Shown here piece by piece: positions 1 through 48,670 of a DNA stretch of 48,670 nt. Made by a program: the position numbers and the translations under genes. Source of the stretch: Alphaproteobacteria bacterium (GTDB lineage Bacteria; Pseudomonadota; Alphaproteobacteria; SMXQ01); contig JAOTVC010000004.1 of the NCBI GenBank assembly GCA_029863585.1, positions 1-48,670 of the forward strand, read 5' to 3'. Within the stretch, counting starts at the first letter, position 1, and each line of letters begins with the position of its first letter. The notes beneath the pieces were generated by a model that saw only the letters and a program-made list of their open reading frames with translations, was not told where the DNA came from and made no database searches.

Positions 1-1190
1 CAGCCGATGCAGGCGCGATAGAGCGCTTCGGCGTCCTTGACCGTGATTCTCTGGCCGTTGGAGCCGCTGATCGGCGTGTCGTCGTCGATGACATCGGGCG
101 GCGGGGCATCGTCGGTGGTGCGCGTCACCGCCATTTCCGCCATTTCCCGCAGGCGCCCGGCATCGACCTTGGCGGCATCGAAGCGGGCCGGGAAGCCGAT
201 GTCTTCGTAAAGCGCCATGATCGCATCGACGATGCGGTCCTTCAGGCTATTAGTATCGCCTTCGGTCGCTGTTCCCAGAGCCTGGGCCAGGAGTGCCAGC
301 TTTTCCGGAAACCGATCACCCAGATAGGCGGTGGCGCGGGGCATGATGGTGCCGACGCCGAGACCGTGGTTGACCGAGAAGGTTTCCTCCAGCGGCCGCG
401 ACAGCCGGTGGCCGAGGCCCAGCTTGGCCGCGCCGCAGGCGAGGTTGGCCATGGTCGCGGCCACGAGGTGTTCGGCCCGCGCGGCCTGTTGATTCTCCAG
501 GATCGATCCCCGGACCGATGCCACCAGGGACCGGATGGCGCCGAGCGCGATGGCGTCGGTCAGCGGCGTCGCCACGGTGGACAGCACCGCCTCCACCGCG
601 TGGGTGAGCGCATCGGCGGCGGAGATCGCCGATAGCGCGGGCGGGATGTTTTCCAGGACGACCGGGTCGAGGATGGCGGTGCGGGCGAAGGCCCGGGGGC
701 TCGCGAAGGTGAACTTGCCGCCATTGATGTCGTCCTTGACGATGGTGCTGGGCGAGACCTCGGTCCCCGATCCCGCCGTCGTCGGCACCAGGGCCATGGG
801 CAGGGCGGGGCGTTTGATATTGGCGCTTTTCTCGAGCGGGCGGATCTCCGTCCCGTTGGGCACCAGGGTCGCGATGCCCTTGGCGCAGCACATGATGGAG
901 CCGCCGCCGATGCCGAGGACGCCGTCGAGGCCGTCCGCCTTGACGCGCTCGGCCTGCGCCTGGATGTGGCTGGCGCGGGCATCGATCAGGCAGCCGTCGA
1001 ACACCGCGATGGGCAGCCCGGCGCTCTCCAGCCGATCGAGGGTTTCCCGGAAGAAGGCCTGGCCGGCGATGATATCGTCGGTGACGATCAGCGGCCGGGC
1101 AACGCCGATCGCCGCAAGCTCATCCGGCAGGCGGGCGAGGGCACCCGGGCCATGGACCAGCTTGACGGGGTTGAAATAGCTCGCGGCCAC
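1..1190 (-). CDS. Iron-containing alcohol dehydrogenase (maleylacetate reductase-like), C-terminus at window edge
   Basis: The reading frame runs from a GTG at 1190 to the window edge: 396 codons, about a full family length, so only the last residues can be missing. The family reduces aldehydes or ketones with NAD(P)H; maleylacetate reductases belong to it. Metal-site motifs are visible: DALTH in the middle (the Asp and first His), then GHRLS and VNHGLG (the other two His). The nucleotide-binding motif normally reads GGGSxxDxAK. Here residues 95-104 read GIGGGSIMCCAK, so the usual Asp at position 101 is Cys. The gene is last in a minus-strand operon, 10 bases after the flavin reductase stop. 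It probably reduces the carbonyl product of the upstream oxygenases and hydrolases. The substrate is unknown. Family assignment is firm; the maleylacetate role is only an inference. Confidence 0.9.
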   Translation of the reverse strand, partial: MAASYFNPVKLVHGPGALARLPDELAAIGVARPLIVTDDIIAGQAFFRETLDRLESAGLPIAVFDGCLIDARASHIQAQAERVKADGLDGVLGIGGGSIMCCAKGIATLVPNGTEIRPLEKSANIKRPALPMALVPTTAGSGTEVSPSTIVKDDINGGKFTFASPRAFARTAILDPVVLENIPPALSAISAADALTHAVEAVLSTVATPLTDAIALGAIRSLVASVRGSILENQQAARAEHLVAATMANLACGAAKLGLGHRLSRPLEETFSVNHGLGVGTIMPRATAYLGDRFPEKLALLAQALGTATEGDTNSLKDRIVDAIMALYEDIGFPARFDAAKVDAGRLREMAEMAVTRTTDDAPPPDVIDDDTPISGSNGQRITVKDAEALYRACIG

Positions 1191-1200
1191 GGGCCCGGCC

Positions 1201-1707
1201 TCAGGATCCGATATCGGCGTACTTGCCCCGGAAATAGCCGAGCGGCGCACCGTCGCCCTGGCGGCTCGCCACCGCCTCGCCGAGGACGATCACGTGGTCG
1301 CCCACTTCCACGGTCTTGGCGACGCGGAATTCCGCCGCCGCCAATGCGCCCGTGATCAGGGGCACGCCGAGGGTGCCTTCCGAATGATCGATCTCGGCAA
1401 ACTTGTCGGGGGTCTTGGAGGCGAAGGTGTTGGAGACCGTCTCCTGGTCGCGGGCCAGGATGTTCAGGGCGAAGGCGCCGGTTTCCAAGAGCGGAGCCAG
1501 GGTCGCCGATCCCTTGTCGACGCAGGCGAGGAAGGTCGGCGGCTCCAGGCACACGCAGGAAACGGCGTTCATGGTCAGCCCGAAGAGCGTTCCATCCTTG
1601 CCCTTCGTGGTCAGCACTACGACGCCGGTTGCGAAGCTGGCCGCGAAATCGCGGAGTTGGTCCTTGCCGATGGGCGGTTGTATGGCGCTTGCATCTTCCT
1701 GGCTCAC
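1201..1707 (-). CDS. Flavin reductase-like FMN-binding protein (HpaC/RutF type)
   Basis: A 168-residue single-domain protein that probably reduces FMN or FAD with NAD(P)H and hands the reduced flavin to a partner monooxygenase. The N-terminal third has the family's FASxFATGVVVLTT segment, then the LTMNAVSCVCLEPPTFL stretch that contributes to flavin binding. A GYFRGKY segment near the C-terminus is also typical. Length fits HpaC/RutF proteins of roughly 160-170 residues. It sits 9 bases after an alpha/beta hydrolase gene and is followed 10 bases later by the alcohol dehydrogenase. Two luciferase-family monooxygenases in the same operon are the obvious flavin clients. Which flavin it prefers cannot be read from the sequence. 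Confidence 0.93.
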   Translation of the reverse strand: MSQEDASAIQPPIGKDQLRDFAASFATGVVVLTTKGKDGTLFGLTMNAVSCVCLEPPTFLACVDKGSATLAPLLETGAFALNILARDQETVSNTFASKTPDKFAEIDHSEGTLGVPLITGALAAAEFRVAKTVEVGDHVIVLGEAVASRQGDGAPLGYFRGKYADIGS

Positions 1708-1716
1708 GTCTTCCCC

Positions 1717-2550
1717 TCAATCCTCTTTCAGGAAGCGGATCACTTCGCGGTTGAAGTCATCGGCGCATTCGATATTGCCCATATGGGCGGCGTTTTCAAA
1801 GACGTAGAGTTCCGCATCCGGAATCCGTGCGACCAGATCATCGGCATAGCCGGGCAGCCTGAGCGGATCTTTCGCCCCCGCCATCACCAGGGTGGGCACC
1901 CGGATCTTCGAATAATCGAGCGATTCGCGTTCGCTGCGGCCGCCGGATTCACGGAAAGGCGCGCGAAAGCGCGCCGCCGCCGTCGCCTCCCAGGCGCCGG
2001 GCAGGCGGGCGATGTCCTGGCGCTGCGCGATATAGGCATCGTCTTCGGCCCATTTGGGATCGACGAACATCACCTCGATGATGCGGCGCATATGCTCGGG
2101 CGTTCCGTCATAGCTGTTGAGTACCTTGCGCGCGTCGTTGTCGGGGGACAGTCCGCCGCCGGAACACGCCACCAGCTTTCGGATCGGCCAATCGGGCTCG
2201 TCGCGGCAGGCCACGGTCATGGCCAGCCCGCCGGACATGGAGGAGCCGACGACATAGGCGTTGCCGACCTCCATTTCCTCCAGGAAGCGGCGGATATGGG
2301 TGATGCGCTTGTCGAACTGGCCGCAGAAATCGAACACCTTGTCGGTGCGCCCGAAGCCCAGGTGATCGGGCGCCAGCACGTGGAAATGCTCGGCCAAGGC
2401 ATCGATATTGAATTCCCAGCTGAGCTCCGCCGCCCCGCCGAATTCCGCCGAATGGAGCAGAAGCACGGTCGGCGCGGCGCGGCGTTCCCCGGCTTCGAGG
2501 TAGTGGGTCTTGATACCGTCGATGGTGATGAACTTGCCGGGTGCGGTCAT
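1717..2550 (-). CDS. Alpha/beta hydrolase (MhpC/RutD-like)
   Basis: A 277-residue single-domain alpha/beta hydrolase. The oxyanion-hole strand is LLLHS (residues 30-34). The nucleophile elbow is GSSMSGG, with Ser104 aligned to the MhpC nucleophile. The likely acid is Asp228 (GAKDPL) and the base His256 (AAHMGN). The elbow has Ser106 where GxSxG proteins have Gly, a mild deviation. Its ATG overlaps the TGA of the preceding monooxygenase gene in an ATGA overlap, so the two are probably translationally coupled. The likely job is hydrolysis of the ester, amide or beta-diketone made by the monooxygenases. Fold and triad are clear; the substrate is not. Confidence 0.92.
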   Translation of the reverse strand: MTAPGKFITIDGIKTHYLEAGERRAAPTVLLLHSAEFGGAAELSWEFNIDALAEHFHVLAPDHLGFGRTDKVFDFCGQFDKRITHIRRFLEEMEVGNAYVVGSSMSGGLAMTVACRDEPDWPIRKLVACSGGGLSPDNDARKVLNSYDGTPEHMRRIIEVMFVDPKWAEDDAYIAQRQDIARLPGAWEATAAARFRAPFRESGGRSERESLDYSKIRVPTLVMAGAKDPLRLPGYADDLVARIPDAELYVFENAAHMGNIECADDFNREVIRFLKED

Positions 2551-3728
2551 CGGCCCGCCCGTGCCGTCACCGCAGCTTGAGGGCTGGCCGATGCCGTGCC
2601 CAGATGGCGGATGCGGGGATAGACGTCGCGAGCGAACAGGGTGATGTTGCGCACGGTCTCCTCGTGATCCAGGAAACCCGCCTGCAGCATGCCGAGGAGA
2701 TGCCCCATGCCGCCCACCCGCTCGCAGAAGGTCTCGATCTGGCGGACCACCTGGTCGGGCGTTCCGGCCATGACCACGCCCTTTTCGATCAGGAAGTCCA
2801 TGCCCTCCTGGCGGATTGCCGCGGTGCGCCCGGCAAACTCGCCCTTCAGCGCCCGGACGTTGATGTCGACGGAAACATAGCCCGGCGGGTTGCGGAACTG
2901 GGGCGCGGTCTTGGACGCGAGGAACCAGCGCAGCGCCTCCGCCCGTTTCCGGGCTTCGGCTTCGCTCTCGCCGACGGCGATCAGGGGCATGAAGCCGAGC
3001 CGCGCGGTGCCGGCCTGCGGCCCATCGGGGCAGGCGTTGCGGTAACGGTCGAACAGCTTGCGCACCTGTTCATAGGGCTGCAGGAAGCTCGCGAAATTGA
3101 AGCCGCGCTTCGCCACCCGGTCGATATTGGGGCTGTCGGTGGAGCCCGTGGTCCAGATCGGCGGGTGGGGTCGCTGATAGGGGACCGGCCAGATATTGAC
3201 GCAGCGTTTGTGCCAGTGGGTGCTCTCGAAATTGAATGGGCCGTCCCTTGTGGTCCAGGCCTTGACCACCAGGTCGATGCCGTCCCACAGGCGCTCCATG
3301 GTATGGGTCGGGTTGGTGTTGGACCCGAACAGCTCGTAGGGTACGCCACGCACGAAACCGGCATCCAGCCTGCCGCGGGAGATGCAGTCCACCATCGCCA
3401 TTTCCTCGGCGATGCGTACCGGATCGGCCCGATTGGCGACCGGATTGCCGAGCACCAGGATGCGCCCCTTGGAGGTCTCGCGCGCCAAGATCGCCGCCGT
3501 CAGCGGCACGGCGGCGTCGAGGCAGGTGGGCGTCTGGTGATGCTCGTTCAGCATCAGGTTGAGGCCGAGCTCGTCGGCGATGACGTATTCGTCGAGGTAG
3601 CGGTTGTAAAGATCGGCGCCGATCCCGGAATCGAAATGGGCATTGGACAGGCTGACCCTGTCGGACGGGTAGCTGTCCTGCGGTGGCAGATGCGGATAGG
3701 GCATCTCCGTGAAATACCAAGCGTCCAT
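2547..3728 (-). CDS. LLM-class flavin-dependent monooxygenase, copy 1
   Basis: A 393-residue bacterial-luciferase-family TIM-barrel oxidoreductase. These enzymes use reduced FMN and oxygen. The N-terminus carries WYFTEMPYP, then LNEHHQ near residue 60, the RGRLDAGFVRG segment near residue 138, and PPIWTTGS in the middle, all typical of the fold. It is a clear paralogue of the next gene upstream (3768-4940): nearly every motif is shared and the lengths differ by three residues. The C-terminal tail is Ala/Ser-rich and not shared. It lies in the same operon as a flavin reductase, which would supply reduced flavin. Family assignment is firm. Whether the two copies act as a heterodimer, as luciferase alpha and beta do, or in sequence cannot be decided here. 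Confidence 0.94.
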   Translation of the reverse strand: MDAWYFTEMPYPHLPPQDSYPSDRVSLSNAHFDSGIGADLYNRYLDEYVIADELGLNLMLNEHHQTPTCLDAAVPLTAAILARETSKGRILVLGNPVANRADPVRIAEEMAMVDCISRGRLDAGFVRGVPYELFGSNTNPTHTMERLWDGIDLVVKAWTTRDGPFNFESTHWHKRCVNIWPVPYQRPHPPIWTTGSTDSPNIDRVAKRGFNFASFLQPYEQVRKLFDRYRNACPDGPQAGTARLGFMPLIAVGESEAEARKRAEALRWFLASKTAPQFRNPPGYVSVDINVRALKGEFAGRTAAIRQEGMDFLIEKGVVMAGTPDQVVRQIETFCERVGGMGHLLGMLQAGFLDHEETVRNITLFARDVYPRIRHLGTASASPQAAVTARAGR

Positions 3729-3767
3729 CGCCGATGTCCCGCCCTCGATGGTGCCGGCAGGGGACCG

Positions 3768-4940
3768 CTACTGGGCGGCGGCCCCTTTGTTGGCCGGTTT
3801 GAAGTCGAATTCCTCGCGGATGCGGGGATAGACCTCCTTGGCGAAGAGCGTCATGCTCTTGACCGTTTCCTCATGGGTCATATGGCCGGCCTGCTGCATC
3901 ATCAGGAGCTGGCCGAAGCCGCCGACATGGCCATAGAACGCCTCGACCTGTTCGAACACTTGGTCCGGCGTGCCGTACATCAGCACACCCTGCTCCTTGA
4001 GGTATTCGATGCCCTTTGTGCGCACCGCATCGGTCCGCCCGGAATAGGTCCCCTTCAGCGCGTTGACGTTGAACGACACCGGGACGTAGCCCGGCGGGTT
4101 GCGGAACTGCGGCGCCGTCTTGGCGCCCAGGTACCACGCGACCTTCTTGGCGAAGCCTTCGGCCTCTTCCTCGGTTTCCCCGGTCGCGACCAGGGGCATA
4201 TAGGCGATGTGGCGGCGCACGTCTTCCGGATCGTCGTAGATCGAGCATTCGCGGTAGGCGTCGAACATCTCCCGCACCTTCACGTGCGGCTGCAGGAACA
4301 TGGCGAAGGTAAAGCCGCGCCGGGCCACTTCGCGGATGTTCTCCTTGTCCGACGATCCGGTAATCCAGACCGGCGGATGGGGTTTCTGGTAGGGCGTCGG
4401 CCAGATGTTGACGCTGCGCTTGTGCCAGAACTTGCCCTCGAAATTGAAGCAGCCGTCGCGGTGGGTCCAGGCCTTGACGCAGAGGTCGATACCTTCCCAC
4501 AGGCGCTCCAGGGTCTGGGTCGGATTGGTATTGGCGGCGAACACCTCATAGGGGACGCCGCGCACGAAACCCGCGTCGAGGCGCCCCCGGGAAATGCAAT
4601 CGATCATCGCCATTTCCTCGGCGACGCGGATGGGATCCGCCCGGTTCGACATCGGGTTGCCGAGGATGCAGATGCGCGCCTTGGAGGTCTGGCGCGCCAG
4701 GATGGCGGCCGACAGGGGGGCGGCGACGTCGAGGCAAGTGGCCGTCTGATGATGTTCGTTGAGCATGATGTTGAGGCCGAGATCGTCGGCAATGAGATGC
4801 TCGTCGAGATACCGGTTGTAGAGGTCGGCGCCCAGTTTCGGATCGAAATGCTTGTTGGGCAGGCTGACCCGGACGGATGGAACCGTATCGGGATCGGGAT
4901 GATCCGGATAGGGCATTTCGGTGAAGTGCCAGCAATACAT
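3768..4940 (-). CDS. LLM-class flavin-dependent monooxygenase, copy 2
   Basis: A 390-residue paralogue of the downstream copy 1. Shared landmarks are WHFTEMPYP at the N-terminus, LNEHHQTATCLD near residue 60, SRGRLDAGFVRGVPYE near residue 137, FWHKRSVNIWPTPYQKPHPP near residue 170, and TAPQFRNPPGYVP near residue 270. Reduced flavin would come from the flavin reductase in the same operon. The gene starts 21 bases after the first hydrolase gene ends, and a 39-base spacer precedes copy 1. The duplication is tandem and both copies are full length with no frameshift. The divergence looks old enough for distinct roles. The substrate is not known; RutA-type amide-ring opening or Baeyer-Villiger-type chemistry are both possible. 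Confidence 0.94.
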   Translation of the reverse strand: MYCWHFTEMPYPDHPDPDTVPSVRVSLPNKHFDPKLGADLYNRYLDEHLIADDLGLNIMLNEHHQTATCLDVAAPLSAAILARQTSKARICILGNPMSNRADPIRVAEEMAMIDCISRGRLDAGFVRGVPYEVFAANTNPTQTLERLWEGIDLCVKAWTHRDGCFNFEGKFWHKRSVNIWPTPYQKPHPPVWITGSSDKENIREVARRGFTFAMFLQPHVKVREMFDAYRECSIYDDPEDVRRHIAYMPLVATGETEEEAEGFAKKVAWYLGAKTAPQFRNPPGYVPVSFNVNALKGTYSGRTDAVRTKGIEYLKEQGVLMYGTPDQVFEQVEAFYGHVGGFGQLLMMQQAGHMTHEETVKSMTLFAKEVYPRIREEFDFKPANKGAAAQ

Positions 4941-4961
4941 GTCAAATCCCTCCCTTCCGCC

Positions 4962-5768
4962 TCAGGCCGCTTTCTGGGCTTCGGCCAGGAACCCGCCCAG
5001 CACGTCCATGAAGGCCGCGGGTTGTTCCAGATGCGGGAAATGCCCGCCGTCCGCGATTACCTCGAAACGCGCGCCGGGGATCTTATCGGCATAGGCTTTG
5101 CCGTAATCCGGGGTGACGACCCCGTCTTCGGCGCCCCAGATCACCAGGGCCGGCACGTCGATACGATGCAGGCGGCGCTTGAGTTTCGGATTGTGCATGT
5201 AAGGCTGCCAGCAGAACCGGGCGAAGGACTCGCGATTGCGCGCCACCACTTCGAGCTTTTCGTCCGGCATCTCGGTGTAGTCGATCTCGCCGTTGGCGGG
5301 ATCGGCATATTTCAGCGCCTGGACTTCCTCTTTGGTCAGGAACCAAATGTCCTGGATATCCCTGTCCCAGGGCCCGCCGACCTTGATTCCATAGGGATCC
5401 ACCAAGGCGAGCCGGCCGATGCGCGCGAGGTTCTTGGTCGCCATCTCGGCCGCGATCCAGCCGCCAAGGGAGAAGCCCAAAAGGGTCGCTTTCTCGATCC
5501 CCGCCTGGTCGAGATAGTCGAGCATGATGTAGGAGATATCGTCCATCGACTCGATCCAGTCGGGCCGGCTGGACTTGCCGAAACCGGGCGCCTCCGGGAT
5601 GATGACCTCGAACGACTTTGCGAGTTCGTCGACCACGCCGCTTTCGCGGGTCAGGCTTTCCTCGTCGTCGAGCAGCACCAGAGGCGCGCCGCTGCCCCGG
5701 CGTTCGACCTCCAGCTCGATGTCTTGGATTTTCACGGTTTCTATATTTGCGGATTTCGTATCGGTCAT
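4962..5768 (-). CDS. Alpha/beta hydrolase, first gene of the monooxygenase operon
   Basis: A 268-residue alpha/beta hydrolase. The nucleophile elbow is GFSLG with Ser100, the probable acid Asp215 (GAEDGVVTP) and the base His243 (GGHFPHLEQP). The strand before the oxyanion turn reads LVLLDDEE instead of the usual HG-containing turn, which is unusual. It is a different subfamily from the hydrolase at 1717-2550, so the operon has two hydrolytic steps rather than a duplicate. It is the promoter-proximal gene. A small hairpin in the leader (5773-5788) covers the likely Shine-Dalgarno sequence. The substrate is unknown. Confidence 0.9.
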   Translation of the reverse strand: MTDTKSANIETVKIQDIELEVERRGSGAPLVLLDDEESLTRESGVVDELAKSFEVIIPEAPGFGKSSRPDWIESMDDISYIMLDYLDQAGIEKATLLGFSLGGWIAAEMATKNLARIGRLALVDPYGIKVGGPWDRDIQDIWFLTKEEVQALKYADPANGEIDYTEMPDEKLEVVARNRESFARFCWQPYMHNPKLKRRLHRIDVPALVIWGAEDGVVTPDYGKAYADKIPGARFEVIADGGHFPHLEQPAAFMDVLGGFLAEAQKAA

Positions 5769-5772
5769 GCAG

Positions 5773-5788
5773 GTCTTTCCCCAAAGAC
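5773..5788 (-). promoter_or_regulatory. Leader hairpin over the ribosome binding site
   Basis: A perfect 6-base stem, GTCTTT/AAAGAC, with a GGGG loop as read on the minus strand. It ends five bases before the ATG at 5768, and the purine stretch GGGGAAAGA inside it is the only Shine-Dalgarno candidate. Pairing would therefore limit initiation of the monooxygenase operon. On the plus strand the same bases are followed by a T-run, but no plus-strand gene lies upstream to be terminated. Confidence 0.4.
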
Positions 5789-5887
5789 ATCTTTTTTTGT
5801 CATTCGTATTCTAAGCAGTTGTACAGGCCCGCGCGGCCCAAGACAAGTTCATCCCCCACAGAATGAAGGTGTTTCGGCGGCGGGCGC

Positions 5888-7024
5888 TCAGTCCGGGATG
5901 GGTTCCTGGCCGACCAGCTCCAGGCCGTAACCGTCGAGGCCGACGATGGTGCGCCGTGTATTGGTCAGCAGGATCATGTCGTGCACGCCAAGCTCGAGCA
6001 GAATCTGCGCACCGATGCCGTATTGCCGCAGTTCGGAGATGGGCTTCGACAGCGGCCGGCCTTCGCGTTCGGCGACGAAACGGGACAGCGCCGTCGGGCT
6101 GGTTTCGCGGATGATGACCACCACGCCGCGGCCTTTCTCGCCGATCATTTCCATCGCCGAATGCAGCTCCGTCGCCCGGTCGCGCTTTTCCCCCGCCGCG
6201 AACTGGCTTTCGGTCCGGTCGCCCAACACGTCGGCCAGGACGTTCAGCGCATGCATGCGCACCAGCACCGGCTCCTCCCCGCTGACATCCCCCTTGCTGA
6301 GGGCCACGTGCTCGCCGGGTTCCACCTTGTTGGAGAAGACGTGCAGCTTGAACTCTCCGCCGTAACGGCTGTTGATGGTGGTTTCGGCCACTTTCTCGAT
6401 GATCTTCTCGGTGCGCCGCCGATAGGCGATCAGATCGGAGATGGAGGCGACATTCAGCCCGTGCTTCTTGGCGAAGGTCAGCAGATCCGGCAGCCGCGCC
6501 ATGGTCCCGTCGTCGTTCATGACCTCGCAGATCACGCCCGACGGGTTGAGTTCGGCGAGCCTGGCGATATCGACCGCCGCTTCGGTATGCCCCGCCCGCA
6601 CCAGGACACCGCCGGGCTGGGCGATCAGCGGAAACACGTGACCCGGGCTGACGATGTCGGTCCGTCCGTGATTGGAATTAATGGCCACGGAAATGGTCTG
6701 GGCCCGGTCGGCGGCCGAAATTCCCGTGGTGACTCCTTCACGCGCTTCGATGGAGATGGTGAAGGCGGTCTGATGGCGCGTCTGGTTCTTGGCCGCCATC
6801 AGCTCGAGGCCGAGCTGATCGGCGCGTTCCGGCGTCACCGCCAGGCAGATCAGGCCGCGGCCGAACTTGGCCATAAAATTGATCGCATCCGCATCCGCCT
6901 TTTCCGCGGGCACGATGAGATCGCCCTCGTTCTCGCGGTCCTCATCATCGACCAGGATGAACATGCGGCCCTGGCGGGCGTCTTCGATGACATCCTCTAT
7001 GGACGCTAATGCGGTGTCGGACAC
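5888..7024 (-). CDS. ribB: 3,4-dihydroxy-2-butanone 4-phosphate synthase with degenerate GTP cyclohydrolase II domain (RibBX-like)
   Basis: The start chosen is GTG at 7024, which has AAGGGA six bases upstream; an in-frame extension to 7114 is unlikely to be coding. The product is 378 residues. The N-terminal ~200 residues form a complete RibB domain: DDEDRENEGDLI for Mg binding, RHQTAFT, GVTTGISAADRA, SPGHVFPL and EVMNDDGTMAR. It converts ribulose 5-phosphate to DHBP for riboflavin synthesis. The C-terminal half aligns with GTP cyclohydrolase II, but the three zinc Cys of the CxTGD...CDC motif are gone (the region reads MHALNVLADVLGD), and so is the RxxGRNIG catalytic segment. This decayed half is known as RibX. 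A working RibA must be encoded elsewhere. The gene is divergent from the dioxygenase gene at 7220. Confidence 0.93.
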   Translation of the reverse strand: MSDTALASIEDVIEDARQGRMFILVDDEDRENEGDLIVPAEKADADAINFMAKFGRGLICLAVTPERADQLGLELMAAKNQTRHQTAFTISIEAREGVTTGISAADRAQTISVAINSNHGRTDIVSPGHVFPLIAQPGGVLVRAGHTEAAVDIARLAELNPSGVICEVMNDDGTMARLPDLLTFAKKHGLNVASISDLIAYRRRTEKIIEKVAETTINSRYGGEFKLHVFSNKVEPGEHVALSKGDVSGEEPVLVRMHALNVLADVLGDRTESQFAAGEKRDRATELHSAMEMIGEKGRGVVVIIRETSPTALSRFVAEREGRPLSKPISELRQYGIGAQILLELGVHDMILLTNTRRTIVGLDGYGLELVGQEPIPD

Positions 7025-7219
7025 GGTCGATCCCTTGGTTTGCTTGTATTGCCGCCGGTTGGCGGATGCCCTGCTGCGGGATTGGAAAGTATCCCGCCAG
7101 ACCCGGGGGATCAAGAGCCGCCCAGCCGCTTGCGCAAGAGCGGCTTGGCAGCGTGGCGGCGTTCAATTACAATCATTCCAATTTCATTAGATTGCAAAGG
7201 AATTTCAAGGGGCTATGCC

Positions 7220-8062
7220 ATGACTGTCTCCGTCACCCCCCTTTCGGCCAGCTTAGGGGCCCGGATCGAAGGGCTAGACCTCCGGAGCCTGCCTCAGGGG
7301 GACGATCTCGCCCAGGTGCGGCGTGCCTTTCTCGATCATCAGGTGGTGGTGTTTCCGGGCCAGAAAATTTCGGCCGGCGATCAGATCGCCTTTTGCGAAT
7401 TGTTCGGCGCCGCCGATTCCGATTACAAGGCGCCGCCGCAGCGGGATGACGACTACCGCAAGGGCGTCATGCTGGTGTCCAACGTGCGCAAGAACGGCGT
7501 GCCCATCGGCAACCTGCCCGACGGCGACATGCAGTTCCATTCCGACGGGGCCCATCGGGCCAGCCCCTACCTTGCCACCACGCTCTACGCCATCCGGGTT
7601 CCGCTCCAGGGCGGCGATACCTTGTTCGCCAACCTTTACGCCGCCTATGAGGCTTTGGATGACCCCACCAAGGCGCGGATCGCGGACCTCCGGGTGCACA
7701 ACGCCTATATCCTTGATGCCACCAGCCGGGATGAGGAATCTCGGCCCGGCGGCATCCTGCGCGAGGCGGAGCATCCCCTGGTCCGCGTCCATCCGGAGAC
7801 CGGGCGCAAGGCGCTTTATGTCAACCGGTTGATGACCCGCTTCATCGTCGGCCAGGACGACGCCGAGGGGAGGGTGCTGCTCGACACCTTGCTCGACCAT
7901 GTGGAACGGCCGGAATTCATCTATGCCCATAAGTGGACGGCGGGGGATTTCGTGATGTGGGACAACCGCTGCGTCAATCACGCGCGCACCGATTTTTCCG
8001 CTGAAGAGGTGCGGCTGCTCCGGCGCTACACCATTTCGGAATCCGCACCGGCGCCGGCCTGA
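7220..8062 (+). CDS. TauD/TfdA family 2-oxoglutarate-dependent dioxygenase
   Basis: A 280-residue Fe(II)/2-oxoglutarate dioxygenase. The ATG at 7220 is preceded by AAGGGG; an open frame extending to 7040 lacks this support. The facial triad is visible as His107 and Asp109 (FHSD) with His254 in WDNRCVNHARTDF. The 2-oxoglutarate-binding Arg is in the LLRRYTI segment (Arg268 or Arg269). Family members hydroxylate taurine, chlorophenoxyacetates, alkylsulfates and similar acids. The gene stands alone on the plus strand and faces the transporter operon. It ends just before a shared hairpin at 8091-8116. The substrate is unknown. Confidence 0.93.
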   Translation: MTVSVTPLSASLGARIEGLDLRSLPQGDDLAQVRRAFLDHQVVVFPGQKISAGDQIAFCELFGAADSDYKAPPQRDDDYRKGVMLVSNVRKNGVPIGNLPDGDMQFHSDGAHRASPYLATTLYAIRVPLQGGDTLFANLYAAYEALDDPTKARIADLRVHNAYILDATSRDEESRPGGILREAEHPLVRVHPETGRKALYVNRLMTRFIVGQDDAEGRVLLDTLLDHVERPEFIYAHKWTAGDFVMWDNRCVNHARTDFSAEEVRLLRRYTISESAPAPA

Positions 8063-8086
8063 GCTCGCGTGCCGACCACCCGGCAG

Positions 8087-8116
8087 AAAAAAAGGGGCGC
8101 CTTGAGGCGCCCCTTT
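8087..8116 (-). terminator. Intrinsic terminator of the transporter binding-protein gene
   Basis: An 8-base GC stem (GGGGCGCC / GGCGCCCC, loop 8102-8105) extended by A:T pairs. On the minus strand it is followed by seven T, which fits termination of the gene ending at 8138. On the plus strand it is followed by only three T, so it may also help end the dioxygenase transcript. Confidence 0.85.
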
Positions 8117-8137
8117 CGCTGGCAAAGCGTCACGCCC

Positions 8138-9088
8138 TTATTTCAGGACGTCTTTGTACTGGGTGAAGAACTTAGCAAGGTCCTCAAGCAGTTTGCCCGT
8201 CTCCGGCCCCTTGAGGGGGTCGATGGGCCGCTTGGTCTTCTTGTGCCAACCCTGGATCGCAGGATCGTTCAGCGCCGCGAACAGCGCGTCCGATAGCTTC
8301 TTCCGGACATCGGCCGGAACCCCCGGCGTGGTGCCGACGACGCGTTCGATGGTCAGCGCTTCCAAGGCCGGCTGGCCGAGTTCCCGCGCCGTGGGCACGC
8401 CCGGGAACGGGCTCTTAGGCTCGAACGACATCACCGCCCTGATATCGCCGTCCTTGCCCCACCTGGCGAAAGAGCGGGTGTTGAACAGCGACAGGTGGGT
8501 GTCGCCGCGCACCATGGACAGCGAGATCTTGGCCGAGCCCTTGTAGCCGGTCAGGAACTTGATATCCATGCCCATGGCCTTGGCCATGATCTTGCCGGCG
8601 ACATAGGAACCCGATGCCTTGCTGGTCACGGCGTATTTCAGGCCCTTGGCGCTCTGCAGGCTCTTGACGTCCTGATAGGGGCTCTTCTTGCCCACCGTCA
8701 GCACATACTTGGACTGGGCGATCCGCCCGAGCCAGGTGAACTTGTCGATATCGTAGCTCTGTTTCTTATCGAGGATCTTATCCAGCAGCATCCCCGGCAT
8801 ATTGAAGATGGCGATGTTGTAGCCGTCGGGCTTGGCCCGATAGAGCACATTGAGCGCCTTGCGGCCGCCCGCGCCCGCGACGTTCTTAGGCACGACGTTG
8901 ATCTTGCCGCCCAGGTGCTTGCCCATCACCGGCGCGATCTTGCGCACGTAGGTGTCGAACCCGCCGCCCGGGCCATAGGGGATGATGAAGGTGATGTTCT
9001 TTTCCGGAAATGCGGCGCCGGCCGAACCCGCCATCGCCAAGGCAGCGGCGCCAAAAGCGGCGGCGCCCATTCCAATGCGTTTGATCAT
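8138..9088 (-). CDS. Bug-family (TctC-like) periplasmic substrate-binding protein, copy 1
   Basis: A 316-residue protein with a Sec signal peptide (MIKRIGM, hydrophobic Ala-rich core, likely cut near AGA-A at residue ~25). The mature protein has the Bug signature: ITFIIPYGPGGGFD near residue 32, PKNVAGAGGRKALN near residue 67, FPGVPTARELG in the C-terminal lobe, and VPADVRKKLSDAL. Bug proteins bind small carboxylates and deliver them to TctA/TctB membrane proteins. A GGGAGAT ribosome binding site precedes the ATG. The gene is the last of a minus-strand run (tctA, tctB, cupin, this gene), with 124 bases before it and a good terminator after it. The ligand cannot be read from sequence. Confidence 0.93.
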   Translation of the reverse strand: MIKRIGMGAAAFGAAALAMAGSAGAAFPEKNITFIIPYGPGGGFDTYVRKIAPVMGKHLGGKINVVPKNVAGAGGRKALNVLYRAKPDGYNIAIFNMPGMLLDKILDKKQSYDIDKFTWLGRIAQSKYVLTVGKKSPYQDVKSLQSAKGLKYAVTSKASGSYVAGKIMAKAMGMDIKFLTGYKGSAKISLSMVRGDTHLSLFNTRSFARWGKDGDIRAVMSFEPKSPFPGVPTARELGQPALEALTIERVVGTTPGVPADVRKKLSDALFAALNDPAIQGWHKKTKRPIDPLKGPETGKLLEDLAKFFTQYKDVLK

Positions 9089-9212
9089 GATCGATCTCCC
9101 ATAACGGTCGTCAAAACAGCGTTGCGTTGATTGTTGTTTTTATTGGAGCGTTTCACTATCTCCAACATAGCCCAGATTTCTTCGATCTCGAAGGGCTTTA
9201 CGCGGCCCCCCG

Positions 9213-9782
9213 TCAGGCTAAGGGCCAAGGAATCTGAGACACGCCGGGGCTTTCCCAATAACGCCCGGTTTCCAGGTCGTAGCGGCCTTGGTTGAAGCCG
9301 CCCGGTTTGGCCGACCGCATGATTACCGCCACCGATCCAGCAATGCCCGCGACCTCGGCATGGATGGCGTAGGGCTCGACGATATCCATCGCCCCCGGCG
9401 CCACCGGATCGCGCGCGGTTTGCCGGATCTCCGCCCGGTCGGGGACCGAGCGGTCATCGGTCCGCTCATAACGGACGATCTCCTCCGATCTCGTAAGCAC
9501 GCCGTAGAGCACCCAGATATGGGCGTGGTCGTGGATCCGGGTCTTCTGGCCGGCATCCTTGATCAGGCCGTTGACGACGAAGCCGTAATCGGGGTCTTCG
9601 TAAAACAGCAGGTTCTCGTGGTTGGAGACCGGCCAGTCCTTGGAGCTCGCCGCCAATTCCGGATCGGCGAGCAGCCGTGCCATGGGCCCCTTGGCCTTGG
9701 GCCAGACCTCGACCGGATCGGCATCCGCTGCATAGAGCGCGCGGATTTCGTTCACGAATTGCTGAACCGATGCCATCGCCAT
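9213..9782 (-). CDS. Cysteine-dioxygenase-type cupin protein
   Basis: A 189-residue single-domain cupin. The motif TRIHDHAHIWVLYGVL places His84, His86 and His88 in the first cupin box. His141 (PYAIHAEV) sits in the second box. The spacing matches the three-His iron site of cysteine/thiol dioxygenases. The Cys of the mammalian Cys-Tyr cofactor is not evident, which is usual in bacterial thiol dioxygenases. The gene lies inside the transporter operon, between tctB and the binding protein, where no TTT component is expected. It may oxidise the imported compound or a thiol made from it. A general metal-dependent cupin of unknown substrate is the safe call. Confidence 0.8.
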   Translation of the reverse strand: MAMASVQQFVNEIRALYAADADPVEVWPKAKGPMARLLADPELAASSKDWPVSNHENLLFYEDPDYGFVVNGLIKDAGQKTRIHDHAHIWVLYGVLTRSEEIVRYERTDDRSVPDRAEIRQTARDPVAPGAMDIVEPYAIHAEVAGIAGSVAVIMRSAKPGGFNQGRYDLETGRYWESPGVSQIPWPLA

Positions 9783-9819
9783 GTGTCGTCCTCTCCAGGT
9801 TTCGCGCCGGGGTGCCCGA

Positions 9820-10479
9820 CTATTCCCAGATCATATCCATGATCCAGGTGGTCACCTCGCCGCGGTAAAGCTCATAGCTCAGGATCTGTTCGAACAGAAG
9901 ATAGACGAACACGAAGGTCCCAAGTCCGACATAGAGCGAGAGCTTCACCGACTTGCCGCCGCCCAATAGCATCCAGAGGAACACGAAGATCGGCGACGCG
10001 ATGAGGAATCCGAACAGCCAGATTCCGATCACGCCCAGTACCATGACGCCAAAGACCAGCAATTCCCGCCGGACCTCGCGCGGCTTGATCTCGGACGGAT
10101 CCAGCGTCGCGCCGAAGAAGCGGGTCACGAACCGGCCCGCTACCGTTTCCGTGACCGACGCGATATCCAGCAGCGAAAGCACGATTCCCGCGTAGCCGAT
10201 GATCAGCGGGAAGTTGCGCTCCTTGCCCTTGAACTCGTAAGTCTCGTGCAGGAAGAAGATCATGAACGCCAGGATGCCGATCGCGAAGTAGAGCGCGCTT
10301 TGCTTTTCCACTTCCACCATCGGCTTGAGCGCACACACCAAAGCCGCCAGGCCAAGGGCGAGCGGCGCCAGCAGTATGGTCCGATGCAGACCCATCCCCA
10401 ACATCACCAAGTAGGCGGCGAGGAAGACGACGACCCCAATGCCGCCGGCGAGGGACCGGGTGGAGGATCCGCCGCTCAT
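9820..10479 (-). CDS. Tripartite tricarboxylate transporter, TctB-family small membrane subunit
   Basis: A 219-residue membrane protein. Hydrophobic segments lie at about residues 12-30, 35-50, 62-77, 92-106, 142-172 (probably two) and 178-200. This is close to the family pattern, with an extra soluble loop around residues 110-138. TctB forms the small subunit of the secondary transporter with TctA. The ATG overlaps the TGA of tctA by four bases (ATGA), a strong sign of coupled translation. Sequence conservation in this family is low, so the call rests mainly on topology and on the neighbouring tctA and Bug genes. Confidence 0.88.
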   Translation of the reverse strand: MSGGSSTRSLAGGIGVVVFLAAYLVMLGMGLHRTILLAPLALGLAALVCALKPMVEVEKQSALYFAIGILAFMIFFLHETYEFKGKERNFPLIIGYAGIVLSLLDIASVTETVAGRFVTRFFGATLDPSEIKPREVRRELLVFGVMVLGVIGIWLFGFLIASPIFVFLWMLLGGGKSVKLSLYVGLGTFVFVYLLFEQILSYELYRGEVTTWIMDMIWE

Positions 10480-12005
10480 GACGCACCTCTCTTGGATGCC
10501 GAGCGCTTGCGCAGCCAGACCCGGAAGGAGGGGATGAGCAGGCTGATAACGATCAGGGAGATCAGGATCAGCGACACGTCCCGGGTCACGAAAATCGCCC
10601 AGCTGTCATCCGATATTCCCATCGCCTGGAAGAAGCTGCGTTCGGTGATATCGGCCAGCACCAGGGCGATGGTGAAGGTGATGCGCGGATATTGATAGCG
10701 GATCATCAGGTAGCCGATCACCGCGAAGGCCATCGCCACCACCACGTCGCCGAATTCGCCCTGCAAGGCGTAGGCGCCGACCAGGGCGACCACGGTGACC
10801 GTCGGTGCCAGGATATGGGCATCGACATAGGTGAGGTAGGCCATGGGTTTGGCCAGGGCGAGGACGATCAGGGTGGCGACCACGCAGGCGATGGTCAGCG
10901 ACAGCACCAGGGTGAACACCACGTCCTCATGATCGAACAAGAGGCGCGGCCCGGGTTCCAGGCCGTGCAGCACCATAGCGCCTAGGAACACCGCAGTTTC
11001 GGCGCTGCCGGGGATGCCGAAGGCCAGGGTCGGGATCAGGGAGCCGCCGTCCTTGGCGTTGTTCGCCGATTCCGGGGCGATCACGCCCTTGATGTTGCCC
11101 CGGCCATAGGGCACGTCGGGGTTGCCATCCCGCTGCACTTGGGTCGAGTAACTGAGAAACGCAGCGACCGTCCCGCCGACCCCGGGCACCGCACCGATGA
11201 AGGTGCCGATGCCCGAGCCCACCAGCATGGTCGACCAATTGGCGAACACTGCCCGAATGCCGGCCGAGATTCGCTGAATCTTGAATTCCGCGGCGTGGCT
11301 GGCGATCGTGCCGCCCTGCACCGCGAGGTCGATCATCTGGGAAATGGCGAACAGGCCGATCAGGGCGGGGACCAGCTTGATCCCGTCCCATAGCGCTTCC
11401 ACGCCGTAGCTGTAGCGCACCACGCCGGAGACCAAGTCGAAGCCGACGAACCCGCAGATGAACCCGAAGATCGCCGCGATCAGGGCTTGCAGCAGCCGCG
11501 TGCCGGTGGACACCGCGATGGCGCAGAGGCCGAACAGGGCCAGCAGGAAGAATTCCGGCGGCGAGAACAGCAGCACGATTTCCTTGGCGATGGGAATAAC
11601 CAGGATCAGCGTGAACACGCCGATCAGTCCGCCCAAGGCCGACGCGGTGGCGCCGGCACCGATGGCTTCCCCCGCACGTCCCTGCTGGGCCAGGGGAAAC
11701 CCATCGAAGGTGGTGGCCGCGTTGGGGGCGATCCCTGGGGTATTGAGCAGGATCGCGGAGACCGATCCGCCGGTCGAGGTCGCCGCCATGGACCCGCCCA
11801 TCAGCATGATGGCGTCGGACTTGTCCATGCCGAAAGTCAGCGGGATCAGGAGCGCCAGCGCCGTCGTGCCGCCCAGCCCCGGTATGGCGCCGAACAACAG
11901 CCCGCAGCAGGTGCCTGCCACCAGCCAGCTAAGCGATCCAAAATTCAGAAAATGCAGAGAAGCAGTACCCAGTGCGTTGAGCAGCCCCCCCATAACCTCG
12001 ATCAT
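10476..12005 (-). CDS. Tripartite tricarboxylate transporter, TctA-family large membrane subunit
   Basis: A 509-residue polytopic membrane protein, about the usual TctA length. The chosen ATG at 12005 begins MIEVMGGLL; a longer open frame to 12128 has no hydrophobic or conserved character and is probably leader. Recognised landmarks are GAIPGLGGTTALALLIPLT near residue 40, GSVSAILLNTPGIAPNAAT near residue 80, and IGTFIGAVPGVGGTVAAFLSY in the middle, the two inverted-repeat GxxPGxGG motifs of the family. It is the transporter's permease, working with TctB and a Bug protein. It is divergent from the first HDO-like gene, with 237 bases between them. Confidence 0.95.
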   Translation of the reverse strand: MIEVMGGLLNALGTASLHFLNFGSLSWLVAGTCCGLLFGAIPGLGGTTALALLIPLTFGMDKSDAIMLMGGSMAATSTGGSVSAILLNTPGIAPNAATTFDGFPLAQQGRAGEAIGAGATASALGGLIGVFTLILVIPIAKEIVLLFSPPEFFLLALFGLCAIAVSTGTRLLQALIAAIFGFICGFVGFDLVSGVVRYSYGVEALWDGIKLVPALIGLFAISQMIDLAVQGGTIASHAAEFKIQRISAGIRAVFANWSTMLVGSGIGTFIGAVPGVGGTVAAFLSYSTQVQRDGNPDVPYGRGNIKGVIAPESANNAKDGGSLIPTLAFGIPGSAETAVFLGAMVLHGLEPGPRLLFDHEDVVFTLVLSLTIACVVATLIVLALAKPMAYLTYVDAHILAPTVTVVALVGAYALQGEFGDVVVAMAFAVIGYLMIRYQYPRITFTIALVLADITERSFFQAMGISDDSWAIFVTRDVSLILISLIVISLLIPSFRVWLRKRSASKRGAS

Positions 12006-12073
12006 GGGCCCTCTGTCCTGTCCACTGGGCGTGCCCCCCGACCCCATTATTCTTGCGCTTTTCCGCGCTTGCG

Positions 12074-12089
12074 GGGTCCCTGGGGACCC
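12074..12089. repeat. Inverted repeat in the tctA / HDO1 divergent region
   Basis: GGGTCCC-TG-GGGACCC, a perfect 7-base inverted repeat with a 2-base centre, lying in the 237-base gap between tctA and the divergent oxygenase-like gene. It could be an operator or an RNA hairpin in the tctA leader. The flanking 11-mer CCAGGGACCCC (minus strand) recurs at 32482-32492 beside another inverted repeat. No clear -35/-10 pair was found in the gap. Confidence 0.4.
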
Positions 12090-12242
12090 TCTTCGGCGCC
12101 ACTCTATCCAAATTGGCCGAGGGCTCAAGAGGATTCCTCGGCGCGTCGCCGGGTATCTCGGCGCCGTCGGGATTTGCCGCGGTTGTCCGGCCTGGCCTAG
12201 ACTTCCCCCCTGACACCGCGCCGGCGGCGCAGGGAGGGATCG

Positions 12243-12992
12243 ATGCTATCGCCAGAACAATTCGAAGCACACATGGCCCAGGTCATCTGGGACAACCGCT
12301 GGAAGGCCCATAGCGCCTTCGACGAATGGCTGGAGAACCACATGTCGGCCGAAGGGGCCGCCGTGTTCGCCCGCGAGCACTGCGTCTTCGCCGACCATTT
12401 CCCCCGCTGGTTCGGCAACATGGTGGCCAACTGCCCACACCTCAAGGTCCGCCGCTACCTGATCGACAACATGTATGTCGAGGAGGTGAAGGACCCTTCC
12501 ATCGCCAACGGGCATTATGAAAGCATGGTGGATTTCGCGGTGGCGCTCGGCCTCGATCGCGACTTCATCCACACCTATAAGGGGACGCTCTATACCCGCC
12601 TGGCGCTCGCCTATTGGGACCGCGCGTCCCGCGCCTGGCCCTGGCTGGAATCCTTCGCCGCCGTCGCCGGGCTGGAAGCGGCGCGCGGGCCGACCGTGGC
12701 GAAGCTCGGCCATATCGCCAAGCTGGGGCGCGATGCCTGGGCGCCGCTCAACCTGCCGGAAGGGGCGATGGCCCATTGGACGGCGGGCGAGGAAGCGGAC
12801 ATGCCCGAAGGCGGCCATGGCGACATGACACTCAAGATCCTCGCCCAGTACGCCGACACCGAGTTTCTGCAGGACCGGGTGATCGAAGTGCTGGAAGAAT
12901 CCATGCAGGTGCGCTGGTACCACTTCGATTGCATCGGCCGTGACGCCCTCGCCGCAACCGGGGTCAGCGTCGAAGGCCCCAAGGTCGCCTGA
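12243..12992 (+). CDS. TenA/PqqC/UndA-like putative non-heme iron oxygenase (heme-oxygenase fold), paralogue 1
   Basis: A 249-residue protein with AGGGAGGG just before the ATG. It is all-helical in character and resembles the TenA/PqqC and HDO (heme-oxygenase-like diiron oxidase) superfamily. Candidate ligands fit the HDO pattern Glu-x6-His at Glu45/His52 (REHCVFADHFPRWF), with further conserved acids and His in VEEV...GHYE (residues 80-93), HWTAGEEAD...GGHGDM, and WYHFDCIGRD near the C-terminus. HDO relatives include UndA, CADD, BesC and SznF, which cleave or oxidise amino or fatty acids with oxygen. Two close paralogues lie at 14374 and 15166. Fold family is likely; metal content and reaction are inferred. 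Confidence 0.8.
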   Translation: MLSPEQFEAHMAQVIWDNRWKAHSAFDEWLENHMSAEGAAVFAREHCVFADHFPRWFGNMVANCPHLKVRRYLIDNMYVEEVKDPSIANGHYESMVDFAVALGLDRDFIHTYKGTLYTRLALAYWDRASRAWPWLESFAAVAGLEAARGPTVAKLGHIAKLGRDAWAPLNLPEGAMAHWTAGEEADMPEGGHGDMTLKILAQYADTEFLQDRVIEVLEESMQVRWYHFDCIGRDALAATGVSVEGPKVA

Positions 12993-13023
12993 ACCGGGCA
13001 GAGGCGTCCGCGGGAGGGCGGAT

Positions 13024-13046
13024 GGGGGAGGGCGGAGTCCTCCCCC
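13024..13046. terminator. Hairpin between convergent genes
   Basis: GGGGGAGG and CCTCCCCC pair around a 7-base loop, between the HDO-like gene ending at 12992 and the Bug gene ending at 13065. There is no T-run on either side, so it is at best a weak or Rho-assisted terminator. Confidence 0.35.
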
Positions 13047-13064
13047 GCAATGCCGCGGCTTGGA

Positions 13065-14174
13065 TCAGTTCTTTTTCTCTTTCTTGGACTTCTTGATGCT
13101 GCGGTACTTGATGGCGACGACCTTCTGCATCCTCGCGACCAGGTTCGGCGCAAGATCCGGCGTGTTTAGGAAGAACGCCTGGAGGTCGGCGCCCGACATC
13201 GGCTTCACCTTGAGGCGAAGTTTTTTCGCCTCGGCTTGATAGGCCTTGGACGCCATCACCAGATCGAATGCGGTGCGATGCTGCGCCACGCGCTCGATCG
13301 ACAGGGACGGCGGCGCCATGATCGCCCGTCCCACGGTATTGGGAGCGACGATGGCCTCCATCATCGCTTTCTCCTCCTTGGATTTGACCAAGGTCATGAT
13401 GCCGGGAACCTGGGGAAACTGCGGCGAGGGCTTCATCGTCACCTGAACCAGAAGGTTCACCTTCCCTTCCTGGACCCAGGTCGGCTGACGCGCATACAGG
13501 CTGGTGATGGAGACGCTCGAGGTGCCGTCCATCTCTCCCCGCTCCATGGCGAGGAAGCCGCCGGCGGAGCTGTAGCCCTTGACCGGGCGGAACTTGGTGC
13601 CGACCAGCTCGTTGAGGAAGGAGATGTAGAGGGTGGAGCCCGACAGGGTGCCGCCGACCGCGATGGGCGCCGAGACCTTCTTGGCATCGGCGATGGTCTT
13701 GACCTTGGATGTGTTCCAGGTGATGACCAGGGTGATGGCGTCGGCGAAGCGGCCGACCCAGGTGAACTTCTTGGCGTCGAAATTGATCTTGGGCCGCTTC
13801 AGCTGCTGCATCAGATAGACGCTCTGGCCGATCACGCCAAGGACGGTGCCGTCACGCGGCGCGACGGTGTAAAGGTAGTTGGCGGCCACCAGGCTGCCGG
13901 CGCCGGGCATGTTCTTGGGCACGATTGCGGGGTTTCCGGGAAGCACCTTGCCGAGATGGCGGGCGTAGAGCCTGGCATAGAAGCCATAACTACCGCCCGG
14001 CCGGTAGCCGATGACGATCTCGACCTTGTTGCCCTTGAGGGCGGGGCCCTTGACCTGGGCTTGTGCCTGGGCGGGGACGGTATGGCCCGCGGCGACGCCG
14101 AGGCCCAGCAGTGCCGCCACGAGGAAGGGGCCCTTCCGGCCCCTCGGCGGGGAACAGTCGTAACGCAAAGCCAT
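13065..14174 (-). CDS. Bug-family (TctC-like) periplasmic substrate-binding protein, copy 2
   Basis: A 369-residue protein. The ATG at 14174 has a strong GGGAGGAAG site; the open frame continues upstream to 14426 without support. An exported N-terminus is visible (basic stretch, hydrophobic LVAALLGLGVAA, then AQAQAQ as probable cleavage area). The mature part has Bug landmarks: VEIVIGYRPGGSYG, PKNMPGAGSLVAANYLY, and a central FTWVGR shared in position with copy 1. It is longer than usual and ends in a Lys-rich tail (KKSKKEKKN). It reads against the flanking oxygenase-like genes and splits paralogue 1 from paralogues 2 and 3. It has no TctA/B of its own nearby, so it may share the transporter at 9820-12005. 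Confidence 0.9.
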   Translation of the reverse strand: MALRYDCSPPRGRKGPFLVAALLGLGVAAGHTVPAQAQAQVKGPALKGNKVEIVIGYRPGGSYGFYARLYARHLGKVLPGNPAIVPKNMPGAGSLVAANYLYTVAPRDGTVLGVIGQSVYLMQQLKRPKINFDAKKFTWVGRFADAITLVITWNTSKVKTIADAKKVSAPIAVGGTLSGSTLYISFLNELVGTKFRPVKGYSSAGGFLAMERGEMDGTSSVSITSLYARQPTWVQEGKVNLLVQVTMKPSPQFPQVPGIMTLVKSKEEKAMMEAIVAPNTVGRAIMAPPSLSIERVAQHRTAFDLVMASKAYQAEAKKLRLKVKPMSGADLQAFFLNTPDLAPNLVARMQKVVAIKYRSIKKSKKEKKN

Positions 14175-14373
14175 GGTCTTCCTCCCGTGGTGTAATGTTT
14201 GTCTTCTTTTGCCTGGGGGTCGCGGACGCGAGGATCGCTGGAACATGCGATCGCGGCGCACTCGGGCGGACGCGTTCGAACCGGGCGGAAAATTATCGTT
14301 CAGTATGTTAGTCTGAGCCAACAAAATCGTGCGGCGCGGGGCCGCCGCCATAATCGCCATAGGGGAGGCAGCG

Positions 14374-15123
14374 ATGGAATCACCGGACGACTTCGAACGC
14401 CACATGGCCCAGATCATCTGGGACAACCGGTGGAAGAACCCGCATGCGCTGCAGGTCTGGGTGGAGAACTACCTCGACCGCCCCGGCGCCGCGGTCTTCG
14501 CCCTGGAGCATTGCGTCTTCGCCGATCATTTCCCCCGCTGGTTCGGGTCCATCGTCGCGAACTGCCCGCACCTCAAGGCCCGCCAATACATGATCGACAA
14601 CATGTATGTGGAGGAGGTCGAGGATCCGACCATCACCATCGGGCATTATGAAAGCCTGGTCGATTTTGCGGTCGCCTTGGGCCATGACCGGGAGACGGTC
14701 TACAGGCACAAGGGCGCCATCTACACCCGCATGGCGATGGCCTATTGGGAACGGGCGTCCCGTGCCTGGCCCTGGCTGGAGGCGTTCGCCGCGGTCTGCG
14801 GCCTGGAAGCGGCGCGCGGGCCGGCGGTGGGCAAGATCGGCCGGGTCAACAAGCTCAGGCGCGCGACCTGGGTGCCGCTCGGACTGCCGGACGAGTCCCT
14901 GCTCCACTGGTCGGCCGGCGAGGAGGCCGATTTCCACGAAGGCGGGCACGGCGACATGACGCTCAAGATCCTCGCCCAATACGCCGACACCGAAGAGACG
15001 CAGGCCCGGGTGCTCGAGGTCATCGAGGAAACCACCCAGGTCCGCTGGTATCATTTCGATTGCATCGGCCGCGATGCGCTGAAGGCTTCGGGGATATCGC
15101 TGGAAGCGGCGGGGGCGGCCTGA
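14374..15123 (+). CDS. TenA/PqqC/UndA-like putative non-heme iron oxygenase, paralogue 2
   Basis: A 249-residue close relative of paralogue 1, in register over the whole length. The ATG at 14374 follows GGGGAGGC; a longer open frame from 14329 is less likely. Shared elements are HMAQIIWDNRWK near residue 10, the Glu45-x6-His52 segment EHCVFADHFPRWF, DNMYVEEVEDP, GHYESLVDF, HWSAGEEAD, GGHGDMTLKILAQYADTE and WYHFDCIGRDAL. It begins a plus-strand run with paralogue 3 (42 bases later) and the TPP enzyme. A 199-base divergent gap separates it from the Bug gene. An enzymatic oxygenase role is inferred from the fold family and conserved acid/His pattern. Confidence 0.8.
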   Translation: MESPDDFERHMAQIIWDNRWKNPHALQVWVENYLDRPGAAVFALEHCVFADHFPRWFGSIVANCPHLKARQYMIDNMYVEEVEDPTITIGHYESLVDFAVALGHDRETVYRHKGAIYTRMAMAYWERASRAWPWLEAFAAVCGLEAARGPAVGKIGRVNKLRRATWVPLGLPDESLLHWSAGEEADFHEGGHGDMTLKILAQYADTEETQARVLEVIEETTQVRWYHFDCIGRDALKASGISLEAAGAA

Positions 15124-15165
15124 ACCGTCGGCCTGGGCGGGCAAGACAAGCAAGGGAGAACAATG

Positions 15166-15909
15166 ATGTATTCACGTGACGAGTTCGAAGACCGCATGGC
15201 CGAAGCCATCTGGGAAAACCGGTGGAAGAGCCATACCTCCTACGAGACCTTCATCAAGAACCACATGTGCATCGAGGGTGCCAAGGTCTACGCCATGGAG
15301 CATGCCGTGTTCGCCAACCATTTCCCGCGCTGGTTCGGTTCCCTGGTGGCCAATTGCCCGCACCTCAAGGCGCGGCAGTACATGATCGAAAACATGTATG
15401 TCGAAGAGGTCACCGATCCGGAGGTCGAGAACGGCCATTACGAGAGCCTGGTGGATTTCGGTGTCGCCCTCGGCCTCGATCGCGACGAAATCTATAACTA
15501 CAAGGGCCGGATCTATACCCGCCTGTGCCTGGCCTATTGGGACCGCGCCACCCGCGCCTGGTCCTGGACCGAGGGATTTGCCGCCGTGGCCGGGCTGGAG
15601 GCGGCACGCAGTCCCGGCGTGCTCAAGCGCGGCAATTGCGTGCCCAACAACCGCTCGGTGTTCCGGCCCCTCGGCCTGCCGGAAGAGGCGCTGGCGCACT
15701 GGTCGGCGGCGGAGCAGGCGGATTATTCCGCGGGCGGGCACGGCGACATGACGCTCAAGGTGCTGTCCGAATTTTGCACGACCCAGGCGGAACAGGAGCG
15801 CATCCTTGAGGTCCTGGCCGAGACCATGCAGGTGCGGTCGTACCATTTCGACTGTATCGGGCGCGATTCGCTGAAGGCCGCGGGCGCGCCGCTCGACGCC
15901 GTCGCCTAG
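15166..15909 (+). CDS. TenA/PqqC/UndA-like putative non-heme iron oxygenase, paralogue 3
   Basis: About 247 residues. Two adjacent ATG codons (15163 and 15166) follow AAGGGAGAACA; the choice hardly matters. It keeps the family blocks: WENRWKSHTSYE, EHAVFANHFPRWFGS (the Glu-x6-His pair), ENMYVEEVTDP, GHYESLVDFGVALG, HWSAAEQAD, GGHGDMTLK and SYHFDCIGRDSL. It is more divergent than the other two: the usual Asp before the second His is Asn, and the GEEAD block is AEQAD. This fits subunit or substrate specialisation. The TPP-enzyme gene follows after 175 bases. Confidence 0.8.
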   Translation: MYSRDEFEDRMAEAIWENRWKSHTSYETFIKNHMCIEGAKVYAMEHAVFANHFPRWFGSLVANCPHLKARQYMIENMYVEEVTDPEVENGHYESLVDFGVALGLDRDEIYNYKGRIYTRLCLAYWDRATRAWSWTEGFAAVAGLEAARSPGVLKRGNCVPNNRSVFRPLGLPEEALAHWSAAEQADYSAGGHGDMTLKVLSEFCTTQAEQERILEVLAETMQVRSYHFDCIGRDSLKAAGAPLDAVA

Positions 15910-16084
15910 CCGGCCGCGGTTCAAGGGGCGCTGGACGCCGTCGGTGGCGGCGGGCGGCGCACTCCGTCCCGAAGCGCAGGTCCACCGGCCGGGCGCGGCG
16001 CAAGGGGCCGCCCTGGTCGCGGCTCCCAATCGAAGGCCATGACAGGGGACCCGGCAAGGGGTTCAACACAGGAGGAGGAAAGGC

Positions 16085-17908
16085 ATGAGAAAACCCGCAC
16101 GCAAGGCCGCGACACCCAAGGAGGCCGTGGTCGATAAGCCGGTCCGCCTGCGCAAACGCAACCGGCCCGAATATGCCTCCGACGCGATGGCGGACACCCT
16201 CCAGGGCTTGGGATTCCGGTACGCCTTCCTCAATCCGGGGGCGAGCTACCGGGGGCTGCACGATTCGATCGTGAACTACCTCGGCAACCGCGATCCGCAG
16301 ATGGTCTTGTGCAATCACGAGGACGTTTGCGTCCACGCCGCCCAGGGCTATGCCAAGGCCAGCGGCGAACCGGCGCTTGCCATCCTCCATGACCTGGTCG
16401 GGCTGATGCACGGCACCATGGGGGTGTTTAACGCCTATTGCGACCGCCAGCCGGTGGTCGTGCTGGGCGGCTCCGGTCCCCAGGACCCCGAGAAGCGCCG
16501 CAGCATCGACTATCTCCATTCGGCCAATACCCAGGGCGAGCTGGTGCGCCCCTTCGTCAAGTGGGACGACGAGGCAGTGACGCCCGAGGCGGTCTGCGAA
16601 TCCATCGCCCGGGGGCACAAGATCGCCAATACCGGGCCGAAGGGTCCGGTCTATATCTCCATCGACGCCGGCGTTCAGGAAACCAAGCTATCGGGACCGA
16701 TCGAGATTCCCGACGCTTCCCTTGCCTGCAACCAGGCGCCGCCGCCGCCCGCCGCCAACCCGGCCGCCGTCGAACAGGCCGCGGCGATGCTGGTCCGCGC
16801 CCGCAATCCGGTGATTTCCGGCCAGCGCATCATGCACCGGCGCGAGGCGGCGGAACCGCTCAAGCGCCTGGTGGAGCTGACCGGGGCGGCCTATGTGGAG
16901 GACAGCAACGGCAACTGCCTGGCGAGTAACCATCCCCAGAACCTCTCCGGAATCCGCGGGGTCCTGGGCAAGGCGGACGTGCTGCTGGCCGTGGATTCGC
17001 CCGATGTCACGGCCCTGGTCAGCGGTTATTCGGCGCGGATGCGCGGCCATTTGGGCGGCACCGGCTCCGGCACCAAGATCATCGACTTGTCGCAGAACGA
17101 ATACGTGACCCGGTCGTGGTCCCGGGTGACCGGCAAGGTGGCGCCGACGACCTTGCAACTCCTGGCCGATCCGGTGGTCGGCATGGAGCAGCTGATCGAT
17201 GCGGTCCGCTCAGGTCTGCGCCGCAACAGCCGCGCCCGCGCCGCGGCCCAGGCCCGGCGCAAGCGCCACGCCAGCGCCCACGATGCATTCATGAAGAAGC
17301 AGCAGGCCACCTTGAAGGCGCGCTGGGACGAGGTGCCGATCTCGCCGCACCGCTTCGCCCATGAGGTCTTCCAGGCGGTACGGCGCAAACCGTGGCTGCT
17401 GACCAACCGGGGACACCGGGCATGGCCCGTGGGCATCTGGCAGTTCCAGGGCTGTGGCGATTACCTCGGCCATTCCGGCGGCGGCGGCGTGGGCTATGGG
17501 CCCGGCGCCATGGTGGGCGCCGCGCTGGCCGCCCGCGACCAGGGCCGCTTCCCTGTTGGAATCATGGGCGACGGCGACTTCCAGATGAGCTCGGGTGCCC
17601 TGTGGACGGCGGTTCACATGAAGATCCCGCTGCTCTGCATCATCAACAACAACACCTCCTGGTTCAACGACGAGCAGCATCAGGTGGAGGTCGCCAAGAT
17701 GCGCAAGCGCCCGGTGGAGAACGCCTGGATCGGCACGACCACCCGGGTGCCCGATTGCGATCTTGCCACCGTGGCCGAGGGCTGGGGGGCGTGGAGCGAA
17801 GGCCCCATCACTGACGGCGACCAGCTGGCCGCGGCCCTGAAGCGCGCGGTCAAGGAGGTCGAGGGCGGCGCCGTCGCCGTGCTGGACGTGCGCAACGCCT
17901 ACGGCTGA
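16085..17908 (+). CDS. Thiamine-diphosphate-dependent decarboxylase/synthase family enzyme
   Basis: A 607-residue, full-length three-domain TPP enzyme of the acetolactate synthase / benzoylformate decarboxylase superfamily. The ATG follows GGAGGAGGAAA. The catalytic Glu is Glu79 (CNHEDVCVHAAQGYA). The central domain spans about residues 220-375. The cofactor motif begins GDGDFQMSSGALW (Gly495-Asp-Gly) and ends with Asn521-523 (CIINNN). A basic extension (residues 1-28) and a basic linker (378-395) are unusual. The family decarboxylates 2-oxoacids or joins them. It is downstream of two oxygenase-like genes on the same strand, so it may process their 2-oxoacid product or supply their substrate. 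The substrate cannot be read from the sequence. Confidence 0.9.
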   Translation: MRKPARKAATPKEAVVDKPVRLRKRNRPEYASDAMADTLQGLGFRYAFLNPGASYRGLHDSIVNYLGNRDPQMVLCNHEDVCVHAAQGYAKASGEPALAILHDLVGLMHGTMGVFNAYCDRQPVVVLGGSGPQDPEKRRSIDYLHSANTQGELVRPFVKWDDEAVTPEAVCESIARGHKIANTGPKGPVYISIDAGVQETKLSGPIEIPDASLACNQAPPPPAANPAAVEQAAAMLVRARNPVISGQRIMHRREAAEPLKRLVELTGAAYVEDSNGNCLASNHPQNLSGIRGVLGKADVLLAVDSPDVTALVSGYSARMRGHLGGTGSGTKIIDLSQNEYVTRSWSRVTGKVAPTTLQLLADPVVGMEQLIDAVRSGLRRNSRARAAAQARRKRHASAHDAFMKKQQATLKARWDEVPISPHRFAHEVFQAVRRKPWLLTNRGHRAWPVGIWQFQGCGDYLGHSGGGGVGYGPGAMVGAALAARDQGRFPVGIMGDGDFQMSSGALWTAVHMKIPLLCIINNNTSWFNDEQHQVEVAKMRKRPVENAWIGTTTRVPDCDLATVAEGWGAWSEGPITDGDQLAAALKRAVKEVEGGAVAVLDVRNAYG

Positions 17909-17935
17909 TCCCCGGATTTGCCGGTGGCCGGCGGC

Positions 17936-19036
17936 TCAGGCCGCGGTCCGGATGCTGGGAGGAGGTTCGGAAATTTTAGGCAGGGTGACGGTCACCACCG
18001 TCCCCTGCCCGAGTTCGCTCTCGACCGTGATCGATCCGCCATGGGCGTCGATCAGCCGCTTGCAGATGGACATCCCCAGACCGTAGCCCCGTTCAACCTC
18101 GGAGGTGAGCGGATCGCCGCAGACATAGGGATCGAAGATATTATCCAGGATGCTTTGCGGGATCCCACTGCCGCAATCCGAGACCACCAGCCGGGCACCG
18201 CCGTCCGCCATGCGGTCGATGGCGACGGTGATGGGGGCATCGCGCGGCGTGTGCTTGGCCGCGTTGGTGACCAGATTGAGGGTCACCTGTTCGATGGCGC
18301 GGCGGTCCAGGACGAAGACGGTATCGTCGGCGCCCATCTCGACGGTGATGCCGTCGCCGCGGCGCAGGCCCATGCCCTCGACCTTTTCGATGCATTCCTG
18401 GACGAGGGTGCTGAGGTCGACTTGTTCAAGGCGCAGATCGAGCTGCCCTTGTTCGATCCGCGAAAGATCCAGCAGGTCGGAGATCAGATCGTGCAGCATG
18501 CGGCCCGAGGAATGGATGTTGGCGGCGTAGTCCCGCATCCGGTCCGGTTTGTCGGCGATCGGCCCCATCTGCATGAACTCCGAATAGCCCAGGATGGCGT
18601 TGAGCGGAGTGCGGAGCTCGTGACTCATGGATGCGAGAAAGGCGGTCTTCTGTGCGCTCTGGACCTCGGCCTCGGCCTTGGCGGCTTGCAGCATGGCATC
18701 AAGGATCTCCAGCCGCCGGCTGGTGATCGCCAGCCCGGTGACGATGAACGCCATGCCGGCGGGGTAGATGTACCAGCCGTAATGCATATGGATCGGGCTG
18801 AGCCGCGCCTCCGCCGCCGCCACGCCGATCGAGCTGGCCAGCACGGTGATGGCGACCAGGCTGTAGAGGTGCAGCACGGCCACGATCCAGAAGCCGCCGA
18901 CGATCAACGCCACGCCGCGCTGGGCGCCGGCGCGCGAGAGCAGCGGCCAGCGGAGCACTGCAAGATAGGTGGTGCTGCCGGCCGCAAGGACCATGCAAAC
19001 GTTCACCACCAGCATGGTGGACCAGACAGGGGCCAT
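17936..19036 (-). CDS. Membrane sensor histidine kinase (orphan)
   Basis: 366 residues from the ATG at 19036; a GTG at 19102 would add 22 residues without changing the first membrane segment. Three to four hydrophobic segments occupy residues 8-105. A short coiled linker leads to the HisKA dimerisation helix, with His139 in MSHELRTPLNAILGYSEF. The ATPase domain has LNLVTNAAKH (N box), SDCGSGIP (G1), the GYGLGMSICKRL (G2) segment and a GQGTVVTVTLP end. No response regulator is adjacent. No periplasmic sensor domain is present, so it probably senses through the membrane segments. It converges on the TPP-enzyme gene, 27 bases away. Confidence 0.93.
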   Translation of the reverse strand: MAPVWSTMLVVNVCMVLAAGSTTYLAVLRWPLLSRAGAQRGVALIVGGFWIVAVLHLYSLVAITVLASSIGVAAAEARLSPIHMHYGWYIYPAGMAFIVTGLAITSRRLEILDAMLQAAKAEAEVQSAQKTAFLASMSHELRTPLNAILGYSEFMQMGPIADKPDRMRDYAANIHSSGRMLHDLISDLLDLSRIEQGQLDLRLEQVDLSTLVQECIEKVEGMGLRRGDGITVEMGADDTVFVLDRRAIEQVTLNLVTNAAKHTPRDAPITVAIDRMADGGARLVVSDCGSGIPQSILDNIFDPYVCGDPLTSEVERGYGLGMSICKRLIDAHGGSITVESELGQGTVVTVTLPKISEPPPSIRTAA

Positions 19037-19321
19037 GCCGTTTCCCAATCCATAATCCTTGTTTGCCCGCGTCCGCGGAAGAGCAGCAAACCCCGCCCCC
19101 ACGATGCCGCTTTCGGTTGATTGACCTCAACTTCGTGTGGCGCAATAGGTAGCGCTTACAGGATAAAAGAACGCTTAACAGGGTCCCGACGGCGTCCGAC
19201 AAAAGCATCGAATGCACGAGGATTTCCGCGGGTTTCACGCCGGCTGCCTGGCCCCTGCAATTTGGCCTATACTGATAAGAAGAAACAGCCCTCCCTACCC
19301 CCTGGAAGCGGGAAAAGCGAC

Positions 19322-20293
19322 GTGCGCATTGCCACCTTCAACCTCGAGAGCCTCGATGACACCAAAGGCGGCGGCCCCAGCCTCGAGGCCCGAATTGAGG
19401 CGCTGGCGCCGCAGATCGCGCGCATCGACGCCGATATCCTGTGTCTGCAGGAAGTCAATGCACAGAAGCGCAAATTGGCGAAGACACGGGTGTTCTCCGC
19501 TCTTCAGGCCCTGATGAGCGCAACCGGACTGACCGGCTATCATCTCGCCGCCAGTACCAACCGCACGGGCACCGGTCCGCGCGACATCCACAACCTGGTG
19601 ACCCTGTCGCGCTACGCAATCGAGACGACCGAGCAGCTCTGGCACGAGCTTGTCGCCGAACCGCGTCATGAATTCGCGACCGGCGAGGATGCCGGAAAGG
19701 AGGCAATGCTGGCCTGGGACCGGCCGGTGCTCTACACCCGCATCTCACTGCCCGATGCGGCGGTGTTGCACCTCTTCAATCTGCATCTGCGCGCGCCGCT
19801 GGCCTGTCCGGTGCCGGGCGCAAAGGCAGATCAGTTCGCCTGGAACAGCGTCGCCGCCTGGGCGGAGGGGTTCTACATGTCGGAGATCAAGCGCGCCGGC
19901 CAGGCGTTGGAACTGCGCCTCGCCGTCGACGGCGTGTTCGATGCCGATGCCGATGCCCTGATCGCGGTGGCGGGCGACTTCAATTCGGAGGAGCACCACA
20001 CGCCGGTGGAGATCCTTCGCGGCAGCGAGGACAACACCGCCAACGGCGCCCTTGCCGCGCGCGTCATGGTCCCGGTGGAACATTCCCTGGCCGCCGACCG
20101 GCGGTTCACGGTGATCCATCAGGGCCGGCGTCAGATGCTCGACCACATCCTGGTGTCGCGCGCGCTGTTGGGCCATTACCGGGGTTCGGAAATCCACAAT
20201 GAAGCGCTCGCCGACGAATTGGTGGGCTATGCGTCGGTCGATGCGTCGCCGGCTTCCTATCATGCGCCGGTGGTGGCGGTATTCGATTTCTAG
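19322..20293 (+). CDS. Endonuclease/exonuclease/phosphatase family protein
   Basis: 323 residues from the GTG at 19322, where similarity to the family starts (RIATFNLESLDD); the same frame stays open upstream to 19121, but that part is low in family features. Visible EEP motifs are FNLES, DILCLQEVN (metal-binding Glu), GDFNSEE (Asp/Asn) and the late RRQMLDHILVS. The final motif is usually SDHxPV, with the Asp-His pair acting in catalysis; here it reads SYHAPVV, so the Asp is Tyr. The substrate may be nucleic acid or a phosphorylated small molecule. It is divergent from the kinase and convergent with DoxX. Confidence 0.85.
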   Translation: MRIATFNLESLDDTKGGGPSLEARIEALAPQIARIDADILCLQEVNAQKRKLAKTRVFSALQALMSATGLTGYHLAASTNRTGTGPRDIHNLVTLSRYAIETTEQLWHELVAEPRHEFATGEDAGKEAMLAWDRPVLYTRISLPDAAVLHLFNLHLRAPLACPVPGAKADQFAWNSVAAWAEGFYMSEIKRAGQALELRLAVDGVFDADADALIAVAGDFNSEEHHTPVEILRGSEDNTANGALAARVMVPVEHSLAADRRFTVIHQGRRQMLDHILVSRALLGHYRGSEIHNEALADELVGYASVDASPASYHAPVVAVFDF

Positions 20294-20300
20294 CGGGCCG

Positions 20301-20320
20301 CCGCGCCGCAGGATGCGCGG
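20301..20320. terminator. Weak hairpin between convergent genes
   Basis: CCGCGC and GCGCGG pair around an 8-base loop in the short gap between the EEP-family gene (stop 20293) and the DoxX gene (stop 20321). There is no T-run, so terminator activity is uncertain. Confidence 0.3.
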
Positions 20321-20788
20321 TCAGAATTCCCGGCCGATCGCCCGGTCGATGGACAGGCGGCCGCCGCCGCGAACCGCGATGGCGGCGCACAGCACGGCCC
20401 ACAGCATGGCGTATTCATAGCCGCCCTTGTTCGCGAAGAACCCGTTGGGGAGATGCACCGTGACCGCGACCCCAAGCACGATGGCGGCGGCAAAGGCGGT
20501 GGGCCGGGTCAGGAAGCCCGCGGCGATCAGCAGGCCGCCGAAGAATTCGATGCCGCCGACCAGGGGGGCGGTCAGCCAAGCCGGCTCGAACCCCATCTTG
20601 GCGAAGGCCGCGCTGGTTCCATTGAGGCCGCGGCCGCCGAACCAGCCGAACAGCTTTTGCGCCCCGTGCGGCACCAGGAACAGGCCCGTGGCGAGCCGGA
20701 TCAGCGGCCAGGCGAGGGGAATGAGAGGTCCATACAGGCGCGACAGGAGCGGGATCAGGGGGCGGGTTCCGGTGCCGTTTCCGGCCAT
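20321..20788 (-). CDS. DoxX family membrane protein
   Basis: 155 residues with four hydrophobic segments. The first contains IRLATGLFLVPHGAQKLFGWFGG, the DoxX hallmark (xxHGxQKLFGWFGG). The second spans LVGGIEFFGGLLIAAGFLT and the third AFAAAIVLGVAVTVHLPNGFF, followed by a short last helix. DoxX proteins are small inner-membrane proteins tied to thiol or oxidative-stress responses and some quinone-linked oxidations; the exact role varies. It lies 47 bases downstream of the large membrane-protein gene and may be the last member of that block, although its function is not obviously linked. Confidence 0.9.
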   Translation of the reverse strand: MAGNGTGTRPLIPLLSRLYGPLIPLAWPLIRLATGLFLVPHGAQKLFGWFGGRGLNGTSAAFAKMGFEPAWLTAPLVGGIEFFGGLLIAAGFLTRPTAFAAAIVLGVAVTVHLPNGFFANKGGYEYAMLWAVLCAAIAVRGGGRLSIDRAIGREF

Positions 20789-20835
20789 CTCTCTCTCTCC
20801 ATCATTGGTCCGGAGGGGGAAACGCCGGGGCCGGG

Positions 20836-22965
20836 TTAGCTGCCTTCCCGCCGCCAGGCCCAGATCAAGGTGGCCAGCGCCAGCGCCAGCGCCAAAAGGG
20901 CGGGCAGCAGCGGGATTTCATCGACCCCGCGCACCACGTAATCGCCATTGGCGCGCAAGCCGATCCAGCCGCGTCCCGCAAGTGCCCGCTCCGGCCCCGG
21001 CCGGCGAATGTCCGGCAGTCCGTCCGCCGCCCAGACCACGCCGCCCCGGGTCGCCTTGGCCAGCGGTCCGAGCGCCTTTTCCGATGTCACGACGTCGGAA
21101 AACTCGAGCGGGTTGAGAGTGCCTGCGGCGGCATAGACGGTCTTCTTGCGGGCCGGGTCGGTGATCCGGTACAAGCCCGGCTCGGCGATGGTCAGCGCCC
21201 CCGTGGCCCGTCCGTCGCCGCGGTCGGTCAGCTCGAGAGGGCGGGTTTCCCCGCCCGGCGTCTGCAGGGTAACGGGGCTTTCGTCCTTCTTGAGACTGCG
21301 CCGGGTGACGGTCAGGCGGGTGCCCTGGATCTGGGCCCTGAGGTCTTCTTCCTCCAGGTCCGGTTCCTTCATCAGCCAATGCGCCGTGCGCCGCAGCAGC
21401 TCGGCCTGCGGTCCGCCGCCGTCGAAACCCCGCGCCCAAAGCCAGATCTGATCGGTCAGCAGTTGGGCGATGCGGCCTTTGCCGACCCTGTCGAGCGCCA
21501 AGACCGGCTTTTCGTCACGGCCCTCCATCACCACCACGCCGCGCCTGGCGGCGGCGTCGACCAGCCGGAACCAGCGCCCCCAGGTGGGTTCCTGGGCTTT
21601 CGGCCCGGAGCCCTTGCCGCGGAAGCCCGGCAGGTTGGCCGTCACCGGATGGCGGCGTCCGACCTCGGTCACCTTGGCGCGGAAGCCGCCGGTGAGCACG
21701 GTCGAGGTGGGGGCCAGCGGCAGGATGTCGCGGAGCGGCGTGCGGAACAGGCCGAGCGGAGTCGCCAGCGCCGGGCCACCCGCCTCCAGGATGGCGCCGC
21801 CGTCACGCACGTATTTGACGATATTGCGCAGGTAGTTGACCGGCAGCACGCCGCGCCGGTGATAGCGGTCGAAGATGATGAGGTGGAAATCCTCAAGCTT
21901 TTCTTCGAACAGCTCGCGGGTCGGGAAGGCGATCAGGGACAGCTCGTTGACCGGCGTGCCGTCCTGCTTGTCGGGCGGACGCAGGATGGTGAAATGGACC
22001 AGATCGACCGAGGGGTCGGCCTTCAACAGATTGCGCCAGACCCGCTCGCCCGCGTGCGGCAGGCCCGAGACCAGCAGCACCCGAAGCCGGTCGCGCACGC
22101 CGTTGACCACCACGGCGGCCCGGTTGTTGGCGGTGGTCAGCTCGCCCTCGGCGGGCTCGACCGCGACCTCGTACACGTTGGGCCCGGCATGGGCGACAGA
22201 CAGTTCCAGCGTGTGGCTGAAGCCGGTGGCGAGTTCGAGTTCGCGCTTTTCGGCCCCGTCACGGGTGATGGTAACCCGCGCGCGGCCGCTGCCGCCTCCG
22301 GATTCGGTGATCTTGAGGGTGAGGACCGCCTGCTCGCCGACGATGCCGAAACTGGCCGCCTGCTCCACCATCAGCCGTCGGTCGCGCAGGTTGCGGGTGC
22401 CGGTCAGGATGCCGTGAAGCGGCCCCTGAAAGGGAAGTTCCTTGGCGGCCTTGGGGGCATCGTGGATCTGGCCGTCGGTGATCATCACGGCGCCGGCGAA
22501 ACGTTGCGGTGGAATGTCCGCCATGATGCGCGCCAGCGGCTCGAACAGGCGGGTGCCGCGGTCGCGGGGCACGGTGGTTTCGGCGCCGGCCGCGGCGGCC
22601 GAAGTCACCGGCCGGGGCTTGCCGGCGCGTATCACGCGCAGCTCGATGGATTTGTCCTTGTCCAGCCGCGCGCGCAGATGGGCCAGTGCCTGTTCCGTCT
22701 GCTCGGCGCGCTGGCCGATGCCCTGGCTTGGGCTTTCGTCGACAACCACCACGGCGATGTCGGGCAGAGGGTCGCGCCGCTCCTGCTTGATCGAGGGGTT
22801 GGCGAGCAGCCCGACCAGCACGGCGATGGCCAGCGCGCGCAATCCCGTGCCCCGGGCCCGGCGCCACGCGGCGTAAAGAATCGCAACCGCGGCGAGGCCG
22901 CCCAAGGTCGCGATCACCGACCAGTCGAGCAACGGCGCGAAGACGATCTGGGTGTTCACGTCCAT
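20836..22965 (-). CDS. Large membrane-anchored protein of the MoxR/BatA cluster (class I glutamine-amidotransferase-like region)
   Basis: 709 residues. Two membrane segments sit at about residues 15-33 and 42-58, and one closes the protein (LLPALLALALALATLIWAW). The long part between is probably periplasmic. It includes DIAVVVVDESPSQGIGQR, which looks like a von Willebrand A-type strand lacking a full MIDAS, a strand-rich CARDB/Ig-like middle, and a segment RVLLVSGLPHAGERVWRNLL...DFHLIIFDRYHRR...YVRDGGAILEAGGP resembling amidotransferase-like domains fused to BatA-type proteins. The C-terminal region is beta-rich. It is downstream of BatA/DUF4159 with a 40-base gap. Its function is not established; an envelope complex role with the MoxR ATPase is inferred. 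Confidence 0.8.
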   Translation of the reverse strand: MDVNTQIVFAPLLDWSVIATLGGLAAVAILYAAWRRARGTGLRALAIAVLVGLLANPSIKQERRDPLPDIAVVVVDESPSQGIGQRAEQTEQALAHLRARLDKDKSIELRVIRAGKPRPVTSAAAAGAETTVPRDRGTRLFEPLARIMADIPPQRFAGAVMITDGQIHDAPKAAKELPFQGPLHGILTGTRNLRDRRLMVEQAASFGIVGEQAVLTLKITESGGGSGRARVTITRDGAEKRELELATGFSHTLELSVAHAGPNVYEVAVEPAEGELTTANNRAAVVVNGVRDRLRVLLVSGLPHAGERVWRNLLKADPSVDLVHFTILRPPDKQDGTPVNELSLIAFPTRELFEEKLEDFHLIIFDRYHRRGVLPVNYLRNIVKYVRDGGAILEAGGPALATPLGLFRTPLRDILPLAPTSTVLTGGFRAKVTEVGRRHPVTANLPGFRGKGSGPKAQEPTWGRWFRLVDAAARRGVVVMEGRDEKPVLALDRVGKGRIAQLLTDQIWLWARGFDGGGPQAELLRRTAHWLMKEPDLEEEDLRAQIQGTRLTVTRRSLKKDESPVTLQTPGGETRPLELTDRGDGRATGALTIAEPGLYRITDPARKKTVYAAAGTLNPLEFSDVVTSEKALGPLAKATRGGVVWAADGLPDIRRPGPERALAGRGWIGLRANGDYVVRGVDEIPLLPALLALALALATLIWAWRREGS

Positions 22966-23005
22966 CGGCGCGTACCCCCCGGATTTATGGTGGCCGTGAG
23001 ACTGC

Positions 23006-25861
23006 TCATTGGCCGAGCCTCTCCAATATGGCCGGGACGTGGACCTGGTCGGACTTGTAGTTGCCGGTCAGCGCATACATCACCAGGTTGACGCCGAACC
23101 GGTGGGCCAGCTCGCGCTGGCGCGAACCGCCCGGCACCACCGGATAGAGCGGCTGTCCGCCGTCATCGACCGCCCAGGCGCCGGCGAAATCGTTGGACCC
23201 GATGATCACCGAGGAGACGCCGTCGTTGTCCTGGCCCGCCTCTTTCTCGACCCACAGGTGGCCGCCGGTCCAGCGGCCCGGGAATTCCTTCAGCAGATAG
23301 AACGCCTTGGTCAGGATATGGGTGTTGGGCACCGGGATCAGCGCCGGAACCGGCAGCCCCGAAACGATCTGGCGCAACTTGGCCGCGCCCGGGCCCGACG
23401 GGGCCAGACCGCCGGGCGTGCCGAGCGCGCCGGACCCCTGGTCGCGGGTGTCGAACATGATCATGCCGCCGCTCCGCAAGTACCGCGCAAGCTTTTCCCG
23501 CGCGGACCGGCTGGGCAGCGGCTGGGCGGCGGTGATCGGCCAGTAGAGCAAGGGGAAGAAGTTCAGCTCGTCGCGCTCGACATCGACGCCGATGGGGGGC
23601 TTGGGCTCCACCGAGGTGCGCATGCGCAACGTCCGCGAAAGGCCCCGGAGTCCCGTCCGGGACACTTCATCCACCCGGGAATCCCCGGTCAGGACATAGG
23701 CGAGGCGGGTATCGAATGTGGCATCCATGGCCTGGCTGTCGGTCACCCGGGGCGCCGATCGCCGCTGGTCCTGGGCGTGGACAGGACCGGCGACGGCCAG
23801 GGCCAGCAGGGCGGCGGCGATCACCAGGGACGAGGCCACCGTGGCGCCGGATTCCTCCGCCCGCGCGACGTGGCCTTCGCCGGGCCGGCGCAGGAAGGGC
23901 CAGAATTCCGGGGCGAGGCCGCGCAGGATCAGCCCCGCCCACAGGTCGATGATCAGCAGGCCGAGCGCGACGGCCAGCAGGATCGCCTTGAGATCGGTCT
24001 CCGCCGGTGCCGCCAATTCGAGCGCCGTGACCCCGGCCGGCAAAGCGCCGATCGGCGTCAGGCGGGTGATGTTGTCGCCTAGGTTGACGGCGAAGCGCGC
24101 CGCGTCGTTGCCGTAGAAGCCGGGGGGACGGGTCGGCCCGAGCCGGATCGGCACCGGCTTGGTTCCGGCTGTCGCCGCCGGGGCCTCGTCGTCATCGGCT
24201 GGCAGGGGCTGGGCCGCGGCCGGCGGATCGGTGAATCGCCCGAACCCGTCCAGGCTGGTCACCGGCGGCAGCGCCTGGTTGCGGGCGCCGGAAACTCCTT
24301 GGCTCAGGCTCACCACGCGGCGCAGCAGTTCGACATAAAGGCCGGAGAGCGCCAGGTTCGACCATTCCGTATTGGCCGTGGTGTGGATCAGGATCAATCG
24401 GCCACGGCCTTTCTCGGCGGCGGTGATCAGCGGCGTCCCGTCGGCCAGCCGTGCCCAGGTGCGGTTGGGCAGGTCCAGTGCCGGCTGGGCCAGGACCTGG
24501 CGCGAGACCAGGACGTCCGTGGGCAATGCGAGGCCGGCGAAGGGAGAGGAGGCGGAGAACGGCGCCAGCTTGGCCGGCACCGTCCAGGACATGGCACCGC
24601 CCAATGCCCGGTTGCCGGCGCGGAGCGCCACCGGCGTCAGCTCGTCGGGCTTTTGCACCAGTCGCGGCCCGGCGAAGCGCAGCACCGTCCCACCTCGGGC
24701 CATCCAGTCCTTGATGGTTTCCCGGTCGCCCGGTGTCAGGATCGAGCCGTCGGCGATCACCAGCACCGCGAGGCGGCGCGCCAGCAGCGACGCCACCGGT
24801 CCCTTGCGCAGTTCCGCGTAGGGGCCGAGGGCGCGCTCCAGATAGAAGATCTCCGACAGCAGCGGTCGGGTCTGGGCCTTGTCCGTGGCGGCGGTCACGA
24901 TCCCCACGGGACGCCGCCGCCAGCGTTCGTCGAACAGGGCCACGGTGGCCGCCGAGGCGACGCCCTCGACCTCAAGCCGGGTCAGCCGGTTGCGCAGTTC
25001 GGGCGGCAGGGACAGCACGGATTCGGCCGACCGGGCGCCGGCGGTGAAGGCGATGCGCTCGCGCAGCAGGACGCGGCCGCGGTCGTCCAGGCCGCGCACC
25101 CAGAACGCCTCGCTCTCGCCGGCATCGGCCCGCAGCAGGCGTCCTTTCAGTTGGGCCGAGGCGGTGTTGGGCGGCGGCAGCGCCAACGCACCGCTGCCCG
25201 GCGCATCTCCCATCACCGTGACCGGTCCGAAGAAGGTCAGGCGGTTGATGAAATCCCTGGCGCCGCCCTCGTCGATGCCGTCGGCGATCCACACCACATT
25301 GGCCCGCTGCTCCAGCTTCAGCCCCTTGAGAACCTCGAGCGCCTTGGCCCGGGCCGTGGGCCAGGGCTTGGGCTGCAACGCCTGGACCACGCTGCGCGCG
25401 GCTCCCGCGGTCAGCAGCTTGGAAGGGGCGAGCGGCCCGCCGCTATCCGGTTCCGCGGTGGTCAGGATGATGATGGGCTTTTCCGCCCTCTGTGCCCGGG
25501 CCAGCAGGGCCTCGACGGCGGCGGTGCGCTGGGTCCAGCCCCGGGCGGCGGCCCAGCCGTCGTCGATCACCAGCATCAGCGGGCCGGGGGCGTCGAACTG
25601 GTTCTCGGGATTGAGGACAGGCCGGGCCAGACCCAGGATCACCAGAGTGGCGATGGCCATGCGCAGGAGGATCAGCCAGAGCGGCGTGCGCGCCGGAGTC
25701 TGTTCGTCCTGGCGCAGGCCGAACAACAGCCGGATGGCGGGGAAACGCAACAACCTGGGCGCCGGCGGTGTCACCCGCAGCAGCCACCAGAGGATGGGCA
25801 AGCCGGCCAGCGCCACCAGGGCCCAGGGGGCGGCGAAAGCGAAGGCGCCGAAGCTCAGCAT
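23006..25861 (-). CDS. BatA / DUF4159 domain membrane protein
   Basis: 951 residues. The N-terminus is a BatA (aerotolerance regulator) domain: LAGLPILWWLLRVTPPAPRLLRFPAIR, with membrane segments near residues 5-27 and 62-79. A vWA-like part (LMLVIDDGWAAARGW) follows without a complete metal site. A long middle leads to two membrane segments around residues 620-645 and 680-700. The C-terminal ~210 residues are a DUF4159 domain (FFPLLYWPITAAQPLPS...LRSGGMIMFDTRDQGSG...HLWVEKEAG). Such proteins occur with MoxR and DUF58 genes, as here. They are thought to form membrane complexes acting with the AAA ATPase as a chaperone or assembly system; the client is unknown. Confidence 0.9.
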   Translation of the reverse strand: MLSFGAFAFAAPWALVALAGLPILWWLLRVTPPAPRLLRFPAIRLLFGLRQDEQTPARTPLWLILLRMAIATLVILGLARPVLNPENQFDAPGPLMLVIDDGWAAARGWTQRTAAVEALLARAQRAEKPIIILTTAEPDSGGPLAPSKLLTAGAARSVVQALQPKPWPTARAKALEVLKGLKLEQRANVVWIADGIDEGGARDFINRLTFFGPVTVMGDAPGSGALALPPPNTASAQLKGRLLRADAGESEAFWVRGLDDRGRVLLRERIAFTAGARSAESVLSLPPELRNRLTRLEVEGVASAATVALFDERWRRRPVGIVTAATDKAQTRPLLSEIFYLERALGPYAELRKGPVASLLARRLAVLVIADGSILTPGDRETIKDWMARGGTVLRFAGPRLVQKPDELTPVALRAGNRALGGAMSWTVPAKLAPFSASSPFAGLALPTDVLVSRQVLAQPALDLPNRTWARLADGTPLITAAEKGRGRLILIHTTANTEWSNLALSGLYVELLRRVVSLSQGVSGARNQALPPVTSLDGFGRFTDPPAAAQPLPADDDEAPAATAGTKPVPIRLGPTRPPGFYGNDAARFAVNLGDNITRLTPIGALPAGVTALELAAPAETDLKAILLAVALGLLIIDLWAGLILRGLAPEFWPFLRRPGEGHVARAEESGATVASSLVIAAALLALAVAGPVHAQDQRRSAPRVTDSQAMDATFDTRLAYVLTGDSRVDEVSRTGLRGLSRTLRMRTSVEPKPPIGVDVERDELNFFPLLYWPITAAQPLPSRSAREKLARYLRSGGMIMFDTRDQGSGALGTPGGLAPSGPGAAKLRQIVSGLPVPALIPVPNTHILTKAFYLLKEFPGRWTGGHLWVEKEAGQDNDGVSSVIIGSNDFAGAWAVDDGGQPLYPVVPGGSRQRELAHRFGVNLVMYALTGNYKSDQVHVPAILERLGQ

Positions 25862-25880
25862 GGTCTGTTCGCTCCGTCTT

Positions 25881-25920
25881 GGCCAACGTCCTGGCCTCCG
25901 CCCGGGCCAACGTCCTGGCC
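25881..25920. repeat. Short direct repeat in the DUF58-BatA spacer
   Basis: The 16-mer GGCCAACGTCCTGGCC occurs twice with an 8-base spacer (25881-25896 and 25905-25920), a 24-base period. It lies in the 100-base gap between the DUF58 stop and the BatA/DUF4159 start. Each copy is itself partly palindromic (GGCCA...TGGCC). Its function is unknown; it may be a slippage product. Confidence 0.6.
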
Positions 25921-25961
25921 GCGCCGCCGCGTGGCACGGGGCCGATCGAATTCAGGGCGCC

Positions 25962-26879
25962 TCACCATTGCAGGGCCGGTACCGTCATCGCCCCGTAAAG
26001 CGCGAGCAGCGCTTCCTGGGCGGGCCGGTCGGTATGGTGCAGCGTGAAGGACCAGCCGTGGTGGTAGGCGAGGGCGATGATCTGTTCGCGCCGGGCATGG
26101 AGCCGGTTGTGATAGTCCCGGCGCACGTTTTCGGTGCGGTTGATCAGGGTCGAGCCCTCCGATTCCAAACCTTCGAAGCGGATACGCCCGGCGAAAGGCA
26201 GCGATTCCTCGGCCGGGTCGAGGACCTGGACGAGATGGCCGGTGACGCCCCTGGCCGCATAGGTGCCGACGGTCGAGGCCAGTTCCTCCATGGGCCCGAG
26301 GAAATCTCCGAACAGCACGATATGGGCGTAACGCGGCAGCGGCTCCATGGGCGGCGCATTGGGCGCCTCGTCCCGTTGCTCGGCGGCGCGGGCCAGGACC
26401 GCCGCCATACGTTCCAGCGGCCCGCGTCCGGCAGCCGGCGGCCGGCCTTCGCCGGTCAGCGCGACATGCTCGCCCGCCTGCATCAGAAGCGCCGCCAGCG
26501 CCAGGGTCAGCAGGTCTGCGCGGTCGACCTTTTCTTCCAGGCGCCGGTCGGAGGCGTAGCACATCGACGGCGAGGCATCGCGCCACAGCCACACCGACTG
26601 TGCCGCGATCCATTCCTTTTCCCGGATGAAGACGGAGCCGGACTTGGCGCTCTGGCGCCAGTCGATGCTTTGGGCGGGATCGCCCGGCTGATAATGGCGA
26701 AACTGCCAGAAGGTGTCCCCCGGGCCGCGCCGCCGCCGCCCGTGGGTGCCGTGCATGACGGTGTTGGCCACCCGTTCCGCGGCCACCAGCAGCGGCGGCA
26801 GTTGGGCGGCCGCACCTTCCGCTTTTTGCAGCATCGCAAGCGGGGCGCGCGACCTGGATTGTGAGGCAGGCAGTGCCAT
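25962..26879 (-). CDS. DUF58 domain-containing protein
   Basis: 305 residues from the ATG at 26879, with AGGA nine bases upstream; a GTG one codon earlier is also possible. The DUF58 signature is near residues 60-85: FWQFRHYQPGDPAQSIDWRQSAKSGSVFIREKEW. A vWA-like strand WLWRDASPSMCYAS follows with DxSxS. A late segment HIVLFGDFLGP completes the fold. No membrane segment is seen. DUF58 proteins pair with MoxR ATPases, and here the moxR stop lies 11 bases upstream. It probably carries the client or adaptor function for the ATPase. Confidence 0.92.
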   Translation of the reverse strand: MALPASQSRSRAPLAMLQKAEGAAAQLPPLLVAAERVANTVMHGTHGRRRRGPGDTFWQFRHYQPGDPAQSIDWRQSAKSGSVFIREKEWIAAQSVWLWRDASPSMCYASDRRLEEKVDRADLLTLALAALLMQAGEHVALTGEGRPPAAGRGPLERMAAVLARAAEQRDEAPNAPPMEPLPRYAHIVLFGDFLGPMEELASTVGTYAARGVTGHLVQVLDPAEESLPFAGRIRFEGLESEGSTLINRTENVRRDYHNRLHARREQIIALAYHHGWSFTLHHTDRPAQEALLALYGAMTVPALQW

Positions 26880-26890
26880 CACTGGAAGTC

Positions 26891-27913
26891 CTATGCCATC
26901 GGTTCGGCGAGCTTGTCTATCACCTGGTCCATGGTGATCCCTTCCGCCCGGGCCGCGAAGGTCAGTGCCATGCGGTGGCGCAGCACCGGATGGACGAGCG
27001 CGATGACGTCGTCCACCGAGGGTGCCAAGCGTCCCTCCAGCACCGCGCGCGCCCGGCAGGCCAGCATCAGCGCCTGGCTGGCACGGGGGCCGGGGCCCCA
27101 GGCGACGGTTTCGTCAATCTCGGCATTGCCTTCGCCGGGCCGGCCCGCGCGAACCAGGGCGAGGATGGCGTCGACCACCGAATCGCCGACCGGCATCCGC
27201 CTGACCAGGCGCTGGGCCGCCATCAGTTCCTCGCCGTTCAGCACCTGGGCGGCTTCGCCTTCCGCGGCACCGGTGGTGGCCAGCAGCATGGTGCGTTCGG
27301 CGGCCTCATCGGGATAGCCGACGTCGATCTGCAACAGGAACCGGTCGAGCTGCGCTTCAGGCAGCGGATAGGTGCCTTCCTGTTCCAGCGGGTTCTGGGT
27401 CGCCAGCACATGGAAGGGCCGGGGCAGATCGTGGGAGATGCCGGCGACCGCCACCGAGCGCTCCTGCATCGCCTGCAGGAGGGCGGACTGGGTCCGTGGG
27501 CTGGCGCGGTTGATCTCGTCGGCCATCAGAAGCTGGCAAAACACCGGCCCGCGGATGAACCGGAAGCTGCGGCTGCCGGTATCGGATTCTTCCAGCACTT
27601 CCGATCCGAGGATGTCGGCGGGCATCAGGTCGGGCGTGAACTGGATGCGTTTGTCCTCGAGCCCCAGGACGGAGCCAAGCGTCTGCACCAGGCGCGTCTT
27701 GGCGAGACCGGGCACGCCGATCAACAAACCGTGGCCGCCGGCCAGGATGGTGATCAGGGTTTCGTCGACGACCTCTTTCTGGCCGAAAATCATCTTGCCG
27801 ATGGCATCGCGCACATCTTGCAGACGTCCGCCCAGCGCCTCGATGTCGCCGGCAAGACGGCTGGCATCCTCTCCGCCGGTTGCTTGATCTGGATTGCTGT
27901 CAGTAGCAGTCAC
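26891..27913 (-). CDS. MoxR-family AAA+ ATPase
   Basis: 340 residues from the GTG at 27913, which has AAGGGG before it; an in-frame start at 27958 lacks such a site. The ATPase core has a divergent Walker A, HGLLIGVPGLAKTRLVQTL, where the usual GxxGxGKT is GVPGLAKT as in MoxR/RavA proteins. Walker B is LLMADEINRASP, and sensor 1 is FHVLATQNPLEQEGTYPLPEAQLDRF. The C-terminal lid domain follows. MoxR ATPases act as chaperones in assembly of enzyme or envelope complexes. It is the first gene of the block with DUF58, BatA/DUF4159 and the 709-residue partner. Confidence 0.95.
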   Translation of the reverse strand: MTATDSNPDQATGGEDASRLAGDIEALGGRLQDVRDAIGKMIFGQKEVVDETLITILAGGHGLLIGVPGLAKTRLVQTLGSVLGLEDKRIQFTPDLMPADILGSEVLEESDTGSRSFRFIRGPVFCQLLMADEINRASPRTQSALLQAMQERSVAVAGISHDLPRPFHVLATQNPLEQEGTYPLPEAQLDRFLLQIDVGYPDEAAERTMLLATTGAAEGEAAQVLNGEELMAAQRLVRRMPVGDSVVDAILALVRAGRPGEGNAEIDETVAWGPGPRASQALMLACRARAVLEGRLAPSVDDVIALVHPVLRHRMALTFAARAEGITMDQVIDKLAEPMA

Positions 27914-28029
27914 TGCATTCCCCTTCTCAAATCTTGAGCATCTCGGCTCAAGCGTCAAAGCTGAGGGGCCTTCGTCGCCATTGGGCGGCTTTTTTTCGAC
28001 GAACGCGCGTCCATCTTATGACGGCACAC

Positions 28030-28057
28030 TTGGTGCTAATCATTATAATCATAATAC
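28030..28057 (+). promoter_or_regulatory. Possible promoter of the DUF1285 gene
   Basis: An AT-rich island in GC-rich DNA, 30-60 bases before the proposed start. TTGGTG at 28030 is followed 16 bases later by TAATAC (28052-28057), and TATAAT occurs at 28044-28049 without a good -35. One of these could serve a housekeeping sigma factor. Weak evidence. Confidence 0.3.
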
Positions 28058-28088
28058 GACGAAACAAGGCGGTATTCCTACTTTCGAA

Positions 28089-28595
28089 ATGGGCGAAATT
28101 ATGGTGAAGGACCCGGAAATCTGCATCGCGGGCGTATTTCGCATCGATCGTGACGGGGTCTGGTACCACGAAGGGGCACCGGTCGGCCGTTCCGACATGG
28201 TCAAGCTGTTCGCCTCCGTCCTCAGGCGCGATGAAAACGGCGATCACTGGCTCCAGACTCCGATGGAAAAAGTGCCCGTCAAGGTGGAGGATGCGCCGTT
28301 CATCGCCGTCGAACTGGCGACGGGCGGCAGCGGCAGGGAGCGCAGACTCAGGCTGCGGACCAATATCGGGGAGTGGCTGACCGTGGGGAACGACCATCCT
28401 CTGACCGTGCGTCGGACCAAAGCCGGTCCGCGGCCCTATGTGGCGTTGGCGGATGGACTTGAAGCCCGCCTGTCGCGGCCGGTCTATTACCAGCTTGCCG
28501 ATCTGGCGGAGGACGGCCCCGGCGAGGAGCCGGGCGTATGGAGCGCCGGGTGCTTCTTTCCCCTGGCGCCGCCCGGGGCGGAGGCGGGCACATGA
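28089..28595 (+). CDS. DUF1285 family protein
   Basis: 168 residues from the ATG at 28089 (or 164 from 28101); neither has a strong ribosome binding site. The frame stays open back to 27894, but that part overlaps moxR and looks non-coding. Family-like segments are ICIAGVFRIDRDGVWYHEGAPVGRSDMVKLFASVLRRDENGDHWLQTPMEK near the N-terminus, PFIAVELATG and LTVGNDHPLTV. The function of DUF1285 is unknown. The stop overlaps the Nudix start in an ATGA overlap, so the two are coupled. Confidence 0.82.
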   Translation: MGEIMVKDPEICIAGVFRIDRDGVWYHEGAPVGRSDMVKLFASVLRRDENGDHWLQTPMEKVPVKVEDAPFIAVELATGGSGRERRLRLRTNIGEWLTVGNDHPLTVRRTKAGPRPYVALADGLEARLSRPVYYQLADLAEDGPGEEPGVWSAGCFFPLAPPGAEAGT

Positions 28596-29254
28596 CGGCG
28601 GGCGGTGCCGCGGAACTGCGCCGCAGGCTCGGCGCCGGCCTGTTGGAACCCGAAGTGGCCTTCAACGCGCCGGAGTTCACGCTTGGCTTCGGGGCCGAGG
28701 AGATGGTCCTTGCGGTGGACCGCCACGGTGAGGTATTCCGCCCCGCCGCGGTGCTGGTGCCCCTGATTCAACACGACGATGGGATCACCGTGCTTCTGAC
28801 CCGGCGCCACGCCGATCTGTCCGATCACGGCGGTCAGATCAGTTTTCCCGGCGGCCGGCTCGAGGAAGGCGACGACGGCGCGGTGGCTGCCGCCCTGCGC
28901 GAGGCCGAGGAGGAAGTCGGATTGAAGCCGCAGAGCGTCACCGTCATCGGCGCGCTGGAGACCCGGGGCACGATTTCCAATTACCGGGTGACCCCGATCG
29001 TGGGGCTGGTGGCGCCCTTCGATCCGGCGCCCCAGGTCGAGGAAGTCGCCGAGATTTTCGAGGTCCCGCTGCCCTTTGTCCTGGATCCCGCCAACCACAG
29101 GTTCCTGGAGCGCGGTTCCGACGGCCGGTCGCGGGCGACCTACGCCATCCCCTACGGCCAGTGGTTCATCTTCGGCTTCACCGCCCGTATACTGATCCGG
29201 TTGGCGCAGGTGTGGCGCGAAGGGGAAAGCACAGCCCCGCCGTCGGGGATGTGA
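28592..29254 (+). CDS. Nudix hydrolase, CoA pyrophosphatase type
   Basis: 220 residues; the ATG overlaps the preceding stop. The Nudix box lies at residues 87-110 (GGRLEEGDDG...REAEEEVGL). Just before it is LLTRRHADLSDHGGQISFPGG, the extra motif that marks the CoA-diphosphohydrolase subgroup (NudL/YeaB type). These enzymes split CoA or acyl-CoA to 4'-phosphopantetheine and ADP. The pairing with a DUF1285 gene and a downstream CCA-adding enzyme is typical of alphaproteobacteria. Subgroup assignment is good; preferred acyl-CoA is unknown. Confidence 0.92.
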   Translation: MTAGGAAELRRRLGAGLLEPEVAFNAPEFTLGFGAEEMVLAVDRHGEVFRPAAVLVPLIQHDDGITVLLTRRHADLSDHGGQISFPGGRLEEGDDGAVAAALREAEEEVGLKPQSVTVIGALETRGTISNYRVTPIVGLVAPFDPAPQVEEVAEIFEVPLPFVLDPANHRFLERGSDGRSRATYAIPYGQWFIFGFTARILIRLAQVWREGESTAPPSGM

Positions 29255-29267
29255 GGACACGGGGGTC

Positions 29268-29552
29268 ATGGTCCGAGTTTTTTTAGTCTATCTGCTGCCG
29301 CTGGTGTTGCCGGCCCTGGCTTACCTCGCCTGGTACCGGCTTCAGCGGCGCCGCGTCGAGGCCGGCACGCGCGCCGAAGCGCTGCCGCCGGTCGAGGAGG
29401 CGCCGTGGCTGGCTCTCGCCGCCGTGGGTGTCGCTCTGGCCCTGATGGCCGCGGTGGCGTTGGCCTTTATCGACGGGAACGCCCCCGCGGGTTCGCGCTA
29501 TGAGCCGCCCCATCTTGAAGACGGGAAAGTTGTTCCCGGACGCCTGCGCTGA
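29268..29552 (+). CDS. Small two-helix membrane protein (possibly DUF6111)
   Basis: 94 residues. Two hydrophobic segments lie at residues 4-23 and 46-68, with a basic, Glu-containing loop between and a short soluble tail with a YEPPH motif. It sits 13 bases after the Nudix gene and 18 before the CCA-adding enzyme gene, with coding-like codon use, so it is probably real. Small proteins of this kind in the same position in alphaproteobacteria are grouped as DUF6111, but I cannot confirm that from the sequence alone. The function is unknown. Confidence 0.75.
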   Translation: MVRVFLVYLLPLVLPALAYLAWYRLQRRRVEAGTRAEALPPVEEAPWLALAAVGVALALMAAVALAFIDGNAPAGSRYEPPHLEDGKVVPGRLR

Positions 29553-29570
29553 CGCGCGGCGAGGCGCCCC

Positions 29571-30845
29571 GTGGCCGAACAGCGCAGGTTAGATCCCCAG
29601 CCCTGGATGAACGCGCCCGCGACGCGGTCGGTGATGGCGGCGCTGACCGCCGAAGGGGGGGAAGCGCGGTTCGTCGGCGGCTGCGTGCGGGATTCCGTCA
29701 TCGGCCGCCCGGTCAGGGACATCGACATCGCCACCCACGAGCCGCCCGAGCGTGTGATGGCGTTGTTGAAGAAGGCGGGGCTCAAGGCGATCCCCACGGG
29801 GATCGAACATGGCACCGTCACCGCCGTGGTGGGCGCCGATCATTTCGAGATCACCACCCTGCGCACCGATGTCGAGACCTTTGGGCGGCGGGCGGAGGTC
29901 GCCTTCACCGACGACTGGGCCGAGGATGCCGCGAGGCGGGACCTGACCATCAACGCGCTGTCCCTCACCCAGGACGGCGTCCTGCACGATCCATTCGGCG
30001 GGCTCGCGGATATCGAGGCGGGCCGGGTGCGGTTCGTAGGCGATGCCGAAACGCGCATCACCGAAGACGTCCTCAGGGCGCTGCGCTTCTTCCGCTTCTA
30101 CGCCTATTACGGCCGGCCGCCGATTGATACCGAGGCACTGGCGGCGGTGAAAAAGCTGGCCCCGTTGCTGCCAACGTTGTCGGGCGAACGCATCTGGGGG
30201 GAATTGGTGCGTCTCCTGCGCGCGCCCGACCCGGCGGCGGTGTGCCGCCTGATGGAAGCGCACGGTGTCCTTTCCCCCCTGTTCCCGGGGCAGCCCTGGA
30301 TCGCGCGCCTTGCCGCCCTGGTCGAGGTGGAGGCGCTGAGGGGCATCGCGGGGGAGGCCGCCGATCCGTTGCGCCGGCTTGCCGCGATGGTGCGCCTCGA
30401 TGCCGATTTCGCCCGGGCCCTGGCGGCGCGCCTCAAGCTGTCGCGCAAGGAGCGGGTGCGGCTCGCGGCGATGGCCGCGGCACCCGACCGCATCGCGGCG
30501 GAGGCGGCGCCGGCTGACTCCCGGCGGGTGATCTATTCCTTGGGGACCGAAATCTATCGCGATGCCGTCCTGCTGCGCTGGGCGGGGGAACGCGCCGATC
30601 TCGGGCGAGGTGCCAAGGACGGTGCCTATGCCGGTCTGTTGGACCAGTGTGACTCCTGGCCGCCGCCGGAGCTGCCGGTGAAAGGGGCGGATGCGCTGCG
30701 CCTGGGGCTAACAGCGGGACCCAAAGTGGGCCGGGCCCTGGCCCGGGTCGAGGCTTGGTGGATCGATCAGGATTTTGTGCCCGACCGCGCGGCCTGCCTG
30801 GCGCGGCTAAAATCCATCGTCAAGAACGGCGAAAATCGCGGGTAG
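29571..30845 (+). CDS. cca: CCA tRNA nucleotidyltransferase / poly(A) polymerase family
   Basis: 424 residues with a GTG start. The class II nucleotidyltransferase head is complete: RFVGGCVRDSVIGRPVRDIDIATHEPP near residues 35-60 (GG, RD, then DxD), followed by DFRRDFTINAL-type sequence (ARRDLTINALS) and GLADIEAGRVRFVGDAETRITEDVLRALRFFRF. The C-terminal half is helical. It adds or repairs the 3'-CCA of tRNA. Family members without the signature for CCA specificity can be poly(A) polymerases, but length and neighbours favour CCA addition. A terminator begins inside its stop codon. Confidence 0.92.
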   Translation: MAEQRRLDPQPWMNAPATRSVMAALTAEGGEARFVGGCVRDSVIGRPVRDIDIATHEPPERVMALLKKAGLKAIPTGIEHGTVTAVVGADHFEITTLRTDVETFGRRAEVAFTDDWAEDAARRDLTINALSLTQDGVLHDPFGGLADIEAGRVRFVGDAETRITEDVLRALRFFRFYAYYGRPPIDTEALAAVKKLAPLLPTLSGERIWGELVRLLRAPDPAAVCRLMEAHGVLSPLFPGQPWIARLAALVEVEALRGIAGEAADPLRRLAAMVRLDADFARALAARLKLSRKERVRLAAMAAAPDRIAAEAAPADSRRVIYSLGTEIYRDAVLLRWAGERADLGRGAKDGAYAGLLDQCDSWPPPELPVKGADALRLGLTAGPKVGRALARVEAWWIDQDFVPDRAACLARLKSIVKNGENRG

Positions 30846-30870
30846 GCCCGCCAGCCGCGGCGGGCGGGCC
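30845..30870. terminator. Bidirectional terminator between cca and a histidine kinase gene
   Basis: GGCCCGCC (30845-30852) pairs with GGCGGGCC (30863-30870) around a 10-base loop and is followed by TTTAT on the plus strand. It lies exactly between two convergent stops (30845 and 30872). Confidence 0.75.
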
Positions 30871-30871
30871 T

Positions 30872-32425
30872 TTATGCCGCTTCGGTCCGCGAGGACCGCT
30901 CCGCCTTTGTCCCGCTTTCCCTGACGTCGGCGGGGGATGGATCTTCTTTCGGTTTCGGCGGCATTCCCGGGAGGGTAATGGTGACGGCGGTGCCGACGTC
31001 GGGCATGCTTTCTATGGTGAAGGTGCCGCCGAGTGCCTCGGTGAAGCGGCGGCTCAGTGTCAGGCCGAGGCCGGTGCCCTCCCGGCTGCGAGTCAGCGCG
31101 TTCTCGATTTGACCGAACGGTGCCTCGGCGAGCGCAATGTCTTCGGGCCGTATGCCGATCCCGTTGTCGATCACGCGGATGACGGCCGAACCGGTCGCCG
31201 GATCCTGTTCCAGCCTGATGCGGACCGTACCGCCCTTGGGCGTGAACTTGAGCCCGTTGGTGGCAATGTTGACGAGGATCTGGCGCAGCTTGGCGGCATC
31301 GGTCTCTAGGGGGCTGAGGTCGTTGATCGCTTCGACGACGATTCGGTTTTCGTACTGTTCCGCGACCGGGGCCAGCATGCGCGCGACGCCGTTCGCAATG
31401 GCGGGCACGTCGATCACTTGGCGGTGGATCGCCAAGGAGCCGCTTTCGACCTTCACGAGGTCGAGCACCTCGTTGATGATTCCCAGCAGGTGCTGACCGG
31501 ATTTGCCGATGTCCTGCACGTATTCCTTGTAGGTGGCGTGGCCGAGGGGACCGGCGATTTCCTTCTCGAGGATCTCGGCGAAGCCGATGATGGCGTTGAG
31601 GGGCGTGCGCAGCTCGTGGCTGATACTGGTGATGAACTGGGTCTTCTCCCGCGCCGCGGCTTCCGCGTTCGCCTTGGCCCTCGCCAGGGCAAGATTGGCA
31701 TCATGGTCGGCCCGCGCCTTCTTTTCGGCGTTCCAGACGATGGTCAGAAGCAGAACGAACAGAAGGGCGAAAGCGGCGGCGATGACGATGCCGGTCTCCA
31801 CGCTGGCGGCCTTGATAGCCTTGTGCAGCGCCGTGATGTCTCGGTAGATCTTGATCACGCCGATGACCGGGCCCTGGTCGTAGCCCGAACGAATCGGCAG
31901 GTAACCCGCCAGCAACCAGAGATCTTTCCGCGGTCCCGACCAAGCCCTGAATTCCTCCCTGAACAGTTCCCTCACCACGTTGCTGCCGCCGAACGCGGCG
32001 ATGAAGCGATCGTTCTTGCTGTAATCCTGTCCAACTTCCATTGGGTCGGTCGAATAGGCCACCAGGCCGTCGGTGCCATAGATCTTCAGCTTGAGGATGG
32101 GCGTGCCGGCCAGGTAGCGGCGTACCGCCGCGTCGAGATGCTGATAGGAGGGATAGGTGGGGGCGATCTCGTTATCGGTTTCCGCCAGGTCGAGAAGGGG
32201 CATGACCTCGTCGAGCAAGCCGTTGCTGAGCGCCTGGAGCACGTAGCCGTTGGTTTCCGAGGCGATCCGTTCGGTTTGGGCGGTGGTGGTCAGCTGGTGG
32301 ATATTGACCAGGAACACCGCCGTCAGGATCATGATCGCGCCCGCGGCGACGGCGAATTTCTGGGTCAAAGAGGGGTTGTGCTTACCCGCAGGCGGCTCGT
32401 CCTGCGTTTCAGTTGCGTTTGTCAT
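30872..32425 (-). CDS. Membrane sensor histidine kinase with periplasmic sensor region (orphan)
   Basis: 517 residues from the ATG at 32425; a longer frame to 32479 is less likely. Membrane segments at residues 24-43 and 211-231 flank a ~165-residue periplasmic region ending in GVIKIYRDIT, similar to double-Cache/PAS-like sensors. A helical linker rich in Ala and charged residues (235-262) leads to HisKA with His270 in SISHELRTPLNAIIGFAEI. The ATPase domain has ILVNIATNGLKFTP, VIDNGIGI and the GTGLGLTLSRRF segment. No response regulator is nearby. It is downstream of hemF on the same strand but separated by 138 bases with a large inverted repeat, so it is probably transcribed separately. Confidence 0.94.
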   Translation of the reverse strand: MTNATETQDEPPAGKHNPSLTQKFAVAAGAIMILTAVFLVNIHQLTTTAQTERIASETNGYVLQALSNGLLDEVMPLLDLAETDNEIAPTYPSYQHLDAAVRRYLAGTPILKLKIYGTDGLVAYSTDPMEVGQDYSKNDRFIAAFGGSNVVRELFREEFRAWSGPRKDLWLLAGYLPIRSGYDQGPVIGVIKIYRDITALHKAIKAASVETGIVIAAAFALLFVLLLTIVWNAEKKARADHDANLALARAKANAEAAAREKTQFITSISHELRTPLNAIIGFAEILEKEIAGPLGHATYKEYVQDIGKSGQHLLGIINEVLDLVKVESGSLAIHRQVIDVPAIANGVARMLAPVAEQYENRIVVEAINDLSPLETDAAKLRQILVNIATNGLKFTPKGGTVRIRLEQDPATGSAVIRVIDNGIGIRPEDIALAEAPFGQIENALTRSREGTGLGLTLSRRFTEALGGTFTIESMPDVGTAVTITLPGMPPKPKEDPSPADVRESGTKAERSSRTEAA

Positions 32426-32482
32426 GGCGTCGGTTGGCGCGCCAACCGTGATGTGCCAGGCGCGCCGCGGCTCTCCCATATC

Positions 32483-32521
32483 CAGGGACCCCAGATCCCC
32501 TTCGGATGCCCAGGGTCCCTG
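32483..32521. repeat. Long inverted repeat upstream of the histidine kinase gene
   Basis: CAGGGACCC (32483-32491) pairs with GGGTCCCTG (32513-32521), with a smaller ATCC/GGAT pair inside the 21-base spacer. It lies 58 bases upstream of the kinase ATG, between that gene and hemF. It could be an operator or a transcript hairpin. No T-run follows on the minus strand, which argues against a simple hemF terminator. Confidence 0.55.
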
Positions 32522-32563
32522 AAATAGGTAAAAAAACCTTTTAATTTGTTGGGATAAGGGGGC

Positions 32564-33460
32564 TCAGGGCCAGCTGGCCTCGGGCGGCAGGGACATCAGG
32601 ATGGCTTCCGTGTTGCCGCCGGTCTTGAGGCCGAATTGGGTGCCCCGATCGTAGAGCAGGTTGAACTCGACGTAGCGGCCGCGGCGGATCAGTTGATGGC
32701 GGCGTTGGTCCGGGGTCCAAGCCGCGGTCATGCGCCCGGCCACCAGGGCCGGATAACAGTCGAGGAAGGCTTGGCCGACCGCCCGGGTGAAGGCGAAATC
32801 CGCGTCCCAATCCCCGGACTCCAGGTAATCGTAAAAGATGCCGCCCAGACCGCGCGGCTCATTGCGATGGGGCAGGTAGAAATATTCGTCGCACCAGGCC
32901 TTGTATTTCTCGTAGTAGGCGGCATCGGCGCCGTCGCAGGCCGCTTTCAGCGCGGCATGGAAGGCCGCGGCGTCGGCCTTGGCTGCGGCGGAGTCGGGGA
33001 ACATCGGCGTGATGTCGGCGCCGCCGCCGAACCACGATTTGGCGGTGACGATGTGCCGCGTGTTCATGTGCACCGCCGGCACCAGGGGCGAGCGCAGATG
33101 CGCCACCAGGGAGATGCCCGAAGCCCAGAAACGAGGATCGTCCTCGGTGCCGGGGATCTGGCCGGCGAACGCCTCGCCGAACCGGCCTTCGACGGTGGAG
33201 ACGTTGACCCCGACCTTTTCGAACACCCGCCCGCGCATCACCGCCGTCACGCCGCCGCCGCCGCCGGTGCCCGCGCCACCCTCTTCGGCCCGGGTCCAGG
33301 AGGTACGCTCGAACCGGCCAGGGGCGATGTCGGGTACCAGTTCGAGGGCCGGTCCGCTGAGCTCGTCTTCCAGCCGCTCGAAGGCGGCACAGATCCGATC
33401 GCGCAAGCCTTCGAACCAGGCGCGGGCGGCCTCTTTACGGGTATCGGGCGCGGTGGTCAC
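32564..33460 (-). CDS. hemF: Oxygen-dependent coproporphyrinogen III oxidase
   Basis: 298 residues from a GTG at 33460 that overlaps the trmL stop (GTGA). HemF landmarks are [14 protein letters not shown] near residue 53, [43 protein letters not shown] near residue 150, [20 protein letters not shown], and [20 protein letters not shown]...EAILMSLPP at the C-terminus. It oxidatively decarboxylates two propionates to form protoporphyrinogen IX during aerobic haem synthesis in the cytoplasm. A five-Gly run after the Glu-Glu near residue 63 is a harmless low-complexity loop. Confidence 0.96.
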
Positions 33461-33993
33461 GGCTCGGATTCTCCTTCTTGTTCTTGCCAAGGGGTGGAAG
33501 CGGCGGGCCGCGGCGGCCCGGAGGACGATAGGGGCGCGTCGCCCGGGAAGCTGCAAGTCTGACGCAGCCCTTCGCCCAGCGCCATGGCCGCGGCGGTGGC
33601 CACATTAAGGCTGCGCATGCCGTCCGCCAAGGGGATACGGAGCCTGAGCGCCGCCGCATCGTGCACGAAATCGGGGACGCCCGCGCTTTCGCGCCCGAAC
33701 ATCAACACGTCGCCCGATCGGTAGGCGGCATCGCGGTAGTCGGTCTCTCCCCGTGTGGTGAACAGCACGAGGCGGTTGTCCGGGCCGAGCGCGGCGCAAA
33801 AGGCGGACCAGTTCGCGTGGCTGGCAAGGGCCGCGGTTGCCGCGTAATCGAGGCCCGCGCGCTTGACCTTGGTGTCCGACAGCACGAAGCCCGTGGGCCC
33901 GATGATGTCGACGCCGACGCCGAGACAGGCGGCGAGACGCAGGATCGCGCCGGCGTTCTGGGGGATATCGGGTTGGAAAAGCGCGATGCGCAA
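33457..33993 (-). CDS. trmL: tRNA (cytidine(34)-2'-O)-methyltransferase
   Basis: 178 residues. The protein starts at the expected place ([14 protein letters not shown]) but the codon is TTG at 33993, with GGAGAC upstream. SPOUT-knot motifs are [13 protein letters not shown] (motif 1), [11 protein letters not shown] (motif 2) and [22 protein letters not shown] (motif 3). The enzyme methylates the wobble nucleotide of certain tRNA-Leu species. The last ~35 residues, Pro/Ser/Gln/Glu-rich, extend beyond the usual end and look disordered. It is coupled to hemF by a 4-base overlap. Confidence 0.93.
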
Positions 33994-34085
33994 ATTGGGT
34001 CTCCGGGTTCCCGGGCGGAGGGCGGAACGGCTCGATTAGGTCTTTGCTTGATCAAGATTTTATATTACACCCACAGCCACCGACG

Positions 34086-34129
34086 CCACCCGAGGAACGG
34101 TGGATGCGCCGTTCCTGCCGTCGGGGTGG
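34086..34129 (+). promoter_or_regulatory. Long hairpin in the petABC leader
   Basis: Two stacked stems: CCACCCGA with TCGGGGTGG (one bulge), and inside it GGAACGG with CCGTTCC around an 8-base loop. It ends 18 bases before the petA ATG, leaving AAGGAACG free as ribosome binding site. Upstream, at 34047-34066, are a perfect palindrome CTTGATCAAG and an AT-rich TATATTA stretch that may belong to the promoter. A role in mRNA stability or translation is inferred. Confidence 0.5.
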
Positions 34130-34147
34130 GGAAACAAGGAACGAAAT

Positions 34148-34711
34148 ATGTCACATTCCGCAGAGGATACAGGTCCTGGGCACCCGGCCGGGGACGATGG
34201 TGAAACGCGCCGCGATTTTCTGACCCTGGCCACGGCGGCCCTCGGGGTGGGCGGCGCCGCGCTGGCGGTTTGGCCGCTGATCGATTCGATGAATCCGGCG
34301 GCCGATACCCTGGCGCTGTCCACCATCGAAGTCGACATCAAGGCCGTCAAGCCGGGCCAGCGCATTACTGTCAAATGGCGCGGCAAGCCCGTGTTCATCG
34401 ACCACCGGACGCCGGAACAGATCAAGAAGGCCGAGGCCGACGATGGCGCCGGCCTGCCCGACCCCCAGGCCGACAAGGATCGCGTCAAGAAGCCCGAATG
34501 GCTTGTCCTGGTGGGGGTCTGCACCCATCTGGGCTGCGTTCCTCTGGGCCAGAAACCGAGCCAGCCGCGCGGCGAATTCGGCGGCTGGTTCTGTCCCTGC
34601 CACGGAAGCCATTACGATTTTTCCGGCCGTATCCGCAAGGGACCGGCGCCGACGAACCTCGAGGTTCCCCAGTACCAGTTCCTCAATGAGACCACACTCC
34701 GCATAGGGTAG
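34148..34711 (+). CDS. petA: Ubiquinol-cytochrome c reductase iron-sulfur (Rieske) subunit
   Basis: 187 residues from the ATG at 34148 with AAGGAACG upstream. A twin-arginine motif TRRDFL precedes the membrane anchor ([19 protein letters not shown]). The Rieske cluster motifs are CTHLGC and CPCHGSHYD, and a [10 protein letters not shown] segment follows. It carries electrons from ubiquinol to cytochrome c1 in complex III. It is the first gene of petABC, 14 bases before petB. Its export through the Tat pathway is expected from the signal and the folded cluster. Confidence 0.97.
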
Positions 34712-34725
34712 AACAAGGAAAAGCC

Positions 34726-36042
34726 ATGACCGCGCCCAGCGAGCCCACCGGGGCAGCGCCGACGGAAGGCAGCCCCGGTATGATCGGCAAAGCCAAGGAC
34801 TGGATCGACTACCGGATGCCGATCTTCAGTTTCATGGACCACGAGCTCCATGAATATCCGACGCCGAAGAACCTGAATTACTGGTGGAATTTCGGGTCGC
34901 TGGCGGGAATCATCTTAGTGATCATGATCGCCACCGGCATCGTGCTGGCGATGAATTACACGCCCCATGTGGACCATGCCTTCAATTCGGTCGAACGCAT
35001 CATGCGCGACGTCAATTACGGCTGGCTGATCCGCTACGTCCATATGAACGGCGCGTCGATGTTCTTCCTGGTGGTCTACATCCACATCTTCCGGGGGCTC
35101 TATTACGGCTCCTACAAGCCGCCCCGGGAACTCCTGTGGTGGCTCGGCATCGTCATCCTGCTCTTGATGATGATGACCGCCTTCATGGGCTACGTCCTGC
35201 CCTGGGGCCAGATGAGCTTCTGGGGCGCCACGGTGATCACCAACCTGTTCTCGGCCATTCCCTGGGTCGGCGATGCCATCGTGACCTGGCTGTGGGGCGG
35301 CTTCTCGGTCGATAACCCCACCCTGCAACGGTTTTTCTCGCTGCACTATCTGTTGCCGTTCGTCATCGTCGGCGTGGTGGTGCTTCACCTGTGGGCGCTG
35401 CACACCCACGGGTCCAACAATCCGCTCGGCATCGACCGCAAGTCGGACAAGGATTCGATCCCCTTCCATCCCTACTACACGATCAAGGACCTTTACGGCC
35501 TCGGCGTGTTGCTGATCTTTTACATGGCGATCGTGTTCTTCGCGCCTAACGTTCTGGGCGAGCCGGACAACTACATCCCGGCCAATCCCCTGGTGACGCC
35601 GGCCCATATCGTGCCGGAATGGTACCTGCTGCCGTTCTACGCCATCCTGCGCTCGATCACCTTCGACATCTGGTTCGTGGAAGCGAAGCTGCTCGGCGTC
35701 ATCGCCATGTTCGCCTCCATCTTCATCCTGTTCCTGCTGCCCTGGCTCGATTTCTCCAAGGTGCGCTCCGCCCGCTTCCGGCCGATCTACAAGCAGTTGT
35801 TCTGGGTCTTCCTGGTCGATTGCATCCTGCTCGGCATGGTCGGGGCGCACGCGCCCAACGACAAGGTGTTCCCCGGCATCGCCAATTTCGAATACGTGCA
35901 ACTGGGACAGATCACCACGGCGTATTACTTCGCGCACTTCCTGATCCTGATGCCCTTGCTGGCGAAATTCGAACCGACCCGGCCGTTGCCCGAAAGCATC
36001 TCCGAACCGGTGCTGGGCAACCGCGCGGAAGCAGGGGAGTAG
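34726..36042 (+). CDS. petB: Cytochrome b of the bc1 complex
   Basis: 438 residues, long for a b subunit because N- and C-terminal parts are both present in one chain, as in alphaproteobacteria. The haem-ligand helices are seen as [13 protein letters not shown]...[11 protein letters not shown] and the later [17 protein letters not shown]. The ubiquinol-oxidation-site motif PEWY is present ([13 protein letters not shown]). [20 protein letters not shown] is the other strongly conserved block. About eight membrane segments are predicted. It sits in the inner membrane between petA and petC, with a 3-base gap to petC. Confidence 0.98.
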
Positions 36043-36045
36043 GAC

Positions 36046-36822
36046 ATGAGAAACATCAAAGCCCTTCTCGCCGTTTCCGCCATCGCTCTTGCGGCCGGTG
36101 CCGTCACCGTCAGTTCCCTTTCGGCCGCAACCGCGCCCAAGCCCAAGGCGCAGGACTGGTCGTTCCAGGGCCTGTTCGGCACCTTCGACCGGGCTTCCCT
36201 GCAACGCGGCTTCCAGGTCTACAAGGAGGTCTGCTCGGGCTGCCACGGGTTGAAGCACGTCGCCTACCGGAACCTTGCGGCGCTGGGTTATACCGAGGCC
36301 CAGGTCAAGGCCTTCGCGGCCGAGGTCGAGGTGACCGACGGCCCCAACGACAACGGCGAGATGTTCACCCGCAAGGCCAGGCCGTCGGACCGCTTCAAGA
36401 GCCCGTTCCCCAACGAACAGGCCGCCCGGGCCGCCAATAACGGCGCTTATCCGCCGGACCTTTCGGTCATCACCAAGGCCCGGCCCAAGGGCACCGATTA
36501 CCTCTACGCGCTGCTTACCACCTACAAGGAAGAGCCGCCCCAGGGGATGAAGATGCCCGAAGGCATGTTCTACAACGAGGCCTTCGCCGGTCAGCAGATC
36601 GCCATGGTGCCGCCGCTGGCGGCGGACGCCGTGCAATACCAGGACGGCACCAAGGCGACCGTGCCCCAGATGGCCAAGGACGTGACCACCTTCCTGGCCT
36701 GGGCGGCGGAGCCGGAACTGGAAGAGCGCAAGGCCATGGGCCGCGCGGTGATCATCTTCCTGATCGTTCTCACCGCCTTCATGTATGCGCTCAAGCGCAA
36801 GGTCTGGTCGGACCTCCACTAG
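36046..36822 (+). CDS. petC: Cytochrome c1 of the bc1 complex
   Basis: 258 residues. A Sec signal (MRNIKALLAVSAIALAAGAV) precedes the mature protein. The haem c motif is CSGCHGLKHVAYRN (CxxCH at about residues 63-67). The Met ligand is probably in the GQQIAMVPPL segment. A C-terminal membrane anchor, AVIIFLIVLTAFMYALKRKVW, holds the haem domain on the periplasmic side. It passes electrons to soluble or membrane-bound cytochrome c. It closes the petABC operon; mtnP follows after 22 bases, so some read-through is possible. Confidence 0.97.
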   Translation: MRNIKALLAVSAIALAAGAVTVSSLSAATAPKPKAQDWSFQGLFGTFDRASLQRGFQVYKEVCSGCHGLKHVAYRNLAALGYTEAQVKAFAAEVEVTDGPNDNGEMFTRKARPSDRFKSPFPNEQAARAANNGAYPPDLSVITKARPKGTDYLYALLTTYKEEPPQGMKMPEGMFYNEAFAGQQIAMVPPLAADAVQYQDGTKATVPQMAKDVTTFLAWAAEPELEERKAMGRAVIIFLIVLTAFMYALKRKVWSDLH

Positions 36823-36844
36823 CCGGACACGAGGGGACCTGCCG

Positions 36845-37729
36845 ATGGCCGAGGGGCGCGAACCCGTCCTGGGAGTGATCGGCGGTTCCGGCCTCTACGA
36901 GATCGACGGCCTCACCAACACGCGCTGGGAGGCGGTGGAGAGCCCGTTCGGTCCACCGTCCGACGAATTTTTGTTCGGCGAGATCGGCGGCAAGCCGGTG
37001 GTGTTCTGCCCGCGCCACGGACGCGGCCACCGCATCCCGCCCGGCGAGATCAATTTCCGCGCCAATATCGACGCCTTGAAACGCGTCGGCGTGACCGAGA
37101 TCATTTCGATCAGCGCGGTGGGGTCGCTGCACGAGGATTTCGCGCCCGGCACCTTCGTCATCGTCGACCAGTTCATCGACCGGACGAAAGCCCGGCCGGC
37201 GAGCTTTTTCGGCACCGGCATGGTGGCCCATGTGTCCATGGCGCGCCCGGTGTGCGGCCGGCTGGCGGCCCTGGTGGAGGCGCAGGCCCGCGCCCGGGAC
37301 ATCCCGACCGCGGCCGGGGGGACCTATCTCGCCATGGAGGGGCCGCAGTTCTCTTCCCTCGCGGAATCGGAGCTCTACCGCTCCTGGGGCGCCCATGTGA
37401 TCGGCATGACCAACATGCCCGAAGCCCGGCTCGCCCGGGAGGCGGAGATCTGCTATGTCACCGTCGCTATGGTCACCGATTACGATTGCTGGCACGAAGG
37501 CCACGACGACGTCACCGTCGACGCCATCATCGCCACCCTGATGGCCAATGCCGATGCCGCCCGCGGCCTGGTGGGGGGGCTGGCACCGGCGCTCAAGGAT
37601 GCTCCGGTGCCTTGCCCGGCGGGCTGCCACCGGTCGCTGGACAGCGCCCTGATCACCGCGCCGGACGCGCGCGATCCGGAGATCCTCGCCCGCCTCGACG
37701 CCGTCGCCGGGCGGGTGCTGGGATCGTAA
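36845..37729 (+). CDS. mtnP: S-methyl-5'-thioadenosine phosphorylase
   Basis: 294 residues from the ATG at 36845; the open frame before it overlaps petC. PNP/MTAP-family landmarks are GVIGGSGLYEIDG (N-terminal phosphate loop), FCPRHGRGHRIPPGEINFRANIDALK, ISAVGSLHEDFAPGTFVIVDQFIDR, YLAMEGPQFSSLAESE, and IGMTNMPEARLAREAEICYVTVAMVTDYDCWH. It releases adenine from methylthioadenosine, giving methylthioribose 1-phosphate. The class II aldolase gene starts 16 bases later and is probably in the same transcript. Confidence 0.96.
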   Translation: MAEGREPVLGVIGGSGLYEIDGLTNTRWEAVESPFGPPSDEFLFGEIGGKPVVFCPRHGRGHRIPPGEINFRANIDALKRVGVTEIISISAVGSLHEDFAPGTFVIVDQFIDRTKARPASFFGTGMVAHVSMARPVCGRLAALVEAQARARDIPTAAGGTYLAMEGPQFSSLAESELYRSWGAHVIGMTNMPEARLAREAEICYVTVAMVTDYDCWHEGHDDVTVDAIIATLMANADAARGLVGGLAPALKDAPVPCPAGCHRSLDSALITAPDARDPEILARLDAVAGRVLGS

Positions 37730-37745
37730 CCGGCGGCGCCGCCCC

Positions 37746-38426
37746 ATGGCCCATGACGCCCTTCGCCGTAAGCTGATCCACACCACCCAGGAGATGGCGC
37801 GCCTCGGCCTCAACACCGGCACCGCCGGTAATGCCAGCGTCCGCGCCGGCGCGGGGTACCTCGTCACGCCGACCGGCATGGACTACGCCGGCCTCAAGCC
37901 CGCCGACATCACCGCGATGGATTTCGAAGGCCGCGCCACCGGGCGGCGGGCGCCGTCATCGGAATGGCCGTTCCACGGCGACATCCTCAAAGCCCGGCCC
38001 GAATTCGGCGCCGTGCTGCACGCTCATCCGCCCCACGCCACGGCGCTGGCCTGCTTGGGCAAGCCGATCCCGGCCTTCCACTACATGGTGGCGGTGGCGG
38101 GCGGTGCCGACATCCGCTGCGCCGCTTACGCCACCTTCGGCTCACGCGCGCTGTCGCGCCATGCGCTGGCGGCGCTCGAGGACCGCCGGGCCTGCCTGCT
38201 CGCCAATCACGGGATGATCAGTTGCGGTGCCGATCTCGATGCCGCGCTGGCGCTGGCGGTCGAGGTGGAGACGCTGGCGCGCCAGTACCTGCTGGCTCTT
38301 TCGGCCGGGCGGCCGCAGATCCTGCCGGCGCGCGAAATGGCCAAGGTGATCGGCCTTTTCAAAAGCTACGGCCGGCAACCCGATCGGGCGGCCGGCCGCA
38401 ACAAGCGCGAAAGCGGAAAGGCCTAA
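37746..38426 (+). CDS. Class II aldolase/adducin family protein (likely 5-(methylthio)ribulose- or 5-deoxyribulose-phosphate aldolase)
   Basis: 226 residues of the fuculose-phosphate-aldolase fold. Zinc-site and catalytic features are TGNASVR-type (GTAGNASVR), SSEWPFHGDIL (catalytic Glu), AVLHAHPPHATALAC (two His) and CLLANHGMISCG (third His). Such enzymes split sugar phosphates to dihydroxyacetone phosphate and an aldehyde. Its position beside mtnP matches the known dihydroxyacetone-phosphate (MTA-isoprenoid) shunt of Rhodospirillum, where this aldolase follows MtnP and MtnA. No mtnA is in the window. A Lys/Arg-rich tail ends the protein. Its stop overlaps the convergent hydrolase stop by four bases. 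Confidence 0.88.
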   Translation: MAHDALRRKLIHTTQEMARLGLNTGTAGNASVRAGAGYLVTPTGMDYAGLKPADITAMDFEGRATGRRAPSSEWPFHGDILKARPEFGAVLHAHPPHATALACLGKPIPAFHYMVAVAGGADIRCAAYATFGSRALSRHALAALEDRRACLLANHGMISCGADLDAALALAVEVETLARQYLLALSAGRPQILPAREMAKVIGLFKSYGRQPDRAAGRNKRESGKA

Positions 38427-39109
38427 GCCGTCGCCGCCTGCGAGGCGATGTGCTCGGCCAGGAAGTCGAGCGTGCGCTGGCGCGCCAGCTTGGCCGCGTC
38501 CTCGTTGTAGGAGCTGCGGTGATCGCAGTTGAATCCGTGGCCGGCGCCTTCATACATGTAGACGGGCACGTCGGGCTGGGCCGCCTTGATCTTCGCGACC
38601 TTGTCCGGACCGATGCCCTTATCCTCGGTGCCGATGTGGCAGATGATCGGGCATTTGGGCTTTTCGTCGGCGAAGTCCGCGGCATTGCCGCCGTAATAGG
38701 ACACCGAGGCGTCGTAATTGCCACGCGTCGCCCCGAGCCAAGCCACCGATCCGCCGAAGCAGTAGCCGATGATGGCGACCTTGCCGGCGTCGCGCACGGC
38801 GTCGGCCGCGGCCTGGGCGTCGGCCAGGGAATCGTCCCAGTTCAGTTTGCCCCGGGTCGACTTGCCGGTTTCCTGGGATTCCGGATCGTAGCCGAGTTCC
38901 ATGCCCTTCTCGACGCGGTCGAACAGGGCGGGGGCGATGGCGACATAGCCGTCGGCGGCGTAGCCGTCGCAGACCTCCTTGATGTGCTTATTGACGCCGA
39001 AGATTTCCTGGATGATCACGACGGCGCCCTTGGGCGTGCCGGCGGGGTCGGCGCGGTAGGCGTCGAGCTTGAAGCCGTCGGCGGCGGTCAGCTTAACCGT
39101 TTGTCCCAT
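38423..39109 (-). CDS. Dienelactone hydrolase family protein
   Basis: 228 residues from the ATG at 39109, which has GGAGGACC upstream; the longer frame to 39232 is not supported. The fold is alpha/beta hydrolase. The nucleophile region is GYCFGGSVAWLG, with the Cys typical of dienelactone hydrolases. The acid is probably in CHIGTEDKGIGPD and the base is the His in YEGAGHGFNCD. Members hydrolyse dienelactone or related esters; many have broader roles. It is convergent with the aldolase gene and single. The biological substrate is unknown. Confidence 0.93.
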   Translation of the reverse strand: MGQTVKLTAADGFKLDAYRADPAGTPKGAVVIIQEIFGVNKHIKEVCDGYAADGYVAIAPALFDRVEKGMELGYDPESQETGKSTRGKLNWDDSLADAQAAADAVRDAGKVAIIGYCFGGSVAWLGATRGNYDASVSYYGGNAADFADEKPKCPIICHIGTEDKGIGPDKVAKIKAAQPDVPVYMYEGAGHGFNCDHRSSYNEDAAKLARQRTLDFLAEHIASQAATA

Positions 39110-39169
39110 TGCTGGTCCTCCATGTTTTCGTTGATTGAGCGGTGATAACGGAATGGTGAAATAAGGTTC

Positions 39170-39189
39170 GGCCCGGTTACGCCCGGGCC
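39170..39189 (-). terminator. Possible terminator downstream of ychF
   Basis: GGCCCGG and CCGGGCC pair around a 6-base loop, about 58 bases after the ychF stop on the minus strand and before the dienelactone hydrolase start. The following sequence is AT-leaning but has no clean T-run. Confidence 0.4.
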
Positions 39190-39246
39190 GTTTGTGAAGC
39201 GGGATTGTAAAGCCTCCGCGGCCTGCGTGCAATCGGCGCCGGCGTC

Positions 39247-40347
39247 TCAGACGTTGAACTTGAATTCGATCACGTCGGCTTCGCGGACGACGTAGTCCTT
39301 GCCTTCGGTGCGCAGCTTGCCCGCCGCCTTGGCCTTCTGTTCGCCGCCCGCCGCGACGTAATCGTCATAGGCGATGGTGTCGGCGGCGATGAAGCCGCGT
39401 TCGAAATCGGTGTGGATGCGTCCCGCCGCCTGGGGCGCGCGGGTCCCCGCCGGGATCGTCCAGGCGCGGCTTTCCTTGGGTCCGGCGGTGAAGTAGGTGA
39501 TCAGGCCAAGGAGGCGATAGCCCTCGCGGATCAGCCGGTTCAGGCCGGGCTCCTCGAGCCCGAGATCGGCCAGGAATTCGGCGCGCTCTTCCGCGTCCGA
39601 GAGCTGCGCCACTTCGGCCTCGATGGCGGCGGAGATGATCACCATGCCCGCTCCCTGGGCTTCCGCCATCGCGGCGACCGCCCGGGTATGGGCGTTACCG
39701 TCCTTGGCCGCGCCCTCATCGACGTTGCAGACGTAGAGCACCGGCTTGGCGCTGAGCAGTTGCAGCGCCCGGAAGGCGCGGCGTTCATCGTCGGCGATCG
39801 CGAGGGTGCGGGCCGGCTTGCCCGCCTGCAGCGCGGCGATGGCGCGCTGGCACAGCGCCAGGGATTGGGCGGCCTCCTTGTCGCCGCCGCGCGCCCGCTT
39901 GGTCAGCCCGTCGACGCGTTTCTCAAGGCTCTCGAGATCGGCCAGCATCAGCTCGGTTTCAACCACCTCGGCGTCGGCCACCGGGTCGATGCGGCCCGCG
40001 ACATGGGTGATGTCGTCGTCTTCGAAACAGCGCAACACGTGGAGGATGGCGTCGACTTCCCGGATATGGCCGAGGAACTGGTTGCCGAGCCCCTCGCCGC
40101 GGCTGGCCCCGGCCACCAGGCCGGCGATGTCGACGAACTCGAGCTGGGCCGGCACCAGGCGCGCGGAATGGGCGAGCTCGCCCAGCTTGTCGAGCCGCGC
40201 ATCGGGCACCGTGACCTGGCCGGTGTTGGGCTCGATGGTGCAGAACGGGTAGTTGGCCGCGTCCGCCGCCGCCGTCGCCGTCAACGCGTTGAACAGGGTG
40301 GACTTGCCGACATTGGGCAGCCCGATGATGCCGCAGTTGAAGCCCAT
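39247..40347 (-). CDS. ychF: Ribosome-binding ATPase/GTPase YchF
   Basis: 366 residues, the usual length. The P-loop is GLPNVGKSTLFNALT near residues 8-22, followed by YPFCTIEPNTG (switch area) and DIAGLVAGASRGEGLGNQFL (G3). The G4 position reads NVDE, the NxxE form that gives Obg-family YchF its ATP preference. The C-terminal TGS-like domain ends YVVREADVIEFKFNV. It binds ribosomes and takes part in stress and translation control. Its ATG shares one base with the pth stop (TGATG), so it is coupled to pth, a very common bacterial pair. Confidence 0.97.
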   Translation of the reverse strand: MGFNCGIIGLPNVGKSTLFNALTATAAADAANYPFCTIEPNTGQVTVPDARLDKLGELAHSARLVPAQLEFVDIAGLVAGASRGEGLGNQFLGHIREVDAILHVLRCFEDDDITHVAGRIDPVADAEVVETELMLADLESLEKRVDGLTKRARGGDKEAAQSLALCQRAIAALQAGKPARTLAIADDERRAFRALQLLSAKPVLYVCNVDEGAAKDGNAHTRAVAAMAEAQGAGMVIISAAIEAEVAQLSDAEERAEFLADLGLEEPGLNRLIREGYRLLGLITYFTAGPKESRAWTIPAGTRAPQAAGRIHTDFERGFIAADTIAYDDYVAAGGEQKAKAAGKLRTEGKDYVVREADVIEFKFNV

Positions 40348-40991
40348 CAGCCGCCGTCTCGCTCCGGCGGTGCCGCCTTGCCGTCCGCAGCCTTGGCGGG
40401 TTCGGTCTTGGCGGCGGGTTTTTCCGGGGCCAGGATGCGGCCAAGTTCATTGGTGAAGCCCGGCCCGTCGCCCGCCGCGAGCCGGGGCGCGGCCGCGGCG
40501 ACGGCGTCGATCAGCGGTTCCACCCAGGCCATCTCGGCCTTGGAAAAATCGTCCAGCACATGGCCCGACACCCTGTCCTTCAGCCCGGGATGGCCGACCC
40601 CGATACGGACCCGGGCGAAATCGGCGCCGATCTGGGCGGCAACGTCACGGATGCCGTTATGCCCGGCATGGCCGCCGCCGACCTTGAAGCGCACCTTCTC
40701 CGGCGCCAGGTCGATCTCGTCATGGATCACGGTGACGTCCCCGGGTTCGAGCTTATAGAAGCGCACCGCGGCGCCGACCGATCGTCCGGAATGGTTCATG
40801 AAGGTCTCGGGCTTGAGCGCCAGGACCTTGACGCCCGCCAGCGTCCCTTCGGCGCATTGCGCCTCGAACCGCTTCCGCCAGGGGCCGAAGCCATGGCGCC
40901 GGACGATCTCGTCCAGCGCCATGAAGCCGATATTGTGGCGGTTGCGGGCGTATTTGGCGCCGGGATTGCCGAGCCCCACCAAGAGGTGCAT
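40347..40991 (-). CDS. pth: Peptidyl-tRNA hydrolase
   Basis: 214 residues from the ATG at 40991; a TTG two codons earlier is less likely. Catalytic residues are visible: Asn in LVGLGNPGAKYARNRHNIGF (with His20 region), LALKPETFMNHSG, IHDEIDLAPEKVRFKVGGGHAGHNGIRD. The Asn, His and Asp of the active site are all kept. It frees peptides from peptidyl-tRNA dropped by the ribosome. The C-terminal ~30 residues are a Lys/Ala/Pro-rich tail not found in short Pth proteins. It lies between rplY and ychF in the operon. Confidence 0.97.
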   Translation of the reverse strand: MHLLVGLGNPGAKYARNRHNIGFMALDEIVRRHGFGPWRKRFEAQCAEGTLAGVKVLALKPETFMNHSGRSVGAAVRFYKLEPGDVTVIHDEIDLAPEKVRFKVGGGHAGHNGIRDVAAQIGADFARVRIGVGHPGLKDRVSGHVLDDFSKAEMAWVEPLIDAVAAAAPRLAAGDGPGFTNELGRILAPEKPAAKTEPAKAADGKAAPPERDGG

Positions 40992-41018
40992 GACCAATCG
41001 CCCCGGGACCGGGGGGCG

Positions 41019-41729
41019 TTAAGATCCGTCCCCGTCGCCCTTGTCTTCTTCGGTGCCTTCGCCCTCTTCGGTGCCCTCGCCCTCTTCGGCACGCTCGACT
41101 TCGCCCTCTGCGCCTTCCTCGGCCTCGGCCTCGGCCTCGGCTTCGAGCGCCTCGTCACGGACCACGGTCGGGGCCGCGATGGTGGCCACGGTGAAGTCGC
41201 GGTCGGCGATGGTGGGCACCACGCCGTCGGGCAGATGGATGTCGCTGATATGGATGCTGTCGCCGATATCGAGGGTGAGGAGGTCGGCGGACAGGGCGTG
41301 AGGCATGGCGTCGGCGCGGCAGTCGACTTCGACCTCGTGGCGGACGATGTTGAGCACGCCGCCGCGCTTGAGGCCCGGGCAATCCTCTTCGTTCTCGAAC
41401 AGCACGGGCACCGCCACGGTGATCCGCGTGTTCTCCGACACCCTGAGGAAGTCTACATGCAAGGGCTGGTCGGTCACCGGATGGAACTGCACGTCACGCG
41501 CCAGCACACGGTGCGCGGTGCCGTCCATGTCGATGTCGGTGAGGGTATTGAAGAACCCGGTCCGCCCCAGTTCCCGGCGCAGGCCCTTGGGCTCCAAAGA
41601 GATGGTGAGGGGAGCTTCCTTGCCGCCATAAATGACGGCGGGGATGAATCCTTCGCGGCGGACGGCCCGGGCGGCCCCCTTCCCAGCCCGGTCTCTGGCC
41701 CGCGCGGACAGTGTAATCACGTCGGCCAT
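41019..41729 (-). CDS. rplY: 50S ribosomal protein L25 / general stress protein Ctc
   Basis: 236 residues. The N-terminal L25 domain starts VITLSARARDRAGKGAARAVRREGFIPAVIYGGKE, binding 5S rRNA. The TL5/Ctc-type beta domain follows (HVDFLRVSENTRITVAVPVLFENEEDCPG...VEVDCRADAMPHALSADL). The last ~40 residues are Glu/Gly/Ala-rich and strongly acidic, made by 6- and 18-base tandem repeats. This long Ctc form is usual in alphaproteobacteria. It follows prs after 110 bases and precedes pth. Confidence 0.96.
   Translation of the reverse strand: MADVITLSARARDRAGKGAARAVRREGFIPAVIYGGKEAPLTISLEPKGLRRELGRTGFFNTLTDIDMDGTAHRVLARDVQFHPVTDQPLHVDFLRVSENTRITVAVPVLFENEEDCPGLKRGGVLNIVRHEVEVDCRADAMPHALSADLLTLDIGDSIHISDIHLPDGVVPTIADRDFTVATIAAPTVVRDEALEAEAEAEAEEGAEGEVERAEEGEGTEEGEGTEEDKGDGDGS
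41049..41141. repeat. Tandem repeats encoding the acidic tail of L25
   Basis: Three imperfect 18-base units (41049-41066, 41067-41084, 41085-41102) beginning TTCGG, and four exact 6-base CTCGGC units (41118-41141). They lie in frame in rplY and encode Glu/Gly- and Ala/Glu-rich stretches, so unit number can change without a frameshift. Confidence 0.8.
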
Positions 41730-41750
41730 AGGTCAAATCTCCTGGTTCTG

Positions 41751-41776
41751 GCGCCGGCCTCCAGGGGTGCCGGCGC
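41751..41776 (-). promoter_or_regulatory. Hairpin in the rplY leader
   Basis: GCGCCGGC (41751-41758) pairs with GCCGGCGC (41769-41776) around a 10-base loop. On the minus strand it lies between the prs stop and the rplY start, 22 bases before the rplY ATG, just ahead of its AGGAG site. No T-run follows. It may be an RNA stability or autoregulatory element. Confidence 0.45.
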
Positions 41777-41839
41777 GTTTGCGCGGGTTCCTATACGGCA
41801 AAATGGCCGCTTTGAACAGTCCGGAATGCGGGCCGAAGC

Positions 41840-42772
41840 CTAGTCGAACAGGCTGGAAACGGAGCTTTCGGTGCTGATCCGGTCTATCGCCTGCGCCATC
41901 AGCGGGGCGATGGTGAGCTGTTCGATGGTGTTGGACAGGCGCACCGCCTCGGTCGCCTGGATCGAATCGGTCACCACCAGCTTTTCGAGCGGCGAGGCAG
42001 ACACCCGGCCCACCGCGTCGCCCGACAGCACCCCATGGGTGACATAGGCCGAGACGCTCTTGGCTCCGGCCGCGGCCAGGGCCTCGGCCGCGTTGCACAG
42101 CGTGCCCGCGGAATCGACGATATCGTCGATCATGATGCAGCGCCGGTTCTTGACCTCGCCGATGATGTTCATCACCTCGGAAACCCCCGCCCGTTCGCGG
42201 CGCTTGTCGATGATGGCGAGGTCGGCGTCGAGCCGGCGCGCCATGCCGCGGGCGCGCAACACGCCGCCCACGTCGGGCGAGACCACGGTGATCTCGTCGC
42301 CGTTGTAACGCGACTTGATGTCCTTGCAGAACACCGGCTCGGCATAGAGATTATCGACCGGAATGTCGAAGAAGCCTTGGATCTGGCCGGCGTGGAGGTC
42401 CATGGTCAGCACCCGGTCGGCACCGGCGGTGGTGATCAGGTTGGCCACCAGCTTGGCCGAGATCGGCGCCCGGGCCGCGGTCTTGCGGTCCTGACGGGCA
42501 TAGCCGAAATAGGGGATCACCGCGGTGATGCGCCGGGCGGAACCGCGCTTCAGCGCGTCCAGGGTGATCAAAAGCTCCATCAGGTTGTCGTTGGTCGGAA
42601 ACGACGTCGACTGGATCACGAAGACGTCTTCGCCGCGGACGTTTTCCAGGATCTCGACATAGACCTCCATGTCGGAGAAGCGTTTCACGTCCGCCTGCGT
42701 CAGGCGCATTCGCAGGCAAGCGCCCATCGCCTCAGCAAGCGGCCGGTTCGAATTGCACGAAATTATCTTCAT
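41840..42772 (-). CDS. prs: Ribose-phosphate pyrophosphokinase (PRPP synthetase)
   Basis: 310 residues, class I length. Motifs are [47 protein letters not shown] (ATP and regulatory region), VVSPDVGG, and the PRPP loop [23 protein letters not shown]. It makes PRPP from ribose 5-phosphate and ATP for nucleotide, His and Trp synthesis. The protein starts [15 protein letters not shown]. It is followed by rplY on the same strand, the usual alphaproteobacterial arrangement. Confidence 0.97.
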
Positions 42773-42899
42773 TATCTGCCTAGACCCCGCTGACCGGGTA
42801 TCGCGCTAAATGGTTCTGGACCAGGGTTCCCGGTAGCCCGGCATTATCCCCCCGCCGGGCGCGCGCACTCTACCAGCGGGACCGGGCGGAGGCAACGCC

Positions 42900-43772
42900 C
42901 TAGGGGCCGGATTTGCCCATTCCGCGGCGGAGGATCCTGGCGATGCCCGGGGCGGCGGCGCGGGCCGCCAACGCGGCGGTGACGCCCCAGGATCGCTGCA
43001 GGCTTCCGGCCTCGACCGTGTTGGCCTGCTTGACGCTGCCCAGCATGCGGCCGGCCGGATCGGCGACCGTCCAGGCGATCTCGACCCGGTCGCCGCCCTC
43101 CGGCGACCGGCCCACCTTCACGGTGCCCGACACGACCACGGCGTCGGTGCCGCTTTCGCGGGATTCCGTGACCGGGAAGCCCAGCTTGCGGAGTTCGAAC
43201 GCCAGCGAACGGCGGAGACTGACGCGCCCGTCGCCGGGCGCGCCGGTGATATCCCGGACCGCGACCGGCCGCAGCGGGGGCGATACGCGGCGTTTCGGGT
43301 CGGCGATCGCCGGTGCGATCCCGGCCACCGCGTCGCGGGCGAGGCGGCGCAGCAGCGGCCGTGACCCGGCCAGCCAATCGGCGCGCGCGACCAGGTGCTC
43401 CTGGTGGTGGAGCCCGGCCGCGCCGCCATTGGGTCCCAGCACCCGCCACAAGATCCCGACCCGGGCCTGGGACGGGGCGGGCCCCGGCCGGGTCACGGCG
43501 CGGCCCATCAGGGTATAGCCGCCGCTCGGTCCGGCGCCGGTCTGGGCGGCGATATCGTCGCGCCGGAACGCGGCGGCGATTTCCTCGGCAAAGGCGGCGC
43601 CATGGGGCATGCCGGCGACCGCGCGCACCTTGATCCCGGCCCGCGCCTGGGGCGCCACCAGCGGATTGTCGACCTTGCCTTCGTGGGAGAAAGGCTGGGG
43701 CAGCGCGCCGCAGGCGGCGGCGAAAAGGCAGGCGGCCACGGCCGCCGCCCGGACCGTTCCCCCCCGGGACAT
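42900..43772 (-). CDS. Putative outer-membrane or periplasmic lipoprotein of unknown function
   Basis: 290 residues from the ATG at 43772; an in-frame start at 43796 would give a longer n-region. The signal is VRAAAVAACLFAAAC, with a lipobox and Cys near residue 21. There is no Asp at +2, so an outer-membrane destination is possible. The rest contains no enzyme motif I recognise. A segment VVVSGTVKVGRS...VEIAWTVADPAGRMLGSVKQAN looks like a small beta domain, and Pro/Arg-rich stretches are common. It lies between pgeF and prs, near the lipid-modifying gene lgt. Confidence 0.75.
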   Translation of the reverse strand: MSRGGTVRAAAVAACLFAAACGALPQPFSHEGKVDNPLVAPQARAGIKVRAVAGMPHGAAFAEEIAAAFRRDDIAAQTGAGPSGGYTLMGRAVTRPGPAPSQARVGILWRVLGPNGGAAGLHHQEHLVARADWLAGSRPLLRRLARDAVAGIAPAIADPKRRVSPPLRPVAVRDITGAPGDGRVSLRRSLAFELRKLGFPVTESRESGTDAVVVSGTVKVGRSPEGGDRVEIAWTVADPAGRMLGSVKQANTVEAGSLQRSWGVTAALAARAAAPGIARILRRGMGKSGP

Positions 43773-43782
43773 GCGCCACAAC

Positions 43783-43851
43783 CTAGATGAGGACACAGCT
43801 CACCATCAACCCGAGGATCAAGGCGATGAGGAAATAAGCGAGATGCGGCAT
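43783..43851 (-). CDS. Possible 22-residue single-span membrane peptide
   Basis: An ATG-to-TAG frame starts 3 bases after the pgeF stop and ends 10 bases before the lipoprotein start. The product is 22 residues, MPHLAYFLIALILGLMVSCV and two more, almost all hydrophobic, as in known small membrane proteins. No strong ribosome binding site precedes it, so expression would depend on coupling to pgeF. It is too short for statistics; real translation is a guess. Confidence 0.35.
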   Translation of the reverse strand: MPHLAYFLIALILGLMVSCVLI

Positions 43852-43854
43852 GGA

Positions 43855-44652
43855 TCAGCCCGTCAGTGCTATCACCGAAATCTGGCGCCCGTAATCGGGC
43901 TCGCCGTTGAGCACCGACCGGCGGTAGCTGAAGAACCGGTCGGCCTCGGCGCAGGTATCTTCGCGGGGCGGCGTCACCCGACCGAGGCCGGCCTGGGCCA
44001 TGCGGGCGGCGACGTATCCGCCGAGATCGAAAAGGTAATGCGCGGGCCGTGGCGCTGCACGGAAAAAAACCTCGTTGGCGGGGCTGTCGGCGAGGAAGGG
44101 GGCGGGAAATTCGGGCCCGACCTCGTAGGAAGCTGCGCCGATGCACGGCCCGATCGCCGCATCGATGCGCCCGCGCCGGGCGCCGAGCTCCTCCATTGCC
44201 GCCACCACCGCCTCGATCACGCCGGTGAGCGCGCCGCGCCAGCCCGCGTGGGCGGCGCCGACCACGCCGGCTTCACCGTCGGCCAGCAGGATCGGCGCGC
44301 AATCGGCCGTCAGAATGCCGAGCCCCAGGCCCGGAACCCGCGTCACCAACCCGTCCGCCTTGGGCGCCGCGCTCTGTTGCCACGCCGCCTCGACCACCGT
44401 CGCTTGCGCCGAATGGCATTGATAGGCGGTGACGATGCGCCCCGGTTCGAGGCCCAGGGCGGCGGCGGCCCGGTCGCGGTTGGCGGCGACGCGGGCGCCG
44501 TCGTCGTTCGAACCCGGCCCGGCGTTGAGGGATGCGTAAAGCCCGCCTGAGGTGCCGCCCTGGCGGGTGAAAAAGCCGTGGGTGACGCCGGGGACGCGGG
44601 TGAGGGCGTCGGCCCGCAGCCGGGGCGGCGCGGTGTCGGAGGGTTCGGTCAT
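43855..44652 (-). CDS. pgeF: Peptidoglycan editing factor PgeF (polyphenol oxidase/YfiH family)
   Basis: 265 residues. Family motifs are THGFFTRQGGTSGGLYASLNAG near residue 24, the YQCHSAQATVVE segment (metal His), ADCAPILLADG (Cys) and GAAHAGWRGALTGVIEA (His), then IGPCIGAASYEVG. The three metal ligands are all present. PgeF removes wrongly placed L-serine from peptidoglycan precursors, and earlier work reported laccase and purine-phosphorylase activities. Its start overlaps the methyltransferase stop by four bases. Confidence 0.95.
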   Translation of the reverse strand: MTEPSDTAPPRLRADALTRVPGVTHGFFTRQGGTSGGLYASLNAGPGSNDDGARVAANRDRAAAALGLEPGRIVTAYQCHSAQATVVEAAWQQSAAPKADGLVTRVPGLGLGILTADCAPILLADGEAGVVGAAHAGWRGALTGVIEAVVAAMEELGARRGRIDAAIGPCIGAASYEVGPEFPAPFLADSPANEVFFRAAPRPAHYLFDLGGYVAARMAQAGLGRVTPPREDTCAEADRFFSYRRSVLNGEPDYGRQISVIALTG

Positions 44653-45752
44653 GGCGCGGCGTTTCCAGGTGGCTCGAACCCGGGGGGCACACCAGCGCCA
44701 GGCGAGGTCAGCGCCATCGCCTTGAACAGCGTCCCCATCTCTTCCGGGGACACCAGGCGCCGCAAATCCGCGTCGATACCGCGCGCGGCCTCGGGTTCGG
44801 CTCCGGCGGCCAGGCGCTCGGCCCGGGCTTGGATACCGAGCGCGAGCAGAAACCGGCCCTGTCCGATGGGCCCGTGGACCGCGGCGCCGCCGGCCCGCGC
44901 CGCCGTGGCCAGGGCGTCGAAATCGACATGGGCGGTGAGGTCGGCGCCGCCCGGATGGGCCAGGGGATCGGTGTATTCGTGTCCTCGCACCGCTTGCAGG
45001 GTTTCACCCAATGCGCTCCGTCCATGGCCGTAATCGATGATCAGGACCGCCGTCGGCGCCGCCGCCGCGCGGGTGGCCAGCCCACCGACGATCGATCGGG
45101 CGGCAGGGCAGAGTTCGAAGACGGCACCTTGGGGCACCGGGTGCCCGAGCCCGTCGGGCGGCTGGAACGGGCCGGCCAGGGGGCCGTCGGTGAAGGCGAA
45201 GGCGGGCCCGGAACCGGGACCGAGGGCGACCCGGCGCTCGCTCCAGCCCGGCCCAGTGGCGACCAGTTGGCGGATCGGCAGGGCGTCGAAGAATTCGTTG
45301 GCGATGACGATCATCGGCCCGGGCGGAAGGTCCGCGACGTCGGCGTGCACCGTTGGGCCGTAGGCTGCCAGCGCTTCCTTCTGGTGCTCGGTGAGGACCG
45401 GGCTGGTCTCGACCAGGTGCAGGCGCAGCGCCTTGACGAATTCCGGCCGGATGCTTGCGGCCCGCAGGGCATCGGCCATCAACGTGCCCCGGCCCGGGCC
45501 CAGTTCCGCAAGGACGACGGGATCGGGGGCGCCGAGCCGTTCCCACATCACCACGGCCCACAGGCCCAGCAACTCGCCGAACATCTGGCTGACCTCGGGT
45601 GCGGTGATGAAATCGCCTTGCCGGCCGAGGGGATCGCGGGTCCGGTAATAACCGTGCGCGGGATGGGCGAGCGCCAGTTCCATGAACCGGCCCACCGGGA
45701 TGGGGCCGGACTCTTCGATCTCCTCGGCGATGACCCGGGCCAGCGCGTTCAT
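44649..45752 (-). CDS. SAM-dependent methyltransferase, MidA/NDUFAF7 family
   Basis: 367 residues from the ATG at 45752, which overlaps the lgt stop (ATGA). The open frame continues far upstream inside lgt, but the protein starts MNALARVIAEEIEESGPIPVGRFMELAL, typical of the family. SAM-binding motifs are QGDFITAPEVSQMFGELLG and LAELGPGRGTLMADALRA, followed by VIANEFFDALPIRQ. The mitochondrial relative methylates a complex I subunit; the bacterial substrate is unknown. It is coupled to lgt and pgeF. Confidence 0.94.
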   Translation of the reverse strand: MNALARVIAEEIEESGPIPVGRFMELALAHPAHGYYRTRDPLGRQGDFITAPEVSQMFGELLGLWAVVMWERLGAPDPVVLAELGPGRGTLMADALRAASIRPEFVKALRLHLVETSPVLTEHQKEALAAYGPTVHADVADLPPGPMIVIANEFFDALPIRQLVATGPGWSERRVALGPGSGPAFAFTDGPLAGPFQPPDGLGHPVPQGAVFELCPAARSIVGGLATRAAAAPTAVLIIDYGHGRSALGETLQAVRGHEYTDPLAHPGGADLTAHVDFDALATAARAGGAAVHGPIGQGRFLLALGIQARAERLAAGAEPEAARGIDADLRRLVSPEEMGTLFKAMALTSPGAGVPPGFEPPGNAAP

Positions 45753-46585
45753 GTCCCTTTGGTCTTGGTTCGGCCCGCCAACGCCGCCCAAATCAGCGCT
45801 ACCCCCGCCGCGGCGACGGGGACCGACAGCCACTGACCCATGGTCGTGGTGCCCGAGAGGAACCCGATATGGGCGTCGGGCTGACGGAACAGTTCGGCGA
45901 CCGACCGGAAGAAACCGTAGCCTAACAGGAAGGCGCCGGTGATCAGGCCGGGCCGGCCCCGGGCATGGGCGAAGCGGGCCAGCGCCGCCAGGATGAGGAG
46001 CAGCAGAAGACCCTCCATCGCCGCTTCGTAGAGCTGGCTGGGATGGCGCGGCAGGCCGCTCTTGTCGGTCGGGAAGACGAAGGCCCAGGGGACATCGGTG
46101 GGCCGGCCGTAAAGCTCGCCGTTGATGAAATTGGCGATGCGTCCGAACAACAGGCCGATGGGGGCCACCAGGGAGCAAAGATCCCCCAGCGCCAGCGTCG
46201 GCACCTTCCGGCGCCGGGCAAACAGGATGACCGCGGCGACCACTCCGAGAAGCCCGCCGTGGAACGACATGCCGCCGGTCCAGACCTTGAAGATGTCGAT
46301 CGGATGGGCGGCGAAATGGGCGGCGTTGTAGAACAGCACATAGCCGAGGCGGCCGCCGAGAACGACCCCCAGGGTCGCCCAAAGCAGGAAGTCGTCCACC
46401 ATCGCCTTGGTCAGGACCGGGGCCATGCCGGGGGCGGGCGGGCGTTCGGCCAGGCGCGCCATGACCCACCAGCCGAGGAACAGCCCCGCCACATAGGATA
46501 ACGCATACCAACGGATGGCGACGGGTCCGAATGAGACGATCACCGGGTCGATATCGGGAAAGGCCAGGGCCAGGAATGGCGGCAT
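45749..46585 (-). CDS. lgt: Prolipoprotein diacylglyceryl transferase
   Basis: 278 residues with about seven membrane segments. The Lgt signature is GRIANFINGELYGRPTDVPW near residue 147, with the catalytic Arg and the conserved Asn. Other typical parts are IRWYALSYVAGLFLGWW near residue 25, GGRLGYVLFYN and GGMSFHGGLLGV. It transfers diacylglycerol from phosphatidylglycerol to the lipobox Cys of prolipoproteins in the inner membrane. It is the first gene of the minus-strand housekeeping run and is divergent from the TPR gene, with 254 bases between. Confidence 0.97.
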   Translation of the reverse strand: MPPFLALAFPDIDPVIVSFGPVAIRWYALSYVAGLFLGWWVMARLAERPPAPGMAPVLTKAMVDDFLLWATLGVVLGGRLGYVLFYNAAHFAAHPIDIFKVWTGGMSFHGGLLGVVAAVILFARRRKVPTLALGDLCSLVAPIGLLFGRIANFINGELYGRPTDVPWAFVFPTDKSGLPRHPSQLYEAAMEGLLLLLILAALARFAHARGRPGLITGAFLLGYGFFRSVAELFRQPDAHIGFLSGTTTMGQWLSVPVAAAGVALIWAALAGRTKTKGT

Positions 46586-46742
46586 GGAGTGGACCCGTTA
46601 AGGGGACGCTAACGCGCGGGAGGATAGAAGTGTGGGGCCGGCCCCGCAAGTCCGGCCCGAAAAATTGGTGCCGGAGGATTTGCGGCGCAAACCGGCAAGG
46701 ACCGCGGAATCGAGGCGAATTGGGGGAAACGGGGCAGAAAAT

Positions 46743-46771
46743 TTGGCAAGTCCGTTCTTTCTTCTTAAGTA
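46743..46771 (+). promoter_or_regulatory. AT-rich stretch with a weak promoter-like pair
   Basis: The 254-base divergent gap between lgt and the TPR gene (46586-46839) is GC-rich until about 46735, then AT-rich. TTGGCA (46743-46748) could be a -35 for the TPR gene, with TAAGTA 17 bases later; the -10 match is poor. Nothing else recognisable was seen in the gap. Confidence 0.25.
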
Positions 46772-46839
46772 AATAATCACTAACGTAACTCAAGGATGAC
46801 TTGTGAGACCCAGGGTCATCTGCTACTTGGTCGTATAAC

Positions 46840-48441
46840 ATGCTGTTCAAACTCGTCGCAGTCTTCATGGCGGTGGTCGTCCTTGCGTGGGCGGACCCTT
46901 CCTTCGCGAAAAAAAAGAAGAAGCGCGGAAAACGGGGGGGAGTGGAGCAGCACATCAAGCTCTGCCAGGACTACCGTGCCAGACCGGTTTACCGGATCAG
47001 GTCATGCACCTATCTGATCCGGCTCAACCGGTTCGACGACGACAGCATGGCGCTGATCTTCACGGCCCGGGGCAATGCCTACGATGACAGCGGCAAGCCC
47101 GAGCGCGCCATCGACGACTACAGCGCCGCCATCCGGCTCAACCCCCGTCATGTCAATGCCCTGTTCAACCGGGGCTACGTCTATGCCAAGACGTCGGACA
47201 AGCTGCTGCTGGCGCTGCGCGATTTTTCCGCCGCCATCCGCCTCGATCCCGGGGACGCCGCCGCCTTTCTCAGCCGGGGCAACGTCTTCAGCCGGTTGGA
47301 GCAGTGGGACCGGGCGATTTCCGATTACAACGTCGCGATCCGGATCAATCCCGACAGCGCCGCCTCCTATTACAGCCGCGGCCTGGTCCACGAGCGCAAA
47401 GGCAACATCAAGCAGGCGGTCGCGGACTACTCCTCGGCCCTGACCTACAACCCTTACTCATCCGCCGTGCTGCACCGGCGGGGGTTGGCCCGCATCAAGA
47501 GCAAAGAGTTCGACCGCGCGATCGAGGATTTCGACATCGCCATCCACCTCAAGCCGAAGGCGGGCATCCTGTATTACGGCCGCGGCCTCGCCTATGCCGG
47601 CAAGGGGCGCTACGAATGGGCGATCGAAGACTACAACGAGGCCATCCCGCTCGATCCCAAGAATCCCCGGGCGTTTTTCGCCCGCGGCGAGGCCTTTGCC
47701 AAGATCGGCCAGTTGGAGCGCGCGATCGAGGATTACGATGCGGCGTTGCGGATCGACCCCAGGAATACCGACGCCTTGAACGGGCGGGCCAAGGCGAACA
47801 ACCGCCGCGGCCACTATGATCGGGCGATTCAGGATTTCACCGCCGCCATTGAGTCGCAGCCGGACAATGTGGCGCATTACTACGGGCGGGGCTTCGCCTA
47901 CGGCAAGAAGGGGGAATACCTTCAGGCCATCTCCGACTACGACCGTGCCACCAAGCTGGATCCCAATCACATCCCGTCCTACAAGTATCGGGGCCGCGCC
48001 AAGTTCTTCCTCGCCCGGTTCGGCGATGCCGTGCCCGACCTCAAGCGTTCGGCGGAGGCCGAGCCCAAGGATCTGTTCCGGTCGATCTGGCTGTATCTCG
48101 CCCGCGCCCGGGCCAAAATGGAGGGCGGGGCGGAGCTCGAAAAGGCGGTCCAGGGCGTTGATCTCCAACGCTGGCCGGGACCCATCGTATCGATGTTCCT
48201 GGGTCGGCTCCGCCCTGAGGACATGATCGCCCTGGCCGACCAGGGAAGCCAGCGCAAGCGCCGGGAAAAGCTGACCGAAGCCTATTTCTTCGCCGGTCAG
48301 TACTATTTGATGCAGGGCGATAAGGCCAAGGCGCTCGAGCTCTTCAACCTGGTGGTCAAGCTCGGCATCCGCAACTTCGTCTCGTTCACCGGCGCCAACC
48401 AGGAACTGGCCAGGTTGCGGGGCGACGAAGACGGCCGCTAG
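46840..48441 (+). CDS. Exported tetratricopeptide-repeat protein
   Basis: 533 residues. A Sec-type signal (hydrophobic VAVFMAVVVLAW, cut near SFA-K) is followed by an unusual Lys/Arg run (KKKKKRGKRGG). From about residue 70 there are roughly ten 34-residue TPR units, most with the pattern RGxAY...GxxxxAIxDYxxAIxLxPxxxxAxxxRG. The C-terminal ~130 residues are more divergent and end in another helical repeat (FFAGQYYLMQGDKAKALELFNLVV). Such proteins scaffold envelope complexes or peptidoglycan enzymes, as NlpI does. There is a 254-base gap to lgt. Its partner is unknown. Confidence 0.92.
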   Translation: MLFKLVAVFMAVVVLAWADPSFAKKKKKRGKRGGVEQHIKLCQDYRARPVYRIRSCTYLIRLNRFDDDSMALIFTARGNAYDDSGKPERAIDDYSAAIRLNPRHVNALFNRGYVYAKTSDKLLLALRDFSAAIRLDPGDAAAFLSRGNVFSRLEQWDRAISDYNVAIRINPDSAASYYSRGLVHERKGNIKQAVADYSSALTYNPYSSAVLHRRGLARIKSKEFDRAIEDFDIAIHLKPKAGILYYGRGLAYAGKGRYEWAIEDYNEAIPLDPKNPRAFFARGEAFAKIGQLERAIEDYDAALRIDPRNTDALNGRAKANNRRGHYDRAIQDFTAAIESQPDNVAHYYGRGFAYGKKGEYLQAISDYDRATKLDPNHIPSYKYRGRAKFFLARFGDAVPDLKRSAEAEPKDLFRSIWLYLARARAKMEGGAELEKAVQGVDLQRWPGPIVSMFLGRLRPEDMIALADQGSQRKRREKLTEAYFFAGQYYLMQGDKAKALELFNLVVKLGIRNFVSFTGANQELARLRGDEDGR

Positions 48442-48528
48442 GGGCCGCCGCCGCCGCGCGCTTTCCCTCCTGCCGCCCTTGCCGCCGGGTGACCGCCGCC
48501 CCATAATGGCGCGGGAAGGATATTCGCC

Positions 48529-48670
48529 ATGCAGACCCGAAACCCGCTTCTGGACGATCTCGCTCGCGTCGCCGCCGGTGCCCTCGGCGTTGCCGCCGGC
48601 GTGCGCCGGGAAACCGAGGAACTGTTGAAACAGCGGTTCAGCGCGGTGATGGGCCGTGACGGCTTCGTGA
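48529..48670 (+). CDS. Accessory factor UbiK family (BMFP/YqiC) protein, partial
   Basis: The ATG follows GGAAGGA; the frame runs off the window after 47 codons. The visible part, starting MQTRNPLLDDLARVAAGALG, then RRETEELLKQRF, is the N-terminal membrane-binding helix of BMFP-domain proteins. Family members are about 80-110 residues, with a C-terminal coiled coil not seen here. In E. coli the relative helps ubiquinone synthesis. It lies near lgt, a common location in alphaproteobacteria. Confidence 0.85.
   Translation, partial: MQTRNPLLDDLARVAAGALGVAAGVRRETEELLKQRFSAVMGRDGFV

Follow-up and report, generated by a model that had tools for sequence, protein, structure and literature searches.

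Heme-oxygenase-like proteins with a rearranged predicted metal site in a catabolic-looking island of an alphaproteobacterium

Three paralogous genes in a 48,670-nucleotide stretch of an alphaproteobacterial contig (hereafter the window) encode proteins, HDO1–3, that have the heme-oxygenase-like fold and belong to the PF14518 superfamily. They are best explained as members of a small, uncharacterized subfamily of heme-oxygenase-like metal oxidases/oxygenases (HDOs). The reading that we favor, tentatively and at a little less than an even chance, is that they are O2-activating metalloenzymes with a rearranged predicted site and an SDR dehydrogenase partner, acting in catabolism inside an older genomic island. 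In this scheme, the HDOs would use iron (or manganese/iron) and O2, probably to oxidize a small carboxylic acid or a product of its breakdown; the SDR dehydrogenase, as suggested by gene linkage in two phyla, would oxidize the resulting alcohol. Judging from the protein families present, a tripartite tricarboxylate transporter (TTT) may bring in the organic acid, which flavin monooxygenases, a TauD dioxygenase, hydrolases, and a TPP-dependent 2-oxoacid decarboxylase would degrade; in this genus, three HDO copies are located inside the older catabolic island.

Paralogous genes and their fold

All three genes lie on the forward strand: HDO1 at 12243–12992 (249 amino acids), HDO2 at 14374–15123 (249 amino acids, in an open frame that starts at 14329), and HDO3 at 15163–15909 (248 amino acids), about 40 bp after HDO2. 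Over almost their full length, HDO2 shares 69% and HDO3 62% identity with HDO1, confirming the in-register paralogy proposed in a sequence-only reading of this DNA, and the GHYE, HW(S/T)A..AD, GGHGDM, and YHFDCIGRD blocks noted there are found in each of them. HDO1–3 may have arisen through duplications within the genus; in the tree, the forks that join them are open. Because dN/dS ranges from 0.06 to 0.19, the HDO genes and the neighboring TPP gene are under purifying selection. A plasmid search with HDO1 as the query returned no match.

The assignment to the fold and superfamily, which the sequence-only reading had also made, is carried by several lines of evidence. In a Pfam profile search, HDO1, HDO2, and HDO3 match PF14518 with E-values of 1.8e-11, 1.8e-10, and 3.5e-12 and with 44.6, 41.4, and 46.9 bits, all above the gathering cut-off of 28.9. 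A profile of 28 members, searched against solved structures, retrieves 4lqx (E 1.3e-18), NePabS (9pj4, 5.5e-17), and CADD (3.1e-16). The AlphaFold model of HDO1 (pLDDT 91.4, pTM 0.88) is matched by Foldseek to CADD, PqqC, SSO2700, BesC, and UndA, with query-normalized TM-scores of 0.65–0.76 to CADD, SSO2700, BesC, and UndA, as befits the seven-helix heme-oxygenase-like fold. At the level of named families, the three proteins fall short of the 200 bits required for CADD/pABA synthase (TIGR04305), scoring 36.1, 34.0, and 41.0; for PqqC (TIGR02111; cut-off, 240 bits), HDO1 and HDO2 score 24.1 and 20.7, and HDO3 is unmatched.

The predicted metal site

The site was examined in an alignment of 28 relatives, 27 of which are subfamily rows, and compared with 26 PF14518 proteins from outside the subfamily. 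In HDO1 numbering, the predicted metal or active-site residues are E80, H91, E145, H178, D186, and H192. On α1, E80, E81, and H91 are invariant (28/28), at the positions of the Glu and His ligands of dimetal HDOs; E80/E81 and H91 stand opposite E81/E82 and H88 of CADD. The α2 glutamate is represented by E145 in 27 of the 28 rows, opposite CADD E142. On α3, G182/A182, D186, and H192 align with CADD H174, D178, and H181, respectively; D186 and H192 are present in every row (28/28), and residue 182, the position of the first α3 histidine, is Ala or Gly in all 27 subfamily rows. One turn before this lost histidine, H178 is invariant (27/27) and aligns with CADD Y170, a residue about 4 Å from the CADD metal site (PMC11965152). 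In addition, a three-residue insert, likewise found throughout the subfamily (27/27), interrupts α3 ahead of the last histidine. The spacing is H-x7-D-x5-H in the subfamily versus the canonical H-x3-D-x2-H, and the motif H-x3-[D/E]-x2-H is kept in 26/26 comparison HDOs. Consistent with this, α3 is broken at residues 187–191 in the model of HDO1, whereas in a control model of a comparison HDO from the same genome it runs continuously from 183 to 206 through H188-D192-H195. The subfamily thus lacks the α3 H-(D/E)-H set on a single continuous helix by which dimetal HDOs are recognized.

Taken together, alignment and models suggest that the metal site is likely formed by E80 and H91 of α1, E145 of α2, and H178, D186, and H192 of the interrupted α3. 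We infer that six ligands, three histidines and three carboxylates, are retained in a new geometry beside a Gly/Ala-lined space at residue 182. By its position in the alignment, H178 is a candidate replacement for the first α3 histidine, which the characterized HDOs cited here all keep.

This arrangement bears on the ligands proposed in the sequence-only reading. The E45-x6-H52 pair named there is indeed present in HDO1–3, but residue 52 is His in 12, Asn in 9, Glu in 3, and Gln in 2 of the 28 rows; H52 is therefore no ligand of the family, and E45-x6-H52 is ruled out as a metal pair. In the profile alignment, the HDO Glu…His pair corresponds to E80-x10-H91. The likeness to the ligand pattern of UndA, CADD, BesC, and SznF fails at α3, where the subfamily departs from it. 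Nor do two substitutions read as signs of specialization in HDO3 bear that meaning: Asn51 for Asp adjoins no ligand, and AEQAD for GEEAD borders the predicted site but reflects the G/A alternation at residue 182 that runs through the whole subfamily.

An altered α3 invites comparison with FlcD, the stated exception to the common HDO ligand pattern, which works on one iron (PMC11363339). By analogy, HDO1–3 might be mononuclear-iron dioxygenases that hold one Fe through a subset of the ligands (for example, E80, H91, and one α3 histidine) and form no diiron cluster. The subfamily is without the α3 histidine that corresponds to FlcD H274, an Fe ligand, which leaves the canonical dimetal site incomplete, and the spacing E81-x9-H91 equals that of E181-x9-H191 in FlcD. 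Nevertheless, the two deviate in opposite directions: FlcD retains the first α3 histidine and has V and R in place of the last two ligands (E-H-X-H-V-R), whereas the subfamily (E-H-E-(G/A)-D-H) has lost the first and kept the last two. Given that D186 and H192 are invariant, a second metal site appears to be kept, which argues against the FlcD type and renders it unlikely.

Less probable still is a PqqC- or TenA-like protein free of metal, with a pocket for cofactorless oxidation or a non-redox reaction; PqqC is among the best Foldseek matches, the canonical α3 metal motif is broken, and a PqqC tyrosine (Y175, as read from the HMMER alignment) stands opposite H178, but E80, H91, E145, D186, and H192 occupy HDO ligand positions in 27–28 of the 28 rows, and of these residues PqqC lacks H91 and H192 in the alignment.

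The surrounding island and the partners of the HDO genes

The HDO genes sit between TctA and the TPP gene. TctA, the membrane subunit of the transporter (10476–12005, −), is divergent from HDO1 across an intergenic region at 12008–12242 and is accompanied by TctB (9820–10479, −), a TctC/Bug binding protein (8138–9088, −), and a TauD/TfdA-family 2-oxoglutarate dioxygenase (7220–8062, +), all four assigned by profile match and synteny, for which codon-scored gene calls were used at these GC-rich loci. Between TctB and the binding protein lies a thiol-dioxygenase-like cupin (9213–9782, −; His 84, 86, 88, and 141), whose nearest solved structure is mercaptosuccinate dioxygenase (8vni, E 4.6e-7) and which also occurs at loci L011 and L075. 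The upstream part of the island encodes a RibBA-like riboflavin enzyme (5888–7114, −). Other genes on this strand encode two luciferase-like (LLM) oxidoreductases (2547–3728 and 3768–4940, −), found at the same place in L075–L077, an alpha/beta hydrolase (1717–2550, −), and a flavin reductase (1201–1707, −). A further Bug/TctC-type solute-binding protein with a lysine-rich C-terminus (13065–14174, −; start approximate, at a signal-peptide-like Met) is encoded between HDO1 and HDO2 and is absent from that place in L011, the closest syntenic genome.

The TPP-dependent enzyme (16085–17908, +; 607 amino acids) is complete, as the sequence-only reading held, with intact NHE (from residue 77), GDG (495), and INNN (520) motifs. 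It is likely a 2-oxoacid decarboxylase/carboligase. Among the NCBIfam models listed, it reaches the cut-off of none, the best match giving 236 of the 456 bits required. A homolog with 48% identity in Salipiger abyssi lies beside TctABC, aldehyde dehydrogenases, and an alpha-hydroxy acid oxidase. These transporter and TPP families support the setting suggested earlier, organic-acid uptake, together with a plausible 2-oxoacid decarboxylase, and the literature searched for a TTT/LLM/TPP/TauD cluster or for catabolic HDOs yielded nothing relevant, in line with the earlier remark that no cluster of such composition is known to have been characterized.

Whether the HDO and TPP genes travel as a unit, as had been proposed, is answered by the neighborhood survey. 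HDO1-HDO2-HDO3-TPP are contiguous in L011 and HDO2-HDO3-TPP in L019, and the spacing in the window permits a single HDO2-HDO3-TPP transcript. These observations favor one co-evolved pathway or a hetero-oligomeric oxygenase that cleaves the imported acid ahead of 2-oxoacid processing, a model made improbable by the TauD-Bug-TctB-TctA-TPP island that stands without an HDO at the locus in G003, G009, and G010, three genomes from a further two genera, by HDO2-HDO3 kept with no TPP gene beside them in G008, and by single-copy HDOs without an adjacent TPP gene in SAR202 and other Alphaproteobacteria. Among the family genomes, TPP relatives occur in 11/11 and the HDO subfamily in 7/11, which, with the HDO-free islands, rules out a universal pair. 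A TPP enzyme near the HDO in L013/L017 is only 24% identical and was not taken as orthologous linkage. The TPP gene, the TTT importer, and TauD thus constitute an older island, and because it occurs in sister genera without HDOs, the HDO–TPP link holds at the genus level only.

The conserved HDO partner across two phyla is instead an SDR dehydrogenase. Its gene follows the HDO gene in SAR202 Chloroflexota (L012/L014/L016) and in clade B Alphaproteobacteria (L022–L026), with 53–56% identity between the two groups. It is present in exactly those seven of the 11 family genomes that have an HDO, which, as members of one family, are not phylogenetically independent. HDO1–3 in the window have no adjacent SDR gene, and the HDO–SDR pairs of this genome family belong to the other clade. 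In the clade B operon, the third gene (392–395 amino acids) has no match in Pfam, NCBIfam, or the PDB.

From the alignment and models, one may go further and speculate that the move of a ligand by one helical turn (H178 for the histidine lost at 182), together with a GG hinge ahead of the last histidine, created a new O2-activating metal site which, with the SDR, would attack recalcitrant organic acids in uncultured Alphaproteobacteria and SAR202 Chloroflexota, the triplet performing successive oxidations of a single pathway; this extension is doubtful.

Comparison with known systems

CADD/pABA synthase (1rcw and 8va9; NePabS, 9pj4) shares with the subfamily the fold (Foldseek E ~1e-6) and the aligned E, H, E, D, and H positions, and differs in that H174 is replaced by Gly/Ala and Y170 by His and in that the subfamily has a three-residue insertion ahead of the last His. 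The nearest solved sequence, SSO2700 of Sulfolobus (4lqx, a TENA/THI-4 domain protein), likewise has Gly at the first α3 His position and keeps the D and H, but, unlike the subfamily, it has neither the GG insertion nor H178, and its 322 amino acids include an N-terminal extension. UndA, BesC, and SznF, whose ligand motif is the canonical E-H-X-H-(D/E)-H (PMC11363339), resemble HDO1–3 in the α1 Glu…His and the α2 Glu and, for UndA and BesC, in the fold matched by Foldseek. The TPP enzyme of the window resembles PRK08327, benzaldehyde lyase, and benzoylformate decarboxylase in its three TPP domains and its catalytic motifs but, unlike them, is without an assigned substrate.

Natural-product biosynthesis is the main setting from which characterized HDOs are known (PMC13108848). 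The present subfamily, in contrast, is found in catabolic-looking loci of uncultured lineages, conserved and departing from the shared ligand pattern otherwise than FlcD does; it would broaden the metal chemistry of the fold as well as its role in biology. The HDO and the SDR dehydrogenase thus offer a concrete enzyme pair for testing.

The HDO triplet and its copies

Three full-length heme-oxygenase-like (HDO) paralogues lie on the plus strand, HDO1 at 12243-12992, HDO2 at 14374-15123 and HDO3 at 15163-15909, with a Bug-type protein on the minus strand (13065-14174) between HDO1 and HDO2, and a 607-aa TPP enzyme (16085-17908, +) after HDO3. The open reading frames, the identity of HDO2 (69%) and HDO3 (62%) to HDO1, and Pfam profile scores above the PF14518 gathering score for all three bear out the arrangement recognized in the sequence-only reading. 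Compared with sister genomes, dN/dS is 0.06-0.18 for the HDO genes and 0.09-0.19 for the TPP gene. Two additional subfamily members (46-49% identity) are found in the same genome, on contigs C12 and C111. The C12 paralogue (locus L009) neighbors five Bug binding proteins and ornithine-cyclodeaminase-like, MmgE/PrpD and glyoxalase-like genes. Many Bug/TctC proteins of these genomes have tails rich in lysine (5-10 of the final 16 residues), such as those at 13065-14174 in the window, at 3597-4763, 7351-8586, 9827-11014, 10971-12044 and 14873-16003 in L009, and at 4724-5839 and 6426-7484 in another locus, L018; the island's own Bug protein (8138-9088) has no such tail.

The surrounding island and the TPP enzyme

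Upstream of HDO1, the minus strand carries TctA, TctB, a thiol-dioxygenase-like cupin (nearest match, mercaptosuccinate dioxygenase, E 4.6e-7) and a TctC/Bug protein, followed by a TauD-family gene (+) and, farther from the triplet, RibBA, alpha/beta hydrolases, two LLM oxidoreductases, a flavin reductase and an Fe-type alcohol dehydrogenase. In L011, the closest syntenic genome and a member of the window's genus, a single run comprises TauD, Bug, cupin, TctB, TctA, HDO1, HDO2, HDO3 and TPP; the second Bug gene of the window (13065-14174) has no counterpart in it. A histidine kinase gene (17936-19102) follows the TPP gene in the window, and is not at that place in L011, L075, L076 or L077.

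HDO2-HDO3-TPP recurs on a short contig (L019). In three genomes from other genera of the family (G003, G009 and G010), TauD, Bug, TctB, TctA and TPP keep the order of the window, with the cupin also present in G010, but no HDO gene is found at the island, and only a few hundred bases separate TctA from TPP. The island is therefore more widely shared than the triplet, and the simpler reading of this gene-order comparison is that the HDO genes were recruited into an older, probably catabolic island in the window's genus. The proposal that the triplet and the TPP enzyme form one pathway unit fares poorly, given these islands, the HDO2-HDO3 pair of G008, which adjoins a DoxX-like gene with no TPP between, and the presence of TPP relatives in 11/11 family genomes versus 7/11 for the HDO subfamily.

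The TPP enzyme retains the NHE, GDG and NN motifs, and its best NCBIfam score, to PRK08327, is under every cut-off shown. A homologue (48%) encoded on a plasmid of Salipiger abyssi has TctABC, an alpha-hydroxy acid oxidase and two aldehyde dehydrogenases as flanking genes, a neighborhood consistent with a putative role of the TPP enzyme as a 2-oxoacid decarboxylase.

Distribution and the SDR partner

A scan of GTDB species genomes for the subfamily returned 19 loci, all from MAGs, in Alphaproteobacteria/Proteobacteria and Chloroflexota. At 1e-20, 5 of 385 class genomes have a match, including G076, which enters only via the canonical outgroup L054. In the tree, clade A (HDO1-3, SAR202 and some single copies) is separate from clade B, and the branching order of HDO1-3 is not settled. 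The HDO match of L125 (G394, SAR202) contains one in-frame TAG.

A short-chain-type dehydrogenase (SDR) occurs in exactly the same seven family genomes as the HDO subfamily, and in six of these it follows a clade B HDO at ~65-180 bp; in the seventh, the window's genome, the contig with the HDO ends at that point, as does the SDR match. The third gene of this operon (392-395 aa; L022 9914-11089, L024 4748-5932, L025 3273-4457) has no Pfam, NCBIfam or PDB match. The SDR also lies ~10 bp after HDO in SAR202 loci L014 and L016 and adjoins it in L012, with 53-56% identity to alphaproteobacterial SDRs, whereas HDO1-3 have no adjacent SDR. Other genes at the SAR202 loci encode Rieske oxygenases, UbiD decarboxylases, hydantoinase A/B and an isochorismatase-family hydrolase, and L013 and L024 have a CMD-like gene; such neighborhoods suggest a catabolic role for the subfamily.

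Fold and predicted metal site

The HDO1 model (pLDDT 91.4, pTM 0.88; built from 28 relatives) matches PqqC, CADD, SSO2700, BesC and UndA in Foldseek, and the subfamily profile matches the solved structures of SSO2700 (4lqx, 1.3e-18), NePabS (5.5e-17) and CADD (3.1e-16). PF14518 proteins are common in the order-level set G000-G010: at E 1e-8, 10/11 genomes have them, with as many as 8 matches in a single genome. The motif H-x3-[D/E]-x2-H is present in all 26 controls outside the subfamily, namely 25 PF14518 proteins from the same order and L054. In the model of one of these controls, from the window's own genome, a single helix (183-206) spans H188, D192 and H195; unlike this unbroken helix, α3 of HDO1 ends at 186 and resumes at 192.

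Profile alignment places the CADD metal ligands E81, H88, E142 and D178 at HDO1 E80, H91, E145 and D186, and H181, likewise a ligand, at H192 past a three-residue insertion; CADD H174 is opposite residue 182. Residue 182 is Ala or Gly in 27/27 subfamily sequences and His only in L054, while D186 and H192 are present in all 28 rows (subfamily plus L054). The E45-x6-H52 pair proposed earlier as metal-binding gives way to E80/H91, residue 52 being His in just 12 of the 28. HDO ligands follow the order E-H-E-H-(D/E)-H across α1/α2/α3 (PMC11363339). Judged from sequence, HDO1-3 belong to a rare HDO subfamily whose predicted α3 site is re-spaced, and H178, kept in 27/27 subfamily sequences, could be a metal ligand, since the CADD residue to which it aligns, Y170, sits ~4 Å from the metal site (PMC11965152).
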